From Jannaschia helgolandensis (GTDB taxonomy: Bacteria > Pseudomonadota > Alphaproteobacteria > Rhodobacterales > Rhodobacteraceae), in assembly GCF_900109285.1 (NCBI RefSeq), contig NZ_FNZQ01000001.1, positions 1,021,001-1,085,000 of the forward strand: DNA of 64,000 bases. The letters run 5' to 3'. Of this stretch, positions 1 to 64,000 are shown one piece after another; positions within the stretch are counted from its first letter, which is position 1, and each line of letters opens with the position of its first letter. A program made the translations under genes and the position numbers. A model generated the notes under the pieces. The model had not been told where the DNA came from and did not search any database. It saw only the letters and a program-made list of their open reading frames with translations.

Positions 1-2
1 GT

Positions 3-947
3 CACGACATCTCGCGTCCGCCCGGCCTGCTGGCCCCTTTGGCGTCGTTACTGCGGTCGCGGTCCCCGCGAAGCCAGATTTCTGCCTCTTCCTCGCGCTC
101 GATCCTCGATTCGGTCGGCGCCCGGATGGAGGAGGCGCGGGACATTACGCGTTATATCGTCAATACGCTGATATTTCTTGGTCTTCTGGGCACTTTCTGG
201 GGCCTGGCCACGACCGTTCCGGCGGTGGTCGATACGATCCGTAACCTGAATCCTGAAAACGGCGAGGGCGGTGTCGCAGTCTTCGGGCGCCTGATCGGCG
301 GTCTGGAATCGCAGCTTGCCGGTATGGGCACGGCCTTCGCCTCGTCGCTGCTTGGCTTGGCCGGATCGCTGGTCGTCGGCTTGCTGGAGTTGTTCGCGGG
401 CCACGGCCAGAACCGGTTTTACCGGGAGATGGAGAACTGGCTGTCGTCGATTACCCGCGTCGGCCTGGTCGGCGACTCGGGCGAGGAAACCATCGACCAA
501 TATTCACTGGCCGCCGTTCTGGACCACATGAATTACCAGATGGAGAGCCTTCAGGACATGTTCCAGAAGGCCGAGGCGGGACGTCTGGCCGCCGACGCCA
601 AGATGGGCGGTCTGGCCGATGCAGTCGCCGTCATGGCACATAGAATGGACAGCGGCGGCGGTACTACCGATGCGCTGAACCGCGTGGCCGAGGGTCAGGA
701 AAACATCGTCGAGGTTCTGCGCGGATCGTCGGGGGGAAATGACGGTCTGGATGCCGAAAGCCGGATGCGGATCAGGTCGATCGACGTGCAGCTTCTGAAG
801 GTGTTCGAAGAGTTGCAGCAGGGGCGTCAGGCCGCCATCGACGACCTGCGCGGCGATATCGGGTCCCTGACCCGCACCCTGCGGCAGTTGAACCGTCAGG
901 TGCAGGCTTCGCAGGGACAGGATCAGGCGTCCGAAGGGGACGGCTGA
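3..947 (+). CDS. ExbB/TolQ/MotA-family proton-channel protein (5' end outside window)
   Basis: The frame is open to the left edge of the window, so the true start and probably the first transmembrane helix are missing; the TTG at 39 is only an internal codon. Two membrane segments are visible, one with the glycine-rich LGLLGTFWGLATTV motif and a second starting GMGTAFASSLLGLAGS, both typical of the MotA/TolQ/ExbB channel fold. The last ~150 residues are polar and helical. The next gene starts one base after the stop and encodes a MotB-like OmpA protein, so the pair probably forms an ion-driven inner-membrane stator that pulls on the cell wall. The family call is firm; the biological role is not known. 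Confidence 0.85.
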   Translation, partial: HDISRPPGLLAPLASLLRSRSPRSQISASSSRSILDSVGARMEEARDITRYIVNTLIFLGLLGTFWGLATTVPAVVDTIRNLNPENGEGGVAVFGRLIGGLESQLAGMGTAFASSLLGLAGSLVVGLLELFAGHGQNRFYREMENWLSSITRVGLVGDSGEETIDQYSLAAVLDHMNYQMESLQDMFQKAEAGRLAADAKMGGLADAVAVMAHRMDSGGGTTDALNRVAEGQENIVEVLRGSSGGNDGLDAESRMRIRSIDVQLLKVFEELQQGRQAAIDDLRGDIGSLTRTLRQLNRQVQASQGQDQASEGDG

Positions 948-948
948 C

Positions 949-3012
949 ATGGCATTCCAGCGGCGCAGCGGTCAACGGTTCACGGCCAACGTCTGGCCCG
1001 GTTTCGTCGACGCGATGACGGCGCTTCTGCTGGTTCTGATGTTCGTGTTGTCGATCTTCATGATCGTCCAGTTCGTCCTGTCCGAAACGATCGAGGGGCA
1101 GGGTCAGGAACTGGATGCTCTGGGCGAGCAACTGGCATCGCTGGCGCAGGCGCTGGGGCTTGAAAATCAGCGCGCCGCCAACCTTGAAAATCAGGTCGCA
1201 AGCCTTGGAGCGGAGCGCGACACGCAGGCCGCGCTGATCGCTACATTGTCGGCGCAGCGTGACGATCTGACCGCCCGTGTCAGCAGCTTCGAGGAGCAGG
1301 TCGCCTCCCTGATCGCGACGCGCAATCGTCTGACGACCGCACTTGAGACAACCGAAGGCGAACGCAGCGCGCTGGCCGGTCAGCTGGAGACGACGCAGGG
1401 TGAATTGACACGCATCATCGACGAACGCGAGGCGTTGCAACTTGCACTGGCCTCTGCCCGGGAGGAAATCGACGAAGGCGTCGAGGCTGCGCGATTGGCC
1501 GCCGCCCAGCGTGAGGCGGTGGAGGAGCTTCTGGCCGATCTGCGCGCACAATCGGAAACGCAGGCGGCGACGCTGGCCCAGACGCTCGCGGCGCTGGAGG
1601 GACAGCAGGCCACGGTGGAAACCTTTCAAACCCAGATCACGGATTTGCAGGCCGATCTGGATGCGGAGGAGGCCGCGCGACTGGCCGAACTGGCCGCTGC
1701 CGAAGCACTGCGCGCGCGACTTGCGGATGCAGAAACGACGCTGACGGATGCCGAAGCCGCGCGTCTGGCGGAACAGGCCGCGGCCGAAGCCCTGCGCGAA
1801 CGCCTTGCCAATTCCGATGCCGAACTGACCGCAATGACGCTTGCGTTGGAAGAACAGCGGCAGAAGGCCGAGGATACGCTGACGCTGCTGGCCGCCACCG
1901 AGGCGACGCGCGACGACCTGACCGCCCGTCTGGCGCAGGCCGTCGCCGATCTGAGCGCAAGTCAGGATGCGACGACGACGATGGAGGACCGGCTTGCGGC
2001 GGCGCTGGCCGCGCTTGAACTTCGCGACACGTCTGAAGCAGATTTGCAGGCCCAGTTGGCCCGGCTGCAGGCGGAGCTGCAAGCACGGGGCGACACGGTG
2101 GCCGAAGCTGAAGTCCGTCGTGCCGAGCTGGAGCGCCGCCTGACCGAGGCCCTTGCAGCGCAGGATGCGGCCCGCGCGTCCGAGGCCGAGGTGCAGGACA
2201 AGCTGGCCATAGCGCTTGCCAACCGTCTGGCCGCCGAAGACGCCGCGCAAGACGCGATGACCGACGCGGACCGGATGGCCGTCCTGCTGGATCAGGCGCG
2301 AACAGAACTGGCCGCCGTGGAAGACGACAGGATTGCCGCCCAGCGTGAAGCAGCAGCGCTGAACCAGCAGGTCGCGGAGCTTCGGACTCAACTGAGCGGC
2401 TTGCAGGGCCTTCTCAGCGCGTCGGAGGCAAGCGAAGCCGAAGCCCGCGTCCAGCTCGACAGTCTGGGCAATCGTCTGAATGCCGCGCTGGCCAAGGTCG
2501 CGGCAGAAGAACGGGCCCGCGCCGAACGTCTGGCGGCCGAGGCCGAGAACCTCGAGAAATTCCGGTCTGAATTCTTCGGTCAGTTGCGCGAGGTGCTGGC
2601 TGGACGCGAGGGCGTCGAGATCGTCGGTGACCGCTTTGTCTTTTCGTCCGAAGTCCTGTTCGCGCAAGGTCAGGCGGACCTTGGGGCAGAGGGTCGCCGC
2701 CAGATCGAGCAAGTCGCGGAAGTGATCCTCGACGTCGCTGACCAGATTCCCGAAGGCATTGACTGGGTGCTGCGCGTCGATGGTCATACCGACAACGTGC
2801 CGCTGTCTGGTTTTGGAAAATACGCCAACAACTGGGAGTTGAGTCAGGCGCGCGCTTTGTCGGTCGCGTTGTTCATGATCGAAGAACTGGGCGTGCCGCC
2901 CAAGCGGCTGGCCCCCACCGGATTCGGTGAGTTCCGGCCCGTCGATCCCGCGAATACAGAGGCGGCCCGCGCCCGCAACCGGCGTATCGAAATGAAGCTG
3001 ACCGAGCGTTAG
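949..3012 (+). CDS. MotB/OmpA-like peptidoglycan-binding protein with very long coiled coil
   Basis: 687 aa. Residues ~21-46 form a single membrane helix preceded by WPGFVDAMTALLL, with an aspartate at the helix start as in the MotB plug/proton site. Residues ~50-545 are an almost uninterrupted Ala/Glu/Gln/Arg-rich heptad coiled coil. Residues ~560-687 are an OmpA-like peptidoglycan-binding domain (DGHTDNVP, NWELSQARA, ARARNRRIE). It starts one base after the ExbB-like gene and must be its partner. The ~500-residue periplasmic coiled coil is far longer than in MotB, TolR or ExbD. The stop codon overlaps the convergent extensin-like gene (TAG/TAA share TTA). Confidence 0.85.
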   Translation: MAFQRRSGQRFTANVWPGFVDAMTALLLVLMFVLSIFMIVQFVLSETIEGQGQELDALGEQLASLAQALGLENQRAANLENQVASLGAERDTQAALIATLSAQRDDLTARVSSFEEQVASLIATRNRLTTALETTEGERSALAGQLETTQGELTRIIDEREALQLALASAREEIDEGVEAARLAAAQREAVEELLADLRAQSETQAATLAQTLAALEGQQATVETFQTQITDLQADLDAEEAARLAELAAAEALRARLADAETTLTDAEAARLAEQAAAEALRERLANSDAELTAMTLALEEQRQKAEDTLTLLAATEATRDDLTARLAQAVADLSASQDATTTMEDRLAAALAALELRDTSEADLQAQLARLQAELQARGDTVAEAEVRRAELERRLTEALAAQDAARASEAEVQDKLAIALANRLAAEDAAQDAMTDADRMAVLLDQARTELAAVEDDRIAAQREAAALNQQVAELRTQLSGLQGLLSASEASEAEARVQLDSLGNRLNAALAKVAAEERARAERLAAEAENLEKFRSEFFGQLREVLAGREGVEIVGDRFVFSSEVLFAQGQADLGAEGRRQIEQVAEVILDVADQIPEGIDWVLRVDGHTDNVPLSGFGKYANNWELSQARALSVALFMIEELGVPPKRLAPTGFGEFRPVDPANTEAARARNRRIEMKLTER

Positions 3013-3842
3013 CGACAGTAACTGCCCGAACGATAGTCGGCGGTATCCAGGTGGAAATGATCGAGGTGATATCGGTCCGAATCCGGCCCCAGTACCGTGC
3101 CGAACGGACCGCAGGCCGCCCGCCAAAGAGTCCGTAGCATCCGACCATTGGCGCCCCGGTTCCAATCGGTCAGCACGGTGATCCGCGACCCGTTCGCAAG
3201 CTGGATCGCCGAGATGTCGATGGCGCGGCCCTTGGCGTGTTCGCTGACCCTGGCCCCTGCCTGGCTGTTCCGTGACCGACAGGCATACCCCGCCGCGACC
3301 TGCAGCCCGACCGCCCCACCGCCGGTGCGCCCGATGGTCGGCAGCAGGCCCGTTCGCACCCAATCGTCCAGTGCAGTCGCGGTGTCGCAATCCATCCGGG
3401 CAGGCCGGGTCAACTGGACACCCGAAACGCGGCTAACGCGCACAGCGTCGGGGATGCCGCAGGCACCGGGGCCGGTAACCGGCGCTATTGCCGTTCCCTG
3501 AATCGAACTGCGCCCGCATAGTCCGCCACCGCCGTCGCGTGACCGGCGCGGCGTGCGGCTGGCGGCAGGGATCAACGTATCGGGCCGGAAACGCGGCCGA
3601 TCCGACATCTGTACGGTGCCGCCGCTGTCGTTGCGCGGCACTTGCGTGCGGCTGGCCTCGGTGCTTGTCACGACCTGCCGGTCCTGCGGCATCATCCGTT
3701 CGACCGGGCGTGTCGAAGTCTGGATCGCGGTCGCCCCCCGCGACGATACGACGTCATCCTGTGGCGCAGGTCGCGGCGTCGGATGAATGTCGGCCTGCGC
3801 TCCGGAAGCGAGAATGGCAGCGGCGAATACGATCCATTTCAT
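3009..3842 (-). CDS. Extensin-like C-terminal domain protein (putative periplasmic peptidase)
   Basis: 277 aa. The start at 3842 gives an N-terminal signal peptide (MKWIVFAAAILASGAQA). A low-complexity Pro/Arg/Ser-rich stretch follows to ~residue 125, then an extensin-like C-terminal domain with conserved cysteines. The metal-site-like motifs SEHAKGRAIDIS and HLDHFHLD recall the H-x(6)-D ... HxH arrangement of M15/LAS peptidases. It overlaps tyrC by four bases (ATGA), so it is the distal gene of hisC-tyrC-extensin. A role in cell-wall hydrolysis is inferred from the fold; no substrate can be read from the sequence. Confidence 0.8.
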   Translation of the reverse strand: MKWIVFAAAILASGAQADIHPTPRPAPQDDVVSSRGATAIQTSTRPVERMMPQDRQVVTSTEASRTQVPRNDSGGTVQMSDRPRFRPDTLIPAASRTPRRSRDGGGGLCGRSSIQGTAIAPVTGPGACGIPDAVRVSRVSGVQLTRPARMDCDTATALDDWVRTGLLPTIGRTGGGAVGLQVAAGYACRSRNSQAGARVSEHAKGRAIDISAIQLANGSRITVLTDWNRGANGRMLRTLWRAACGPFGTVLGPDSDRYHLDHFHLDTADYRSGSYCR

Positions 3843-4759
3843 GGTTTTGTCCCCCGTCCGAAATCCGGCTTGTCGGTGTCCTGACCCGCTTCGATGACGC
3901 CGCGCCGGATGGCACGGGTGCGGGTAAAATACTCGTGCAGCATCTCGCCGTCGCCCTTGCGAATGGCACGCTGAAGCGAAAACAGCTCTTCGGTGAAGCG
4001 CCCGAGAATTTCCAGCGTAGCGTCCTTGTTGTTCAGAAAAACATCGCGCCACATCACCGGGTCGCTGGCCGCGATGCGGGTGAAATCGCGAAAACCGGCG
4101 GCGGAATATTTGATGACTTCGCTGTCGGTCACTCGGCGCAGATCGTCGGCCACGCCAACCATCGTATAGGCGATCAGATGCGGCGCGTGGCTGGTGACGG
4201 CCAACACGAGGTCATGGTGATCGGCGTCCATCGTCTCGACGTTCGAGCCCATGGCGCGCCAGAATCGGGTCAGACGTTCCACCGCGTCGGGCGAGTCGGT
4301 CACCGGCGTCAGCAGGCACCAACGGTTGTCGAACAGCTCCGGGAAGCCCGATTCCGGGCCGGAATGTTCAGTGCCGGCCAGCGGGTGTGCCGGAATGAAA
4401 TCGACACCGTCCGGCAGGTGTGGACCAATCGCCTCGGCCACGGCGCGCTTGACTGAGCCGACATCGCTGACGGTTGCGCCCGGTTTCAGGTGCGGGCCGA
4501 TCTCGCGGGCGACATCCTCCATTGCGCCGACAGGCACGCAAAGCACGACCAGGTCGGCGTCTTGCACGGCCTCCGCCGCCGTGTCGGTGACGCGGTCACA
4601 CAGTCCGAGGCCTACGGCCATATCGCGTGTCTTGGCCGACCGTGCAGTCCCGACGACTTCGCCCGCTAATCCGTCGCGTTTCATCCGCAGGCCCATCGAT
4701 CCGGCGATCAGGCCCAGACCGATCAGGGCGACACGTTCGTAGATCACTGTTCGCGCCAT
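3839..4759 (-). CDS. tyrC: Prephenate/cyclohexadienyl dehydrogenase
   Basis: 306 aa. NAD(P)-dependent oxidative decarboxylation of prephenate and/or arogenate in tyrosine synthesis. The N-terminus carries a Rossmann motif (VALIGLGLIAGSMG), and residues ~100-150 hold the family signature HPLAGTEHSG..GFPELFDNRWC; a helical dimerisation half follows. The start at 4759 overlaps the end of hisC by 16 bases, so translation is probably coupled. In this lineage HisC commonly also supplies aromatic aminotransferase activity, which fits the pairing. Cyclohexadienyl versus strict prephenate specificity cannot be told from sequence alone. Confidence 0.9.
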   Translation of the reverse strand: MARTVIYERVALIGLGLIAGSMGLRMKRDGLAGEVVGTARSAKTRDMAVGLGLCDRVTDTAAEAVQDADLVVLCVPVGAMEDVAREIGPHLKPGATVSDVGSVKRAVAEAIGPHLPDGVDFIPAHPLAGTEHSGPESGFPELFDNRWCLLTPVTDSPDAVERLTRFWRAMGSNVETMDADHHDLVLAVTSHAPHLIAYTMVGVADDLRRVTDSEVIKYSAAGFRDFTRIAASDPVMWRDVFLNNKDATLEILGRFTEELFSLQRAIRKGDGEMLHEYFTRTRAIRRGVIEAGQDTDKPDFGRGTKP

Positions 4760-5826
4760 GCCGCGATCCCTTCGAGCAAACGGTCCACGCCTGCCGCGTC
4801 CCCTACGGTGATCCGAAGGCAATCCGGAAAACCATAGCTCTTCGGGTGCCGCACGATCACGCCACGCGATTTCAGGAAGGCATCGCAGGAGGTGGCCTCC
4901 GCCTCGTCTGCGAACCTTGCTAGGACGAAATTTGCCGCAGACGGGTCGGAGGGCAGGTTCAGACCGGCAAGCCCCTTGCGCAACCGCGCCCGCTGCACCG
5001 TGTTGTCGGCAACGCATCGGGCGGCGAAATCGCGGTCGCGCACCGCGGCCTCGGCCGCTGCCAGCGCCACGTTCGACAGGTTGAACGGTCCTCGAATGCG
5101 GTTCAGCACGTCGACGACGGCGCGTGAACCATAGCCCCAGCCGACCCGCAGTCCGCCCAGACCGTAAAGTTTGGAGAATGTCCGTGTCGCAAAGACATTC
5201 TCGCGGTGCTGCGCCAGCCCCAGCCCGCCGTCGAAGTCGTCAGCAAATTCGGCATAGGCACCGTCGAGAACCAGCAGGCACCCGTCCGGCAGCCCATCGG
5301 CCAGCCGCACCACGTCCTGTCCGTTCAGCAGCGTGCCTGTGGGGTTCGCAGGGTTGGCGATAAAAACAAGGCGTGTGGCTTCGGTCACCCCGGCCAGCAG
5401 CGCGTCGACATCGACCGTGCGGTCCCGCTCCGGCACCTTGACGGGTGTGGCACCGGCCGCCCGCGCGCTGATCGCATACATCAGGAAACCATGCTCGGTG
5501 TGCAGCACCTCGTCGCCGGGGCCAACATAGGCCTGACACAGCAAATGGATGATTTCGTCGCTGCCGACACCGCAGACGATACGGTCGGGGTCGAGGTCGT
5601 GCACTTCGGCGATGGCTGCCCGCAGGGATGCGTGGTCGGTGTTCGGATAGAGGTGCATGACCTGCGTGGCCTCGGCGGCGGCAATCCGCGCGCTTTCCGG
5701 GGCACCGTAGGGGTTTTCGTTCGACGACAGCTTCAGGATGTCGGTCACGCCGTCGACCTTCGACGCGCCGCCTTGATACAGCTCGATCTCCATGATCCCC
5801 GGTTGAGGTGTCGGCGCGGCGTTCAT
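4744..5826 (-). CDS. hisC: Histidinol-phosphate aminotransferase
   Basis: 360 aa from the ATG at 5826, which has a GGGGGAG ribosome site eight bases upstream; a GTG three codons earlier (5835) overlaps that site and is less likely. PLP-dependent class I/II aminotransferase, transferring an amino group between glutamate and imidazole-acetol phosphate, and often aromatic 2-oxo acids. The PLP lysine lies in TFSKLYGLGGLRVGW; SNENPYG near the N-terminus and NPANPTGT in the middle are family signatures. First gene of the hisC-tyrC-extensin cluster, separated by 67 bases from priA upstream. Confidence 0.92.
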   Translation of the reverse strand: MNAAPTPQPGIMEIELYQGGASKVDGVTDILKLSSNENPYGAPESARIAAAEATQVMHLYPNTDHASLRAAIAEVHDLDPDRIVCGVGSDEIIHLLCQAYVGPGDEVLHTEHGFLMYAISARAAGATPVKVPERDRTVDVDALLAGVTEATRLVFIANPANPTGTLLNGQDVVRLADGLPDGCLLVLDGAYAEFADDFDGGLGLAQHRENVFATRTFSKLYGLGGLRVGWGYGSRAVVDVLNRIRGPFNLSNVALAAAEAAVRDRDFAARCVADNTVQRARLRKGLAGLNLPSDPSAANFVLARFADEAEATSCDAFLKSRGVIVRHPKSYGFPDCLRITVGDAAGVDRLLEGIAAWREQ

Positions 5827-5893
5827 CTGGGTCACTCCCCCCGTGGTCCGGTACGTTCTACGCGCACGTCATGGCGGGGGCAATTCCGGTCCG

Positions 5894-8092
5894 TTACAGA
5901 AAGCTCTGCGGGTCGATGTCGATGCTCAGCCGGGTCGAGCGGGGCAGGTCGATCTGTGCGACCCAGGCGGCCAGCGCGGGCTGGATCGGGGCTTGGCGCG
6001 GGGCCTTGACCAGAAGACGGACGCGGTGCCGACCCCGGATGCGCGCAATCGGAGCGGGCGCAGGGCCATAGATTTCCGCGCCGACGCTTTCCAACGGTTG
6101 CGAACGACGGGCCAGCGCATTGCCGACGTCGAAGGCGGTGGCGGCGTCCGGGTCGGAGATCACGATCCCGGCCATCCGGCCATAGGGCGGAACACCGGCG
6201 GCGCGACGCTGGTCGGCCTCTTCGCGCAGGAAACTCTCCTCGTCGCCCGACAGGATCGCGCGAATTACCGGATGTTCGGGTTGATAGGTCTGCAGCAGGG
6301 CCTCGCCCGGCTTGTCAGCGCGACCCGCCCGTCCTGAAACCTGTCGCATCAGTTGAAATGTGCGTTCGGCGGCGCGCAGATCGCTGCCTTGCAGGCCGAG
6401 GTCCGCGTCGATCACGCCGACCAGGGTGAGATGCGGAAAGTTGTGACCCTTTGCCACCAGTTGCGTGCCGACGATGATATCCGCGCCGCCCCGCGCGATC
6501 TCCTCGACCTTGGCCTTCAGCGCGCGGGCGGAGCCGAACAGGTCCGACGACAGAATGGCGATACGGGCTTCGGGGAACAGCGCCGTTACCTCCTCGGCCA
6601 TGCGCTCGACACCGGGACCGACGGCAGCCAGCTTGCCTTCCACGCCGCAGCTTGGGCAGGCTGGCGGCATCGGCGCGGTTTCGCCGCATTGGTGGCACAT
6701 CAGGCGTTTCAGGAAGCGGTGTTCGACCATCCGCGCATCGCATTGATGGCAGGCAACCTGTTGGCCGCAGGCACGGCAGAGCGTGACCGGAGCATAGCCG
6801 CGCCGGTTCAGAAAGATCAGGCTTTGCTCGCCCGCGATGATCCGGGTCTCGATTTCGCGCTTCAGGGTGGGCGAAACCCAGCGTCCGCCCGGCAGATCCT
6901 CGTCGCGCATGTCGACGGTCCTCAGTTTGGGCAGGACTGCATCGCCGAAACGTGAGGTCAGATCCAGGCGCTTGTATTTGCCCAGTTCCGCATTTGCCCA
7001 GCTTTCCAAGGACGGGGTCGCCGTGGCCAGCACGACCTGTGCCCCTTCGCAGGACGCGCGCAAGACGGCCATGTCGCGGGCCGAATAAAGCACGCCGTCT
7101 TCCTGTTTGTAGGAGGTGTCGTGTTCTTCATCGACGACGATCAGGCCAAGGTCCTGGAACGGCAGGAAAAGCGACGACCGTGCGCCCACGACCAGCCGGG
7201 CCTGGCCGCTGGCGACCTTGGCCCAGCAGCGCCGTCGTTCGGACTGCGTGACGCCGGAGTGCCATTCAGCCGGGTGCGCACCGAAACGCGCTTTGACACG
7301 GGTCAGAAATTCGGCGGTCAGTGCAATTTCAGGCAGCAGCACAAGGACTTGCCGCCCGTGCGACAGACATTCTGCGACAGCCTCCAGATAGACCTCGGTC
7401 TTGCCCGAGCCGGTTACGCCCTTGAGCAGCGTGGTCCCATATCCGCCGGACGCAATGGCGGCCTGCAGCGTATCCGCCGCCTGCTGCTGATCGGGAGCCA
7501 GCGGTTTGCCGGGGCGTTTCGGGTCCAGTGGCGGGAAGTCCGCATCGCGCGGCATGTCCTGTTCCAGCACCGCCCCGGATGCGACGAGGCCCTTGACGAC
7601 ACTGGTCGAAACCTCGGCCATCCCGGCGAGTTCCGACAGCGCGAAGAGGTCGCCGGGCCGGTCGCGCAGGACGTCGATCACTTTGAGTCGAGCGGGCGTC
7701 ACGCGATCCGGCGCGCCGGTACCAATCGCATAGACACGGCGTTTGCCCGGCGTTTCGCCCAAGCCCGGCGCGCGCAGGCCAAGGCGCAACATCGCGGGCA
7801 GGGGGGTCAGGGTATAAGCGGCGGACTTTTCCAGGAAATCGCGGAACGCTTCACCCATTGGCGGCACATTCAGAATTCGGGCAATGGGGCGCAGTTTTTC
7901 GACCGGCCAATCCCCGGCGGCGTCCCCCCAGACCACACCCAGAACCTTGCGCGGGCCTAGCGGAACCTCGACGAAGGCTCCGTCCTGCACGCCACCCGGC
8001 GGCGCACGATAATCCAGCGCGCGGTCCAGCGGTTGCGTGGTCAGCACCGCAACGGGCGCGCCGGGGGGATGGAGGCGGGACATGGGGGTCAT
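5894..8092 (-). CDS. priA: Primosomal replication restart helicase PriA
   Basis: 732 aa. 3'-to-5' superfamily 2 DNA helicase that reloads the replisome at stalled forks. In order: N-terminal fork-binding region (~1-110), Walker A (LKGVTGSGKTEVY), DEEH Walker B (VVDEEHDTSYKQ), a paired zinc-binding insertion with eight cysteines (CRACG..CHQC..CHQCG..CPSCG) and a C-terminal helicase lobe containing GRAGRADKPG. Length matches the family. The start is taken at 8092; an ATG three codons on is equally possible. It probably shares a transcript with the LysE-type gene 54 bases upstream. Confidence 0.95.
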   Translation of the reverse strand: MTPMSRLHPPGAPVAVLTTQPLDRALDYRAPPGGVQDGAFVEVPLGPRKVLGVVWGDAAGDWPVEKLRPIARILNVPPMGEAFRDFLEKSAAYTLTPLPAMLRLGLRAPGLGETPGKRRVYAIGTGAPDRVTPARLKVIDVLRDRPGDLFALSELAGMAEVSTSVVKGLVASGAVLEQDMPRDADFPPLDPKRPGKPLAPDQQQAADTLQAAIASGGYGTTLLKGVTGSGKTEVYLEAVAECLSHGRQVLVLLPEIALTAEFLTRVKARFGAHPAEWHSGVTQSERRRCWAKVASGQARLVVGARSSLFLPFQDLGLIVVDEEHDTSYKQEDGVLYSARDMAVLRASCEGAQVVLATATPSLESWANAELGKYKRLDLTSRFGDAVLPKLRTVDMRDEDLPGGRWVSPTLKREIETRIIAGEQSLIFLNRRGYAPVTLCRACGQQVACHQCDARMVEHRFLKRLMCHQCGETAPMPPACPSCGVEGKLAAVGPGVERMAEEVTALFPEARIAILSSDLFGSARALKAKVEEIARGGADIIVGTQLVAKGHNFPHLTLVGVIDADLGLQGSDLRAAERTFQLMRQVSGRAGRADKPGEALLQTYQPEHPVIRAILSGDEESFLREEADQRRAAGVPPYGRMAGIVISDPDAATAFDVGNALARRSQPLESVGAEIYGPAPAPIARIRGRHRVRLLVKAPRQAPIQPALAAWVAQIDLPRSTRLSIDIDPQSFL

Positions 8093-8146
8093 ATCGCGCC
8101 TCGCGCGCGCCGATGCCAGAGGCAGCGTCGGGTTCCGGGAACGCGA

Positions 8147-8776
8147 TCAGGCCGTGCGCCTGGTCAACGCCGTCACCACGCCCATCGCCATCAAGGCTAT
8201 GCCGCCGCCCTGCGTGATGCGCCGTAGCACCGCAGGCCGCTTCAAGCCCGTCCGCAACCGGTCCGCCAGTAGCGCATAGGCCAGCGCGTTCAGCAACGCG
8301 AGGGCCACGAATGTCGCGGTCAGGATGGCAAATTGCGGGATCAGCGGGGCTTCCGGGCGCAGGAACTGCGGGACGAAGGCAATAAAGAACACGATGGATT
8401 TCGGGTTCAGCGCGGTGACCAGTGCGGCGTGGCCGAACACTTCCCGCGCGGGAATGCTGCGGGTTTCGCCGATGCGGCCGAGCATGGCGCCACCGACGGA
8501 TCGGAACAGTCGCCAGCCCATCCAGATCAGATAGGCCGCGCCGACCCATTTCAGCACTGTAAAAAACGCGGCCGATGCCAGAATCAATGCGCCCAGACCC
8601 GCCAGCGAGGCGGTCATCGCACTTATGTCGCCCAAGGCAACCCCTGTGGCCGAGGCAACGGCAACGCGGCGTCCCTGGCTGAGCGCATAGCTCATCACCA
8701 GAAGGACGGTGGGGCCGGGGATCAGCAGAAGGGCGGTCGAGGCGGCGGCGAATGTCAGCCAGAGTGTGAGGTCCAT
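8147..8776 (-). CDS. LysE/RhtB-family amino-acid exporter
   Basis: 209 aa from the ATG at 8776; longer upstream starts add a non-conserved tail. Six predicted membrane helices. The first is followed by the PGPTVLLVMSYALSQGRR motif that defines the LysE/RhtB superfamily, and an ALNPKS motif lies in the middle. Likely inner-membrane exporter of an amino acid or homoserine lactone; the substrate cannot be inferred. It lies directly upstream of priA on the same strand and is divergent from the transaldolase-like gene with only 63 bases between starts. Confidence 0.85.
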   Translation of the reverse strand: MDLTLWLTFAAASTALLLIPGPTVLLVMSYALSQGRRVAVASATGVALGDISAMTASLAGLGALILASAAFFTVLKWVGAAYLIWMGWRLFRSVGGAMLGRIGETRSIPAREVFGHAALVTALNPKSIVFFIAFVPQFLRPEAPLIPQFAILTATFVALALLNALAYALLADRLRTGLKRPAVLRRITQGGGIALMAMGVVTALTRRTA

Positions 8777-8839
8777 GGGCTGGTCCTTGGAAGCAGTTAG
8801 CGGTACAGGAAAGCGAACCATTCATACGCCGAGGACGCC

Positions 8840-9493
8840 ATGAAATTCTTCGTAGATACCGCTGATATCGACGCCATCCGGGAGTTGAACGACCTGGGTA
8901 TGGTCGATGGCGTGACCACCAACCCGTCGCTGATCGCCAAGTCGGGCCGCGACATCTTGGAGGTCACCAAGGAAATCTGTGATCTGGTCGATGGCCCGGT
9001 CAGCGCCGAAGTCGTCGCCACCGAGGCCGATCAGATGCTGGCCGAAGGTCGCCATCTGGCCAAGATCGCCGACAACATCTGTGTCAAGGTGCCCCTGACA
9101 TGGGCCGGACTGAAGACCTGCAAGACGCTGTCCGACGAAGGCACCAAGGTGAACGTGACCCTGTGCTTCAGCGCCAACCAGGCGTTGCTGGCCGCCAAGG
9201 CGGGGGCCACCTTCATCAGTCCGTTCATTGGCCGTCTGGACGATATCAATATCGACGGCATGGACCTGATCGGGGACATCCGCACGATCTATGACAACTA
9301 TGGCTTCGAAACGGAAATTCTTGCCGCATCGATCCGCAGCGCGAACCACATGAAGGACGCTGCGCTGATGGGCGCCGACGTCGCGACTGCCCCTCCGGGC
9401 GTCATCAGGAAGATGATCGAGCACCCATTGACCGACAACGGATTGGCACAATTCCTGAAGGATGCCGAAAAGGCGGGCATCAAGATCGTCTGA
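8840..9493 (+). CDS. fsa: Transaldolase-like fructose-6-phosphate aldolase
   Basis: 217 aa, the length of the short TalC/FSA subfamily of transaldolases. Starts [16 protein letters not shown] and carries [11 protein letters not shown]. The Schiff-base lysine is K83 in ICVKVPLT, followed by [19 protein letters not shown] and [10 protein letters not shown], all subfamily signatures. Role: cytosolic class I aldolase, either fructose-6-phosphate aldolase or transaldolase in the non-oxidative pentose phosphate route; many alphaproteobacteria use this short form as their transaldolase. A GAGGA ribosome site lies five bases before the ATG. Confidence 0.9.
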
Positions 9494-9537
9494 TCGGAAG
9501 GGTTGCGGGCCTTCGGGCCACACCGACTGCAAAACAC

Positions 9538-9570
9538 CGGGCCGGGTGCGATTTTGTCGCCCCCGGCCCG
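9538..9570 (+). terminator. Hairpin after the fsa-like gene
   Basis: CGGGCCGGG (9538-9546) pairs exactly with CCCGGCCCG (9562-9570), and GCGA/TCGC extends the stem inside the loop. No clear T-run follows, so it may be a weak or Rho-assisted terminator or an mRNA-stabilising hairpin. Confidence 0.5.
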
Positions 9571-9621
9571 AATTCTCTGTGCTATCTGAAATGCAATCGG
9601 CAAAGACCGGAGAGAGAGCAG

Positions 9622-10320
9622 ATGGCAGACCAGACCGCGCGCGCCGTGGGTCACGATTGGCGTGACCGCGTCCTGACAGACCCCGACATGATATTGGAAG
9701 ATCGCGATTTGATGCGGGCACTGATCGCCGCGAACGAGCGGCAGATGGGCAAGAACATCGTCGATCTGCGCGGTATTGCGATGGAACGGCTGGAGGCGCG
9801 GCTGGATCGTCTGGAAGATACGCATCGCAGCGTGATCGCCGCCGCCTATGAAAACCTTGCCGGGACGAACCAGATTCACCGCTGCGTCCTGAAACTGCTG
9901 GAAGCGGAAAACCTGCCGGGGTTGCTGGATCTGCTGCCGGGCGAGTTGGCCGATATCGTGCGTGTCGACCGTGTGCGGCTGGTGCTGGAATCCGCTGAAC
10001 CGGGCGAAGTGCCGCATCTGGTCATCTCGCCGGTGCGTGAAGGATTCGTGGAAACCTATATCACTCAGGGCCGCGATGTTCCGGTGCGGCAGGTAACGCT
10101 TCGCCAATGCGCGCCCGCATCCGAAAAGGTTTTTGGCGGCGATTCCGATTGGGTCCGCTCCGAAGCCTTGCTGAAGCTGGATTTGGGCGACGGGCGCCTG
10201 CCCGGAATGTTGGCTTTCGGGTCGGAAGATCCGCACCAGTTTCGCGCCAATCAGGGCACCGAGCTGCTGACCTTTTTCACCGCCGCGTTCGAGCGTGTCG
10301 TGCGGCGATGCTTGGGCTGA
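9622..10320 (+). CDS. DUF484 family protein
   Basis: 232 aa cytosolic protein of the DUF484 family, which has a GAF-like fold. The N-terminal helical segment contains the family motif (FLxDNPD-like; here VLTDPDMILEDRDLMRALIAA), then a coiled region and a C-terminal GAF-like domain. A strong GGAGAGAGAG ribosome site precedes the ATG. In Proteobacteria DUF484 genes typically sit just upstream of xerC, as here (seven-base gap). The function is unknown; the conserved pairing suggests a link to chromosome dimer resolution. Confidence 0.85.
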   Translation: MADQTARAVGHDWRDRVLTDPDMILEDRDLMRALIAANERQMGKNIVDLRGIAMERLEARLDRLEDTHRSVIAAAYENLAGTNQIHRCVLKLLEAENLPGLLDLLPGELADIVRVDRVRLVLESAEPGEVPHLVISPVREGFVETYITQGRDVPVRQVTLRQCAPASEKVFGGDSDWVRSEALLKLDLGDGRLPGMLAFGSEDPHQFRANQGTELLTFFTAAFERVVRRCLG

Positions 10321-10327
10321 GGCCCGG

Positions 10328-11254
10328 ATGACGCTGGAAATCAGTCCCGGCGCGCGCGACGCGTTGCAGGCGTGGGGCGACCACATGCGGGCGCTGGACG
10401 GGGCGGCGGAGAACACGCTGACGGCCTATGCGCGCGATGTCACGGCGTTTCTGGCATTTCAGGCGGGACATCGCGGCGGACCTATGGGCTTGGCCGAGAT
10501 CGGGCGTTTGCGGACGGCGGATATGCGCGCCTGGATGGCCGATCAGCGGTTGCACGGCACAGGCGGACGGTCGGTCGCACGGCATTTGTCGGCGGTAAAA
10601 TCCTTTGCACGCTGGTTGTCCGAACGGGAAGGGTTTGATCCGACCGCGATCCTGTCGACACGCGCGCCGAAATTCCGCAAACCGCTGCCCCGCCCCTTGG
10701 CGAAAGATGCGGCAAAAGATCTGATCGAGACAGTCGGGATGCAGCATGACACGCCTTGGATCGCGGCGCGGGATGTGGCGGTCGTGACGGTGCTGTACGG
10801 CTGCGGCCTGCGCATTTCCGAAGGGCTGGGTCTGACGGGAGGCGATGCGCCGCTGGCCGATGTTTTGCGGATCAAGGGCAAAGGCGGCAAGGAACGATTG
10901 GTGCCCGTTCTTCCTGCTGCGCGCGACGCTGTTGAACGATATATTGCGGCCTGTCCTTTCGATCTGACCGATGATGGCCCGCTGTTCCGGGGTGCGCGGG
11001 GCGGGGCCCTGAACGGGCGGATCGTTGCGGGCGTGATGGCGCGGGCCAGAATGCAACTGGGTTTGCCCGCGTCGGCCACGCCGCATGCGCTGCGTCATTC
11101 CTTCGCCACGCATCTGTTGGAGGCAGGTGGCGATCTTCGCTCAATTCAGGAGCTTCTGGGCCACGCCAGCCTGTCCACGACGCAGGCCTATACGGCTGTC
11201 GATACGGTACACCTGATGGAAACCTATGCCCGTGCCCATCCGCACGGCAGATAG
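10328..11254 (+). CDS. xerC: Tyrosine recombinase XerC
   Basis: 308 aa from the ATG at 10328 with GAGG six bases upstream. Site-specific recombinase acting with XerD at dif to resolve chromosome dimers. N-terminal core-binding SAM-like domain (~10-100), then the catalytic domain with R in CGLRISE, K in KGGKERLVP, HxxR in HALRHSFATH, H in LLGHASLSTTQ and the nucleophile Y in TQAYTAVD. Length and the DUF484 neighbour fit a housekeeping XerC rather than a phage integrase. Confidence 0.92.
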   Translation: MTLEISPGARDALQAWGDHMRALDGAAENTLTAYARDVTAFLAFQAGHRGGPMGLAEIGRLRTADMRAWMADQRLHGTGGRSVARHLSAVKSFARWLSEREGFDPTAILSTRAPKFRKPLPRPLAKDAAKDLIETVGMQHDTPWIAARDVAVVTVLYGCGLRISEGLGLTGGDAPLADVLRIKGKGGKERLVPVLPAARDAVERYIAACPFDLTDDGPLFRGARGGALNGRIVAGVMARARMQLGLPASATPHALRHSFATHLLEAGGDLRSIQELLGHASLSTTQAYTAVDTVHLMETYARAHPHGR

Positions 11255-11587
11255 CGTCAGGTGCCGATAGCAAACGATATTTCAGGTTGTTCCTTTAGGA
11301 TAATGCCTGCGGAACGCAGCCCTGGCCTGACGAAGTGGCCTATGACACGGCGAAATCCACCATCCTTAGCTTTTCTTGGCTATAAGCCGGGACTATTTGC
11401 GGGAAGGTGTGTTGTTTGACGGCAATGCGGCTGCATTCCTCAAGATCGAATTGACCGATGGCATTATGATAAGACGAACCGGGGAAGAGGCATTCATGAT
11501 CGCTGGTATGATGTCGAAGCGCGCGTATTGTGTGACCGGATCGAACGGGCATGTGGACGGGCGCGCGGTTCAGACGGGGGGCATCTG
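11255..11587 (+). other. 333-base gap between xerC and hydrolase-like gene
   Basis: No convincing gene. An open frame (70 codons, ending at 11588 in a TGATG overlap with the next ATG) could be a small upstream coding region, but it begins with TTG, has no clear ribosome site and I recognise nothing in it. The stretch is less GC-rich than its surroundings and probably holds the promoter of the downstream gene. Confidence 0.4.
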
Positions 11588-12436
11588 ATGGAACCCTCTG
11601 GCCCTGCTTCCCGCGAGGACATTCTGGCCCGGATCAAAGCTTTTCCGCTGGGTCAGAGCCCGGACGAGATGCGCGAGAACTTTCGCCATCGCGTATTGGG
11701 AACATCGGCCGGACTGGACGATGCCACCCGGAGCTTCCGTCCCGAAACGGGGGGTGGCAACCTGCCTCGGATTATCTGGTTTCATGGTGGCGGCTATGTA
11801 TTCGGCGGGCCTGACACGCATGCCGGGATCGCCCGATATATCAGTGATACACATGGTTTCGTCGTGCATCTTCCGCATTATCCACTGGCCCCCGACCACC
11901 AGTGGCCCGCGCAACTGGACGCGGCGCTGGCGGCCGTTCCGTCCGGGTCGGCACCGATTTTGGCGGGCGATAACGCAGGTGGGCACCTGGCCCTGGTCAC
12001 GGCACTGGATCTGGCCCGAAAAGGCAGGCCGATCGCGGGTCTTCTTCTGTTTTCACCGAATACCGATCGCAGTGGATTGAGCAAGACGCGTGCCCAGGCG
12101 GACAAGGATGCCCCTGACTTTGACGACAGGTGTGACAAGTATCTGGCAAAACTGTGTTTTGGGGATCGCTCCACAACCGACCCGCAGGTTTCGCCACTTC
12201 TGGATGATCTGTCCTTGCTACCGCCGACATGGATCGAAGTCGGCGCGCACGAGGTTCTGCTGGACGATTCGAGGTTGCTGTTTGCGCGGGCAGAAGAAGC
12301 TGGCGCGGACATTCACCTTACGGTGACAGAAAACTTGATGCACATGGCACAAATCTGGGCGCCTGATTGGGCTGCGGCGACGGAATCTTTGGACCGTGCC
12401 GCCGAATTTGCCAAGTCGCTGACGCCCCAAGACTGA
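11588..12436 (+). CDS. Alpha/beta-hydrolase-fold (HSL family) protein lacking catalytic Ser and Asp
   Basis: 282 aa from the ATG at 11588 with a GGGGGG site upstream. Clear hormone-sensitive-lipase family layout: oxyanion motif WFHGGGYVFGG (~residues 60-70), nucleophile-elbow region, SPLLDDLSLLPP, then VGAHEVLLDDS. The nucleophile elbow reads GDNAGG with Asn129 where the family has Ser (GDSAGG). The acid motif reads GAHEVLLDD with His221 where Asp is normal. Only the histidine (His252, LMHMAQ) remains. It is therefore probably not an esterase, although the fold is intact and the frame is open. It converges on otsA with an 18-base gap. Confidence 0.75.
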   Translation: MEPSGPASREDILARIKAFPLGQSPDEMRENFRHRVLGTSAGLDDATRSFRPETGGGNLPRIIWFHGGGYVFGGPDTHAGIARYISDTHGFVVHLPHYPLAPDHQWPAQLDAALAAVPSGSAPILAGDNAGGHLALVTALDLARKGRPIAGLLLFSPNTDRSGLSKTRAQADKDAPDFDDRCDKYLAKLCFGDRSTTDPQVSPLLDDLSLLPPTWIEVGAHEVLLDDSRLLFARAEEAGADIHLTVTENLMHMAQIWAPDWAAATESLDRAAEFAKSLTPQD

Positions 12437-12454
12437 TCTGGCGCGCCATCCGCG

Positions 12455-13858
12455 CTAAGGTCTGACCTGCGACAAGCGGGCAAGGAAAGAGTCGGTCCAC
12501 CAGCGAATATCTTTTTCAAACACGCCTTCGCGCAGGGTCTGGTGACGTTCACGACGTTCTTCCAGAGGCATATGGATAGCTCGGTCTATGGCATCGGAAA
12601 AGCTGCGTTTGTCGAAAGGATTGATCAGCAGGGCCGCGTCCATTTGTTCGGCGGCACCGGCGAAATGCGACAGGATCAGAACGCCTGGATCCTCCGCATC
12701 CTGCGCCGCCACGAATTCCTTGGCGACGATATTCATGCCATCGGCAAGCGGCGTCACCAGAGCGGCGTCCGCGCGGCGATATAGACCGGCGATAAGATCG
12801 CGGTCGACGTGGCGGCGAACATAACGCAAAGGCGTCCAGTCCAGGTCGGCATGAGCACCGTTGATGGATCCGGCAGTGCGCTCTAGCTCCTCTCGGATTT
12901 CCTGATATGCGGCGACATCTTCGCGCGACGGTGGGGCAATTTGCAGAAATGTCGGGCGCGGGTCGCCCTTGGCGCGGCGTGAAAGATAATCGTCGAAGGC
13001 CTCGAAGCGCTGAACAAGGCCCTTGGAATAATCCAGACGGTCGACACCGATCAGAAGCGGAGCATCGTCAGCAAGTTGCAGGTCTGGCTTGCGCGCGGCC
13101 TCAGCCGTTTTTGCGAACTTCTCGGCGTCGATGCCGATCGGAAAGCTGAGCACGGAGAATGTCCGGTTCTCGCGCAGCCATTTGCCGCCGCGAAGGACCT
13201 GAGCCTTGGGGTCGTGACGCAGGACCTCATTTGCCGAAGTCACGTCGCGCATGGTCTGAAGGCCGACGATATCATGCGCGGCCAACCATGAGGACAGTGC
13301 CGCGACCTGCGGCAGGGCCATCACATCCGTCGGGTTGGGAAAGGGGATATGAAGGAACAGGCCGATGCGGTTGGCGATGCCGAGGGCCCGCAATTCCTGC
13401 GCTACCATCAGGAAATGATAGTCCTGAATCCAGATCAGATCGTCCGGTTTCACGGTAGAGGCGATGGCTCGCGCCACACGGCGGTTGACGGCGGCATAAG
13501 CCTCGAATTCGCTTTCGGAAATATCCAGTAGATCGGGGCGATGGTGGAAAAGGGGCCAGAGAACCGAATTCGAATAGCCAAGGTAGTAGCCGATATGCTC
13601 TGCCTCGGTAATCGCAAAGGTTGCCCGGTCATAGTCGCCGCTGCCGATCCTTGTCAGACCGTCCAGCGCCTGTTCGCTCGGATCGGCTGCCCCGATCCAT
13701 AACCCACCGGCCCCTGTCAGGGCTTCGTGCATGGCATTGACCAGTCCGCCTGCGGGGACTTCGTTGCTTTTGGGTATGCGGTTTGAGACGACGATGAGCC
13801 GTCCTGTCCCGACCGGACTGTCCGAAAATGGCGCGTCGTCGATCACGAGTTCAGACAA
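12455..13858 (-). CDS. otsA: Alpha,alpha-trehalose-phosphate synthase (UDP/GDP-glucose-dependent)
   Basis: 467 aa GT20 glycosyltransferase joining glucose-6-phosphate and nucleotide-glucose to trehalose-6-phosphate. N-terminal GRLIVVSNRIP, substrate-binding IQDYHFLM and LFLHIPFPNP, and the sugar-nucleotide site GVDRLDYSKGL are all present. The start is a TTG at 13858, supported by GGAGG seven bases upstream inside the end of otsB; the genes overlap by eight bases, implying coupling. With otsB it makes the compatible solute trehalose for osmotic, heat or desiccation stress. Confidence 0.93.
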   Translation of the reverse strand: MSELVIDDAPFSDSPVGTGRLIVVSNRIPKSNEVPAGGLVNAMHEALTGAGGLWIGAADPSEQALDGLTRIGSGDYDRATFAITEAEHIGYYLGYSNSVLWPLFHHRPDLLDISESEFEAYAAVNRRVARAIASTVKPDDLIWIQDYHFLMVAQELRALGIANRIGLFLHIPFPNPTDVMALPQVAALSSWLAAHDIVGLQTMRDVTSANEVLRHDPKAQVLRGGKWLRENRTFSVLSFPIGIDAEKFAKTAEAARKPDLQLADDAPLLIGVDRLDYSKGLVQRFEAFDDYLSRRAKGDPRPTFLQIAPPSREDVAAYQEIREELERTAGSINGAHADLDWTPLRYVRRHVDRDLIAGLYRRADAALVTPLADGMNIVAKEFVAAQDAEDPGVLILSHFAGAAEQMDAALLINPFDKRSFSDAIDRAIHMPLEERRERHQTLREGVFEKDIRWWTDSFLARLSQVRP

Positions 13859-14609
13859 GCCAATCCTCCAGTTTTAGCAACAGCGATTTGGGGTCGGGCA
13901 AGCGATGAGATGCAACGGTTTCGGCTTCGCCGATCTTGATGGCATAGCCTTTCCGATGTTCGACCAGTTGCAAAGCCGGCTCGTCCGTCAGATCATCACC
14001 GGCATAGATCGGCGTTTTCCCCCGGAATGGCAGACGATCCATCAACCGGGTAAGCGCGATGTCCTTGCCGACGCATTCGGGCTTCAACTCATAGGCCATC
14101 AGTGCGGGTTGCAGCCGGAACCCGTCGGCGGCCATCGCCAGGCTTTCCATGAACCGCAATGCAAGTGCACCGCATTCTTCAGCCTGTCGATAATGCAGCA
14201 CAACGCCGGAGGGCTTGTGTTCGACCAGAAACGACGGGCAAAGTTTGGCGAAGTCGTCGACCAACCGGCAAAGTCGGCGAACCGTATCCTCATCGAACTC
14301 GACCAGTTTGGAATGGACACCGTCGATATGCATTTCGGCCCCATGAGTGCCGATCAGTGCGCCCTTGAAGTCGGGAAGGAATTTCTGAAGGTCCGCAATG
14401 GACCGGCCCGAGACCAGGGCGACGCGACCGTCCAGCCGATCCATCGCGCGGTCCAGAATGCCGGTAATGCTAGCGGTCACATCGATGTCGTCGGGACGTT
14501 CGGCAATTTCTACGAGTGTGCCGTCGAAATCCAGATACAGGGCGGACTGGTCAGCATCAGGCAATTTGAAATCGCCCACCGCTTCGGCGGGTTGGTCGGT
14601 CATACCCAT
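13851..14609 (-). CDS. otsB: Trehalose-6-phosphate phosphatase
   Basis: About 252 aa. HAD-superfamily phosphatase dephosphorylating trehalose-6-phosphate. HAD motif I is LYLDFDGTLVEI near the N-terminus, motif II lies in VALVSGRS, and the late motif is AGDDLTDEPAL. The exact start is uncertain: ATG codons at 14609, 14603 and further upstream are in frame and none has a strong ribosome site. It is the first gene of an otsB-otsA operon. A GGAAC-N16-GGTT element ~170 bases upstream may be a general-stress promoter. Confidence 0.9.
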   Translation of the reverse strand: MGMTDQPAEAVGDFKLPDADQSALYLDFDGTLVEIAERPDDIDVTASITGILDRAMDRLDGRVALVSGRSIADLQKFLPDFKGALIGTHGAEMHIDGVHSKLVEFDEDTVRRLCRLVDDFAKLCPSFLVEHKPSGVVLHYRQAEECGALALRFMESLAMAADGFRLQPALMAYELKPECVGKDIALTRLMDRLPFRGKTPIYAGDDLTDEPALQLVEHRKGYAIKIGEAETVASHRLPDPKSLLLKLEDWLV

Positions 14610-14781
14610 GAAACCTGTCATCTGATAATACTGCATTTGGCCACATTCCCTGATCTGACCCGCTTGCATGCGGAACACCTATCCAGCCGACCTGAGGTCG
14701 ACAGGTATCTGCGCGAAGCAACGACAACTGAAATAGAGGTCACGCGACGCATCCTTGAGCATTTGAATATTGTATTAGTCT

Positions 14782-14806
14782 AACCTGTTTTTGCAGCCAA
14801 AGTTCC
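14782..14806 (-). promoter_or_regulatory. Candidate general-stress (EcfG-type) promoter of otsBA
   Basis: Read on the minus strand: GGAAC, 16 bases, GGTT. The alphaproteobacterial EcfG consensus is GGAAC-N16/17-CGTT, so one -10 base differs. It would give a leader of ~170 bases before otsB. Weak evidence taken alone, but trehalose synthesis is a usual target of this sigma factor. Confidence 0.4.
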
Positions 14807-14951
14807 GGCTATCATTTAGCAAGCCTACCTAGGGACGCCCAGCGCAGTGACGACGCTGACGCCTAGATGTGCAAATAAGAGTTTTCTGCCCGATATTTAC
14901 GCAGCAAAAAGAGATAGCGGAAGCAAGATTCAGCCGATGCGCGAAGTCAGA

Positions 14952-15618
14952 TCATCCCGCCCGCACACGCAGCATTTCCACTGCATGCACCAAATCGTTG
15001 CGGAAATCCTCCGTGGCGCGGTCCCGGGCCTGTGAGTCGGGCAGACGCAGCAGACAGCTGGGGTGGAGCGTGACCAGAAGCGGGCGGCCGTCTCTTGTCC
15101 GCTCCATCCCGCCGCGACGTTTCAAAACCCTGCTGCCGTCACCCGTCAGAGCGTGCAGCGCGATCGCTCCGGGGATAGTCTTGAGGTGAATGTATCCCCG
15201 GAAGCCCTGTGCCCGGAGCTTTTCAGCGATACGAACCATTTCCTCCATCGTATAATCCGAGGACCGCAAAACGCCGGAGGACAGAAACAACCCTTCGATG
15301 TAATTGCGCCGACAGAATTCGGTCGTCAGCCAGACCACCTCGTCCACGGTAAACCGGGCGCGAGGGACATTCGATGAGACGCGATTTACGCAATAGGCGC
15401 AGTCGTAGACACAATAATTCGTCATTAAAATCTTGAGCAGAGAGATACATCGGCCGTCCCGCGCATAGGCATGACAAATGCCCGACCCCTTAGTCGAGCC
15501 CAGCCCCTTGCCATCGCGCGACCCCGCGTCTGGATGTTCCCGATGACGCGCAACTGGCGTCGTATTTGGCTGCATCCGACAGCAGAGCCAGTTTGTCCTG
15601 AATCGTCATTTTTGCCAT
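14952..15618 (-). pseudogene. Chimeric remnant: radical SAM DNA-repair protein fused by deletion to the C-terminus of UdgX
   Basis: The start at 15618 opens a protein like the putative DNA modification/repair radical SAM family (MTIQDKLALLSDAAKYDASCASSG). One extra base in the C-run at 15522-15525 breaks the frame; dropping it joins to SRDGKGLGSTKGSG and the iron-sulfur motif CVYDCAYCVNR. After HLKTIPGA (near 15180) the sequence changes, in frame, to the last ~70 residues of a UdgX-type uracil-DNA glycosylase (GA-ALHALTG..RVLKRRG, LLVTLHPSCLLRLPD). In many genomes these two genes are neighbours, so an internal deletion removed the end of one and most of the other. Almost certainly non-functional. 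An SOS box remains at its start. Confidence 0.8.
15522..15525 (-). other. Frameshift in a four-base homopolymer
   Basis: The CCCC run on the plus strand needs to be CCC to join the N-terminal reading frame (SGTSRRG) to the radical SAM frame (SRDGKG). A real mutation or a sequencing error would look the same here. Confidence 0.7.
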
Positions 15619-15620
15619 AT

Positions 15621-15635
15621 GTTCTGTGTATGTTC
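15621..15635 (-). promoter_or_regulatory. LexA (SOS) box of the alphaproteobacterial type
   Basis: Exact GTTC-N7-GTTC direct repeat (GTTC 15621-15624, GTTC 15632-15635), the operator form known for LexA in Rhodobacter and related alphaproteobacteria. It ends two bases before the ATG of the broken radical SAM gene, so it would sit over the start region of that transcript. Confidence 0.7.
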
Positions 15636-15685
15636 TTATTCGCCGCCCCGGCAAGAGCGGCAGAAACAGCGAATCCGAGGTGGCG

Positions 15686-15711
15686 GGAACAGGTTCGCCG
15701 CTCGCGGCGTT
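15686..15711 (+). promoter_or_regulatory. General-stress sigma factor (EcfG-type) promoter
   Basis: GGAAC (15686-15690), 17 bases, CGTT (15708-15711): an exact match to the alphaproteobacterial general-stress consensus. It faces the 22-codon membrane protein and the three stress genes behind it, with a leader of ~70 bases. Confidence 0.75.
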
Positions 15712-15788
15712 GTGAAGCCAGATAGCAAGAGCGATCTGCGAATTTCCGCCCTTAGAGCTTGGCGGGCCATGAAACCGGAGAGACCACA

Positions 15789-15857
15789 ATGAACAGCATT
15801 TTCTACATCATCGGTGTCGTCGTTGTTGCGCTGGCTGTCATCAGCTTCATCGCCTGA
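15789..15857 (+). CDS. 22-residue single-helix membrane microprotein
   Basis: ATG at 15789 with GGAGAG eight bases upstream; the product is MNSIFYIIGVVVVALAVISF-IA, one hydrophobic helix with a short polar N-terminus. It is the first gene after the exact EcfG-type promoter at 15686 and lies 47 bases before the next stress gene. The ribosome site, the promoter and the clean hydrophobic character support a real gene. The function is unknown; such microproteins often dock to larger membrane proteins. Confidence 0.65.
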   Translation: MNSIFYIIGVVVVALAVISFIA

Positions 15858-15904
15858 ACACAACCAGATCAATTCTGAACATTCACAAACGACAGGAGAC
15901 TATC

Positions 15905-16459
15905 ATGTCCGTTAACAAGACTACGCCCCCCCCGTCGTCTACAGGGCAACAGCATAGCGATGCTACTGCTTCCGAAATGGCCTCTGATGCCAAGTCTGCC
16001 GCCACGAGCAAAGCGTCCGATTTGAAGTCGAAAGCCAAGTCCGAGGCCTCCAAACTGGCCGATCAGGCCCGTTCCGCCGCCGACGAAAGGGTGGAGGATG
16101 CCAAGGACTATGCGACCGACAACATCGAGCGTACAGTGGAACAGATTCGCGATGCAGGCCGCCAGTTCGGCGATGACAGTTATCAGGCTCAGGCCGCCGA
16201 TTATCTGGCTTCGAACCTGAGTCAGGCTGCCGACATGATCCGCCGACAGGATCTGGGTTCGCTTGCCGATGATCTGACATCGTTTGCACGCCGCAATCCT
16301 GCTGTCGTCTTGGGTGGTGCCGCACTTCTGGGTTTCGCCGCCGCGCGGATGCTCAAGGCGTCGGAACGGTCGACAGCCGATGTCCGGTTCGAGTCGCCGA
16401 CCGCAGGTGTGAGCAATACGCCCTATGACCGTCAGATCGACCGTGGTTACCGCTCATGA
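15905..16459 (+). CDS. DUF883-like membrane-anchored stress protein
   Basis: 184 aa. The N-terminal half (~20-90) is rich in Ala/Lys/Ser/Asp with amphipathic repeats (KSAATSKASDLKSKAKSEASKLADQA), a hydrophilin/LEA-like character. A C-terminal hydrophobic segment (NPAVVLGGAALLGFAAARML) resembles the DUF883/ElaB tail anchor. AGGAG seven bases before the ATG. The last four bases overlap the next gene. Role inferred: envelope-associated protein made in the general stress response. Confidence 0.7.
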   Translation: MSVNKTTPPPSSTGQQHSDATASEMASDAKSAATSKASDLKSKAKSEASKLADQARSAADERVEDAKDYATDNIERTVEQIRDAGRQFGDDSYQAQAADYLASNLSQAADMIRRQDLGSLADDLTSFARRNPAVVLGGAALLGFAAARMLKASERSTADVRFESPTAGVSNTPYDRQIDRGYRS

Positions 16460-16851
16460 ACCAGCACAGCCAATCCCCAAAGGGACCGGCAAGTCTGATT
16501 TCGGATGTGCTGGCCCATGTCTCGTCGCTGATCCGCAAGGAATTCGACCTTGCCCGCGCCGAAGTATCCACAAACATCAACCGCGCTGGCGTTGCCATCG
16601 GCCTTCTGGTCGGTGCGATGGTCATCGCACTGGTTGCGCTGAACGTATTGGCAGCCGCGTTGGTCGCCGCCATCACCGAACTGGGTCTCGATGCCGGATG
16701 GTCGGCTTTGATCGTGGGCGGAACACTTGCTCTGATTGCGCTCGGAATGGTCATGAAGGGGGTCAATGACCTCAAATTGACCAGTCTGGCCCCGTCGCGA
16801 ACGGTCAAGAACCTGAAGCGCGACGCTGATGCGGTTAAGGAGACGATGTGA
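16456..16851 (+). CDS. Phage-holin-family (DUF1469-type) membrane protein
   Basis: 131 aa with two long hydrophobic helices (residues ~50-80 and ~85-110) after an amphipathic N-terminus (LISDVLAHVSSLIRKEFDLARAEV), the layout of the holin-X/DUF1469 family. These are cellular stress-associated membrane proteins and not phage lysis genes. It overlaps its neighbours on both sides (ATGA at the start, TGATG at the end), so the three genes are translated as a unit. Confidence 0.75.
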   Translation: MNQHSQSPKGPASLISDVLAHVSSLIRKEFDLARAEVSTNINRAGVAIGLLVGAMVIALVALNVLAAALVAAITELGLDAGWSALIVGGTLALIALGMVMKGVNDLKLTSLAPSRTVKNLKRDADAVKETM

Positions 16852-17951
16852 TGACCGATGATCGTTCTACAGACCAGATCGAACGTGAGATCGAGCTGGA
16901 ACGTGTTGAACTGGCGCGTTCCCTTGAAAGCCTGCAACGGCAATTTTCGCCTGAAGTCATCGTGGACCGTGTATCCGGTATGTTACGGGATAACGGTGGT
17001 GAGTTCGCGGGAACCGCATTGAAGCAAGCGCGCGACAACCCGCTTGCCCTGGCCGTCACCGGCGTGGGTCTTGCGTGGCTGATTGCCGGTCCGGCCAGGA
17101 AACACACGAGGATACGCGAACGCCCTATGCCGGTGCGTCCGCAATCCACATTCGATGACGAACCGCATGATATGCATCTTGAACGTCACGAACCAGAAGT
17201 TGGCTATGACCACCGTGACTATCAGCAGGTTCGGGGATTTCGCCATGCGGAGTCTTCGACGGAAGGCTTCGACACACGCGTCGCTACAGCCGAAGGCGAT
17301 GTATATGACCCCGTCATCCGGGCCAGAGGAGAGACGGAGTCCAGCTATCTGGAACGCATCAGAGGAATGGCTAGCGATGTCCGCGATTCCATTTCATCCT
17401 GGATGCATAGCTCTGAAACCACAGCGGCGGACGGCGGCAAAAGCCTGCGCGAACGCCTTATGGAGGGAACCGAAAATATGACCGATACAGCACGTGACCG
17501 TGTAATCGCCGCCCGCGAGGCCGCATGGGATGCCGAGCGTCGCCTGGAAGCCCGTGCCCGTGATTATGCCGCATCCGGTAAGGATGCCTTTAATCAGCAG
17601 CCATTGATCGGTGCCCTTGTCGCGTTCGGTATCGGCGCAATGATAGGAGCGGCACTGCCGCGGACCCGCAAGGAAGACGAATATCTTGGCGTCTATCGTG
17701 ATCGCGCCCTGTCCGAAGCAGAGCGCGTGTATCGCGCTGAAGCCGCCAAACTGCGCGCCGTGGCCGAAGCCGCCGCCCGTGAAGCCAAGGCTGTCGCGAC
17801 GGAAACGCTGGAAGATATCAAGTCCGGCACACCGTCCGGTAACGAGGCCGTATCTGCGGCGGAAGACAAGGCAAAGTCCGCGGCCGACCGTATCAAGGAT
17901 GCTGCCGCGGACGAAGCCGACAAACGCGACCTTGGAAGCTCGGTCAGCTAG
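16851..17951 (+). CDS. DUF3618 domain protein with amphipathic repeats
   Basis: 366 aa from the ATG at 16851, with AAGGAG seven bases upstream; a GTG one codon earlier is possible. The N-terminal DUF3618 region (DQIEREIELERVELARSLESL) is followed by a hydrophobic segment (NPLALAVTGVGLAWLIAGPA, ~62-82). A long charged middle and a second hydrophobic segment (QPLIGALVAFGIGAMIGAALP, ~245-265) precede an Ala/Lys/Glu-rich helical tail. Third gene of the stress operon, ended by a strong hairpin. Probably an inner-membrane scaffold; the molecular role is unknown. Confidence 0.75.
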   Translation: MTDDRSTDQIEREIELERVELARSLESLQRQFSPEVIVDRVSGMLRDNGGEFAGTALKQARDNPLALAVTGVGLAWLIAGPARKHTRIRERPMPVRPQSTFDDEPHDMHLERHEPEVGYDHRDYQQVRGFRHAESSTEGFDTRVATAEGDVYDPVIRARGETESSYLERIRGMASDVRDSISSWMHSSETTAADGGKSLRERLMEGTENMTDTARDRVIAAREAAWDAERRLEARARDYAASGKDAFNQQPLIGALVAFGIGAMIGAALPRTRKEDEYLGVYRDRALSEAERVYRAEAAKLRAVAEAAAREAKAVATETLEDIKSGTPSGNEAVSAAEDKAKSAADRIKDAAADEADKRDLGSSVS

Positions 17952-17973
17952 GGTTCACATATATGTAAAGCAG

Positions 17974-18002
17974 GGCGCGACCTTCCGGGGTCGCGCCTTT
18001 CC
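17974..18002 (+). terminator. Intrinsic terminator of the stress operon
   Basis: Nine-base perfect stem GGCGCGACC (17974-17982) / GGTCGCGCC (17989-17997), six-base loop, then TTTCCT. It lies between convergent genes. Confidence 0.75.
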
Positions 18003-18036
18003 TATAACGGATGGAAGAAATCGGACTTTGACGGGA

Positions 18037-19581
18037 TCAGTCCACCGACTTCAGCCAGACGGCTGCCGTCCGACCGGGTAGGGTGCCGTCATCCATGTCA
18101 GACGATGTGAAATCAGCCCCGTTCGGCGCATCGACTGATGTCGTGCCGAAGTTGAGCTTCACCGTCGCACCCGGATATTCAAGCGTGATGACCTCGCCCT
18201 CCTTTGACCAACCCTGCAATGTCAGATCACCCAGATCGTCGCGCCTGAATGCAAAGACACGGCGATAGAAGCGCAGGTTGCTTGCCTCGTCGATATGCTG
18301 GACCGCGACCGATGTGCCATCGGGCCACTTCATCGGAAGCCATGGCGTTCCGGTGGTGAATCCGCGATGGTGGCCTTCAGTCCAAGGGAGTGGAACGCGA
18401 GCGCCTTCGCGGCCCGGACCATCGGGCCAGTACAGCAGGTCGAGAGGATCGGTAACGGCATCCTTGGGCAAGTCGGGCTGGGTCAGTCCCAACTCCTCAC
18501 CCTGAAAAATCAGGACCGGGCCGGGCGCGGTGGCAAGAACCGTTGCAAGAAACCGAACATCACGCGCCGATCCGTCGCCGGACTTGCCCGCGTGGCGAGC
18601 CTGGTCATGCGATGTCAGCCACCATCCAATATTGCAGGGGCTGGTGGCACGGGTCAGGATATCGGCATAGGCCGCAGCCGAGGCATTGTTCTCGGGCAGA
18701 TCGGTGGTGTAAGCCGCATTCATACGTTCCGGTTTTGTCAATCCGCAGGCAAGTTCGACGGATTGATTGCCCGACGTGACCTCGCCAATCAGAAAGGCGT
18801 CGTCCCCCGCCCAGTCGCGCAGATTCTCGACAAAGACCAACCCGTCGCCGGGAAGCAGATCATGGGCGTGGTTCTGATAGGTATAGGGCACGAAACTCTC
18901 ACCAGCCATCTTCTCCTGCTCTTCAGGCGTTGCGGGCGGATTGTCCTTCAGTGAAGATTCGAACAGCAGCGATGTCACGGCATCAATGCGGAAGCCGTCG
19001 ACGCCCCGGTCGCGCCAAAATTGCATGATGGCTCGTAGTTCGCATTGCACGTCCCTGTTCCGCAGGTTCAGACTGGGTTGGGCAGACGTGAAATTGTGAA
19101 AGTAGTACTGACGGCGAATGTGGTTCCATGTCCACGCGGGTGGGCCAAATTGCGACAGCCAGTTGTTCGGCTGTGTGCCGTCCGGCTTGGGGTCGGCCCA
19201 GACATAGTAGTCTCTATACTTCGGATCTCCTGCGACCGACCGTATGAACCACGGCGCGTCCGTCGACGTATGATTGAACACTTGATCAATTATAAGCCGC
19301 AGTCCCAGGTCGTGCGCGCGCGATACAAGATGGTCGAAATCGTCAAGTGTGCCCAAATGGGGATCGACATTCAAATGATCTGCTATGTCATAGCCGCCGT
19401 CGTGCAAAGGGGATGGATAAAAGGGCGAGAGCCAGACCGCATCTACACCCAACGTTGCTGCATGATCCAACCGCTGAACGACGCCGTTCAGATCGCCGGT
19501 GCCGCTGCCGGTCGTGTCCATGTAGGAACGAGGATAAATCTGATAGATGACTGGTGCGGCGGGCCAGGCGGGAAGGGACAA
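18037..19581 (-). CDS. GH13 alpha-glucosidase / oligo-1,6-glucosidase
   Basis: 514 aa, no signal peptide, so cytosolic. Family GH13 (alpha-amylase superfamily): YQIYPRSYMDTTGSGTGDLNG at the N-terminus, conserved region I DQVFNHTS, nucleophile Asp in GFRIDAVTS, acid/base Glu in LIGEVTSG, and the third Asp in LTSHDQARH (the family usually has NHD). Hydrolyses alpha-glucosidic bonds in maltose, isomaltose, sucrose or trehalose-like substrates. The start is a TTG at 19581 with AGGAG six bases upstream. It follows the SDR gene at 19655 and may share its stress promoter. Confidence 0.85.
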   Translation of the reverse strand: MSLPAWPAAPVIYQIYPRSYMDTTGSGTGDLNGVVQRLDHAATLGVDAVWLSPFYPSPLHDGGYDIADHLNVDPHLGTLDDFDHLVSRAHDLGLRLIIDQVFNHTSTDAPWFIRSVAGDPKYRDYYVWADPKPDGTQPNNWLSQFGPPAWTWNHIRRQYYFHNFTSAQPSLNLRNRDVQCELRAIMQFWRDRGVDGFRIDAVTSLLFESSLKDNPPATPEEQEKMAGESFVPYTYQNHAHDLLPGDGLVFVENLRDWAGDDAFLIGEVTSGNQSVELACGLTKPERMNAAYTTDLPENNASAAAYADILTRATSPCNIGWWLTSHDQARHAGKSGDGSARDVRFLATVLATAPGPVLIFQGEELGLTQPDLPKDAVTDPLDLLYWPDGPGREGARVPLPWTEGHHRGFTTGTPWLPMKWPDGTSVAVQHIDEASNLRFYRRVFAFRRDDLGDLTLQGWSKEGEVITLEYPGATVKLNFGTTSVDAPNGADFTSSDMDDGTLPGRTAAVWLKSVD

Positions 19582-19654
19582 GTCAGGCTCCTAGTGCAAA
19601 AAAGAGAGACGCCCCTGTCGGAACGCCTCGGGTCTTGTCGAAACTAGGGCCGGA

Positions 19655-20506
19655 TCAGGCACCGACCACCTTGCCGCCGTTCGGGTGCAGCGTCTGGCCG
19701 GTATAATAGCTGCCGTCCGATGACGCGAGGAACAGATAGGCCGTCGCCACCTCCCACGGTTGGCCCGCGCGCCCCAACGGTGTGTCGGTGCCGAAATTCT
19801 CGACCTTGTCAGCAGGCAAGGTGCCGGGGATGAACGGCGTCCAGATCGGACCGGGTGCAACGGAATTCACGCGGATACCCTTGTCGGCCAGATTGCCCGC
19901 TAGCGACCGGCTGAAGGCTAATGACGCGCCACGCGTCATCGAGTAGGTGATGAGACTTCCCTTACCCGCGAAAGCGTTGATCGAAGACGTGTTGATGATC
20001 GCCGCACCTTTCTTCAGATACGGCAGCGCGGCCTGGGTTGTGAACATATAGGCCTTTATATTGGACGCGATCATCCGGTCGATCTTGTCCTCGGCCAGAT
20101 CGGCGAAATCCTCGTCCAGCCACTGCTGCGCACCGTTGTTGATGAGCACGTCCAACTGGCCGTATTCGTCAATCACCGCTTTGACAGTGGCCTCGCAATG
20201 ATCCTTTGTGCCCAGATCGCCAGAGATCAGAAGGCAGGTTCCGCCCTCTTCCTCGACCAGACGCTGGGTTTCCTTCGCATCGCGATCCTCTTCCAGATAG
20301 GCGATGGCGATTTTCGCACCTTCGCGCGCGAACAGGACCGAGATGGCGCGCCCGATACCGCTGTCACCGCCGGTGATCAAGGCCACCTTGTCGCGAAGCT
20401 TGCCAACGCCGGGGTGGCGCGGGGCATAGTCAGGAGCCGGGTCCATCTTATACTCGTCCGCAGGCATCGAATCTTGGGATTGTGCCGGAATTTCTGGGGT
20501 GTTCAT
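19655..20506 (-). CDS. YghA-type SDR oxidoreductase
   Basis: 283 aa from the ATG at 20506 (GGAGA upstream). Short-chain dehydrogenase with the extended N-terminus of the YghA group (MDPAPDYAPRHPGVGKL), cofactor motif ITGGDSGIGRA, NNGAQQW, and APGPIWTPFIPG near the C-terminus. The active-site motif has Tyr188 but reads YSMTR, with Arg192 where the family lysine is expected. An exact EcfG-type promoter lies 36 bases upstream. Likely a stress-induced NAD(P) aldehyde or ketone reductase; the Lys-to-Arg change may lower or alter activity. Confidence 0.82.
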   Translation of the reverse strand: MNTPEIPAQSQDSMPADEYKMDPAPDYAPRHPGVGKLRDKVALITGGDSGIGRAISVLFAREGAKIAIAYLEEDRDAKETQRLVEEEGGTCLLISGDLGTKDHCEATVKAVIDEYGQLDVLINNGAQQWLDEDFADLAEDKIDRMIASNIKAYMFTTQAALPYLKKGAAIINTSSINAFAGKGSLITYSMTRGASLAFSRSLAGNLADKGIRVNSVAPGPIWTPFIPGTLPADKVENFGTDTPLGRAGQPWEVATAYLFLASSDGSYYTGQTLHPNGGKVVGA

Positions 20507-20541
20507 CGTCGTCTCCTTGGTATTTGCAGACTCGCGGGGAC

Positions 20542-20566
20542 AACGGTGGCGCAGCACGGGAGTTCC
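20542..20566 (-). promoter_or_regulatory. General-stress sigma factor (EcfG-type) promoter
   Basis: On the minus strand GGAAC, 16 bases, CGTT, an exact consensus match, placed 36 bases before the YghA-type SDR start. It gives a leader of about 25-30 bases. Confidence 0.8.
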
Positions 20567-20618
20567 GTGCCGCTGTCATTTGTGAATGTGCGGAGCGAGA
20601 TTGTGCCGAACCTGCGGA

Positions 20619-20966
20619 TTACGATTTGGCGGCGGCAATCACGATGATTTCCACCTTGAACTGGAGCGTTGCCAGTCGAGCTTCGCCGGTCGCACGGGCG
20701 GGGGCCTGACCTGCGGGCACCCAATCATCCCAGACTGCATTCATTTCGTGGAAATCGGCCATGTCGGCCATCCAGATAATTACCTGCAATAGATGATCTC
20801 GGTCGGACCCTGCCTCGGCCAGCAGGGCATCGACCTTGTTAAGGCAAGATCGCGTCTGATCGGCCACGGATACACCGTCACCCACTTGTCCGGCCAGATA
20901 GATCGTGTCGCCGTGCCGGACGATCTGGCTCATCCGCTGGGTCGTATGGCTGCGTGCGATAGTCAT
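20619..20966 (-). CDS. RidA-family protein
   Basis: 115 aa, the size of one RidA (YjgF/YER057c) subunit, a trimeric enamine/imine deaminase or related binder. Features: GDTIYLAGQVG near the N-terminus, NVDALLAEAG-like helix, and the C-terminal stretch ARATGEARLATLQFKVEI with the conserved arginine region. It starts three bases after the upstream SDR gene ends, so the two are co-transcribed and probably act on one substrate. The exact Rid subgroup is uncertain. Confidence 0.85.
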   Translation of the reverse strand: MTIARSHTTQRMSQIVRHGDTIYLAGQVGDGVSVADQTRSCLNKVDALLAEAGSDRDHLLQVIIWMADMADFHEMNAVWDDWVPAGQAPARATGEARLATLQFKVEIIVIAAAKS

Positions 20967-20968
20967 GA

Positions 20969-21706
20969 TTACACCGTGTAGTTGAGGGGAAGGCGGCCGC
21001 CGTCGACATAGATAGTCTCGCCGGTAATATAGCTTGCCTTCGCGCTGGCCAGAAAGGCGACCACATCGCCGATTTCACGCGCCGTGCCGGGCCGCTTGAG
21101 AGGGGTGCGCGACATCGCCCGGTCGAAGGCTGCGGGGTCAGCGTTCACGGCCGCCATCATGTCGGTGTCGATGCTGCCCGGTCCCACTGCGTTGACCCGA
21201 ATGTTGTGCGGGGCCAGCGCCAGCGCCGCCACCTTGGTCAACTGCATCACGCCGCCCTTCGATGCGCAATATCCGGCGATCGCGGGGATCGCGACCTGCG
21301 CATTGATTGACGACATATTAACGATCGCGCCTTCTATCTTGCGCTCGACCATGGTGCGCGCGGCCCGTTGGGTGGCAAGGAACACGCCGGTCAGATTAAT
21401 GTCGATAACACGTTGGAAATCGCTCAACGGCATCGTCAGGAAGTCGCCTGCAATCGCGATGCCCGCATTGTTGACCAGCGTGTGGACGGGCCCCACCTCG
21501 GCCTCGACCTTGTCGAAGAGCGCGGCGATCTGCTCCGGATCGCCCATATCGCAAATGAACCCAGTGCCGCCCAGGCTGGCCGCCGCGTCGTGAACGCTGT
21601 CCTTCACGTCGGCCAGTACGATGCGGTATCCGTCTTCGGCAAGGGCTTCGGCGCAGGCAAGGCCGATGCCCTGCGCCCCGCCGGTGACAAGCGCGATGCA
21701 TTCCAT
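20969..21706 (-). CDS. SDR-family oxidoreductase
   Basis: 245 aa from the ATG at 21706. Classical short-chain dehydrogenase: cofactor motif VTGGAQGIGLA, an acidic residue after the second strand (LADVKD) suggesting NAD(H), NNAGIA, Ser in MSSINAQ, and an intact YCASK catalytic motif. FabG-like in length, but its substrate is unknown. It is paired with a RidA-type gene, which hints at an amino-sugar, amine or dehydrogenated amino-acid substrate. Confidence 0.82.
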   Translation of the reverse strand: MECIALVTGGAQGIGLACAEALAEDGYRIVLADVKDSVHDAAASLGGTGFICDMGDPEQIAALFDKVEAEVGPVHTLVNNAGIAIAGDFLTMPLSDFQRVIDINLTGVFLATQRAARTMVERKIEGAIVNMSSINAQVAIPAIAGYCASKGGVMQLTKVAALALAPHNIRVNAVGPGSIDTDMMAAVNADPAAFDRAMSRTPLKRPGTAREIGDVVAFLASAKASYITGETIYVDGGRLPLNYTV

Positions 21707-21770
21707 ATGATGTCCTTTCGTTTCACGCCAAGGCTTGCCCCCGGCGCGGCGGGGCGTCAACGTGGCAGCC

Positions 21771-22172
21771 ATGAAAACCGTCGAACAACTGGTCTCCGAG
21801 GCCCGTGCCCGGATCGAGGAATGGGACGTCGCGCGCCTGATAGCCACGCCGGACGCGGTGGTGGTCGACATCCGTGACGTGCGCGAACGGGCCAAGGGGT
21901 TCATCCCCGGATCGATCCACGCGCCGCGCGGCATGCTGGAATTCTGGTGGGACCCGACCTCGCCTTATCATCGCGAAGTCTTTGCCGGGCCGGGACCGTT
22001 TGTCCTTCACTGCGCGATGGGCTGGCGGTCCGCCCTAGCGGCGGCGACATTGCAGGATATGGGATTCAAGGTCGCACATCTGGTCGGTGGGTTTGAAGCA
22101 TGGCAAGCGGCAGACGGTGACATCGAAATGCCAGTGCCCAAGGGCGCAATCAAATCCGGTGCGCCAGGGTGA
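21771..22172 (+). CDS. Single-domain rhodanese-like sulfurtransferase
   Basis: 133 aa from the ATG at 21771, chosen because the upstream in-frame codons are not conserved in character. One rhodanese domain: DIRDVRERAKGFIPGSIHAP, then the active-site loop HCAMGWRSALAA with the catalytic cysteine, and HLVGGFEAWQAA. Likely cytosolic sulfur carrier or thiosulfate/polysulfide sulfurtransferase. It is divergent from the SDR gene and convergent with the M23 peptidase (three-base gap). Confidence 0.85.
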   Translation: MKTVEQLVSEARARIEEWDVARLIATPDAVVVDIRDVRERAKGFIPGSIHAPRGMLEFWWDPTSPYHREVFAGPGPFVLHCAMGWRSALAAATLQDMGFKVAHLVGGFEAWQAADGDIEMPVPKGAIKSGAPG

Positions 22173-22175
22173 CCC

Positions 22176-23204
22176 TTAGTCCAGCATGACCTGCGTTTCG
22201 ATACGGTCCAGTTCGGCCTCACCGCGGAACAGAACGACCAGTCCGATATAGCGTCCGCCCTGCCAACTTGTTGCGTTCAGGCGACGCCCGACGGCGCGGA
22301 ACGCCTGCGCTTGTGTGCGATCCAGCGCGACGTCTTGCGACAGGATCTCTTTGCCGCGCGGACCGCGAATGGTCAGGCGCAGAACATCGCCTGCCTGACT
22401 GCCGTAGATCGACCCCCATAATACCAATGCAGGCGCATCGACGGGCAGGTTAGCTGCGTCGGCAGTTCCGGCCTTGACGGCATCGTATTCCGGGATTGCA
22501 TCGGAGAATCCCGCCGCCAGAAGGCCTCCGGCTTCGTAGATCGGCGCCTCTAGCCAGAGGGCCTCAACGAACGGATCGACGACCGCGCCGTCCCGGCGAA
22601 CGGCGATATGGACATGGGGAAATTCTGTCTGTCCGGTCCGGCCCATAAGGGCGAGCGGCTGGCCCTCTGTCACGGTATTGCCCCTTGCCGTTGTGACCGA
22701 ACCGTTGGCCAGATGGCACAATTGCGTCTGCCATCCGCCGCCATGGTCGATCACGACACCGTTGCCACAGTCCTGTCCTGCGACGCGGGTGCCGTCCGGC
22801 GTGCCGTCGCGGACGCCGATGACCCGACCCGCCGCCGGGGCCAGGATTGGAATGCCTGCCTTCATGGTTTCGTCATCGGCAACACGGATATCGGTACCCT
22901 TGTGGCCATCATACGTCAGCGGCCCGCCGGTAAAATCCCGGGCGCCGGGTCCGGGGTCGGCGTCGACATATTGCTGGACAAAGCAGTCGTCGCCCAACGT
23001 GCAGTCAAGCGGCAGCCGCAGTTGCAGGTCTTGTGCCAGTGTCGGGGTCGCAAAACAGAAAAGGACGAGCATTCGTGTCGTGTTGACCGGTCCCGCGAAT
23101 CGCCTTCCCGTCAGCGCCGGATAACCGCGCACAGGACATGATCTTGATCGCGTCATCGCAAGGATGGCGGATATGAAGACCAGAATGCAGGCGAGACGGG
23201 GCAT
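22176..23204 (-). CDS. M23-family metallopeptidase (LytM-like)
   Basis: Periplasmic peptidoglycan hydrolase or septum-type LytM protein. The zinc motifs are present: GHKGTDIRV (H-x(3)-D) and FPHVHIAV (HxH), with CGNGVVIDHGGGWQTQLCHL between them and conserved cysteines. The start is ambiguous. The ATG at 23204 has AGGA five bases upstream and begins with a hydrophobic MPRLACILVFISAILA. A second signal-like segment (MLVLFCFATPTLA, at 23072) directly precedes the mature-looking QDLQLRLPLDC. The 44 residues between are Arg-rich. 342 aa by the long start, 298 by the short one. Confidence 0.82.
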   Translation of the reverse strand: MPRLACILVFISAILAMTRSRSCPVRGYPALTGRRFAGPVNTTRMLVLFCFATPTLAQDLQLRLPLDCTLGDDCFVQQYVDADPGPGARDFTGGPLTYDGHKGTDIRVADDETMKAGIPILAPAAGRVIGVRDGTPDGTRVAGQDCGNGVVIDHGGGWQTQLCHLANGSVTTARGNTVTEGQPLALMGRTGQTEFPHVHIAVRRDGAVVDPFVEALWLEAPIYEAGGLLAAGFSDAIPEYDAVKAGTADAANLPVDAPALVLWGSIYGSQAGDVLRLTIRGPRGKEILSQDVALDRTQAQAFRAVGRRLNATSWQGGRYIGLVVLFRGEAELDRIETQVMLD

Positions 23205-23284
23205 GAATATCCTATGGGATTTCCGGACAGGCCGGTGACCGCAGCCCTTGGAGCAATCAAATGTTGTCAGGTGCAGACCCGAAA

Positions 23285-23317
23285 CGCAAAAGGCCCCCGC
23301 GCCATGCAGGGGCCTTT
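23285..23317 (-). terminator. Intrinsic terminator of clpA
   Basis: Nine-base perfect stem AAAGGCCCC (23289-23297) / GGGGCCTTT (23309-23317) with an 11-base loop. Read on the minus strand the stem is followed by T residues. It lies 16 bases after the clpA stop. Confidence 0.75.
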
Positions 23318-23332
23318 GATCATTTATCCGTA

Positions 23333-25666
<2,334 letters not shown>

Positions 25667-25822
25667 GATGTTCTCCTGCCTGTATGCGGTCCACGGGACT
25701 GTAGGCCGCGTTTCTTTAAGTTTTGGTTGTCATCTTCACGGCTTCAAGTCTTTTTATTGTTTTGTCGCCGATCCGTGACCTGTGGTGATAGCAGAGCGAC
25801 AACTTTGTCGCCTTGTTGACCG

Positions 25823-26584
25823 TCAAAAGGCATCTTTGGCACAGCGGGCCGCGGCAAAGGTGTTTTCGTCCGATTGTCCGGTGGTTCCGGTCGCGGCCTT
25901 CAGCGAAGCCTCATGCGCGCGCAGGAACGGGTTTGTGTTGCGCTCGGTGTCGAGGGTGGACGGCACGCTGGGCCGGTTTGCCGCGCGAAGCCGCTCCACC
26001 TCGGCTTTTCGAGAGATAATGGCAGGATTATCCGGTTCAAGGGACAGGGCGAAGCGCAGGTTGGTGTCAGTGTACTCGTGACCCGAGGCGATCAGCGTGT
26101 CGCCCGGCAGAGCCGCGAACTGCGACAGGCTGGCATGCATTTGATCGGGCGTGCCTTCGAACAGGCGTCCACAGCCACCCGCCATCAGGCTGTCGCCGGT
26201 GAAGGCGAGACCGTCGAACAGATAGGCGATATGGCCAATGGTATGGCCCGAGACGTCGATGATCCGGGCCTGCGCATCGCCGAGGGTCATCGTGTCGCCA
26301 GGCGAAAGTGCGTGATCCAGCGGCGGCAAGCGGTGCGCGTCCGATGCGGCCCCCCAGACTTGCGCGCCGGTTGCGGCGACCAGATCGGGCACGCCGTCGA
26401 TGTGGTCCCAGTGGTGGTGCGTCAACAGGATGTCGGTCAGACTCAGGCCATTCCGGGTCAGTGCGGCAAGGATCGGCGCGGCATCGGGTACGTCGACCAC
26501 GGCCACGCGGTCGCCGGAGCGGACCAGATATGCATAATTGTCCGACAGACAGGGAACGGTGATCAGGGTGTCGATAAGAGTCAT
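25823..26584 (-). CDS. gloB: Hydroxyacylglutathione hydrolase (glyoxalase II)
   Basis: 253 aa from the ATG at 26584. Metallo-beta-lactamase fold; THHHWDHIDG is the di-metal site, with VSGHTIGHIAYLF and FTGDSLMAGGCGRLFEG further on, all typical of GloB. It hydrolyses S-D-lactoylglutathione to D-lactate and glutathione in methylglyoxal detoxification. The C-terminal HAGH domain carries the glutathione-site region (SGHEYTDTNLRFA). Divergent from the methyltransferase gene, 57 bases between starts. Confidence 0.93.
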   Translation of the reverse strand: MTLIDTLITVPCLSDNYAYLVRSGDRVAVVDVPDAAPILAALTRNGLSLTDILLTHHHWDHIDGVPDLVAATGAQVWGAASDAHRLPPLDHALSPGDTMTLGDAQARIIDVSGHTIGHIAYLFDGLAFTGDSLMAGGCGRLFEGTPDQMHASLSQFAALPGDTLIASGHEYTDTNLRFALSLEPDNPAIISRKAEVERLRAANRPSVPSTLDTERNTNPFLRAHEASLKAATGTTGQSDENTFAAARCAKDAF

Positions 26585-26641
26585 GCAATTCTCCGCTGGC
26601 ACGGCTAGCATGACATCTGCGGCTTGAAGGGCAACGGTCTT

Positions 26642-27394
26642 ATGCATCTCGACGTTCTCGATCTGCGGCAGTTCTACTACCGCACCCGGCTGGGACGCGC
26701 CGCGCAGAAGGCAGTGCGCGACCGGCTGTTGGCGATGTGGCCCGAAGCCAAGGGCCAGACCGTCGTAGGGTTCGGGTTCGCGGTGCCGCTGCTGCGGCCC
26801 TATCTGGCGGACGCGCGGCGCGTTGTCGGGCTGATGCCCGCGCCGCAGGGTGTGATGCACTGGCCTGCGGGCATGGTGAATGTCTCGGTTCTGGTCGAGG
26901 AGACGCTCTGGCCGCTGGAAACCGGTGCCGTGGACAAGCTGGTCCTGTTACATGGGTTGGAGACGTCGGAAAACCCGACTGCCGTTCTGGACGAATGTTG
27001 CCGCGTGCTGGGTCCGGGCGGGCGGGCGGTATTCATCGTGCCAAATCGGTCCGGCCTCTGGGCGCGGCGGGACAAGACGCCATTCGGCTTCGGGCGACCC
27101 TATTCGCTTGGTCAGCTGGAGGCACAGGTGAAACGCGCGGGGCTGGTGCCCGAACGCCATGCCGCCGCCCTGTTCGGGCCGCCGAGCGAAGGCAAGTTCT
27201 GGCTGCGCATTACGGGTTTCATCGAACGTCTGGGTCAGCGGTTATCGCGGTCGGGTGGCGGCGGAGTTATTCTGCTGGAAGTCTCCAAGCAGGTGCCTGC
27301 GCGGCCCCGGCCCGGCCTTGCGGCCCGTGTGCGGCGTCCCCTGCGCGTGCTGGAAGGCGTGCCGGAGCCTGTCGCGTCGGGACGAAGCGGCTGA
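26642..27394 (+). CDS. Class I SAM-dependent methyltransferase (type 11-like)
   Basis: 250 aa. A reduced SAM-binding core: [15 protein letters not shown] stands in place of the usual glycine-rich loop, followed by [21 protein letters not shown] and [18 protein letters not shown], the methyltransferase-11 strand order. The basic C-terminal tail is unusual for a free methyltransferase. Such genes commonly sit divergent to gloB in this lineage. The substrate is unknown. Confidence 0.75.
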
Positions 27395-27948
27395 CGCGAC
27401 CCGATGCGGGCGGAGTTTGCCGGTTTGTTGTCGCGACGTCGCCCGTTCATCGGGTGACGCCCTTCTGGCCGCATTGGAAACCGTCGTGGGCGACAGATTG
27501 AATCAGTGCCTCAGGTCGGCCAGGACAAGGAGGCCCCCCAGGTTCAGCGCAAGATATCGGGCGGAATCACCAAAAAGACCTGGTTTGGGCAGCCGACGAT
27601 CCGGAACAGCAGCATCGCGATCAGGGCTTCGCTCGGCATTTGGGATCTTCGGCAGCGTGACGTTCTTGAGGGACGACAGCCTTCTTTTGTCCTGATCCGT
27701 GATCTGTCAGGCCGCGATTATGGGAAACCTTACCCTAGGGAAGCTTTGCAGACTGGCTGGAGGTCAGGCGACTCCCCGGTGATGGCATTCAAAAGAAGGG
27801 GTCTATGGCCCTTCGGCGCTGTTGCAGGGTGCGAACCCCTCTGTTAGAGGAAGCGCGATTTCGTGATCTGCTCCTCTCGGGGACAGGTCTGACGTGGGTT
27901 GCCTCGGGGTTTGCCGATGACGCCCGAGAGACTGTCGAAAGGGTGGAC
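27395..27948 (+). other. 554-base gap upstream of the ATP synthase operon
   Basis: No supportable gene. Short overlapping open frames on both strands show no recognisable domain and no good ribosome site. The stretch must hold the promoter and leader of atpHAGDC. Its own T/A-richer part (about 27640-27720) is the likeliest promoter zone, but I cannot name a precise -35/-10 pair. Confidence 0.4.
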
Positions 27949-28509
27949 GTGTCCGAACCAGCTTCGATTTCCATGGGGATCGCCGTGCGTTACGCGCAGG
28001 CCGTCTTCGACCTAAGCCGTGACAGCGGCGATCTGAAGAAACTTGAAGCCGACGTGACGGCGCTGGACGAGGCGATACGCGCTTCGCAGGATCTGCGCGA
28101 TGTCCTGACCTCGCCGGTGATCACCCGCGAGGACCAGGGTAAAGCCCTTGGGGCGCTGGCGTCGCAGATGGGTCTCGGCACCGTTCTGTCCAACACTCTC
28201 AGGCTGATGGCCGGCAAGCGTCGCCTGTTCGTCGTGCCGCAGATGGTCGCCGTCCTGAAAGGCATGCTGTCGGACAATCGCGGCGAAGTCACCGCCGAAG
28301 TCCGGTCGCCCAAGGCCCTGACGAAAACCCAGTCCGACAAGCTGTCGATGGCCCTGAAAGAGTCGACCGGCAAGGACGTGAAACTAGATGTCACCATCGA
28401 TGACGGCCTGATCGGCGGTCTCGTGGTCAAGATCGGCTCGCGAATGATCGATACGTCGATCCGCGCGAAGCTCAACGCACTCCAGAATACGATGAAAGAG
28501 GTTCGGTAA
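27949..28509 (+). CDS. atpH: ATP synthase F1 delta subunit
   Basis: 186 aa from the GTG at 27949, chosen because the product then begins (V/M)SEPASIS as in related bacteria and AAAGGG lies just upstream. OSCP/delta fold: an N-terminal six-helix bundle ([12 protein letters not shown]) and the C-terminal motif [24 protein letters not shown]. It forms the peripheral stalk linking F1 to F0. It overlaps atpA by one base (TAATG). Confidence 0.93.
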
Positions 28510-30047
28510 TGGCGATCCAGGCAGCGGAAATTTCCGCGATCCTCAAAGATCAGATCAAGAATTTCGGACAGGACGCCGAAGTCGCCGAAGTCGGTCGCGT
28601 GCTGTCCGTCGGGGACGGCATTGCCCGCGTCTACGGTCTGGACAACGTCCAGGCCGGCGAGATGGTCGAATTTCCCGGCGGCATTCAGGGCATGGCCCTG
28701 AACCTGGAATCCGACAACGTCGGCGTGGTGATCTTCGGCTCGGACCGGGACATCAAGGAAGGCGACACTGTCAAGCGCACGAACTCGATCGTGGACGTGC
28801 CGGCCGGGAACGAACTGCTGGGACGCGTCGTCGACGGTCTGGGTAACCCGCTGGACGGCAAGGGTCCGATCAACGCGTCCGAGCGTCGCGTCGCCGACGT
28901 CAAGGCACCGGGCATCATTCCACGGAAATCGGTTCATGAGCCGATGGCGACCGGCCTGAAGTCCGTCGATGCCATGATCCCGATCGGTCGCGGTCAGCGA
29001 GAGCTGATCATCGGCGACCGCCAGACCGGCAAGACTGCCGTGGCGCTGGATGCGATCCTGAACCAGGCGTCCTACAACAAGGCCGCGGGTGACGACGAAT
29101 CGAAGAAGCTGTATTGCGTCTATGTCGCCATCGGCCAGAAACGGTCGACCGTGGCCCAGTTGGTCAAGCGTCTCGAAGAGACCGGCGCCATCGACTATTC
29201 CATCGTCGTCGCGGCCACCGCCTCCGATCCCGCGCCCATGCAGTTCCTCGCACCCTACGCGGCGACCGCAATGGCCGAGTTTTTCCGCGACAATGGTCGT
29301 CATGCCCTGATCGTCTACGATGACCTGTCCAAACAGGCCGTGTCCTATCGTCAGATGTCGCTGCTCCTGCGCCGTCCGCCCGGACGTGAAGCCTATCCGG
29401 GCGACGTGTTCTACCTCCACTCGCGCCTGCTGGAGCGGTCGTGCAAGTTGGGCGACGAGGCGGGCAATGGCTCCCTTACGGCCCTGCCGATCATCGAAAC
29501 CCAGGGCGGCGACGTGTCGGCGTTCATTCCGACCAACGTGATCTCGATCACTGACGGCCAGATCTTCCTGGAAACGGAACTTTTCTACCAAGGCATCCGT
29601 CCCGCTGTGAACACCGGTCTGTCGGTGTCGCGCGTCGGGTCGTCGGCGCAGACGAACGCGATGAAGTCGGTTGCCGGTCCGGTGAAGCTCTCGCTGGCCC
29701 AATACCGCGAAATGGCTGCCTTCGCGCAGTTCGGCTCCGATCTCGACGCCTCGACGCAGCAGTTGCTGAACCGGGGCGCGCGCCTGACCGAACTGATGAA
29801 GCAGCCGCAGTATTCGCCGCTGTCGAATGCTGAAATTGTCTGCGTTATCTATGCAGGTACCAAGGGCTATCTCGATAAGGTCGGGGTCAAGGATGTCGGA
29901 CGCTGGGAAGCCGGCCTGCTGGCACATTTGCGCGGTCCGGCAAAGGATGTGCTGGACTTCATCTCCAAGGAAGATCCGAAAATCAAAGGCGATGCCGAAG
30001 ACCGTATCAAGGCGGCTATCGACGATTACGCAAAGACCTTCGGGTAA
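28509..30047 (+). CDS. atpA: ATP synthase F1 alpha subunit
   Basis: 512 aa, full length. Regulatory nucleotide-binding subunit of F1: P-loop [25 protein letters not shown], the visit-loop [12 protein letters not shown] and the C-terminal helical domain. The N-terminal DELSEED-type segment and beta-barrel are present ([10 protein letters not shown]). Second gene of atpHAGDC; nine bases separate it from atpG. Confidence 0.97.
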
Positions 30048-30056
30048 GCGCCAGAT

Positions 30057-32400
<2,344 letters not shown>

Positions 32401-32403
32401 ACC

Positions 32404-32808
32404 ATGCAGTTCGAACTCGTCTCACCCGAGCGGCGGCTGGCGTCGAAAGACGTCAATGCCGTTCGCATCCCCGGCGCCGACGGGGACATGACCGCAATGG
32501 CTGACCACGCGCCGACCATTACGTCGCTTCGCCCCGGTATCCTGACGATCGAGACATCGAGTGGCGAAGACTCCTATGCCGTGACCGGTGGCTTTGCCGA
32601 AATCGGTGCGGGCGTCACCGTGCTGGCCGAACGCGCGCTTCACGTGTCCGATGTGACGCAGAAGGTCTACGACGACTGGGTTGCCGAAGCACATGTCGCC
32701 CACAAGGAAGCTGCCCCCGACTTCGTCGACTCTGCGGCCAAGCTGCTGGCGGACATGGTGGCGATGGGTGGCCATATCGGGCTGGACTCGAAACAAGCTA
32801 ATCTTTGA
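32404..32808 (+). CDS. atpC: ATP synthase F1 epsilon subunit
   Basis: 134 aa. N-terminal beta-sandwich ([47 protein letters not shown]), followed by a shorter C-terminal helical part than in E. coli, as is usual for alphaproteobacteria. It couples the rotor and may inhibit ATP hydrolysis. Last gene of the operon, closed by a perfect terminator. The F0 genes (atpB, E, F) are not in this window. Confidence 0.95.
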
Positions 32809-32837
32809 TCGCCCTGTCGGTGATAGGAAATACAGCA

Positions 32838-32871
32838 GACCCCGGAATATTTCCGGGGTCTTTGCTTTTTT
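32838..32871 (+). terminator. Strong intrinsic terminator of the atp operon
   Basis: Ten-base perfect stem GACCCCGGAA (32838-32847) / TTCCGGGGTC (32851-32860), three-base loop, then TTTGCTTTTTT. The clearest terminator in the window. Confidence 0.93.
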
Positions 32872-32940
32872 GGGCGTGATTTCTGCATCTTTGCCGGTAA
32901 GTCTGGACTCGGCCCGAACGGGCCGGACGGGTACGAAAGC

Positions 32941-33291
32941 ATGCGAAGACTGGCCAACCATCTGATCGGCGTCCAGCAGGGCAGCCGTGTCATGTTCTCG
33001 GATTTCGAGGACGGCGGTGCCATGTGGACGGGGACCGGTCCGCGCGAGGCGCGTGTTCGGATCGACTTCGACGAGTCGTTCAAATCAGTGCCCGCCATTC
33101 TGACCGGCCTTGCGATGTTCGACATGGACGAAGGTTCGAACCAACGCGCAGATCTGACCCATGGCAATGTCAGCCCGACCGGCTTTGACCTGATTTTTCG
33201 AACCTGGGGGGATACCCGCGTCGCGCGCGTCCGCGCTGACTGGACCGCAATCGGCGAGGTTCGGGCGGAAGACGAATGGGACGTATATTGA
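32941..33291 (+). CDS. H-type lectin domain protein
   Basis: 116 aa, almost entirely one H-type lectin domain (the Helix pomatia agglutinin fold): GSRVMFSDFEDGGAMWTGTG, VPAILTGLAMFDMDEGSNQRA, and ARVRADWTAIGEVRAEDEWD. No signal peptide, so probably cytosolic or secreted by a non-classical route. It stands alone behind the atp terminator. The bacterial function is unknown; a carbohydrate-binding or stress role is possible. Confidence 0.8.
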   Translation: MRRLANHLIGVQQGSRVMFSDFEDGGAMWTGTGPREARVRIDFDESFKSVPAILTGLAMFDMDEGSNQRADLTHGNVSPTGFDLIFRTWGDTRVARVRADWTAIGEVRAEDEWDVY

Positions 33292-33316
33292 AACCGATAG
33301 TGCGTTCAATGTGAAA

Positions 33317-33335
33317 CGGCGCCACAAGGGCGCCG
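33317..33335. terminator. Short hairpin between convergent genes
   Basis: CGGCGCC (33317-33323) / GGCGCCG (33329-33335), five-base loop. It can serve either strand; read on the minus strand it is followed by TTTC. Confidence 0.45.
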
Positions 33336-33364
33336 CTTCGCAGAAGGTTCATCCCGAAGGATTT

Positions 33365-34243
33365 TCAGTCGAGGTTTTCAGCCCAAGCGGCTGCAAGGCC
33401 CGGCATGTAGGTCGTGGTCAGGTTCGTGCGCCGACCCTTTTCCCCAAATGCAACGCGGACACCGAGGCTAACGAACTGATCGGTGCCAAAGTCCTCGTCG
33501 TTTGCATCAAAGTCCATGTCCGTATACGCGACATAGGCAGAAACGCGGTCGGTAACCTGATAATCCAGTTCGACGCCGAACGTGCGGTACTCGCCCCAGT
33601 CGCCGCTATCTTCGAATATGTCGTCAGACCGGCCCGACTCATAATCCATGACAAAGTCGAACCGATCGATGTTGGCATTGAAGCCGACCCGCATGAAATC
33701 GCCATCAAACGCGGTATCTCCGACGTCCCCTACCATGTCCGCACGTCCGTACTGCGCGAAAACCGAGTAGTTCGAGAAGCGATATTCTGCTTCGATACCG
33801 TAGAGATCGCCATCGACATAACCGTTCGGCGATGCTGCGTCGTCACCCTGGAATTCGTTCTTGCCGTAGAACGCCCCGGCATAGAGATTTCCCTGTGGAA
33901 GGGCGAAGTCGTAACCTGCGTGCAAACCGTACGACCGCGCACCGAAAGGGGCTTCCTGATCGAAGTCATCGGTTTCATCGGCAAGATCGCGGTCGAACTT
34001 GTTGGCGTCGATATACGCGATGAATCCGTTGTAGTTCAGGCCGATGACGCCACCGAGGCTATAGCCGTCGCCGTCGAGCGTTTCGTCGTCGTCGTCGCTG
34101 CTGTAATATTTGGACTGATCCCAGGCAAGGTAACCTTCGCCGAACAGGCCGAGCGATCCGATCGACTGCGCGTTCGCCTGAACGCCAGTCAAAAGACCGA
34201 CTGCGACCGCTACTCCTGTAAAAGTAGAAAACTGAAAATACAT
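33365..34243 (-). CDS. Outer-membrane beta-barrel (porin-like) protein
   Basis: 292 aa with a signal peptide ending at VQANA. The mature part is acidic, rich in Asp, Gly, Tyr and Phe, and shows alternating strand patterns (YSLGGVIGLNYNGFIAYID, LYGIEAEYRFSNYSVFAQYG, FGVELDYQVTDRVSAYVAYT) with Asp-rich turns (SSDDDDETLDGD). This is the pattern of a 12-16-strand barrel. The end (AWAENLD) lacks the usual terminal aromatic. Function unproven; passive solute channel is the simplest guess. Confidence 0.65.
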   Translation of the reverse strand: MYFQFSTFTGVAVAVGLLTGVQANAQSIGSLGLFGEGYLAWDQSKYYSSDDDDETLDGDGYSLGGVIGLNYNGFIAYIDANKFDRDLADETDDFDQEAPFGARSYGLHAGYDFALPQGNLYAGAFYGKNEFQGDDAASPNGYVDGDLYGIEAEYRFSNYSVFAQYGRADMVGDVGDTAFDGDFMRVGFNANIDRFDFVMDYESGRSDDIFEDSGDWGEYRTFGVELDYQVTDRVSAYVAYTDMDFDANDEDFGTDQFVSLGVRVAFGEKGRRTNLTTTYMPGLAAAWAENLD

Positions 34244-34445
34244 GCCGTTACTTTTTGTGAATGTGAGTGAAAATTCTTACGCCCCGGTTTGCCATAATCT
34301 GCGAAGATCGGCACAGAACCGATGCGTCACAGTTTGCAACAGGCAGGGAAAGGTGCAGGACGGAAGTCGAAGGGTTTTGAACTTCGACAGTAGCACCGGT
34401 CGACAGTGACACCGGTCGACGGCCATGGGGATCGGGAGACCACAT

Positions 34446-35795
34446 ATGCGCGATAATAACTTCCTGACCGAGATGAACGCCCGCCACCTGTGGCATCCGA
34501 TGGCCCATCCCGGCGAAATGCAGGCCAACCCGCCCAAAATCATCATCGGGGCCGACGGTGTGTCGATTACCGATCTGGAGGGGCATACGACAATCGACGC
34601 GGTTGGCGGGCTATGGAACGTGAACCTTGGCTATTCGTGCCAGCCGATCAAGGACGCCATCGCCGCCCAATTGACGCGATTGCCGTATTATTCGGCCTTC
34701 AAGGGCACAACGAACGACGCGGCGATCGAGCTTTCGGTCAGGCTGGCCGGGATGTTCGGCCCCGACGGCATGACGCGCGCCTTCTTCACTTCGGGCGGGT
34801 CCGACAGCGTCGATACGGCGCTAAAACTGGCGCGGCAATACCATCGTCTGCGGGGCGAGGCGTCGCGGACCAAGTTCATCGCGCTGCGCAAAGGGTATCA
34901 CGGCACGCATTGGGGTGGCGCATCGGTAAACGGCAACCCTGCATTCCGCGAACCCTACGAGCCGCTGCTGCCCGGCTGTTTCCATGTCCCCGCGCCCTAT
35001 GCCTATCGCAATCCCTTCGACGAGAGCGACCCGGAACGGCTGGCGGCCCTGTGCCTCAGTGCGCTGGAGGCCGAGATCGAGATGCAGGTGCCATCGACTG
35101 TGGCGGCCTTCATCATGGAACCGGTGCTGGGCGCGGGTGGCGTGATTGCACCGCATCCGTCGTTCATGCCGGGCGTGCGCGACATATGCGACCGCCACGG
35201 CGTGTTGCTGATCGCGGACGAGGTCATCACCGGTTTCGGGCGCACGGGCGACGTCTCCGGCGCGCGGCATTGGGGCGTGAAACCCGATCTGATGTGTTTG
35301 GCCAAGGCGATGACATCGGGGTATTTTCCGATGGGGGCGGTCATGGCCAACGACCGGCTGGCCGAAGTCTTCGAAGGCGACGGCGGTGCGATGATCGGCA
35401 CCGGATATACCTACTCCGGCCACCCCGTCGGCTGCGCCGCTGCCCTTGCCTGTCTCGACGAGACCGAGCGTCTGACGCTCTGGGACAAGGCGGCCTATCA
35501 GGGCGCGCGGTTGAAAGCCGGGTTGCAGGATCTCGCGACCCGGCATGACGCTATCGGCGATGTAAGGGGCGAAGGTCTGATGTGCGCTTTGGAGATCGTG
35601 TCCGACCGGCAGGCCAAAACGATGGATCCGGCCCGGGCCGGGCGCATTTTCGAGACGACCTACAAGGCGGGTGCCATGGTCCGCTGGTCGGGCACGAACC
35701 TCGTCATGTCGCCGCCCCTGATCCTGACGGATGCGGATTGCGACCGCATCGTCAGCGCGCTGGATGAAGGGCTGGGCGCGGTCGGCGCGGCGTGA
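34446..35795 (+). CDS. Class III PLP-dependent aminotransferase (omega-transaminase type)
   Basis: 449 aa from the ATG at 34446 (GGGAG eight bases upstream). Class III fold: TSGGSDSVDTALKLARQY, GYHGTHWGG, IADEVITGFGRTG, and the PLP lysine in CLAKAMTSGYFPMGAV. Closest in layout to beta-alanine:pyruvate, taurine:pyruvate or polyamine:pyruvate transaminases; these cannot be told apart here. Its stop overlaps the GTG of the GAPDH gene by four bases, an unusual coupling. Confidence 0.85.
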   Translation: MRDNNFLTEMNARHLWHPMAHPGEMQANPPKIIIGADGVSITDLEGHTTIDAVGGLWNVNLGYSCQPIKDAIAAQLTRLPYYSAFKGTTNDAAIELSVRLAGMFGPDGMTRAFFTSGGSDSVDTALKLARQYHRLRGEASRTKFIALRKGYHGTHWGGASVNGNPAFREPYEPLLPGCFHVPAPYAYRNPFDESDPERLAALCLSALEAEIEMQVPSTVAAFIMEPVLGAGGVIAPHPSFMPGVRDICDRHGVLLIADEVITGFGRTGDVSGARHWGVKPDLMCLAKAMTSGYFPMGAVMANDRLAEVFEGDGGAMIGTGYTYSGHPVGCAAALACLDETERLTLWDKAAYQGARLKAGLQDLATRHDAIGDVRGEGLMCALEIVSDRQAKTMDPARAGRIFETTYKAGAMVRWSGTNLVMSPPLILTDADCDRIVSALDEGLGAVGAA

Positions 35796-36769
35796 AGGTC
35801 TTCATCAACGGCTTCGGACGGATCGGACGGTCGATTCTGCGCGCGCATCTGAAGGGTGCCGGCACGGGCATTGAAGTGGTCGGCATCAACGACATCGCGC
35901 CGCTGGATACCTGTGCGTATCTGTTCAGATACGACAGCGTTTTCGGTCCATGGCACGGCACGGTCGAAACGCAGGACGGTGCCCTGGTCATCGACGGTCA
36001 CGCGATCCCGTTTCACCGCACACCGGACCTGCGAACGCTGTCGCTTGGCGGCGTCGATCTGGTGATGGAATGCACCGGCCACGCCGACACCCGCCCCGAA
36101 GTCGAGCGTGGATTACTGGCCGGGGCGGGCAAGGTGCTGATGTCCGGGCCCTCGGCTGTCGCCGACGCGACGATCGTGCTGGGGGCGAACGATGCGATGC
36201 TGGACCCCGCCCACCGCATCGTCTCGAACGCCAGCTGCACCACCAACGCGGTCGCCCCGCTGCTTGCCGTTCTGGACGCGACGTTCGGTGTGGTGGCCGG
36301 GTCGATGACGACAATCCACTGCTACACCGGCAGCCAGCCGACGGTGGACATGGCGCTGGGTGGCCCGCTGGCCCGATCCCGCGCCGCAGCGCTGTCGATG
36401 GTGCCGACAACGACAAGTGCCGGGCGTCTGGTCGATCAGGTTCTGCCGCATCTGGCCGGGCGCGTGCCCTGTCAGTCGGTGCGTGTGCCGGTGGCCAGCG
36501 TGTCCGCCGTGGATCTTTCGTTTCTGCCGGGACATCCTGCGACGGTGGATCAGGTGAACGGCGCGCTGCGGGCTGCGGGCGGCGTTATCGGCGTCGAGGA
36601 TGAACCGCTCGTGTCCTCGGATCTGCGCGGCCGGTCCGAGAGCTTCATTCACGCTAGCGGCGAGACGCGCGTGGCCGAAGGCGGTCTGGTCCGGGTCTTC
36701 GGCTGGTATGACAACGAATGGGGCTTCGCGAACCGGATGCTGGAACTTGGCCTCAGGATGGACGGGTAA
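35792..36769 (+). CDS. gap: Type I glyceraldehyde-3-phosphate dehydrogenase
   Basis: 325 aa from the GTG at 35792. NAD motif INGFGRIGRSILRA, catalytic cysteine in SNASCTTNAVAPLL, MTTIHCYTGSQ and the C-terminal WYDNEWGFANRM. It oxidises glyceraldehyde 3-phosphate (possibly erythrose 4-phosphate). It is coupled to an aminotransferase and convergent with the GH42 gene (17-base overlap of 3' ends). The galactose route beside it yields glyceraldehyde 3-phosphate, so it may be a pathway-linked paralogue; no cbb or glycolytic neighbours are present. Confidence 0.88.
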   Translation: MKVFINGFGRIGRSILRAHLKGAGTGIEVVGINDIAPLDTCAYLFRYDSVFGPWHGTVETQDGALVIDGHAIPFHRTPDLRTLSLGGVDLVMECTGHADTRPEVERGLLAGAGKVLMSGPSAVADATIVLGANDAMLDPAHRIVSNASCTTNAVAPLLAVLDATFGVVAGSMTTIHCYTGSQPTVDMALGGPLARSRAAALSMVPTTTSAGRLVDQVLPHLAGRVPCQSVRVPVASVSAVDLSFLPGHPATVDQVNGALRAAGGVIGVEDEPLVSSDLRGRSESFIHASGETRVAEGGLVRVFGWYDNEWGFANRMLELGLRMDG

Positions 36770-38648
36770 GACGCAGCACCCCAGCGGGCGCAAGATCGTG
36801 GTCATCGAAACTGCGCGGTTCGGCGGCGTAGTTGAAGACGAAGCGTTCGTTTCCGGTATCCCGTATCCGCAACCCGTCCGGCAGGTCGCGCACATCCAGC
36901 CCGGCCTCATGCGCCAGATCCCGCAGGATACGCCGGGCCGCAGACAGGTCGGGCCAACCCGCCAGATGCAGGCGTTTTCCGCTGCGGATCAGAACCGGGA
37001 CCCCATCGGTCGTCGCCTCCACGACCTGCGCCGAGGTTTCCAAATGTTCAAGCCAGAGCGTCACCTTGCCGCCGTTCCACAGGTGGCGTTCCGCGAAGGG
37101 CGGAAACGTCTCCTCCATGGTCGACATCGCCGCCAAGCCCGGAAGATCGGGCCCCATCGGCACCGGTATTGCCAGCTCCGGCGTCTTGAGATCGGTGCGC
37201 GGCCCGGTCACCACCAGGCCCTCGGCGGCGTCGATTGCGGCGCGCAGGGGATCGCCGATCGCCAATAACCCCGGCACCAAAGTCAGGGCATAGCCGTCCA
37301 GACTGGCCGTATCAGGCGGCAATATATCGACGGACAGACCCAGCGACCGCAGCGCGCGATACATCTCGAAACACAAGGTGAAGTGATCGAAGCCCACACC
37401 CTGCGGCTGCACCTCCCACGCCCATTGCGAAACATAGTCGAAGATCAGCGCGACCGGGGCCTGCGCTGGCACCACGTCGGGCGCATCGGCCAGTTCGCGA
37501 GCGACCTGAGCGGCCTCGGCAAAGCCGGGCGCTTCGCTGCTATCGGGACGCAGAAGACCGGCGTGTTGCTGCTCCTGTGCCTGGGGAAACTGTCGCCAGC
37601 GGAACCAGCAGACTGCCTCTGCGCCATGGGCGAATGCCTCCCACGACCACAGGCGCACCATGCCGGGCAGGGGTGCCGGGTTCCACGGCGCCCAGTTCAC
37701 CGGACCGGGCTGCTGTTCCATGATCCACCAGCGGCCAGTTCCAACGCTGCGATAGAGATCGTGGTGAAACGCCTGAAAATCCGGGTCGCCCTGGCGCAGA
37801 AAGGCGGCCGTGTCACCGCCTGGCACGCGGTCCAGCAGGAAGCCGAGAGGATAGCTGTCCCAGGTCGCGATTTCCATCTGACGACCCGTTTCGAAATGAT
37901 CGAAGTCAGTCACGCGCCCCATGTAGTTGTGCGAAACCGGCGCGTCGGAATGGGCGCGGATGGCGTCGGCCTGAGCGGCGTTCCAGCGAATGACCTGATC
38001 GCTGCTGAAGCGGCGGAAGGCCAGTGCGTGCGCCGGATTCGGTTCGGTCACGGTCAGGTTGGGAAGGCCGATCTGATCGAAGCTGTCGTAGTGCATGGAC
38101 CAGAATATATTGCCCCATGCGTCATTCAGGTTCCGGACGGTCCCGTACCTGTCTTTCAGCCATATGCGAAAAGCGTCGCGCGCGGCAGGCGAATAACTGA
38201 CTGTCGTATCATGGCACCCGTATTCATTGTCGATCTGCCAGGCCGCGATCCGGTCGCCATAGCGTTCGGCCATCTGCCCGGCCATCCGCGCCGCATCGTC
38301 CCGGTAGCCGTCATGGCTGAAGCAATAATGCCGCCGCGATCCGAAGCCGCGCGGTCGCCCTTCGATATCATGGGCCAGCATGTCGGGGTGCCGGTCCAGC
38401 ATCCAGCGGGGCGGCGTGGCAGAAGGCGTGCCCAGCACAACGGACAGCCCGGCATCGGTCAGCACGTCCACGGCGCGGTCCAGCCAATCCCAGCGGTAAT
38501 CGCCGAACGAAGGCTCCAGCAGGCTCCAGGCGAACTCTCCGATCCGCACCCACGTCAGGCCCAGATCGGCCATCCGACGGGCGTCATCGGGCCATTGCGT
38601 CCGGGGCCAGTGTTCCGGGTAGTAGCAAGTGCCGAGCGTGCGTTTCAC
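36753..38648 (-). CDS. GH42 beta-galactosidase
   Basis: 631 aa, no signal peptide, cytosolic. GH42 TIM barrel beginning TLGTCYYPEHWP; acid/base Glu142 in WQIDNEYGCHD and nucleophile Glu311 in IMEQQPGPVNW, followed by the trimerisation and C-terminal beta domains. It releases galactose from beta-galactosides. It begins with GTG overlapping the SMP-30 stop (GTGA) and is the last gene of the galactoside operon. Confidence 0.92.
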   Translation of the reverse strand: MKRTLGTCYYPEHWPRTQWPDDARRMADLGLTWVRIGEFAWSLLEPSFGDYRWDWLDRAVDVLTDAGLSVVLGTPSATPPRWMLDRHPDMLAHDIEGRPRGFGSRRHYCFSHDGYRDDAARMAGQMAERYGDRIAAWQIDNEYGCHDTTVSYSPAARDAFRIWLKDRYGTVRNLNDAWGNIFWSMHYDSFDQIGLPNLTVTEPNPAHALAFRRFSSDQVIRWNAAQADAIRAHSDAPVSHNYMGRVTDFDHFETGRQMEIATWDSYPLGFLLDRVPGGDTAAFLRQGDPDFQAFHHDLYRSVGTGRWWIMEQQPGPVNWAPWNPAPLPGMVRLWSWEAFAHGAEAVCWFRWRQFPQAQEQQHAGLLRPDSSEAPGFAEAAQVARELADAPDVVPAQAPVALIFDYVSQWAWEVQPQGVGFDHFTLCFEMYRALRSLGLSVDILPPDTASLDGYALTLVPGLLAIGDPLRAAIDAAEGLVVTGPRTDLKTPELAIPVPMGPDLPGLAAMSTMEETFPPFAERHLWNGGKVTLWLEHLETSAQVVEATTDGVPVLIRSGKRLHLAGWPDLSAARRILRDLAHEAGLDVRDLPDGLRIRDTGNERFVFNYAAEPRSFDDHDLAPAGVLRLTRPS

Positions 38649-39508
38649 AAGATCACCCTATGCTCGGGCAAGCCCTTGACGGGCACGTCGGCGACCCATG
38701 TGCAGCCACCACCGGGTTGATGTTCCAGTGCGCCGTCCTCCAACCCCGTTGTAGCCGAGGTGACGAACATCTGGCGCAGATTGTCGCCACCGAACGCGGG
38801 GCATGTTGTATGGGCCGCGCCACACGACAGCGCCATGCGGAACCGCCCGTCGGGTCCGTGGCAGGCTACCCGCCAGCCGCCCCATTGTGCGATCCAGACG
38901 TTGCCCTGCGCATCGCAGACCGCGCCGTCGGGGACGATGCCCACGCCCGAGAAATCAATAAATATCTCCGGCTTGCCCGACGGCCATCCGGCGCGGTCGA
39001 TGTGCTGTTTCCAGACCGCGCCCTTGGCCGTGTCGGCGAAATAAGCGGTGTCGCCATCGGGCGAGAAGCAGATCGAATTGGGGATTGTCACGTCCTGGTA
39101 GATCTTGCGAACCTCGCCCCGGAAATAGCGATAGATCGCGCCCGCGTCCGGTTCGGCATTCCGGCCCATCGTGCCGATCCAGAAGCCCCCCAGAGGATCG
39201 GCGCGGCCATCGTTGGATCGCGTGTCGGGGCGGTCGGCTTCCAGCGGTACGATCTTTTTGCGGTCGCCCGACGCGATGTCGAACTGCCATAGCGCGGATT
39301 CCCCTGCCACCATCAATGTGTCGCGGTCGATCCAACCGGCGGCGGAGACGGTTTCGTCCCATGTCCAGTCGAGCGGTGTGCCGTCGTCGCGCGACAGCAG
39401 TCTATTTTCCAGAATATCGAACCAGAACAATTGATTGCGCTCCGGGTGCCAGAGCGGCCCTTCGCCCAGGGTACAGACGCGATCATCGTGGATGCGAACA
39501 GGGGTCAT
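38645..39508 (-). CDS. SMP-30/gluconolactonase family lactonase
   Basis: 287 aa, six-bladed propeller lactonase. [21 protein letters not shown] holds the metal-binding glutamate, with [24 protein letters not shown] and [17 protein letters not shown] further on. In this operon it most likely hydrolyses galactono-lactone from the dehydrogenase step to galactonate. Four-base overlaps link it to GH42 downstream and dgoA upstream. Confidence 0.88.
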
Positions 39509-40125
39509 ACCAGGACGCCAGCCCCGGCGGCTTTGTCATAGGCGGCCACGATGCGATGCGCGCGGGCGGAGATATCCTCGATGGGCAGGCCCGGAACATA
39601 GCAAGCGGTGCCAAGACCGAATCCGTCTGCCCCGGCGCCCAGCCATTCTGCGAAATTTTCAGGCCCTGCGCCCCCGACGGCATAAACCTTTGTTCCGGCC
39701 GGCAAAACGGCGCGCATCGCCATAAGGCCCGACGGTCCGGCCATGGCGCCGGGAAACAGCTTCAGCCCGGTCGCACCGGCCTTTAGGGCTGCGAAGGCCT
39801 CGGTCGGGGTGAAAACGCCGGGCCAGCTTTGCAGATCGGCAGCGCGGGTTGCGGCGATGACTTCGGGGTCGGCGTTGGGCGACACGATCAGCTTGCCCCC
39901 GGCTTCCGCGACGGATTGCACCTCGGCCGGGGTCAGCACGGTCCCCGCACCGATCAGGGCGCGATCGCCATGGGCATCGGCCATGGCCGCGATGGACGAC
40001 AGCGGTTCGGGGGAATTCAGCGGCACCTCGATCATGGTGATCCCGGCGTCGATCAGGGCAGCGCAGGCGGCAATTGCGTCATCGGGCGTGATGCCGCGCA
40101 GGATGGCAATCAGGGGACGTGTCAT
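39505..40125 (-). CDS. dgoA: 2-dehydro-3-deoxy-6-phosphogalactonate aldolase
   Basis: 206 aa from the ATG at 40125. KDPG/KDPGal class I aldolase: [11 protein letters not shown], Glu in [11 protein letters not shown], Schiff-base lysine in [11 protein letters not shown]. The PLNSPEP wording and the dgoK neighbour point to the galactonate enzyme and away from KDPG aldolase. Products are pyruvate and glyceraldehyde 3-phosphate. Confidence 0.9.
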
Positions 40126-41003
40126 GGATGCTCCTTGGCGGCGGTCAGACCGGCGAGCGTCATCTCGTCGGCGGGCAGGATACGAGGGGTAAGCCCTTGG
40201 GATTTCAGGGCGCATTCATAAGCTCGAGTGGTCTTGGGCGATCCGGTCAGCACAACGTCGCGCCCCAGCCACCATGGTTTGGTGGCTGCCAGTTCCGATC
40301 CGATCAAGAGGCCTGACAGGATGGAGCGCCCGATGGCGGCGTCCTGCCCATGCAACAGGTCGGCTGCACGCAATTCGAACAGACGGGCGGTCAGATGTTC
40401 GGGGCGGGACAGGGTATCGGAGACGGCGGAGAGAAAGGTGTCTTCGTCCCAGCCGTGGCCCGTCAGAGAATGACGTAAAACAGAATGATTGGAAATGGTT
40501 GCGAAGATTTCGCCGGTCATCACGGTACGGAAGCTGACGATTTCACCGGCGCTGATGTGGGCCCATTTCGTATGCGTGCCAGGCAGGCAGGCGACGCCGT
40601 CCAGGTCACTGATATTGCGTAAAATTCCTGCAATCTGAGTCTCTTCCCCGCGCATGACGTCGGGGTGCGGCGACACCTGCCGGACACCCGGCACGATGCG
40701 AACGTCGAGACGGGGGTCGGTGGTCTCGACCCGCAGCAATCCGCCATCCAGTGGCGAGCAGGGAACGGTGCGGTAGGCAGCTTCGGCCCAGCCCTGTCGC
40801 GCACCGGCCATGCCGCAGATGAAAACCTGAATATTTCCGTCGATCCAATCGTCCGCGAGAGAGATAAACGTCGGCTCGAACGCGTCGCGGGTCAAGGCAT
40901 TCATGCCATCGCCGCTGGCGCGCGTGTCCAGCGGGCGGTCGCCCGACATGAGAGTGATACGAAGGGCGGTCGTGCCCCAGTCAACGGCGATCCAACGGGT
41001 CAT
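40122..41003 (-). CDS. dgoK: 2-dehydro-3-deoxygalactonokinase
   Basis: 293 aa. DgoK family sugar-acid kinase: N-terminal phosphate loop [26 protein letters not shown], and [12 protein letters not shown] in the middle. It phosphorylates 2-dehydro-3-deoxygalactonate at O6 before DgoA. It overlaps dgoA by four bases and follows the SDR gene by one base. Confidence 0.92.
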
Positions 41004-41004
41004 A

Positions 41005-41775
41005 TCAGCCTGTTACCACGACGCCGCCGTCCACGACCATGGCCTGCCCCGTCATCATGCGGGACGCGTCGGAGGACAGAAAAAGCGTAGGGTTAACAAT
41101 GTCCTTCGGTTTCAGGTAGTCCTTGAGGCACTGTCGCTCCAGATGCGCGGCGAGGCTGTCGGGATCGGCCCAGAGGTCCAGCTGCTTCTGCGTCAGGACC
41201 CAGCCGGGGGCGAGGGCGTTGACGCGGATGCGGTCAGGGCCGAATTCCCGCGCGAGGGATCGCGTCATGCCTGTGATGCCGGCGTTTGCGGCGGTGTAGA
41301 TCGGATAGCCGGCGTTGCCCATCATGTAGGAGACCGAGGAAAAGTTGACGATGTGTCCGTAGCCAACTGATTTCATGTATGAAATCGCATGCTGGCAGGC
41401 AAAGAAATAGGCTTTTAGGTTGATCGCCACGGACCAGTCCCAGAAGTCCTCGTCGACCTGCTCAGTAGTGTGACGCTTGTCGTTGGCGGCGTTGTTGACA
41501 AGCCGCGTAATCGGGCCGTGGGCGGCGGCGGCGGTGTCGATTGCGGCGCGCAGGGCGGCGACGTCGGTAATGTCGCCCTGAATGAAAAGCGGTTTCTTGC
41601 CCGTAGCTTGCGCAACCTTCTCGACAAACCCGGACGCATCGGACCGTCCGATAAAGGCGACCTTTGCGCCCTGTCGCAGGAAGCCTTCGGTCAGGTCCGC
41701 GCCGATGCCGGATCCGCCCCCGGTTATGAAGACGGAGGCGCCGTTCAGGTCGGGATATGTGGCTGTCTGGGTCAT
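41005..41775 (-). CDS. SDR-family galactose 1-dehydrogenase-like protein
   Basis: 256 aa from the ATG at 41775. Short-chain dehydrogenase with ITGGGSGIGADL, NNAANDKRH, FSSVSYMMGNAGYPIYTAANAG and APGWVLTQKQL, a layout shared with sugar 1-dehydrogenases of the galactose/xylose type. In this operon it should oxidise D-galactose to the lactone. The active site has Tyr160, but Asn164 replaces the usual catalytic lysine (YTAAN). Preceded by an inverted repeat at 41826. Confidence 0.78.
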   Translation of the reverse strand: MTQTATYPDLNGASVFITGGGSGIGADLTEGFLRQGAKVAFIGRSDASGFVEKVAQATGKKPLFIQGDITDVAALRAAIDTAAAAHGPITRLVNNAANDKRHTTEQVDEDFWDWSVAINLKAYFFACQHAISYMKSVGYGHIVNFSSVSYMMGNAGYPIYTAANAGITGMTRSLAREFGPDRIRVNALAPGWVLTQKQLDLWADPDSLAAHLERQCLKDYLKPKDIVNPTLFLSSDASRMMTGQAMVVDGGVVVTG

Positions 41776-41825
41776 GAATTCATCCCTGTCATTTGGTATA
41801 TTACGACGGTGCATACGAAGGTATT

Positions 41826-41844
41826 ACATGGGTCATACCCATGT
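41826..41844. promoter_or_regulatory. Perfect inverted repeat upstream of the galactose-dehydrogenase-like gene
   Basis: ACATGGGT (41826-41833), CAT spacer, ACCCATGT (41837-41844). It lies in the 82-base space after GH36, the largest gap in this part of the operon, about 50 bases upstream of the SDR start. It may be an operator of an internal promoter or an mRNA hairpin. Confidence 0.45.
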
Positions 41845-41857
41845 GCGCCTCTGCCCG

Positions 41858-44035
41858 TCACAACCGATGCCCTTCGATGACCCATATCGTGTCCGGGAAA
41901 TTCCAGGGCAGGACAATGCCGTGATGCATCAGCCATGCGCCCGACATCTCGATCGCGTCGTTCTTGAGGATCGGGGTGCCGCGCGACAGGGCCGGGGCGT
42001 TCGCGCGGTTGATGAGTTCGACGCGGTAGCGGGCGTCCGGGTCCAGCGCGGTCAGGCGCAGGGGACGTGGCGCGATCTGGGCGGAGGTTCCTGCCTTGCC
42101 CGCGAAGACGACGAAGCGGTGGCCGTCGCGGGGCATCTGCTGTTCGGCCAGAACGGTCGGGTCCGGGCTGTCGAGGCGCAGGATGTCGGCGTCCAGCATC
42201 CAGTCGCGATTGCGCTTCCACCATGCGGTGACCTCGGTCAGGACGGCGGTTTCCCGGTCGTCCAGTTCGCGGGGATCCATCTCGAACCCCATGTGACGCT
42301 GGGCGGCGACCCAGGCGCGGACCGAAATGTCGAGGGTCCTGCCGCTCGTGTGGCAGCGGCGCGGGCCGACGTGGCTGCCACTGACGGCCATCGGCAGGAA
42401 CAGGGCGGCGTCGTGCTGGATGCGCATCCGCTCCAGAGCATCGTTGCTGTCAGACAGCCAGACCCGCTGCGTGCGTTTCAGGATGCCGAAGTCGATGCGG
42501 CCGCCACCGGAGGCGCAGCTTTCGATCTCGACCTGCGGAAAGTCGGCGCGCAGACGATCGATCAGGGCATAGCTGCCGCGCGTCTGATCTGCGTCGGGCA
42601 TCGGCAGGACGCGGTTGTGGTCCCATTTGATGTAGTCGATGTCGTGTTGCGACAGGATCGCGGCCATGCGGTCGTAGATGAAGTCGCGGACCTCGGGCAG
42701 GGCCATGTTCAGGGCCTTCTGCTGGCGGCCCAGGGTCTGATCCTCTGACCCGAGCGCCCAGTCGGGGTGGGCGCGGTGGATGTCGCTGTCCGGGTTGATC
42801 ATCTCCGGCTCGAACCAGATGCCGAAGGTCATGCCCTCGGATTGCACATGGTCGATCAGCGGACCGAGGCCATCGGGGTATTTGCGCGGGTCGACCGTCC
42901 AGTCCGACAGGCTGCGGGTGTCGTCGTCGCGGTTGCCGAACCAGCCGTCGTCGAGGACAAAGCGTTCCGCGCCCAGTTTGGCGGCGCGGGTGGCAATGTC
43001 CTTCAGGATCGGCAGCTTGTGGTCGAAATAGATCGCTTCCCAGCAGTTGTAGTGCACCGGGCGTGGTGTGGCAGGCCGGGGCCATGTGACGATGCGATCG
43101 CGCAGGTGGCGCTGGAACGACACCGCGCAGCCGTTCAGGCCGGTCTGGGAATAGGTGACGTAGAGGCTGGCGGATTCGAAGCGCTTCCCGGCGTGGGTCT
43201 CCATCCGGGCGGCGTGGCCCCATTGGATCTGGCGGCGTCCGTCGGGCAACTCCTCGGCAATCATCCTGTGACCGCCGGACCAGCCGTAGTGGAAGCCGTA
43301 GGCCTCGCCCTGCGTGTTGGTCGCACCGAAACACGGGATCAGCAGGCCGGGAAAATGTTCGTGGCCGGTACGGCCGGTGCGGTTTTCGCGGTAGCGCATG
43401 CCGGGGGACCATGCGGTGCGGTTGAGTTGGAACTCGCCGCACCAGCGGCCCGAGACGTCTATCATCTCCGATGATTGCTGCGGTGCGGGCAGGACCGGGC
43501 CTGCCAGCCAGTGCAGATGGATGGACTTCCTGGCCTCGAGGATCGTCTTGCAGGTGATGATCCGGGTCGAGGAGTCGGGCACGAAGCGGAAGGTCAGCGT
43601 CAGGCCGTTGGCGTCGTCGGAGTAGATGAGCGTGAGGCCATCGGAGGTATCGTCGGACGCAAAGGTAAAGCGCGGCAGCAGGGGCGATCCATCGTGGCCG
43701 CGCAGGATCATGCCGGGCTGGCCGGGGAAGCTCCGCGACGCTTCGGGGCAGAGCGACAGGTCGGGGTTCGCATCCAGCATACCGCCGGTGATGTCGATCT
43801 GGTCGGCCCGCGCGAGGGTTTCAAGCGGCGCGTCGGATGGCAGGGGCGGTCCCCAGTAGATGACTTGCGGCAGCCGGTCGCCTTCGGCGGCGAAGGCCAT
43901 CGTCTGACGCGCACCGGTTTCCGGGTCGTGGTCGTCGATGCGCCACGTGCGGACCGGTTCGGCGGGTTCGGGCGCGGACGCACCAAGGGGAAGTGCCGAC
44001 GCAGGCAATGCGTCAGAAAAAGTATCAGGGGACAT
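41858..44035 (-). CDS. GH36 alpha-galactosidase
   Basis: 725 aa from the ATG at 44035. GH36 layout: an N-terminal beta-sandwich, then a TIM barrel with FVLDDGWFGNRDDD, nucleophile Asp near residue 470 in DYIKWDHNR, ESCASGGGRID, and acid/base Asp near 527 in LSDSNDALERM. No signal peptide, so it works on imported oligosaccharides such as melibiose or raffinose-type sugars. It lies 23 bases after the inner permease gene. Confidence 0.92.
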   Translation of the reverse strand: MSPDTFSDALPASALPLGASAPEPAEPVRTWRIDDHDPETGARQTMAFAAEGDRLPQVIYWGPPLPSDAPLETLARADQIDITGGMLDANPDLSLCPEASRSFPGQPGMILRGHDGSPLLPRFTFASDDTSDGLTLIYSDDANGLTLTFRFVPDSSTRIITCKTILEARKSIHLHWLAGPVLPAPQQSSEMIDVSGRWCGEFQLNRTAWSPGMRYRENRTGRTGHEHFPGLLIPCFGATNTQGEAYGFHYGWSGGHRMIAEELPDGRRQIQWGHAARMETHAGKRFESASLYVTYSQTGLNGCAVSFQRHLRDRIVTWPRPATPRPVHYNCWEAIYFDHKLPILKDIATRAAKLGAERFVLDDGWFGNRDDDTRSLSDWTVDPRKYPDGLGPLIDHVQSEGMTFGIWFEPEMINPDSDIHRAHPDWALGSEDQTLGRQQKALNMALPEVRDFIYDRMAAILSQHDIDYIKWDHNRVLPMPDADQTRGSYALIDRLRADFPQVEIESCASGGGRIDFGILKRTQRVWLSDSNDALERMRIQHDAALFLPMAVSGSHVGPRRCHTSGRTLDISVRAWVAAQRHMGFEMDPRELDDRETAVLTEVTAWWKRNRDWMLDADILRLDSPDPTVLAEQQMPRDGHRFVVFAGKAGTSAQIAPRPLRLTALDPDARYRVELINRANAPALSRGTPILKNDAIEMSGAWLMHHGIVLPWNFPDTIWVIEGHRL

Positions 44036-44058
44036 GGGCAGTCTCGGGTCGGTCGGTG

Positions 44059-44907
44059 TTACTTGACGGCGCCCAGCGTGAGGCCCGCGACGAAGTGTTT
44101 CTGCATCAGGAAGAACATCGCCACCGGCGGCAGGGCCGCGACGATGCTGCCCGCGCTCATCAGATGATAGGCGGCGCGGAACTGGCTGTTGAAGGCGGTG
44201 ATGCCCGCCGTGACCGGCTGGCTGTCGGGGCCCTGGGTCAGGACGATGGCCCAGAAGTAGTCGTTCCAGATGAAGGTGAAGATCAGGACGGCGAGGGCGG
44301 CGACGGCGGGCTTCATCAGCGGCATGACGACATACCAGAAGATGCGCCACTCCGACACGCCTTCGACGCGTGCTGCCTCGATCAGGGGAAACGGCAGGGC
44401 GCGGATGAAGTTGCGCATGAAGAGCGTGCAGAACCCGGTCTGGAAGGCGATGTGAAACAGGATCAGCCCGGTCTTGGTGTCATAGAGGCCGAGGTCGATG
44501 GTGAAGTCGCGGACCGGCACCATCAGGATCTGGAAGGGCACGAAGTTGCCCGCGATGAACAGGAAGAACAGGAACAGGTTGCCCTTGAAGCGGTAGATGC
44601 CCAGCGCGAAACCGGTCATGCTCGACAGGGCGATGGTGCCGATGACGGTGGGCACGGTGATCAGCAGCGAATTCCACAGATAACGCGGCATGTCGCTGTC
44701 GAAGAAAACCTTGCCGTAGTTTTCGAACAGGTCGAACGAGCCGGGGACGCCCCAGTAGTTGCCATTGGTGAAATCGCTGTCGGGCTTGATCGAGAACAGC
44801 ATCACTGCGATCAGCGGCAACAGCCACAGAATGAGCGCGAAGGGCAGCAGGGCCTGATAGGTCAGTTGCCACTGGCGCGAGGATTTCTGGATCGGAGTCG
44901 GGAACAT
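44059..44907 (-). CDS. Carbohydrate ABC transporter permease, MalG type
   Basis: 282 aa, six membrane helices, with the cytosolic EAA loop EAARVEGVSEWRIFWYVVMP that docks to the ATPase. The N-terminal PLIAVMLFSIKPDSDF is typical of MalG/UgpE partners. It is directly adjacent to the MmcQ-like gene and separated by it from its MalF-type partner. Part of the galactoside importer. Confidence 0.92.
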   Translation of the reverse strand: MFPTPIQKSSRQWQLTYQALLPFALILWLLPLIAVMLFSIKPDSDFTNGNYWGVPGSFDLFENYGKVFFDSDMPRYLWNSLLITVPTVIGTIALSSMTGFALGIYRFKGNLFLFFLFIAGNFVPFQILMVPVRDFTIDLGLYDTKTGLILFHIAFQTGFCTLFMRNFIRALPFPLIEAARVEGVSEWRIFWYVVMPLMKPAVAALAVLIFTFIWNDYFWAIVLTQGPDSQPVTAGITAFNSQFRAAYHLMSAGSIVAALPPVAMFFLMQKHFVAGLTLGAVK

Positions 44908-45288
44908 TTATTGGGCCTCCAGATCGCGGCGGGCGGCTGCGGGCAGGGTGGCCTGCATCTTCTTGGTCAGGCCCGCGCGGATCGTGTCATAGCTGACGGC
45001 GATGCGGTGGGCGGCCTCGCTTTCGTCCAGCGACGCGAGGTCGAGGCGGACCCACGCGCCGCGGAAGTAGGCCGGTTTGCCTGCGGCCCCCGTCTCGATC
45101 AGCATCCGGGCCATTTCGGTGTCGGCGCAGCGCACGACGGCGTGGTCATCGTTGGTCGCACGCTGATCGGTGTGCCCGAAGCAGGCGAACATCTTGCCGC
45201 CGATCTTCCACGCGTCGAGTTCGCCGGGACCGGACAGGACGGCACCGGGGTGGGCGGCGCAGAGGGTGTCGAACTGGGCGCGGGTCAT
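44908..45288 (-). CDS. MmcQ/YjbR family protein
   Basis: 126 aa from the ATG at 45288. MmcQ/YjbR fold with a double-wing motif: LDAWKIGGKMFACFGH, YFRGAWVRLDL, and the C-terminal YDTIRAGLTKKM. The molecular role of the family is not settled, although DNA binding has been proposed. The gene sits between the two permease genes of one ABC importer, overlapping one by four bases and abutting the other, so it is co-translated with a transporter it is not known to serve. Confidence 0.85.
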   Translation of the reverse strand: MTRAQFDTLCAAHPGAVLSGPGELDAWKIGGKMFACFGHTDQRATNDDHAVVRCADTEMARMLIETGAAGKPAYFRGAWVRLDLASLDESEAAHRIAVSYDTIRAGLTKKMQATLPAAARRDLEAQ

Positions 45289-46232
45289 CGCGCGGCCCTT
45301 TCGTCTTTCCACATGCTCCAGAGGAAGTAGCTGATGAACACCAGCATGATCAGGAACAGGATAACTGCGATGGCGGCGCCATAACCCATGCGGAAGCCGA
45401 ATTCGGCGAGGGCTTTCTCGAACATGTAGAACGACAGCACGCGGGTCGATCCGAAGGGGCCGCCGTTGGTCATGATCGAGATCAGGTCGAAGGATCGCAG
45501 CGCGCCGATGATGGTGACGACGAAGGCGATGAAGGTGGCGGGCTTGAGTTGCGGAATGATGATGTACCACAGCATCTTCCAGCGTTTCGCGCCGTCCAGC
45601 CGTGCCGCCTCGATCTGTTCGGGGTCCATGGCGTTGAGGCCGGTGAGGTAGAGGATCATGCAATATGCCGTCTGCGGCCAGAGACCCGCAGCAATGATGC
45701 CGTAGGTCGCCGTCTCCGGGCTGCCGAGGATGTTGACGCCTTCAATGCCGATCCAGCCGAGCATGACCGCCAGAAGGCCGTCGTTGGGCAGATAGAACCA
45801 CGAGAACACGAGGCCGACGACGACCTGGCTGATCACGAAAGGGAAGAAGAACAGCGACTTGTACAGGCGGATGCCGGTCACGGTCTGGTTCAGGAACAGC
45901 GCGATGGCGAGGCCCATCGGGATCGCCAGAAGATAGAGGAACAGCCAGCGCACGTTGTTCCACAGGCTGATCTCGAAGTTCCGGTCGGTCGCCAGTTCTC
46001 GGTAGTTGCCGAGGCCGATGAACTGCCCCTGTTCGGACAGGTCGCCCAGGCCGTCCCAGCGATAGAGACTGACCTGAAAGGACTGGAAGATCGGAATGAT
46101 GACATAGGCCGAGAAGAACAGGATGCCCGGCAGCAGGAACAGCCACGGGGTGATCGCGATCTCGTTGCGCTTGTACCAGCCACGCTTTGCCGCCGGGGGG
46201 TGGAGGTCGGGGACGACGGGAGCGTTGGTCAT
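45285..46232 (-). CDS. Carbohydrate ABC transporter permease, MalF type
   Basis: 315 aa, six membrane helices. EAA loop EAARLDGAKRWKMLWYIIIP; the N-terminal WLFLLPGILFFSAYVIIPI matches UgpA/MalF-type permeases. It is separated from the binding-protein gene by 140 bases that hold two strong hairpins. Confidence 0.92.
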   Translation of the reverse strand: MTNAPVVPDLHPPAAKRGWYKRNEIAITPWLFLLPGILFFSAYVIIPIFQSFQVSLYRWDGLGDLSEQGQFIGLGNYRELATDRNFEISLWNNVRWLFLYLLAIPMGLAIALFLNQTVTGIRLYKSLFFFPFVISQVVVGLVFSWFYLPNDGLLAVMLGWIGIEGVNILGSPETATYGIIAAGLWPQTAYCMILYLTGLNAMDPEQIEAARLDGAKRWKMLWYIIIPQLKPATFIAFVVTIIGALRSFDLISIMTNGGPFGSTRVLSFYMFEKALAEFGFRMGYGAAIAVILFLIMLVFISYFLWSMWKDERAAR

Positions 46233-46314
46233 ATGGATGCCTCCGGGTCAGGGGCGTGGTGTCTGCGGCACATTCGGAAGCCTGTCAGCTTGCGGATACG
46301 TCGGCTGGTGGGAT

Positions 46315-46363
46315 GCACCCACCCTGCGAGAGGTGGGTGCAAGAGGCGGGGCAGAACCCCGCC
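46315..46363 (-). repeat. Tandem hairpins between binding-protein and permease genes
   Basis: Stem 1: GCACCCACC (46315-46323) / GGTGGGTGC (46332-46340). Stem 2: GGCGGGG (46345-46351) / CCCCGCC (46357-46363), nine bases after the binding-protein stop. Such hairpins after a binding-protein gene usually protect its mRNA end or partly stop transcription, so that more binding protein than permease is made. Confidence 0.6.
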
Positions 46364-46372
46364 CTGCGTCGA

Positions 46373-47614
46373 TTATTGCGCGTAAATGCGCTGACGGGCC
46401 TGCTCAAGGCGTTGCAGGATGTCGTCGAGGTTGTCGGGGAACACCATGAACTCCTGCAGGCCTTCCATGCCGACCGACGCCATTTCCGCCGGGAAATCCC
46501 GGTCGAAGAACTGGGCGATGCCGCCCTTGGCATTGTTGGTCAGCATCTCGAAGCCCTGATTCAGGAATTCGTCGTCATCGACCGAGGAGGCCGCGTTGAC
46601 CGGAAGCTGGCCCAGCGCATCGCCCGCATTGATCTTGGTCTGGACGTCGGCGGTGGTCACGAACTTGAGGAATTCGCGCGCGGCTTCCTTGTTCGAGGCC
46701 CCCGAAGGGATATGGAACGTGTCGATCGGCGCATCCTCGCCCTGCGGAATGCCTTCCGTGATGATCGGGAACTGGTAGAAGTCGATCTGATCATCCGTCA
46801 GGCCCGCTTCGCGCATCGGCGCCACGGCAAAGTTGCCGATCAGATAGGCAGTGGCTTCGCCGTTGACCATGAAGGGCAGCGCCTCCTGCCAGGAGTAGTT
46901 CTGGTGGTCGGGCAGGAAGGCCCCCATGTCGATCAGCTTGCGCCAGTTGGCAAAGGTATCGCGGACGCGCTGATCGGTCCATTCGACCTCACCCTGCGCC
47001 AGTTGCATGTGAAAGTCGAAGCCGTTGGTCCGCATGTTCATATAGTCGAACCAGCCGCCTGCGGTCCAAAGGAACTTGGTGCCGATGGCATAGCAGGAGC
47101 GGCCCGAATCGATGATGACCTGGCAGTTCGCGATCTCCTGCTCGAAGGTCTCCGGCTCTTCCAGACCCAGTTCTGCGAAGATATCCTCGCGGTAATAGAG
47201 GCCCCAGTTATAGTAGGTATAGGGCACGCCCCATTGCTTGTCGTCGATGGTCAGCGCGCCCTTGACGGCGTCCAGACCCTCGATATCGCCCCAGAGGTCC
47301 GACACGTCTTCGAACAGACCGGCATTGACATAGGGGCCCATGCGGTTGGCGGCATACCAGTTGATGACGTCGGGCGGGTTGGCGGTCAGCGCATTGCGGA
47401 TCTGACCTTTCCAGCCGTCGCGGTCGACGACTTCCAGTTCGATGTTCAGGTCGGGGTGCATTTCGCCGAAGTCGGCGACAAGACCCTCCATCACCGCGCG
47501 GGGCGCAGGGTTCGACATGTCGGATACGATCCGCATATCGCCGGACAGGGGGTTGGCGAAAGCAACGCCGGTCATGATGGTGGAAGCGGCAAGAGCCGTC
47601 AGAATGGATCGCAT
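46373..47614 (-). CDS. Extracellular sugar-binding protein of the ABC importer (family 1)
   Basis: 413 aa with a signal peptide (MRSILTALAASTIMTGVAFA). Family 1 solute-binding protein: IELEVVDRDGWKGQIRNALTANPPDVINW, AVKGALTIDDKQWGVPYTYYNWGLYYREDIF (only key parts given), and EAARVF-like hinge regions such as SNKEAAREFLKFV. It delivers a mono- or oligosaccharide, most likely a galactoside. GGGAGG five bases before the ATG; divergent from the IclR regulator. Confidence 0.9.
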   Translation of the reverse strand: MRSILTALAASTIMTGVAFANPLSGDMRIVSDMSNPAPRAVMEGLVADFGEMHPDLNIELEVVDRDGWKGQIRNALTANPPDVINWYAANRMGPYVNAGLFEDVSDLWGDIEGLDAVKGALTIDDKQWGVPYTYYNWGLYYREDIFAELGLEEPETFEQEIANCQVIIDSGRSCYAIGTKFLWTAGGWFDYMNMRTNGFDFHMQLAQGEVEWTDQRVRDTFANWRKLIDMGAFLPDHQNYSWQEALPFMVNGEATAYLIGNFAVAPMREAGLTDDQIDFYQFPIITEGIPQGEDAPIDTFHIPSGASNKEAAREFLKFVTTADVQTKINAGDALGQLPVNAASSVDDDEFLNQGFEMLTNNAKGGIAQFFDRDFPAEMASVGMEGLQEFMVFPDNLDDILQRLEQARQRIYAQ

Positions 47615-47639
47615 GAATTCCTCCCGAATTGCGTCCCGA

Positions 47640-47660
47640 TGGTTCCATTTAATGAAACCA
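47640..47660. promoter_or_regulatory. Candidate IclR-type operator
   Basis: 21-base palindrome TGGTTCCATT-T-AATGAAACCA in the divergent promoter region; nine of ten half-site positions pair. IclR-family regulators bind such GG(T)TTC-ATT palindromes. It is 26 bases from the binding-protein start and 74 from the regulator, placed to control both. Confidence 0.65.
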
Positions 47661-47733
47661 AGTTTCTTATGTTGAAAACTGTGCGGCGTTCTGCCTAGGC
47701 TGTCAACAGCTTTGCGGAGGGAGGTCCGGCGGC

Positions 47734-48552
47734 GTGAACATCCAGACAGACACCAGCACCGTCACAGGCCGCGACGGCAGCGACGGGACCGTGGGCAAGG
47801 CCCTTGGCGTTCTCGATCGCGTGGCGGCCTTCGGTCGTCCGGTCCGGTTCACGGAGCTGTTGGAGGTGTCGCCGTTTCCCAAGGCGACGCTGTACCGTCT
47901 GCTGCAGACCCTGACCAAACAGGGGATGCTGGGGTTCGACCCCGAACGGGGCACCTATGTGCCGGGGTTGCGGCTGGTGCGGATGGCGCATGCGGCCTGG
48001 GCGCAGTCGAGTCTGGCCCCGATCGCGCGGTCGCATCTGGATCGCCTGAGCCGCGCGGTCGGCGAGACGGTGCATCTGGCGCAACTGGACGGCGGCCACG
48101 TTCTGTATGTCGACAAGCGCAACGCGGTGCGCCCGGTGCCGATGTATTCCGAAGCCGGCAAGATCGGCCCGGCCTATTGCACGGGGGTCGGCAAGGCGAT
48201 GCTGGCATTCCTGCCCGAGGCCGAGCGCGAGGCGGCGCTGGTCCAGCAAAGCTGGCATCGGTTCACGCCCAATACGCTGACGGATGCCGACGCGATGCGG
48301 GCCGAACTGGACGTGATTCGCACCGAGGGAAACGCCTTCGACCGCGAGGAGCACGAGCCGGGCATTCATTGCATCGCCATGCCGGTCCTGTCGCAGGGCG
48401 GTCGCGTTCTGGGCGCCGTGTCGGTCACATCGTCGACGGACCGGGGCACATTGGAGAATCTGAAGCGCCATCTGCCGCACTTGCGGCAGGCGGTGGACAG
48501 AATTGCCGGGGAAGTCCGCGACTGGCGCTTCCCCGATCAGACAGAGGGATAG
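47734..48552 (+). CDS. IclR-family transcriptional regulator
   Basis: 272 aa from the GTG at 47734. N-terminal winged helix-turn-helix (LGVLDRVAAFGRPVRFTELLE, FPKATLYRLLQTLTKQGML; key parts), then an IclR effector domain with VHLAQLDGGHVLYVDKR, GPAYCTGVGKAMLAFLP and GIHCIAMPVL. Probably senses a sugar or sugar acid and controls the divergent galactoside operon and the ATPase five bases downstream. Confidence 0.9.
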   Translation: MNIQTDTSTVTGRDGSDGTVGKALGVLDRVAAFGRPVRFTELLEVSPFPKATLYRLLQTLTKQGMLGFDPERGTYVPGLRLVRMAHAAWAQSSLAPIARSHLDRLSRAVGETVHLAQLDGGHVLYVDKRNAVRPVPMYSEAGKIGPAYCTGVGKAMLAFLPEAEREAALVQQSWHRFTPNTLTDADAMRAELDVIRTEGNAFDREEHEPGIHCIAMPVLSQGGRVLGAVSVTSSTDRGTLENLKRHLPHLRQAVDRIAGEVRDWRFPDQTEG

Positions 48553-48557
48553 ATCGG

Positions 48558-49613
<1,056 letters not shown>

Positions 49614-49707
49614 GCAGACGCGGCCATGTGCGGACACACAAAACCGAGACTGAGCGATTGACGCAGGCCTCGCCAGCGCGTTCACATGGGCGTCACGCTG
49701 GCCCGTC

Positions 49708-50316
49708 ATGGCAGGGACACGTCGCATGGGAGGGCACGTGGGAGGACTTCTGACGATCATCCGCACACTGGGAGCGGTCAACGCCGGTGCGCTGGCCGTG
49801 GGCCGCTGGGTCGGCATCGCCTGCATGGCGTTGATGGTCGTGTTCATACTGGTGCAGGTCTTCTGGCGCTATGTGCTGAACAATCCGCTGCCCTGGCCGG
49901 AAGAAGCCGCGCGCTTTCTGATGCTGTGGTTGATGGTCGTGGCCCCGACGGCGCTGCGCCGGGGCGGGTTCGTCGCCATCGACATGATACAACTGGCCCT
50001 GCCGCGCTTTGTCGGCGGGGTGCTGAACCTGATCCTGTTGCTGCTGGCGCTTCTGGTGCTGGTCTTCGCCGTCAGGATCGGGTGGTCCGAGGTCACGGGC
50101 TTTTCGGGCCGTTTCGCAACTTCGTCGCTGTATTATCCGACCGTCGATGGCTGGGAAAAGGTGCCGCGCAGCTGGATGATGGCGTCGCTGCTCGTCGGGT
50201 TCATAATGCTGACCTCGGTCACGGTGGAGCTGATCCTGCGGCAGATCGCCACATTGGCCGGAAGGGACGACGATCTGCCGGTCATCCCCGAGACCGAAAT
50301 GGTAGGGGCCGAATAG
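49708..50316 (+). CDS. TRAP transporter small permease (DctQ)
   Basis: 202 aa by the ATG at 49708; ATG at 49726 or GTG at 49738 (GGGAGG upstream) may be the real start. Four membrane helices with the DctQ motif NPLPWPEEAARFLMLWLMVV and RRGGFVAIDM. First gene of a dctQ-dctM-dctP unit. Substrate unknown. Confidence 0.87.
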   Translation: MAGTRRMGGHVGGLLTIIRTLGAVNAGALAVGRWVGIACMALMVVFILVQVFWRYVLNNPLPWPEEAARFLMLWLMVVAPTALRRGGFVAIDMIQLALPRFVGGVLNLILLLLALLVLVFAVRIGWSEVTGFSGRFATSSLYYPTVDGWEKVPRSWMMASLLVGFIMLTSVTVELILRQIATLAGRDDDLPVIPETEMVGAE

Positions 50317-51609
50317 ATGCTGGTCTGGTTCCTGCCTGCGTTTCTTGTGCTGCTGATGATTGGCCTGCCGGTGTTTTTTGCCCTGCTGGCCGCGCCGGGC
50401 ATCCTTTTGTGGCTGAGCGGACAGGAGAAGGATTTCGTCCTTCTGTATCGGAACGTCTATAACGGCATGGACAGCTTCCCCCTGATGGCGATCCCGTTCT
50501 TCCTGCTGGCGGGCGAGATGATGAACCGCGGCGGCATCACCATGCGGCTGGTCGAATTCAGTCAGGCCCTGGTCGGGCATTTCCGCGCCGGTCTGGCACA
50601 GGTGAATATCTTGTCGTCGATGCTGTTCGCGGGCCTGTCCGGGTCGGCGGTGGCGGATACATCCGCGCTGGGGTCGATGTTGATTCCCGCGATGGAGAGG
50701 GAAGGTTATACCCGCAAATTTGCCGCCGCCGTGACCGCCGCATCCTCGGTCATCGGGCCGATCATTCCGCCATCGGGCATCATGATCATCTATGCCTATG
50801 TGATGGAGCAATCGGTCGCCGCGCTGTTCCTTGCCGGTATCGTTCCCGGCGTTCTGGTCGGCGTCGGACTGATGGTTGTCACCAATGTCATGGCGCGCCG
50901 CAACCCCGGTGGTTTCCCGGACCTGAAGCGCCGCGCGACATGGGGCGAAAAGGGACAGGCGTCCCTGAAGGCCTTCTTCCCGCTGCTGACGCCGGTGATC
51001 ATTCTGGGCGGTATACTGGGCGGAGCCTTCACGCCGACCGAGGCCAGCGCCGTGGCCGTGGCCTATGCCGTCATCGTCTCGTTGTTCCTGTTGCGTGAAA
51101 TGACATGGCGCGACCTGCCGAACGTGTTGTCGCGGGCAGCGATCATGTCGTCGGTGGTCTTGTTGCTGGTCGGCGCGGCGATGGCGTTCAAAACGGTCGT
51201 GTCCCTGTCCCACGCGCCCGAGGCGCTGGCCGCGCTCATCCTGTCGCTGTCGGAAAACCCGCTGGTCCTGTTGTTGCTGATCAACCTGTTGCTGTTCATC
51301 GTCGGCATGTTTCTGGATGCGGGTCCGGCAATCATCATCCTTGGCCCGATCCTGGGGCCGATCTTCACGTCGCTGGGTGTCGATCCGGTGCATTTCGCCA
51401 TCATCATGTCGGTCAACCTGACCGTCGGGCTGGCGACGCCCCCGATGGGGCTGGTGTTGTTCGTGGCCAGTTCCGTGTCGGGCGAACGGGTGGAAACCAT
51501 CGCCCGCGCGATTCTGCCGTTCCTGGCCGTCGAAGTCTTCGTGATCTTCCTGATCACCTATGTGCCTGCCATATCTCTGGCAGTGCCGCGCTTCTTCGGG
51601 TTCTTATAA
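50317..51609 (+). CDS. TRAP transporter large permease (DctM)
   Basis: 430 aa, about 12 membrane helices. DctM signatures: GLSGSAVADTSALGSMLIPAM, ASSVIGPIIPPSGIMIIYA (key parts), GGAFTPTEASAVAVAYA. It starts right at the end of the small permease gene and does the sodium-driven transport step. Confidence 0.93.
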   Translation: MLVWFLPAFLVLLMIGLPVFFALLAAPGILLWLSGQEKDFVLLYRNVYNGMDSFPLMAIPFFLLAGEMMNRGGITMRLVEFSQALVGHFRAGLAQVNILSSMLFAGLSGSAVADTSALGSMLIPAMEREGYTRKFAAAVTAASSVIGPIIPPSGIMIIYAYVMEQSVAALFLAGIVPGVLVGVGLMVVTNVMARRNPGGFPDLKRRATWGEKGQASLKAFFPLLTPVIILGGILGGAFTPTEASAVAVAYAVIVSLFLLREMTWRDLPNVLSRAAIMSSVVLLLVGAAMAFKTVVSLSHAPEALAALILSLSENPLVLLLLINLLLFIVGMFLDAGPAIIILGPILGPIFTSLGVDPVHFAIIMSVNLTVGLATPPMGLVLFVASSVSGERVETIARAILPFLAVEVFVIFLITYVPAISLAVPRFFGFL

Positions 51610-51638
51610 ATAACCGGTCCAAAAGGGAGAGAGACCTC

Positions 51639-52706
51639 ATGAAACTGATCAACATATTCAAGGCGGGCGCGCTGGCCGCGATTACCGCGCTGCCGTCGGT
51701 GGCCTTTGCCGATGCCCACGCCATCAACATCCGCGCGACCGCCAACTCCAACGAGAACGACGAGGACTATGACGGACTGGTCGTCTTCAAGAACTATGTC
51801 GAGGCGGCGTCGAACGGTGCCATCACGGTCGAATTGTTCATCGGCACGCAGCTTTGCTCGAACGGCGCGGAATGCCTGCAGGGCGTGGCCGACGGGTCCA
51901 TCGACGTCTTCGTGACGACGTCCGGCGGCGCGGCCGGCATCTTCCCCTATGTGCAGATCTTTGACCTGCCGTACCTGATGTCCGACGACCGCATCGCCGA
52001 GGAAGTGCTGACCAACACCGCGCTGACCAGTCAGCTGCGGGCCAAGGCGCTGGAAGATTCGGGCGATGCGATCCGCATCATGACCGTGGGCAACACCGGC
52101 GGCTGGCGCAACTTCGCCAATACCCAGCGCCGGGTCGAGATGCCCACCGATCTGGAAGGCATGAAGATCCGCACTGTGGTCGCCGACCTGCCGCAGGAGT
52201 TGGTGCGCGCGCTGGGTGCTTCGCCCACGCCGATCCCGTGGCCCGAGCTGTTCACTTCGCTGCAGACCGGCGTGGTCGAAGGGTCGAAGAACGGCATCAC
52301 CGACATCATGGGTATGAAGTTCCCGGATGCGGGGCTGCAATACATGACGCTGGACGGGCACGCCTACATGGCTGCGATCTGGGTGATGAACAACGAGAAG
52401 TTCCAGGCGATGGACGACGACATGAAGCGCGTTGTCGTCGATGGATTTGCGGCGTTGCAGCAGGCGACCTTCGCCTCGCCCAAGCGCAAGTCGATCCAGG
52501 CCTATGAGGATTTCGTGGCCGGTGGCGGCGATCTCTATGTGCCCAGCCCCGAGCAGAAGCAGGCCTTCCAGGATGCGGCGGCCCCGGTTTATGACTGGTT
52601 CGCGGGCAACGTGGACGGCGGCGAGGAAATGCTGGCCAACTTCCGCACGGCAATCGCCGAGGCGGAGGAGAACGTCGGCGCCCGTCGCGCGCGCGATCTG
52701 GAATGA
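51639..52706 (+). CDS. TRAP transporter substrate-binding protein (DctP)
   Basis: 355 aa from the ATG at 51639 with AAAGGGAGAGAG upstream. Signal peptide ending SVAFA-DAHA. DctP fold: EAASNGAITVELFIGTQLC, IFDLPYLMSDDR, IRTVVADLPQELVRALGASPTPIPWPELFTSLQTG (key parts: SPTPIPWPE) and VVEGSKNGI. The binding site usually has an arginine for a carboxylate or sulfonate. Substrate unknown; organic acid or sulfonate is likeliest. Confidence 0.9.
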   Translation: MKLINIFKAGALAAITALPSVAFADAHAINIRATANSNENDEDYDGLVVFKNYVEAASNGAITVELFIGTQLCSNGAECLQGVADGSIDVFVTTSGGAAGIFPYVQIFDLPYLMSDDRIAEEVLTNTALTSQLRAKALEDSGDAIRIMTVGNTGGWRNFANTQRRVEMPTDLEGMKIRTVVADLPQELVRALGASPTPIPWPELFTSLQTGVVEGSKNGITDIMGMKFPDAGLQYMTLDGHAYMAAIWVMNNEKFQAMDDDMKRVVVDGFAALQQATFASPKRKSIQAYEDFVAGGGDLYVPSPEQKQAFQDAAAPVYDWFAGNVDGGEEMLANFRTAIAEAEENVGARRARDLE

Positions 52707-52736
52707 TTTGAAGGCACCGAATCAGGACTGCGAGGG

Positions 52737-52763
52737 GGGCGATCAGTGGATCGCCCTTTTCAT
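52737..52763 (+). terminator. Intrinsic terminator of the TRAP operon
   Basis: GGGCGATC (52737-52744) / GATCGCCC (52749-52756), four-base loop, then TTTTCATTT. It follows the dctP stop by 30 bases. Confidence 0.85.
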
Positions 52764-53044
52764 TTCCCGGTGCAGGAGAGCGAGCAAGCGGCATGGATCG
52801 GCGATGGCTGCGTCGAGTTCAGCGCGCAGGATGCCGTGATTGCAGCAATGTCGGCTTCTTCGACCCCGGCCAAATCGGGTCAAAATCAGATGGACGCTTT
52901 TCCCTAAAACCGCTGTCCAACCGCTCCGGACCATCATCCAATGGATGCCAGGCCGATTATGAATTATCATTTGAGCCGGATCACACCTGTGGGGCCAATC
53001 ACTGGCGTGCGCCGACTTGTAGTTTTTTTGTAGGAGTATACTCG
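52764..53044 (+). other. 281-base non-coding stretch before a secreted-protein gene
   Basis: No supportable gene. Together with the terminator just before it, this fills the 338 bases between dctP and the next gene. Base composition shifts towards A/T at its right end (a T7 run at ~53024). It probably contains the promoter of the gene at 53045. Possible remnant of inserted DNA, but I find no terminal repeats. Confidence 0.35.
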
Positions 53045-53488
53045 ATGAAAGTTTTGATCTTAGCACTAATCGGCGCATCCACTATTGCGACGGCGGTGGC
53101 AGCCGAGAAGGTTTCAGGCAATAACTACATGCTGGCAGACGTAAAAGCTTGGCCTACAGGTGAAACGACCGGCTATTGGATGAGTTCGACAAAAGGTGTT
53201 CGCGTGTCAGATGATCCTGACGCATTGCCAGAGCCGACCGAATGCAACGGGGCTGGATACTGGGATGCCAATGGCGACTGGGGTGAGGGCATATGTCGTT
53301 ACGGTGATGCTACAGACTTCGTCCTCTCGTCCTACAAGGTCGAAAAAGGTGCAAAAACTGGCGTTTGGGAGATTCTCCAGGCTGGCGGCAAATATGAAGG
53401 TTTGACCGGTAGCGGTACATTTGAATCGACGCGTGGCCAGCGCGGTGCGTCAGTTTCGGCCTGGGAGGGCGAAGTCTCCATGCCATGA
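53045..53488 (+). CDS. Small secreted protein of unknown function
   Basis: 147 aa with a signal peptide (MKVLILALIGASTIATAVAA). Two cysteines (ECNGAG, GICRYG) could form a disulfide. The C-terminal half has glycine-rich strand motifs (GGKYEGLTGSGTFES) like small periplasmic beta-barrels. TAGGAG nine bases before the ATG. It is visibly less GC-rich than its neighbours, which may mean recent acquisition. No function can be assigned. Confidence 0.7.
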   Translation: MKVLILALIGASTIATAVAAEKVSGNNYMLADVKAWPTGETTGYWMSSTKGVRVSDDPDALPEPTECNGAGYWDANGDWGEGICRYGDATDFVLSSYKVEKGAKTGVWEILQAGGKYEGLTGSGTFESTRGQRGASVSAWEGEVSMP

Positions 53489-53629
53489 TGAAGCAATAGT
53501 GCTGTTTGTCCTATAGGTTAGGCCATGGCCCGACGCGGCTTTGCGGGCACACCGAGAGGGGGGTGGAACGCGGCCAAGCTGTCCGTTCGTTTTTGTGGTA
53601 GACTCAGGCGATAACCGATGGAGGTCGAT

Positions 53630-53920
53630 ATGCGCTATATCACAATCACCACATGGGAAATCGCAGACGGGACCGATTACAACGTATCCCTGCGCGCGAT
53701 CGAGGAAAAACGCCTGCCCGCGTTGAAGGGCCTGGGCGCAAGTCGCGTCACGGTGATCCGGACCAGCGAACGGACCAGTGCCGCGATCACCGAATGGCCG
53801 GACAAGATCACGAGGGACGCGGCGGAACTGAAGATCGACGAGGTTCGCAGGAAGGTCCACAAGGAGGACATGACGCGGATGACGGGAGAGATGAGGGGCG
53901 AGGTCGTGGCGGACGTCTGA
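53630..53920 (+). CDS. Small hypothetical protein, possibly dimeric alpha-beta barrel
   Basis: 96 aa from the ATG at 53630, which has a GGAGG site at the right distance; the ATG at 53618 lies in front of that site. The sequence YITITTWEIADG..ALKGLGASRVTVIRTSERTSAAITEWPD fits an antibiotic-biosynthesis-monooxygenase/NIPSNAP-like ferredoxin fold. Basic C-terminus. No operon partner; role unknown. Confidence 0.6.
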   Translation: MRYITITTWEIADGTDYNVSLRAIEEKRLPALKGLGASRVTVIRTSERTSAAITEWPDKITRDAAELKIDEVRRKVHKEDMTRMTGEMRGEVVADV

Positions 53921-54021
53921 TGGCCGCCAGTCTTGCGCGGCTGTCGGGAAGATCCGTCATGTGATTGTCCCCAGGCCGGTTTCTAAGGCAGGCCGAAGGT
54001 AACACGGGCGGGTCATTCCGT

Positions 54022-54501
54022 TCACCGAAACGGATACATCCAGACCTTGTAGTCCCCCACCAGTTCCAGCGCCTTTGCGATCTGTTCAGGGGTCATTTTC
54101 TTCACCACCTCCTCCTGCGAAATCGCGGCGTCCGGGTCGCCTCCGATGGCCGAGAGCGCGTACCACATATAGGCGCGCACAAGGTCGGGCGCGGGCATGC
54201 CCAGGCCGACTTCGTAATACCAGCCGACGCCGGATTGCGCGCCGGGATGCCCCTTCATCGCCGCGCGCAGATACCAGTCGAAGGCGCGCACCGGGTCGCG
54301 CGTCACCCCCAGGCCCATCGCATACATCACGCCGATCAACTCCTCTGCATCGGCATTGCCGGAGCGGGCCGCCGGTTCGAGCGCGGCGCGCGCCTCGGCG
54401 AAGGCCCCGGCCTCCATCAGATCGCGGGCCGCTTCGATATCTGCGGTCGCGGGGCTGGACACTGACAACAGGGTGGCCAAGATCGCGGCATGAAATTTCA
54501 T
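54022..54501 (-). CDS. Sel1-repeat (TPR-like) periplasmic protein
   Basis: 159 aa with a signal peptide (MKFHAAILATLLSVSSPATA). Two to three Sel1-like repeats follow (AEELIGVMYAMGLGVTRDPVRAFDWYLRAAMKGHPGAQSGVGWYY; key motif VRAFDWYLRAA). GAGGAGG six bases before the ATG is a strong ribosome site. Its first 12 coding bases are shared with the divergent peroxidase gene. Likely protein-protein scaffold in the periplasm. Confidence 0.82.
   Translation of the reverse strand: MKFHAAILATLLSVSSPATADIEAARDLMEAGAFAEARAALEPAARSGNADAEELIGVMYAMGLGVTRDPVRAFDWYLRAAMKGHPGAQSGVGWYYEVGLGMPAPDLVRAYMWYALSAIGGDPDAAISQEEVVKKMTPEQIAKALELVGDYKVWMYPFR
54490..54501. repeat. Palindromic shared start codons of divergent genes
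   Basis: ATGAAATTTCAT is its own reverse complement. It encodes Met-Lys-Phe-His as the first four codons of the minus-strand Sel1 gene and also of the plus-strand peroxidase gene. Confidence 0.9.
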
Positions 54502-55779
54502 ACGATCCTCCTCGGCCTCAGCTTGGCCGTGTCGCCCGCGCCAGCGCAAGAGGTGGTGTTCAACGACTATTCCGAAGACCGCGCCGCCATCGGACAGTTG
54601 CTGTTCTATGATCCGATCCTGTCGGGCAACCGCAACATCAGTTGCGCCACCTGTCACCACGCCGACACGTTCTCGGCCGATGCGCTGAGCCTTGGCATCG
54701 GCGAGGGCGGGAAAGGGATCGGCACGCGCCGCACCGTCGCCGACGGGGCCATCGTCAAGCGGGTGCCGCGCAACGCGCCGGGGCTGTGGAACATCGGCGC
54801 GACGGAATTCACCAGTTTTTTCCACGACGGGCGCGTATCGGTTTCGGATGCCTATGACACGGGCTACGACAGCCCGGCGGAGGAATGGCTGCCGGTCGGT
54901 CTGCCCAACCTGCTGGCGGTTCAGGCCCTGTTCCCGCTGACCGCACAGTTCGAGATGGCGGGCAATGTCGGAGAAAACGAGGTGATCGGCGCCGTCTCCG
55001 ACCGCATCGACGGGGGCTGGCCGATTCTGGCGAAACGGGTGCGAACGATCCCCGCCTATGGCGATGCGCTTGTCGAGGCTTTCGCTCTGAACCGCCCCGA
55101 AGATATCGACATTCGGCATATTGCCATCGCCCTGGCTGATTTCATGAATGCCGAATGGCGTTCGCTGGATGCGCCTTATGATCTGTGGCTGGCGGGACAG
55201 GGCAATCTGACCCCGGCGCAGGATCGGGGCCGCATGCTGTTCTTCGGCAAGGGTGGTTGCGCGTCCTGCCACTCCGGCCCGCTGTTTACGGACCAGAACT
55301 TCTACGCGCTGGCCCTTCCGCCCTTCGGCCCCGGTCGGACGCGACGTTTCGACCCGATGCCGCGCGACGTCGGGCGGATGGCCGAAACCGACGATCTGGA
55401 CGATGCTTACCGCTTTCGCACCCCGTCTTTGCGCAATGTCACCCTGACGGGGCCGTATGGGCACAACGGAGCATATCCGACGCTGGCCGGGATCATCCGC
55501 CACCATGCCGATCCGGTTGCGGCGACGGCCCGCTGGACACCCGAACTGGCCAATCTGCCCGACGCGCCGTGGCTGGCGTCGGGCGACTTCGTGATCCGCA
55601 GTGATGCGCGCGAAATGGCACGCGTATCGGCCAAACTGGACATCCGGCCCGTCGTTCTGTCGGACGCTGAAGTGGCCGATCTGGTCGCATTCATGGGCGC
55701 GCTGGAAGGGGGCGAGAGCCGGTATGGCCGCCTGGGCGTGCCCGATGCCGTGCCGTCGGGACTGGCGGTGGAGCGATGA
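54490..55779 (+). CDS. Di-heme cytochrome c peroxidase (CcpA/MauG family)
   Basis: 429 aa with a signal peptide (MKFHTILLGLSLAVSPAPAQ), so periplasmic. Two heme motifs: CATCHH near residue 52 and CASCHS near 257; GQLLFYDPILSGNRNISC and TPSLRNVTLTGPYGHNGAYPTL are family signatures. It reduces hydrogen peroxide with electrons from cytochrome c, or performs MauG-like oxidation. There is no strong ribosome site before the start. It overlaps the kinase gene by four bases, so it heads the putative sulfosugar operon. Confidence 0.88.
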   Translation: MKFHTILLGLSLAVSPAPAQEVVFNDYSEDRAAIGQLLFYDPILSGNRNISCATCHHADTFSADALSLGIGEGGKGIGTRRTVADGAIVKRVPRNAPGLWNIGATEFTSFFHDGRVSVSDAYDTGYDSPAEEWLPVGLPNLLAVQALFPLTAQFEMAGNVGENEVIGAVSDRIDGGWPILAKRVRTIPAYGDALVEAFALNRPEDIDIRHIAIALADFMNAEWRSLDAPYDLWLAGQGNLTPAQDRGRMLFFGKGGCASCHSGPLFTDQNFYALALPPFGPGRTRRFDPMPRDVGRMAETDDLDDAYRFRTPSLRNVTLTGPYGHNGAYPTLAGIIRHHADPVAATARWTPELANLPDAPWLASGDFVIRSDAREMARVSAKLDIRPVVLSDAEVADLVAFMGALEGGESRYGRLGVPDAVPSGLAVER

Positions 55780-56618
55780 TACGCCTTCTGGTCTGCGGCA
55801 TCTCCGTGATGGATTACGTCCACCGGGTTGCGGCCTTGCCCGTGTCCGAGGGCAAGCACCGCAGCACCTCGTTCGAGCGGATCGGCGGGGGCTGCGCCGC
55901 GAATGCCGCCGTCGCCGCCGCGCGACTGGGTGCCGAAGTGACGCTGATGACGCGGATGGGCGCGGATGCAACGGGCGACGAACTGGCGGGACTTCTGGCC
56001 GGTCAGAACATCGTCCCGGCCTTCGCGCGCGGCGGGCGCACGCCCTTGTCATCGGTCATGGTGGACCCGGCGGGCGAGCGGATGATCGTGAACTTTCCGG
56101 GCGCCGACCTGCCTGATACCCCGCCCGACGTCCCGACATTCGACGCCACGCTCTGCGATTGCCGTTGGCCCCAGGCGACCGAGGCCGTCTTGCGCGCCGC
56201 CCGCGCCGCCGGGATGCCCGCGGTGCTGGACGGCGAGAAATACACGCCCGAGTCCCTGGCCGCGTTGGCCAGCCACGTCGTGTTCAGCGCCCCGGGCCTG
56301 CGCGATTTCACCGGCATCGACGCCATGCCCCAGGCCCTGGCCGACGCCGCCGCGCGCCTTCCGGGCCGTGTTGCCTATACTGATGGACCGAACGGCGTGA
56401 CTTGGGCCGATGGCCCGCATATTCCCGCCCAGCGGATCGCTTCCGTCGATACGCTGGGCGCGGGTGATGTCTGGCACGGGGCCTTCACGCTGGCGCTGGC
56501 CCGGGGCCGCGATCTGACTGCCGCATCGACTTTCGCCAACCATGTCGCCGCCACGAAATGCACGCGTGCGGGTGGCTGGGACCAATATCCGACGCATATC
56601 GAACTGGAGACCGAATGA
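55776..56618 (+). CDS. PfkB-family kinase resembling 6-deoxy-6-sulfofructose kinase YihV
   Basis: 280 aa. PfkB fold with GGGCAANAAVAAARLGA near the N-terminus, catalytic-base motif DTLGAGDVWHGAF (~residue 230) and AATKCTRAGG at the end. From memory it follows E. coli YihV closely: both open MIR..CGI(S/T)VMD, share MVDxxGERxIxNxP, a D-x-RW segment (CDCRW here), HxxFSxPGL and KCTRxGG. This makes sulfofructose 1-kinase the best call, with another ketose or ketose-phosphate kinase as the alternative. Overlaps both neighbours by ATGA. Confidence 0.8.
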   Translation: MIRLLVCGISVMDYVHRVAALPVSEGKHRSTSFERIGGGCAANAAVAAARLGAEVTLMTRMGADATGDELAGLLAGQNIVPAFARGGRTPLSSVMVDPAGERMIVNFPGADLPDTPPDVPTFDATLCDCRWPQATEAVLRAARAAGMPAVLDGEKYTPESLAALASHVVFSAPGLRDFTGIDAMPQALADAAARLPGRVAYTDGPNGVTWADGPHIPAQRIASVDTLGAGDVWHGAFTLALARGRDLTAASTFANHVAATKCTRAGGWDQYPTHIELETE

Positions 56619-57643
56619 CCCTGCACCTTACCCCCGGCAAGCAGTTGGGATTCCGCCGCATGGCCGATGCCGCCGGACGCTTCAAGATGACCGCCGTCGA
56701 TCAGCGCCCGCCGATCAAGACCCCGGTCGAGGCGCATCACGGCAAGCCCGACTGGGACGATATGGCCCGCGTCAAGACGATGCTGCTCGAGGCGTTGCAG
56801 CCCTCGTCCACGGCGATGCTGCTGGACCCGCATTACGCGATCCCGCATGGCTGGCAGGTATTCGACCCGCGGAAGGGATTGATCGTGACGTTGGAGGACA
56901 GCCTGTTCCGCGACACCGGGCAGGGCCGTTTCTCGGCCGAGATCGACGATTGGTCCGTGGGCAAGATCAAGCGGATGGGCGGCGATGCCGTGAAGGTGCT
57001 GGCATGGTACAGGCCTGATATTTCGGACGACGTGCGCAAGGCGCAGCACGATTTCGTCAAACGCACGGGCGAAGCCTGCGCGAAATACGACATCCCGTTC
57101 CTGTTCGAACTGCTGGTCCATCCAGTCGAGACTGACGCGGAACAGACCTCCGAATACACCGAGATGGCGACCAAGCATTCCGACCATGTGCTGGCCTCGG
57201 TCGAGGCCTTCGCGGGTGCGGATTACGGCGTCGACGTCTTCAAGCTGGAAAGCCCGGTTCCGGCCAAGGGCATCGCCGGGGGCGAGGCCGCTGTTCAGAC
57301 GCTGTTCGACGAGATGGGCAAACTGGCCGCGCGGCCTTGGGTCATGCTGTCTGCGGGCGCGGGCAAGCCTGACTTCAAGACGGTGCTGGACTATGCCTAT
57401 GCCGCCGGGGCCTCTGGCTTCCTTGCGGGGCGCGCGATCTGGCTGGATGCGTTCAATGCCTATCCGGATTGGGACGCCATGCAGGCGGGGCTGACACGCG
57501 ACTCGGTCCCATACATGGCCGAACTGAACGCGCTGACCGATGCGCAGGCGACACCGTGGCACAGGCATGCTTGCTATGGCGGCGACGGATCGGCCTTTAT
57601 CGATCCGACGGCCGGGTTCCGGCACGGATACGGGGACATCTGA
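56615..57643 (+). CDS. LacD/YihT-family class I aldolase
   Basis: 342 aa from the ATG at 56615. Class I aldolase of the tagatose-1,6-bisphosphate/6-deoxy-6-sulfofructose-1-phosphate type: MTAVDQRPPIK, GGDAVKVLAWYRPD, Schiff-base lysine in DVFKLESPVP, and ASGFLAGRAIW, all shared with LacD and YihT. It is about the length of LacD (326 aa) and longer than YihT (292 aa). Next to a YihV-like kinase it most likely splits sulfofructose-1-phosphate into dihydroxyacetone phosphate and sulfolactaldehyde. Confidence 0.82.
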   Translation: MTLHLTPGKQLGFRRMADAAGRFKMTAVDQRPPIKTPVEAHHGKPDWDDMARVKTMLLEALQPSSTAMLLDPHYAIPHGWQVFDPRKGLIVTLEDSLFRDTGQGRFSAEIDDWSVGKIKRMGGDAVKVLAWYRPDISDDVRKAQHDFVKRTGEACAKYDIPFLFELLVHPVETDAEQTSEYTEMATKHSDHVLASVEAFAGADYGVDVFKLESPVPAKGIAGGEAAVQTLFDEMGKLAARPWVMLSAGAGKPDFKTVLDYAYAAGASGFLAGRAIWLDAFNAYPDWDAMQAGLTRDSVPYMAELNALTDAQATPWHRHACYGGDGSAFIDPTAGFRHGYGDI

Positions 57644-58968
57644 TGCGCATTGGACTCCTGCCTCTGGGGCGGCCCACGTTCGACGTGCCCTATGCCGAGG
57701 AAAAGCTGGCGGCAGTGCTGGCGCAGCTGGATGCGTCGGGGCATGAGATTGTCGGCCCGCGCAGGTTGCTGATGGGCCCTGACGAGGCTGCGCTGAAGTC
57801 AACCGCCGACGCCGATGTCCTGCTGATCCTTCAGATCACCTTCACCGACGCCGCCTTCGCAACCCGCGCCGCAGTGGCCCACAAGGGACGCGTCGCGATC
57901 TGGGCCGTGCCGGAGCCGCGGACCGGCGGACGGTTGCGGCTGAATGCGTTTTGCGGGCTGAACCTGCTTTCGCATGCACTGGGCCTGAACGACCGGCGTT
58001 TCACCTGGGCCTATGGCGATACCGTCGACCTGGACGCCCTGTTGTCGGGGCCGGAGGTCGCGCCAAAGCGTGGTCATGCCAGCGATGCCGCTCCGGTCGC
58101 GATCAACCGCGATCTTCGGATCGGGCGGATCGGGGAGCGGCCCGATGGCTTTGACACCTGCGCCTATGACGCGCCCGCGCTGAAGGCGCTGACCGGCGCG
58201 CAGGTCACCGAACTGGACCTGCCGGACCTGTTCGACCGTGCCCGCGCTTTGCCCGATGCGGCCGTCGCGCCCTATGCCGCCAAAGCCGAAGGTCTGGGAG
58301 GGATCGCGCAATTGGACAAGGGCGAGCTGGACCGGTCCCTGCGCCTGGCCGGGGCGTTGACCGGGCTGAAAGCGGAGCATGGCTTCGACGCGATGGCCAT
58401 CCGCTGCTGGCCGGAAACCTTTACCGAATATGGCGGAGCGGTTTGCGGCCCGGTCTCCATGCTGGGCGAGGCGCGAACCCCCTGCGCCTGCGAGGCCGAC
58501 GTCTATGGCGCGGTCACCCAGGCCATCCTTCAGGACGTGGCCGATGCCCCGGTGTTCCTTGCCGATCTGGTGGATATGGACGGCGAGACCGGGGTCGTCT
58601 GGCACTGCGGTCAGGCGCCCGTGTCGATGGCGGCCAGGGCTCCGGATGCGACGGTCCACACCAACCGCAAACAGGCGCTGTTGCTTGAGTTTCCTTTGAA
58701 AGCGGGCCGCGTGACGCTGTTTCGGTTGAGCCAGGCCTATGGCCAGCCGCAGGTCGTCATCGCGACGGGCGATGTGGTCGACGCGCCGATGGCGTTTACC
58801 GGCACCAGCGGCACAGTGCGCTTTGACCGGGGGGCGGATGCCGTGTGCCGGGACGTCATGGCCAGCGGGCTGGAGCATCACATGGCGCTGGCTTACGGCG
58901 ACCATGCGGAGGCTCTGCGCGGGGTCGCGGCGGAGTTGGGGATCGACGTGCTGGAACTGGGCTCATGA
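57643..58968 (+). CDS. L-fucose/arabinose-isomerase-like protein, candidate sulfoquinovose isomerase
   Basis: 441 aa from the ATG at 57643 (TGATG overlap with the aldolase). Fucose-isomerase fold: an N-terminal Rossmann-like half, then the metal-site region AIRCWPETFTEYGG, CACEADVYGAVTQ and VVWHCGQAP, with Glu, Glu/Asp and His as probable ligands. Shares the fold of SqvD-type sulfoquinovose isomerases used in several sulfoglycolytic pathways. It would convert sulfoquinovose to sulfofructose; a plain aldose isomerase is the alternative. Confidence 0.75.
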   Translation: MRIGLLPLGRPTFDVPYAEEKLAAVLAQLDASGHEIVGPRRLLMGPDEAALKSTADADVLLILQITFTDAAFATRAAVAHKGRVAIWAVPEPRTGGRLRLNAFCGLNLLSHALGLNDRRFTWAYGDTVDLDALLSGPEVAPKRGHASDAAPVAINRDLRIGRIGERPDGFDTCAYDAPALKALTGAQVTELDLPDLFDRARALPDAAVAPYAAKAEGLGGIAQLDKGELDRSLRLAGALTGLKAEHGFDAMAIRCWPETFTEYGGAVCGPVSMLGEARTPCACEADVYGAVTQAILQDVADAPVFLADLVDMDGETGVVWHCGQAPVSMAARAPDATVHTNRKQALLLEFPLKAGRVTLFRLSQAYGQPQVVIATGDVVDAPMAFTGTSGTVRFDRGADAVCRDVMASGLEHHMALAYGDHAEALRGVAAELGIDVLELGS

Positions 58969-60056
58969 TCAGATATGGCCTGATCGGCGCGGGTATGATG
59001 GGGCAGGAGCATATCCGTAATATTGCCCTGCTGGATGGCGCGACGGTCACTGCCGTTGCCGACCCCGATGCGGGTATGCGCGCTGCCGCCATGGCGTCCG
59101 CCGGGGCGCAGGGGTTTGCCGATGCCGGGGATCTGATTGCCGCAAACTGTTGCGATGTCTACCTTATTGCCGCACCGAACGATCTTCATGCCGGGCTGGT
59201 TCAGCAGCTGCTGGCGACTGACAAGCCGATACTGGTCGAGAAGCCTTTGGCCACGACGACAGCCGACTGCCGAGATCTTCTGAATATGGCGCAAGGCCGC
59301 GTCGCACCGATCTGGGTGGCGATGGAGTATCGATTCATGCCGCCGGTCCAACGGCTGATCCAGGCTCTGGACCAGGGGACCGTGGGGGTGCCGCGCATGG
59401 TTGCCATCCGTGAACATCGCTTTCCGTTCTTGCAGAAGGTCGACGACTGGAACCGGTTCAATGCGCGCTCCGGTGGCACTCTGGTCGAGAAGTGTTGCCA
59501 CTTCTGGGACCTTATGCGCCTGATGCTGCGCGCCGATCCGGTGCGGGTTTATGCCAGCGCCGGAGTCGACGTGAATCACCGCGACGAACGCTATATCGGG
59601 GGGGTGCCGGATATCGTCGATAACGCTTATGTCGTCGTCGATTTTGCCAATGGCACCCGCGGAATGCTGGATCTTTGCATGTTCGCGGAAGGGTCGCACT
59701 GGCAGGAGATCATCGCCGTCACCGGACCCACCGCGCGGGTCGAGGCATTGATCCCCGGTCCGGCGCGATTTACGTCCGATGGCAAGCCGAGGGAGGCACA
59801 GTTGATCACATCCTTGCGCGCCTTGAAGCAGGAGGTTCGCGAGACGATCCATACGCCGCCGGAGTTGCTGATCGCAGGCGATCATCACGGCTCGACCTTT
59901 TATCAGCACGAGCGGTTTCTGAACCTTGTCCGCAGTGGCAAGGGACGCCCCGAGGTCAGCCTTGAAGATGGCTACTGGTCGGTTCTGGTCGGCGAGGCGG
60001 CGGAGGAATCCGCACGTTCCGGTCAGGCGATCGACCTGCGGGGACGCGGGGTGTGA
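58965..60056 (+). CDS. Gfo/Idh/MocA-family protein, candidate NAD-dependent sulfoquinovosidase
   Basis: 363 aa from the ATG at 58965. N-terminal Rossmann domain (YGLIGAGMMGQEHI), EKPLATT motif, and a C-terminal domain with EHRFPFLQKVDDWNRFN and GGTLVEKCCHFWDLM. This family includes ordinary sugar oxidoreductases and also NAD-dependent glycosidases; the latter include sulfoquinovosidases (GH188). No GH31 (YihQ-type) sulfoquinovosidase lies in the operon, so this protein could supply the glycosidase step. That is an inference; a sugar dehydrogenase remains possible. Confidence 0.7.
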   Translation: MIRYGLIGAGMMGQEHIRNIALLDGATVTAVADPDAGMRAAAMASAGAQGFADAGDLIAANCCDVYLIAAPNDLHAGLVQQLLATDKPILVEKPLATTTADCRDLLNMAQGRVAPIWVAMEYRFMPPVQRLIQALDQGTVGVPRMVAIREHRFPFLQKVDDWNRFNARSGGTLVEKCCHFWDLMRLMLRADPVRVYASAGVDVNHRDERYIGGVPDIVDNAYVVVDFANGTRGMLDLCMFAEGSHWQEIIAVTGPTARVEALIPGPARFTSDGKPREAQLITSLRALKQEVRETIHTPPELLIAGDHHGSTFYQHERFLNLVRSGKGRPEVSLEDGYWSVLVGEAAEESARSGQAIDLRGRGV

Positions 60057-60093
60057 GGGGCATGCGACAGAGGGGTGACCGACGGGTGATCCA

Positions 60094-60113
60094 CGTCGGA
60101 TATGGGTCCGACG
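60094..60113 (+). other. Intergenic hairpin inside the operon
   Basis: CGTCGGA (60094-60100) / TCCGACG (60107-60113), six-base loop, no T-run. It sits in the only sizeable gap (100 bases) of the operon and may be an mRNA stability element or a weak attenuator. Confidence 0.4.
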
Positions 60114-60156
60114 CGACAGGCGCATGGAAAACGAACAATGCTCAGGAGAGCGTGTG

Positions 60157-61059
60157 ATGATACTCATTACCGAATTCATGGACGAAACTTGGGTCGACTG
60201 GCTGCGGGACCGGGCCGAGGTCCTGTACGAGCCGGACCTGCCGGATCGTCCCGAGGATCTGGCGGAACACGCCAGACTGGCGCAGGCCCTGATCGTGAGG
60301 AACCGGACGCAGGTGCGCGGTGACCTGCTGTATTCGGGGTTTTCCTGTGTCGGGCGGCTGGGTGTCGGACTCGACAATATCGACATGGACGGCTGTGCGG
60401 AACACGATATCGCGGTGTTTCCTGCGACCGGGGCCAATACGCTGTCCGTGGCGGAATATGTCGTGACGACTTCGGCCATGCTGCTGCGCGGGGCTTACGA
60501 CCTGCGGACGTCGATGGAGGCGGGCGACTGGCCGCGTGGCGTGGCAGGTCAGGGCCGGGAGGTCGCGGGCAAGACGCTGGGGCTGGTGGGGTTCGGCGAA
60601 ATCGCACGGGTGACGGCGCGGCTGGCGGGGGCGATGGGAATGACCTGCCTTGCCTCCGACCCTTACGCCGAGGAATTTCCGGGCGCGATGGAGGGGACCG
60701 AGGAAGAAGTCCTGACGCAGAGCGATGTCATCTCGCTGCATGTTCCGCTGACCGACGAGACACGGGGCATGATCGATGCCCGCGTCATCGCGTCGATGAA
60801 GCCCGGCGCGGTGCTGATCAATGCGGCGCGGGGCGGTGTGGTGGATGAGGCGGCGGTGGCGGCGGCATTGAAATCCGGCCATCTTGGCGGCGCGGCGCTG
60901 GATACGTTCACGACTGAACCGCTGGGCCAGGACCACCCCTTTGCCGGGGTTCCGAACCTGATCCTGACGCCGCATATCGGTGGCGTCACGGTTGAGGCGA
61001 ATGCCCGCGTGTCCGAGATGACGGCGCGCAAGGTGGCCGCGCATCTGGGTTTGGACTAA
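60157..61059 (+). CDS. SerA-like D-2-hydroxyacid dehydrogenase, candidate (S)-sulfolactate dehydrogenase
   Basis: 300 aa from the ATG at 60157 (AGGAG upstream). NAD motif LGLVGFGEIARVTARL, catalytic Arg in INAARGGVVDEA, Glu in FTTEPLG and His in LTPHIGGVT. The N-terminal phrases ITEFMDE, LIVRNRTQV and GRLGVGLDNIDMDGC and the ~300-aa length resemble, as I recall, SlcC, the (S)-3-sulfolactate dehydrogenase, more than phosphoglycerate dehydrogenase, which has an added ACT domain. It could oxidise sulfolactate to sulfopyruvate. Confidence 0.78.
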   Translation: MILITEFMDETWVDWLRDRAEVLYEPDLPDRPEDLAEHARLAQALIVRNRTQVRGDLLYSGFSCVGRLGVGLDNIDMDGCAEHDIAVFPATGANTLSVAEYVVTTSAMLLRGAYDLRTSMEAGDWPRGVAGQGREVAGKTLGLVGFGEIARVTARLAGAMGMTCLASDPYAEEFPGAMEGTEEEVLTQSDVISLHVPLTDETRGMIDARVIASMKPGAVLINAARGGVVDEAAVAAALKSGHLGGAALDTFTTEPLGQDHPFAGVPNLILTPHIGGVTVEANARVSEMTARKVAAHLGLD

Positions 61060-61068
61060 GGCTCGATC

Positions 61069-62022
61069 ATGGACCTGAACCGCTACATCATTACGGGCCA
61101 CGGCCTGACCGCGACCTTTACCGAGTGGGGGGCCGCGCTGGTCGATCTGCGACTGGACGGGCATGACGCGCCGCTGGTTCTGGGGCTGGCCGATCTGAAC
61201 GATTACGCCGCAGGGCAAAGCAATTACATGGGGGCGACCGCAGGACGGTTTGCCAACCGGATCGGCGATGCAAGGTTCACGCTGGGCGGCACGACGTATC
61301 ATCTGGACCCGAACTTCCAGGACCGGCACAGTCTTCATGGCGGCTCCAGGGGCACCGGCAAGCGGGTCTGGACAGTGGCGGATCATCGCGACGACAGCGT
61401 CACCTTCAACATCGCGCTGGCGGACGGAGAAATGGGATACCCCGGTGCGATGCAGATTTCGGCAACCTTTACCTGCGCCCCGGACGCCACGCTGCGGATC
61501 CAGTATCGCGCCACGACCGACGCGCCGACGATCTGCAACCTGGCGCATCATACCTATTGGAACCTTGACGGATCGAACGATATTTCCGGACATTACCTGA
61601 CGGTGAAGGCCGACCGCTATACGCCCGTCGATGACGGCATGATCCCCATCGGGGTCGCGTCGGTGGCGGGTACGGAGTTTGATTTCCGCGCCGGGCGGAT
61701 GTTGCCGGGCGCGGGGCTGCTGGACCATAATCTGTGCCTGTCGGACGCGCGCGTCGCCCTGCGCGATGTGGCGGTGTTGCACGCGCGGGGACTGTCGATG
61801 ACAGTGGCCACGACCGAGCCGGGATTGCAGGTCTATGACGGGGCCAAGCTGAATACACAGGTGCCCGGTCTGGACGGGCGCACCTATCGCGCCCATGCAG
61901 GCGTCGCGCTGGAGGCGCAGAACTGGCCGGATGCGCCGAATCACGACGACTTTCCCGGTGCCGTGCTGCGTCCGGGCGAGACTTATGAACAGACGACCAC
62001 TTTCAGCTTCGAAAAGGACTAG
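61069..62022 (+). CDS. Aldose 1-epimerase (mutarotase)
   Basis: 317 aa. GalM fold: GRFANRIGDARF, HSLHGGSRG, catalytic His in NLAHHTYWNLDG and catalytic Glu in GVALEAQNWPDAPNH. It interconverts alpha and beta anomers of a sugar. In the E. coli sulfoquinovose cluster the equivalent position is filled by mutarotase YihR; a galactose mutarotase serving the upstream island is the alternative. Nine bases after the dehydrogenase stop. Confidence 0.9.
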   Translation: MDLNRYIITGHGLTATFTEWGAALVDLRLDGHDAPLVLGLADLNDYAAGQSNYMGATAGRFANRIGDARFTLGGTTYHLDPNFQDRHSLHGGSRGTGKRVWTVADHRDDSVTFNIALADGEMGYPGAMQISATFTCAPDATLRIQYRATTDAPTICNLAHHTYWNLDGSNDISGHYLTVKADRYTPVDDGMIPIGVASVAGTEFDFRAGRMLPGAGLLDHNLCLSDARVALRDVAVLHARGLSMTVATTEPGLQVYDGAKLNTQVPGLDGRTYRAHAGVALEAQNWPDAPNHDDFPGAVLRPGETYEQTTTFSFEKD

Positions 62023-62024
62023 AC

Positions 62025-63470
62025 ATGGCATTTCAGGACTGGATGAAGCAGGCGAACCTGATCGGTGGCGATTGGGTCGCGGCGGACAGTGGCGAGACGA
62101 TCGACGTGACCAACCCCGCGACGGGCGACGTCATCGGGACTGTGCCCAAAGGCGGAAAGGCCGAGGCCGAACGTGCGATCAAGGCGGCGGTTGCCGCGTT
62201 TCCGGGGTATCGGGATACCTCGCTGATGGATCGCTGCGCGCTGCTGTGGAAATTGCATGATGCGCTGATGGACAACCAGAAAGATCTGGCCGAACTGCTG
62301 ACCGTCGAGATGGGCAAGCCGCTGGCCGAATCGATGGGCGAGATCGCCATCGGTGCGCAATACGTCCGCTGGTTCGCCGAGGAAGCGCGTCGCGCCAAGG
62401 GCGAGATCGTGCCGGCGGGCGTGAACGGACGGCGTATCCTGGTGACGAAACACGCCATCGGCGTGGTGGGCATGATCACGCCGTGGAATTTCCCGTCGTC
62501 GATGCTGGCCCGCAAGATCGCACCGGCACTGGCCGTGGGCTGCACCGTGGTCGCCAAACCCGCGACGGCGACGCCCTATTCCGGGCTGGCCTGGGGTGCG
62601 CTGGCCGAGGAGGTCGGGTTCCCGAAGGGCGTGGTGAACGTCGTCACCGGATCGGCGAAGGATATTTCCAAGGCGATGATGGACAGTTTCGACCTTCGCA
62701 AGATCACCTTCACGGGATCGACCGAAGTCGGCAAGGAGTTGATCCGCGGATCGGCGGATACGGTCAAGAAGGTCTCGATGGAGCTGGGCGGCAACGCGCC
62801 TTTCGTGGTGTTCGACGACGCCGATCTGGAAAAGGCGGTCGAGGGCGCGATGGTGTCGAAGTTCCGCAATGCGGGCCAGACCTGCGTCTGTGCCAACCGG
62901 ATGATCGTGCAGTCGGGCATCCACGACGCCTTCGTCAAGCGGCTGGTCGAGCGGACGGAGGCGCTCAAGGTCGGGGACGGGTTGGAGAAGGGCGTCGAGC
63001 AGGGGCCGATGATCGACATGGATGCGGTCGAGAAGGTCGAGGACTTCGTCGCCGACGCCAGGGACAAGGGCGGCGCGGTCGTCACGGGCGGTGCGCGGCA
63101 CGACAAGGGCGGCACGTTCTTCCAGCCGACGGTTGTCACCGGGGCCACGCAGGCGATGAAATTCGCCACCGAGGAGATTTTCGGTCCGTTGGCCCCGGTG
63201 TTCAAGTTCGAGACCGAGGAAGAGGCCATCGAGATGGCGAACGCCACGGTCTATGGGTTGGCGTGTTACGCCTATACCTCCGATCTGGGGCGGGCGTTCC
63301 GCCTGAACGAAGGGCTGCAATACGGGATGATCGGCATCAACTCGGGCCTTATCACCACGGTCGAGGCGCCGTTCGGCGGCGTCAAGGAAAGCGGTCTGGG
63401 CAAAGAGGGCGGAAGCCAGGGATTGGACGACTACCTGGAGGTCAAATACGTCTGCATCGACGGCATCTGA
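62025..63470 (+). CDS. Semialdehyde-type NAD(P) aldehyde dehydrogenase, candidate sulfolactaldehyde dehydrogenase
   Basis: 481 aa, two bases after the mutarotase stop. ALDH superfamily, succinate-semialdehyde (GabD) branch: TPWNFPSSMLARKIAPAL, TGSTEVGKELI, Glu near residue 253 in MELGGNAPF and Cys near 287 in NAGQTCVCANR. GabD-like enzymes oxidise sulfolactaldehyde to sulfolactate in known sulfosugar pathways, which fits the operon. Succinate or other semialdehydes cannot be excluded. Confidence 0.85.
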   Translation: MAFQDWMKQANLIGGDWVAADSGETIDVTNPATGDVIGTVPKGGKAEAERAIKAAVAAFPGYRDTSLMDRCALLWKLHDALMDNQKDLAELLTVEMGKPLAESMGEIAIGAQYVRWFAEEARRAKGEIVPAGVNGRRILVTKHAIGVVGMITPWNFPSSMLARKIAPALAVGCTVVAKPATATPYSGLAWGALAEEVGFPKGVVNVVTGSAKDISKAMMDSFDLRKITFTGSTEVGKELIRGSADTVKKVSMELGGNAPFVVFDDADLEKAVEGAMVSKFRNAGQTCVCANRMIVQSGIHDAFVKRLVERTEALKVGDGLEKGVEQGPMIDMDAVEKVEDFVADARDKGGAVVTGGARHDKGGTFFQPTVVTGATQAMKFATEEIFGPLAPVFKFETEEEAIEMANATVYGLACYAYTSDLGRAFRLNEGLQYGMIGINSGLITTVEAPFGGVKESGLGKEGGSQGLDDYLEVKYVCIDGI

Positions 63471-63489
63471 CGACTTTGGCGTGCGGGCG

Positions 63490-63505
63490 CGGGCGGTATC
63501 GCCCG
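63490..63505. terminator. Short hairpin between convergent genes
   Basis: CGGGCG (63490-63495) / CGCCCG (63500-63505), four-base loop, no T-run. Weak candidate only. Confidence 0.3.
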
Positions 63506-63561
63506 GCCCAGCCCGTCATTGCGGACCAGCCCGAGCGCAGGAAAGTCGGGTGGACCGTCGC

Positions 63562-64000
63562 CTAGACCGGGTTCGGCGGATCGCGGCCTTCGGCGATGGC
63601 CACGGCGTTGTCCATCGCCATGCGGCCCATGTCTTCGCGCACTTCCAGCGCGGCTGTGCCCAGATGCGGCAACAGAACGACGTTTTCGAGGGCCATGAGG
63701 GCGGCGGGAACGTGAGGCTCCCGCTCGTAGACATCAAGGCCCGCGCCCGCAATCCCGCCGTTTTGAAGCGCCGCAATCATCGCCGCCTCGTCCACCACGT
63801 CGCCGCGGGCGATATTCACGAGGATGGCCTGCGGCTGCATCGCCGACAGGGCTGCGGCATCGATGATGTGGAACGTCTCGGGCGAGGCGGGGACGGCGGT
63901 GACGACGATATCGGCCGTTTGACAAACCTCCACGACAGACGCCAGTTGCCGCGCACCCGGCACGGATTTGACAGAGCGGTTGTGGAATACAACGTCCATG
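63562..64000 (-). CDS. D-2-hydroxyacid dehydrogenase, 5' part beyond window
   Basis: About 146 C-terminal residues are visible; the ATG at 63999 is internal, because the usual substrate-binding half and the glycine-rich NAD loop should precede it. Catalytic Arg lies in VNIARGDVVDEA, Glu in VYEREPHVP and His in LLPHLGTAALEVR, as in glyoxylate/hydroxypyruvate reductases (GhrB type). It is convergent with the aldehyde dehydrogenase gene. Exact substrate unknown. Confidence 0.85.
   Translation of the reverse strand, partial: MDVVFHNRSVKSVPGARQLASVVEVCQTADIVVTAVPASPETFHIIDAAALSAMQPQAILVNIARGDVVDEAAMIAALQNGGIAGAGLDVYEREPHVPAALMALENVVLLPHLGTAALEVREDMGRMAMDNAVAIAEGRDPPNPV

Follow-up and report, generated by a model that had tools for sequence, protein, structure and literature searches.

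A predicted sulfo-EMP-type sulfoglycolysis operon with a hybrid enzyme set in Jannaschia helgolandensis

The operon and its surroundings

The window considered here is a stretch of 64,000 nucleotides from Jannaschia helgolandensis, to which all positions below refer; every gene discussed within it is on the + strand. A preliminary description had placed seven consecutive genes at 55776–63470, and inspection of the open reading frames bore this out, none of the seven having an internal stop. Pfam-level matches assign them, in order, to the PfkB kinases, the DeoC/LacD aldolases, proteins with a fucose-isomerase C-terminal domain, the Gfo/Idh/MocA proteins, the D-2-hydroxyacid dehydrogenases (the SerA-like gene), the aldose epimerases and the aldehyde dehydrogenases. 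With start positions refined from the DNA itself (isomerase, 57643; Gfo/Idh/MocA gene, termed GH188 below, 58965; SerA-like gene, 60157), the kinase and aldolase genes overlap by 4 bases, those for aldolase and isomerase by 1, and those for isomerase and GH188 by 4; gaps of about 100, 9 and 2 bases precede the last three genes (SerA-like, epimerase and aldehyde dehydrogenase, respectively).

The membership first proposed was correct for these seven genes but incomplete. A gene for a di-haem cytochrome c peroxidase/MauG-family protein (54490–55779; PF03150; two CxxCH motifs, at residues 52 and 257) shares its last 4 bases with the beginning of the kinase gene, has a relative in 57 of 80 loci from related organisms, and is the eighth member of the operon. 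Upstream (49708–52706) adjoin the genes of a TRAP transporter: a DctQ-like small permease (49708–50316; no NCBIfam match, but with a relative in 57 of the 80 loci), lying ahead of the large permease DctM (50317–51609; PF06808; TIGR00786 at 429 bits, over the cut-off) and the solute-binding protein DctP (51639–52706, the start set by eye; PF03480; NF037995 over the cut-off). Relatives of DctP, mostly 68–92% identical, occur in 63 of the 80 loci. From this context, the transporter is probably the importer of a sulfosugar.

Conservation across loci and genera

The kinase, aldolase, isomerase and GH188 genes occur together in 64 of the 80 loci, with one order and strand in all 64, and are joined by the aldehyde dehydrogenase gene in 37 of the 80. 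Flanking genes served as controls in the 71 loci from outside Jannaschia: downstream, proC and a YbjN-like gene were in 0/71, and three upstream ABC genes in only 2–3/71. Set against these figures, the linkage of the core genes goes beyond chance. The other 16 loci are each short of at least one core gene; five of these (L069, L071, L075, L076 and L080) have kinase and isomerase, with neither aldolase nor GH188, and genome-wide L069 and L071 offer only weak LacD-type aldolases (23–26%). In three Jannaschia genomes that keep isomerase and GH188, a LacD-type aldolase is absent genome-wide, and one Jannaschia also lacks the kinase in its locus.

Much the same operon is present in other genera. 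When each genus was represented by a single genome (n = 149, the J. helgolandensis genome counted in), the isomerase was found in 14 genomes and GH188 in 74, including all 14 with the isomerase (hypergeometric 3e-5), the two genes being adjacent in 12 of the 14. The aldolase, detected in 12 of the 149, was always beside the isomerase and was not found in the remaining two isomerase genomes.

The core enzymes

Among solved structures, the nearest relative of the kinase (55776–56618) is the sulfofructose kinase YihV (7ag6, 190 bits), followed by the 'sugar kinase' 2RBC (157) and by ribokinases (at most 80). Identity to E. coli YihV is 42%, and the YihV-like motifs to which attention had already been drawn (MVDPAGERMIVN, DCRW and KCTRAGG) do align with that protein. 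The YihV residues that we take to contact the sulfonate, Lys27, Asn109 and Arg138, correspond to K27, N106 and R130, of which the lysine and arginine are also present in 2RBC. Both are kept in 71/71 kinase relatives and the equivalent of N109 in 58/71, the other 13 having A or S. The family is PF00294, not the PF00365 of SqiK.

The aldolase (56615–57643) had been described as of LacD/YihT type. The LacD part of this stands; descent from YihT does not, identity to the E. coli enzyme being only 28%, and orthology with YihT can be ruled out, as the aldolase's family profile scores 8TNF at 404 bits and LacD entries at 172–182, against 87–89 for YihT entries. The best solved relative, 8TNF (46% identity; fold comparison Z 44.8, rmsd 1.7 over 315 residues), takes the name 'sulfohexulose-1-phosphate aldolase' from its entry title, and the curated name of the matching NCBIfam model (NF009498, 318 bits; cut-off 184) is that of a tagatose enzyme. 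K210, invariant in 45 sequences, aligns with lysine 193 of YihT, presumably the Schiff-base lysine. We therefore regard this PF01791 protein (SqiA is PF01116) as a putative class I sulfohexulose-1-phosphate aldolase of the LacD superfamily, its likely substrate here being sulfofructose-1-phosphate.

For the isomerase (57643–58968), the sulfosugar role proposed for a fucose-isomerase-like protein gains from the finding that, besides the fucose-isomerase C-terminal domain, its sole NCBIfam match is the sulfoquinovose isomerase SftI (NF048012; 250.8 bits, profile positions 6–440 of 443). This is far below the equivalog cut-off of 700 bits, so the protein is a distant relative, to be called SftI-like (or SftI/SqvD-like) rather than SftI, and its substrate is predicted rather than assigned. 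Models for fucose or arabinose isomerases in the NCBIfam search, a FucI sequence profile and sequence comparison with YihS all gave no match. Residues 150–442 do match the AraA/FucI fold (Z 28–33), and E285 and D309, invariant in 46 sequences, reproduce the spacing of 24 between E337 and D361 of FucI, which with H528 we take to be its metal ligands; H413 or H414 is a candidate third ligand.

The Gfo/Idh/MocA protein (58965–60056), earlier listed within a path that begins with glycoside cleavage, can be placed more firmly than a reader of the sequence alone could know. Its solved relatives 8zn9 (403 bits), 8qc3 (364) and 8qc2 (359) are well separated from the next protein (81). Residues were mapped by motif spacing (a constant offset of 13) and by alignment to the solved relatives. 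The published sulfonate triad of GH188 SqgA (Arg166, Leu170 and Lys172 in ArSqgA numbering) becomes R153, L157 and K159, and the active-site Lys107, Tyr136, Glu189, His193 and His321 become K94, Y123, E176, H180 and H308; the triad and each of these five residues are kept in 67/67 relatives compared. The published Glu163 lands by offset on R150, a conserved E151 sitting one place off. With the residues that contact sulfoquinovose (SQ) retained, the glutamate at the C4-OH among them, this protein is, as judged from its bit scores and residues, a GH188-type NAD-dependent sulfoquinovosidase.

The mutarotase and the two dehydrogenases

The family assignments of mutarotase and GabD-like aldehyde dehydrogenase were sound, but neither is diagnostic alone. 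The epimerase (61069–62022; PF01263, 251 bits), a probable SQ mutarotase, is GalM-like (NF008277, 243.5 bits, cut-off 240, the curated name being that of a galactose enzyme), is 24.5% identical to YihR and has a relative in 52 of the 80 loci. The aldehyde dehydrogenase (62025–63470; PF00171), probably a sulfolactaldehyde (SLA) dehydrogenase of GabD/SlaB type, scores 624 bits against the NCBIfam SSADH model (cut-off 646) and is not separable from SSADH by sequence comparison. Its R163, R281, C287 and C289 are present in 43/43 relatives, and the two arginines correspond to Arg171 and Arg289 of RlGabD, which have been proposed for this enzyme but whose equivalents bind substrate in human SSADH. 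There is no second close GabD-type gene in the genome, the others being at most 42% identical.

The SerA-like gene (60157–61059; PF02826) is present as described, but it probably belongs to the exit from the pathway rather than to its core. Genes resembling comD/comE (sulfopyruvate decarboxylase) follow its relatives in 16 of the 80 loci, and a suyB-like gene, present in eight, directly precedes them in seven; because of these neighbours, we regard the product as probably an SlcC-like (S)-sulfolactate dehydrogenase, converting sulfolactate to sulfopyruvate. A rival reading, which we think unlikely while giving it real weight, has the enzyme act on phosphoglycerate or hydroxypyruvate with no link to sulfonates, and sulfolactate excreted: its best named relatives are phosphoglycerate dehydrogenases, an Arthrobacter with sulfo-EMP excretes sulfolactate, and a comparison of locus DNA found no SerA relative in 27 of the 80 loci. 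The sulfonate genes beside it in other loci argue the other way, as does the joint naming of SlcC, ComC and SuyAB in Paracoccus strain Merri (PMC12421959). The J. helgolandensis genome, moreover, encodes elsewhere Xsc (921 bits, cut-off 676) beside Pta (319, cut-off 311), together with ComE (244, cut-off 221.5) and a ComD at 147.3, just below its cut-off of 147.95.

A proposed pathway and its alternatives

Candidates for all four enzymes of a sulfo-EMP set (isomerase, kinase, aldolase and SLA dehydrogenase) lie in the operon. From gene content, family relationships, conserved residues and conserved linkage, which are what has been observed, it is very probable that the operon specifies sulfo-EMP-type sulfoglycolysis by a hybrid set of enzymes, the reactions, substrates, transport and flux all being predictions. 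The TRAP transporter would probably import SQ or its glyceryl glycoside; GH188 would release SQ via transient NAD-dependent oxidation at C3, and the mutarotase would equilibrate its anomers. The isomerase may then convert SQ to sulfofructose, the YihV-type kinase may form sulfofructose-1-phosphate, and the LacD-type class I aldolase may cleave this to DHAP and SLA. Sulfolactate would arise through the GabD-type dehydrogenase and sulfopyruvate through the SerA-like enzyme, with ComDE and Xsc, encoded elsewhere in the genome, possibly yielding acetyl phosphate and sulfite. Weighing against this reading are the isomerase's low SftI score, the aldolase's better match to LacD than to YihT, the variable N109 equivalent of the kinase, the loci and genomes short of core genes, and an aldehyde dehydrogenase that does not stand apart from SSADH.

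LacD-type aldolases are lax at C4, and the operon might serve another 6-sulfohexose, for example by conversion of sulfofucose through sulfotagatose to DHAP and SLA, or might serve both epimers. The title of 8TNF does speak of sulfohexulose, not sulfofructose, and the entry comes from strain Merri, which uses sulfofucose and does not grow on SQ. We nevertheless consider this highly improbable, since GH188 keeps its SQ contacts, including the C4-OH glutamate, the nearest relative of the isomerase is an SQ isomerase, and on sulfofucose Merri itself showed neither a significant rise in its PF00294 and PF01791 proteins nor any sulfotagatose. That this is an ordinary neutral-sugar operon (of tagatose, fucose or galactitol type) with enzymes merely resembling those for sulfosugars is barely credible. 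A galactoside cluster does lie close by, and the tagatose and galactose names of the aldolase and mutarotase models are attached to scores over cut-off; against this stand the sulfonate triad of GH188, the ComDE- and SuyB-like genes in some of the same loci, the isomerase's want of a match to fucose or arabinose isomerase models, and 8TNF as nearest to the aldolase. Nor did the core enzymes all fall with tagatose or fucose enzymes, YihV and SftI being nearest to two of them; the kinase has equivalents of all three YihV residues named above, and the sulfo-EMP path of the preliminary description survives.

A bolder version of the sulfo-EMP reading, in which class I aldolase and isomerase form a lineage peculiar to marine sulfoglycolysis, import is by TRAP transporter, the peroxidase performs a novel periplasmic head-group step, and one cell takes SQ via sulfopyruvate to sulfite without excreting sulfolactate, seems to us quite unlikely as a whole.

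The sulfolipid of plants and algae has sulfoquinovose as its sugar, and some 10 billion tons of this sugar are made each year. Its use in Roseobacter relatives is credited mainly to the sulfo-SMO route. A recent survey (PMC13372026) set a threshold of 30%; because the aldolase, at 28% identity to YihT, falls below this and the isomerase gives no YihS match, such surveys may undercount marine sulfoglycolysis. The operon would also tie the SerA-like gene to sulfolactate oxidation, with the peroxidase and TRAP transporter as candidate partners.

Comparison with known systems

As had been claimed, the gene set differs from that of E. coli sulfo-EMP (YihQRSTUV), which has the same intermediates and shares the kinase family, but uses a GH31 sulfoquinovosidase, the aldose-2-epimerase-type YihS, YihT and the reductase YihU (with DHPS as product) where the window has GH188, an SftI-like isomerase, a LacD-type aldolase and a GabD-type dehydrogenase. 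Sulfo-EMP2 (SqvD/SqiK/SqiA) has the same SqvD/SftI kind of isomerase; an assignment of the operon to it was rejected on the families of kinase and aldolase given above. Arthrobacter sp. AK01 likewise has, in its GH188 sulfo-EMP cluster (PMC10755693), GH188, kinase, aldolase and SLA dehydrogenase, but with YihS/YihV/YihT homologues, ABC transporters and no reported mutarotase gene, in contrast to the SftI-like isomerase, LacD-type aldolase, TRAP transporter and di-haem peroxidase of the window.

Similar in content are the actinobacterial Y160/Y158 GH188 clusters (Backlund and Higgins 2024, PMC11465081), with GH188, SLA dehydrogenase, a phosphoglycerate-dehydrogenase-like gene, sulfofructose kinase, fucose isomerase and, in one of the two, an aldolase for the sulfofructose phosphate; they differ in having Tyr for Leu170 (Leu in the window), ABC transporters, and sulfolactate sulfo-lyase genes within the cluster. 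As to cluster 2 of Merri (PMC12421959), 8TNF comes from this strain, and the SlcC/ComC/SuyAB exit resembles that of the Hoeflea relatives; Merri takes an ED-type sulfofucose route, on which neither its kinase nor its PF01791 aldolase rose. Finally, Kaur et al. 2023 (PMC10755693) name a J. faecimaris GH188 cluster in the legend to their Fig. 5, and in J. faecimaris DSM 100420 gene order from dctQ through to the aldehyde dehydrogenase is the same as in the window. Since that cluster has been published, and hybrid sulfo-EMP1/2 clusters, including some from Proteobacteria, have been described, the operon of J. helgolandensis is best seen as a further case of a known kind.

Layout of the operon and its surroundings

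All seven genes at 55776–63470 (+ strand) are real open reading frames, in the families to which the preliminary description had assigned them. Serial overlaps join the genes for the kinase, the aldolase, the isomerase and the Gfo/Idh/MocA protein (GH188, a predicted NAD-dependent sulfoquinovosidase), and those for a SerA-like protein, a mutarotase and an aldehyde dehydrogenase follow close behind. The kinase gene has a 4-base overlap with the end of a gene (54490–55779, + strand) for a di-haem protein of the cytochrome c peroxidase/MauG family with two CxxCH motifs, and a TRAP transporter is encoded near the operon (49708–52706). Comparison by sequence with the PDB gave no more than family-level matches for the di-haem protein and for DctP (the DctP query began at 51684, minus the first 15 residues), and among the literature matches listed we found no role for di-haem cytochrome c peroxidase/MauG proteins in sulfosugar use. 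Divergent from the di-haem protein gene, and overlapping its start, is a gene for a Sel1-repeat protein (54022–54501, − strand).

Further upstream lies a cluster for galactosides and De Ley–Doudoroff-type galactose use (36753–47614, − strand; GH42, SMP-30 lactonase, KDPGal aldolase, DGOK, SDR and GH36 genes), within which ABC transporter genes were assigned by eye and beside which is an IclR regulator (47734–48552). Searches of the window for tRNA genes, and for Rfam families at gathering score, found none.

The probable sugar and the enzymes predicted to act on it

The GH188 identity, as predicted from sequence, is the strongest anchor for the reading of the substrate as sulfoquinovose (SQ). 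Against solved sequences, the three top matches of the Gfo/Idh/MocA protein scored 403, 364 and 359 bits and the next 81. Two of the three, ArSqgA (8QC3) and FlSqgA (8QC2), are GH188 enzymes according to the data statement of PMC10755693; the third, 8ZN9, is labelled merely 'oxidoreductase, putative'. The residues given in the same paper for binding sulfonate (Arg166, Leu170 and Lys172) and sugar (Lys107, Tyr136, Glu189, His193 and His321) are all present in the window protein and in 67/67 relatives compared. (Our own residue numbers for the GH188, isomerase and SerA-like proteins refer to translations starting one residue before the true start.)

The sole NCBIfam match of the isomerase was to the SQ isomerase SftI, near full length, although at 250.8 bits it fell far below the cut-off of 700. 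Its structural model (pLDDT 91) matched the fold of L-arabinose and L-fucose isomerases (Z 28–33, residues 150–442), and two invariant acidic residues are at FucI spacing. Searches of the PDB by sequence, single or profile, gave nothing useful, and hhalign gave no match to FucI; only comparison of folds placed it. The substrate could be another epimer of the sulfosugar, but the GH188 identity and the SftI-likeness of the isomerase both favour SQ. The mutarotase is GalM-like, which weakens the reading.

The best solved relative of the kinase is YihV, the sulfofructose kinase of the sulfo-EMP route (190 bits; 42% identity to the E. coli protein). Among the residues that we take to bind sulfonate in YihV, K27 and R138 are each conserved in 71/71 relatives of the window kinase, and N109 in 58/71 (A in 10, S in 3); since the K and the R are also found in the kinase 2RBC, these two discriminate poorly.

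The aldolase had been described as a LacD/YihT-type class I enzyme. It does belong to class I and to the DeoC/LacD superfamily, but YihT is not its nearest relative: the model (pLDDT 92) came nearest to 8TNF (46%, Z 44.8), with LacD second (Z 38–40) and YihT third (Z 33, 24%). The title of 8TNF is 'sulfohexulose-1-phosphate aldolase from Paracoccus onubensis strain Merri', and no sulfohexulose aldolase was described in the literature searched. In that strain, a sulfonate cluster includes a kinase (PF00294) and an aldolase (PF01791), neither of them significantly increased on sulfofucose according to PMC12421959; we infer that 8TNF is this PF01791 protein. The aldehyde dehydrogenase is a weaker part of the case: it could not be distinguished by comparison from succinate-semialdehyde dehydrogenase, its matches by sequence in the PDB being at family level only; it is the only close GabD-type gene product of the J. 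helgolandensis genome (3.56 Mb).

Conservation of the gene set

From 151 confirmed candidates selected by the isomerase we compared the 80 best loci; several of these are from one genus and some are short, so that absences may there reflect missing DNA. The closest relatives by isomerase are Jannaschia species (84–86% for five records); culturable relatives with the operon include J. faecimaris DSM 100420 and J. pohangensis DSM 19073. In a single tally (used where counts differed by 1–2), relatives were found of the kinase in 73 of the 80 loci, the aldolase in 72, GH188 in 71, the TRAP binding protein in 63, the Sel1-repeat protein in 58, the di-haem protein in 57, the SerA-like protein in 53, the mutarotase in 52 and the aldehyde dehydrogenase in 43. 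The four core genes (kinase, aldolase, isomerase and GH188) occur jointly in 64/80, with identical order and strand in 64/64. The downstream control genes proC and YbjN-like were found in 0/71 non-Jannaschia loci and 6/9 Jannaschia loci (topA, beyond reach of the loci, and a 2HADH gene were left out), and three upstream ABC genes in 2–3/71 non-Jannaschia loci.

An independent check took a single genome for each genus sampled in the family (149 in all), at E 1e-60 or better (every matching genome was shown, non-matching ones in part). The isomerase was found in 14/149, and the aldolase in 12/149, all within those 14 and all adjacent. GH188 was found in 74/149, including all 14 with the isomerase (hypergeometric 3e-5), and was adjacent in 12.

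Some losses weaken the reading. At least one core gene is missing from 16/80 loci; in five of these, kinase and isomerase are kept while aldolase and GH188 are both absent. The loci of Jannaschia aquimarina, J. sp. LMIT008 and J. sp. Os4 (L015, L016 and L026) keep isomerase and GH188, and their genomes nowhere encode a LacD-type aldolase; in the Os4 locus, TRAP, kinase, aldolase and di-haem protein genes were not found. Such Jannaschia loci may represent decay or replacement. Nothing clear as an aldolase substitute was found at the loci of these three, of L069 or of genomes G023 and G068. In G023, of the same family, kinase, isomerase, GH188 and SerA-like genes, without an aldolase, adjoin genes that by eye resemble those of a tripartite tricarboxylate transporter (L131).

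Two further loci are on plasmids. In pZZM402 of Zymomonas mobilis (128–4636), genes for a class II aldolase, a mutarotase, an isomerase (38%) and a GH188-like protein adjoin; the last has 45% identity to the window GH188 and the sulfonate motif R-x3-L-x-K, and the group is probably a sulfosugar cluster, judged by sequence. In Candidatus Chlorohelix allophototropha (425–14987), an isomerase relative (36%) is near SSADH-like, PFK-like and PGDH-like genes, and also near nitrite/sulfite reductase and sirohaem genes; its Gfo/Idh/MocA protein, with 26% identity and without R-x3-L-x-K, was rejected as a close GH188.

The probable fate of sulfolactate

ComD/ComE-like genes (sulfopyruvate decarboxylase) come after the SerA-like gene in 16/80 loci; in L082, the one such locus tested, both proteins scored over cut-off. 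A SuyB-like gene is present in 8/80, immediately before the SerA-like gene in seven and away from it in L050, and seven of the eight have a ComC-like gene. ComD/ComE and SuyB calls in the remaining loci were by sequence clustering with those tested. In the Hoeflea locus (L088, the one tested), the names are given by resemblance: the SuyA- and SuyB-like proteins match galactarate dehydratase only (38.6 and 145 bits, cut-off 731), and the ComC-like protein the L-sulfolactate dehydrogenase model at 182 bits (cut-off 500). For the SerA-like protein, PDB searches by sequence gave matches at family level only. Given the ComD/ComE-, SuyB- and ComC-like neighbours, and given that in strain Merri the set for sulfolactate racemisation and sulfolyase consists of SlcC, ComC and SuyAB (PMC12421959), this protein is probably an (S)-sulfolactate dehydrogenase resembling SlcC.

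The J. helgolandensis genome encodes Xsc over cut-off, beside Pta, also over cut-off; ComE scores over cut-off and ComD 147.3 bits (cut-off 147.95). Close to these two is a gene of the histidinol dehydrogenase family, which could be HpsN. A separate SuyB was not found in the genome, PF04295 giving one match, inside a 538-residue frame. With Xsc, Pta, ComE and ComD present, sulfopyruvate could go to acetyl phosphate and sulfite, in a presumed order of use and with a presumed flux.

Comparison with known systems

In the literature searched we found no study of the Jannaschia operon and no description of a TRAP transporter for SQ. The relevant mention is a figure legend in Kaur et al. (2023; PMC10755693), which names the GH188 protein of Jannaschia faecimaris as a cluster representative; the J. 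faecimaris locus matches that of J. helgolandensis in gene content and order. Hybrid sulfo-EMP clusters, including proteobacterial ones, are already described, and GH188 clusters that contain a fucose isomerase, a sulfofructose kinase, a phosphoglycerate dehydrogenase and a sulfolactaldehyde dehydrogenase are reported from Actinobacteria (Backlund and Higgins, 2024; PMC11465081). The J. helgolandensis operon probably belongs to this known kind of sulfoglycolysis, and its mix of enzymes is unusual.
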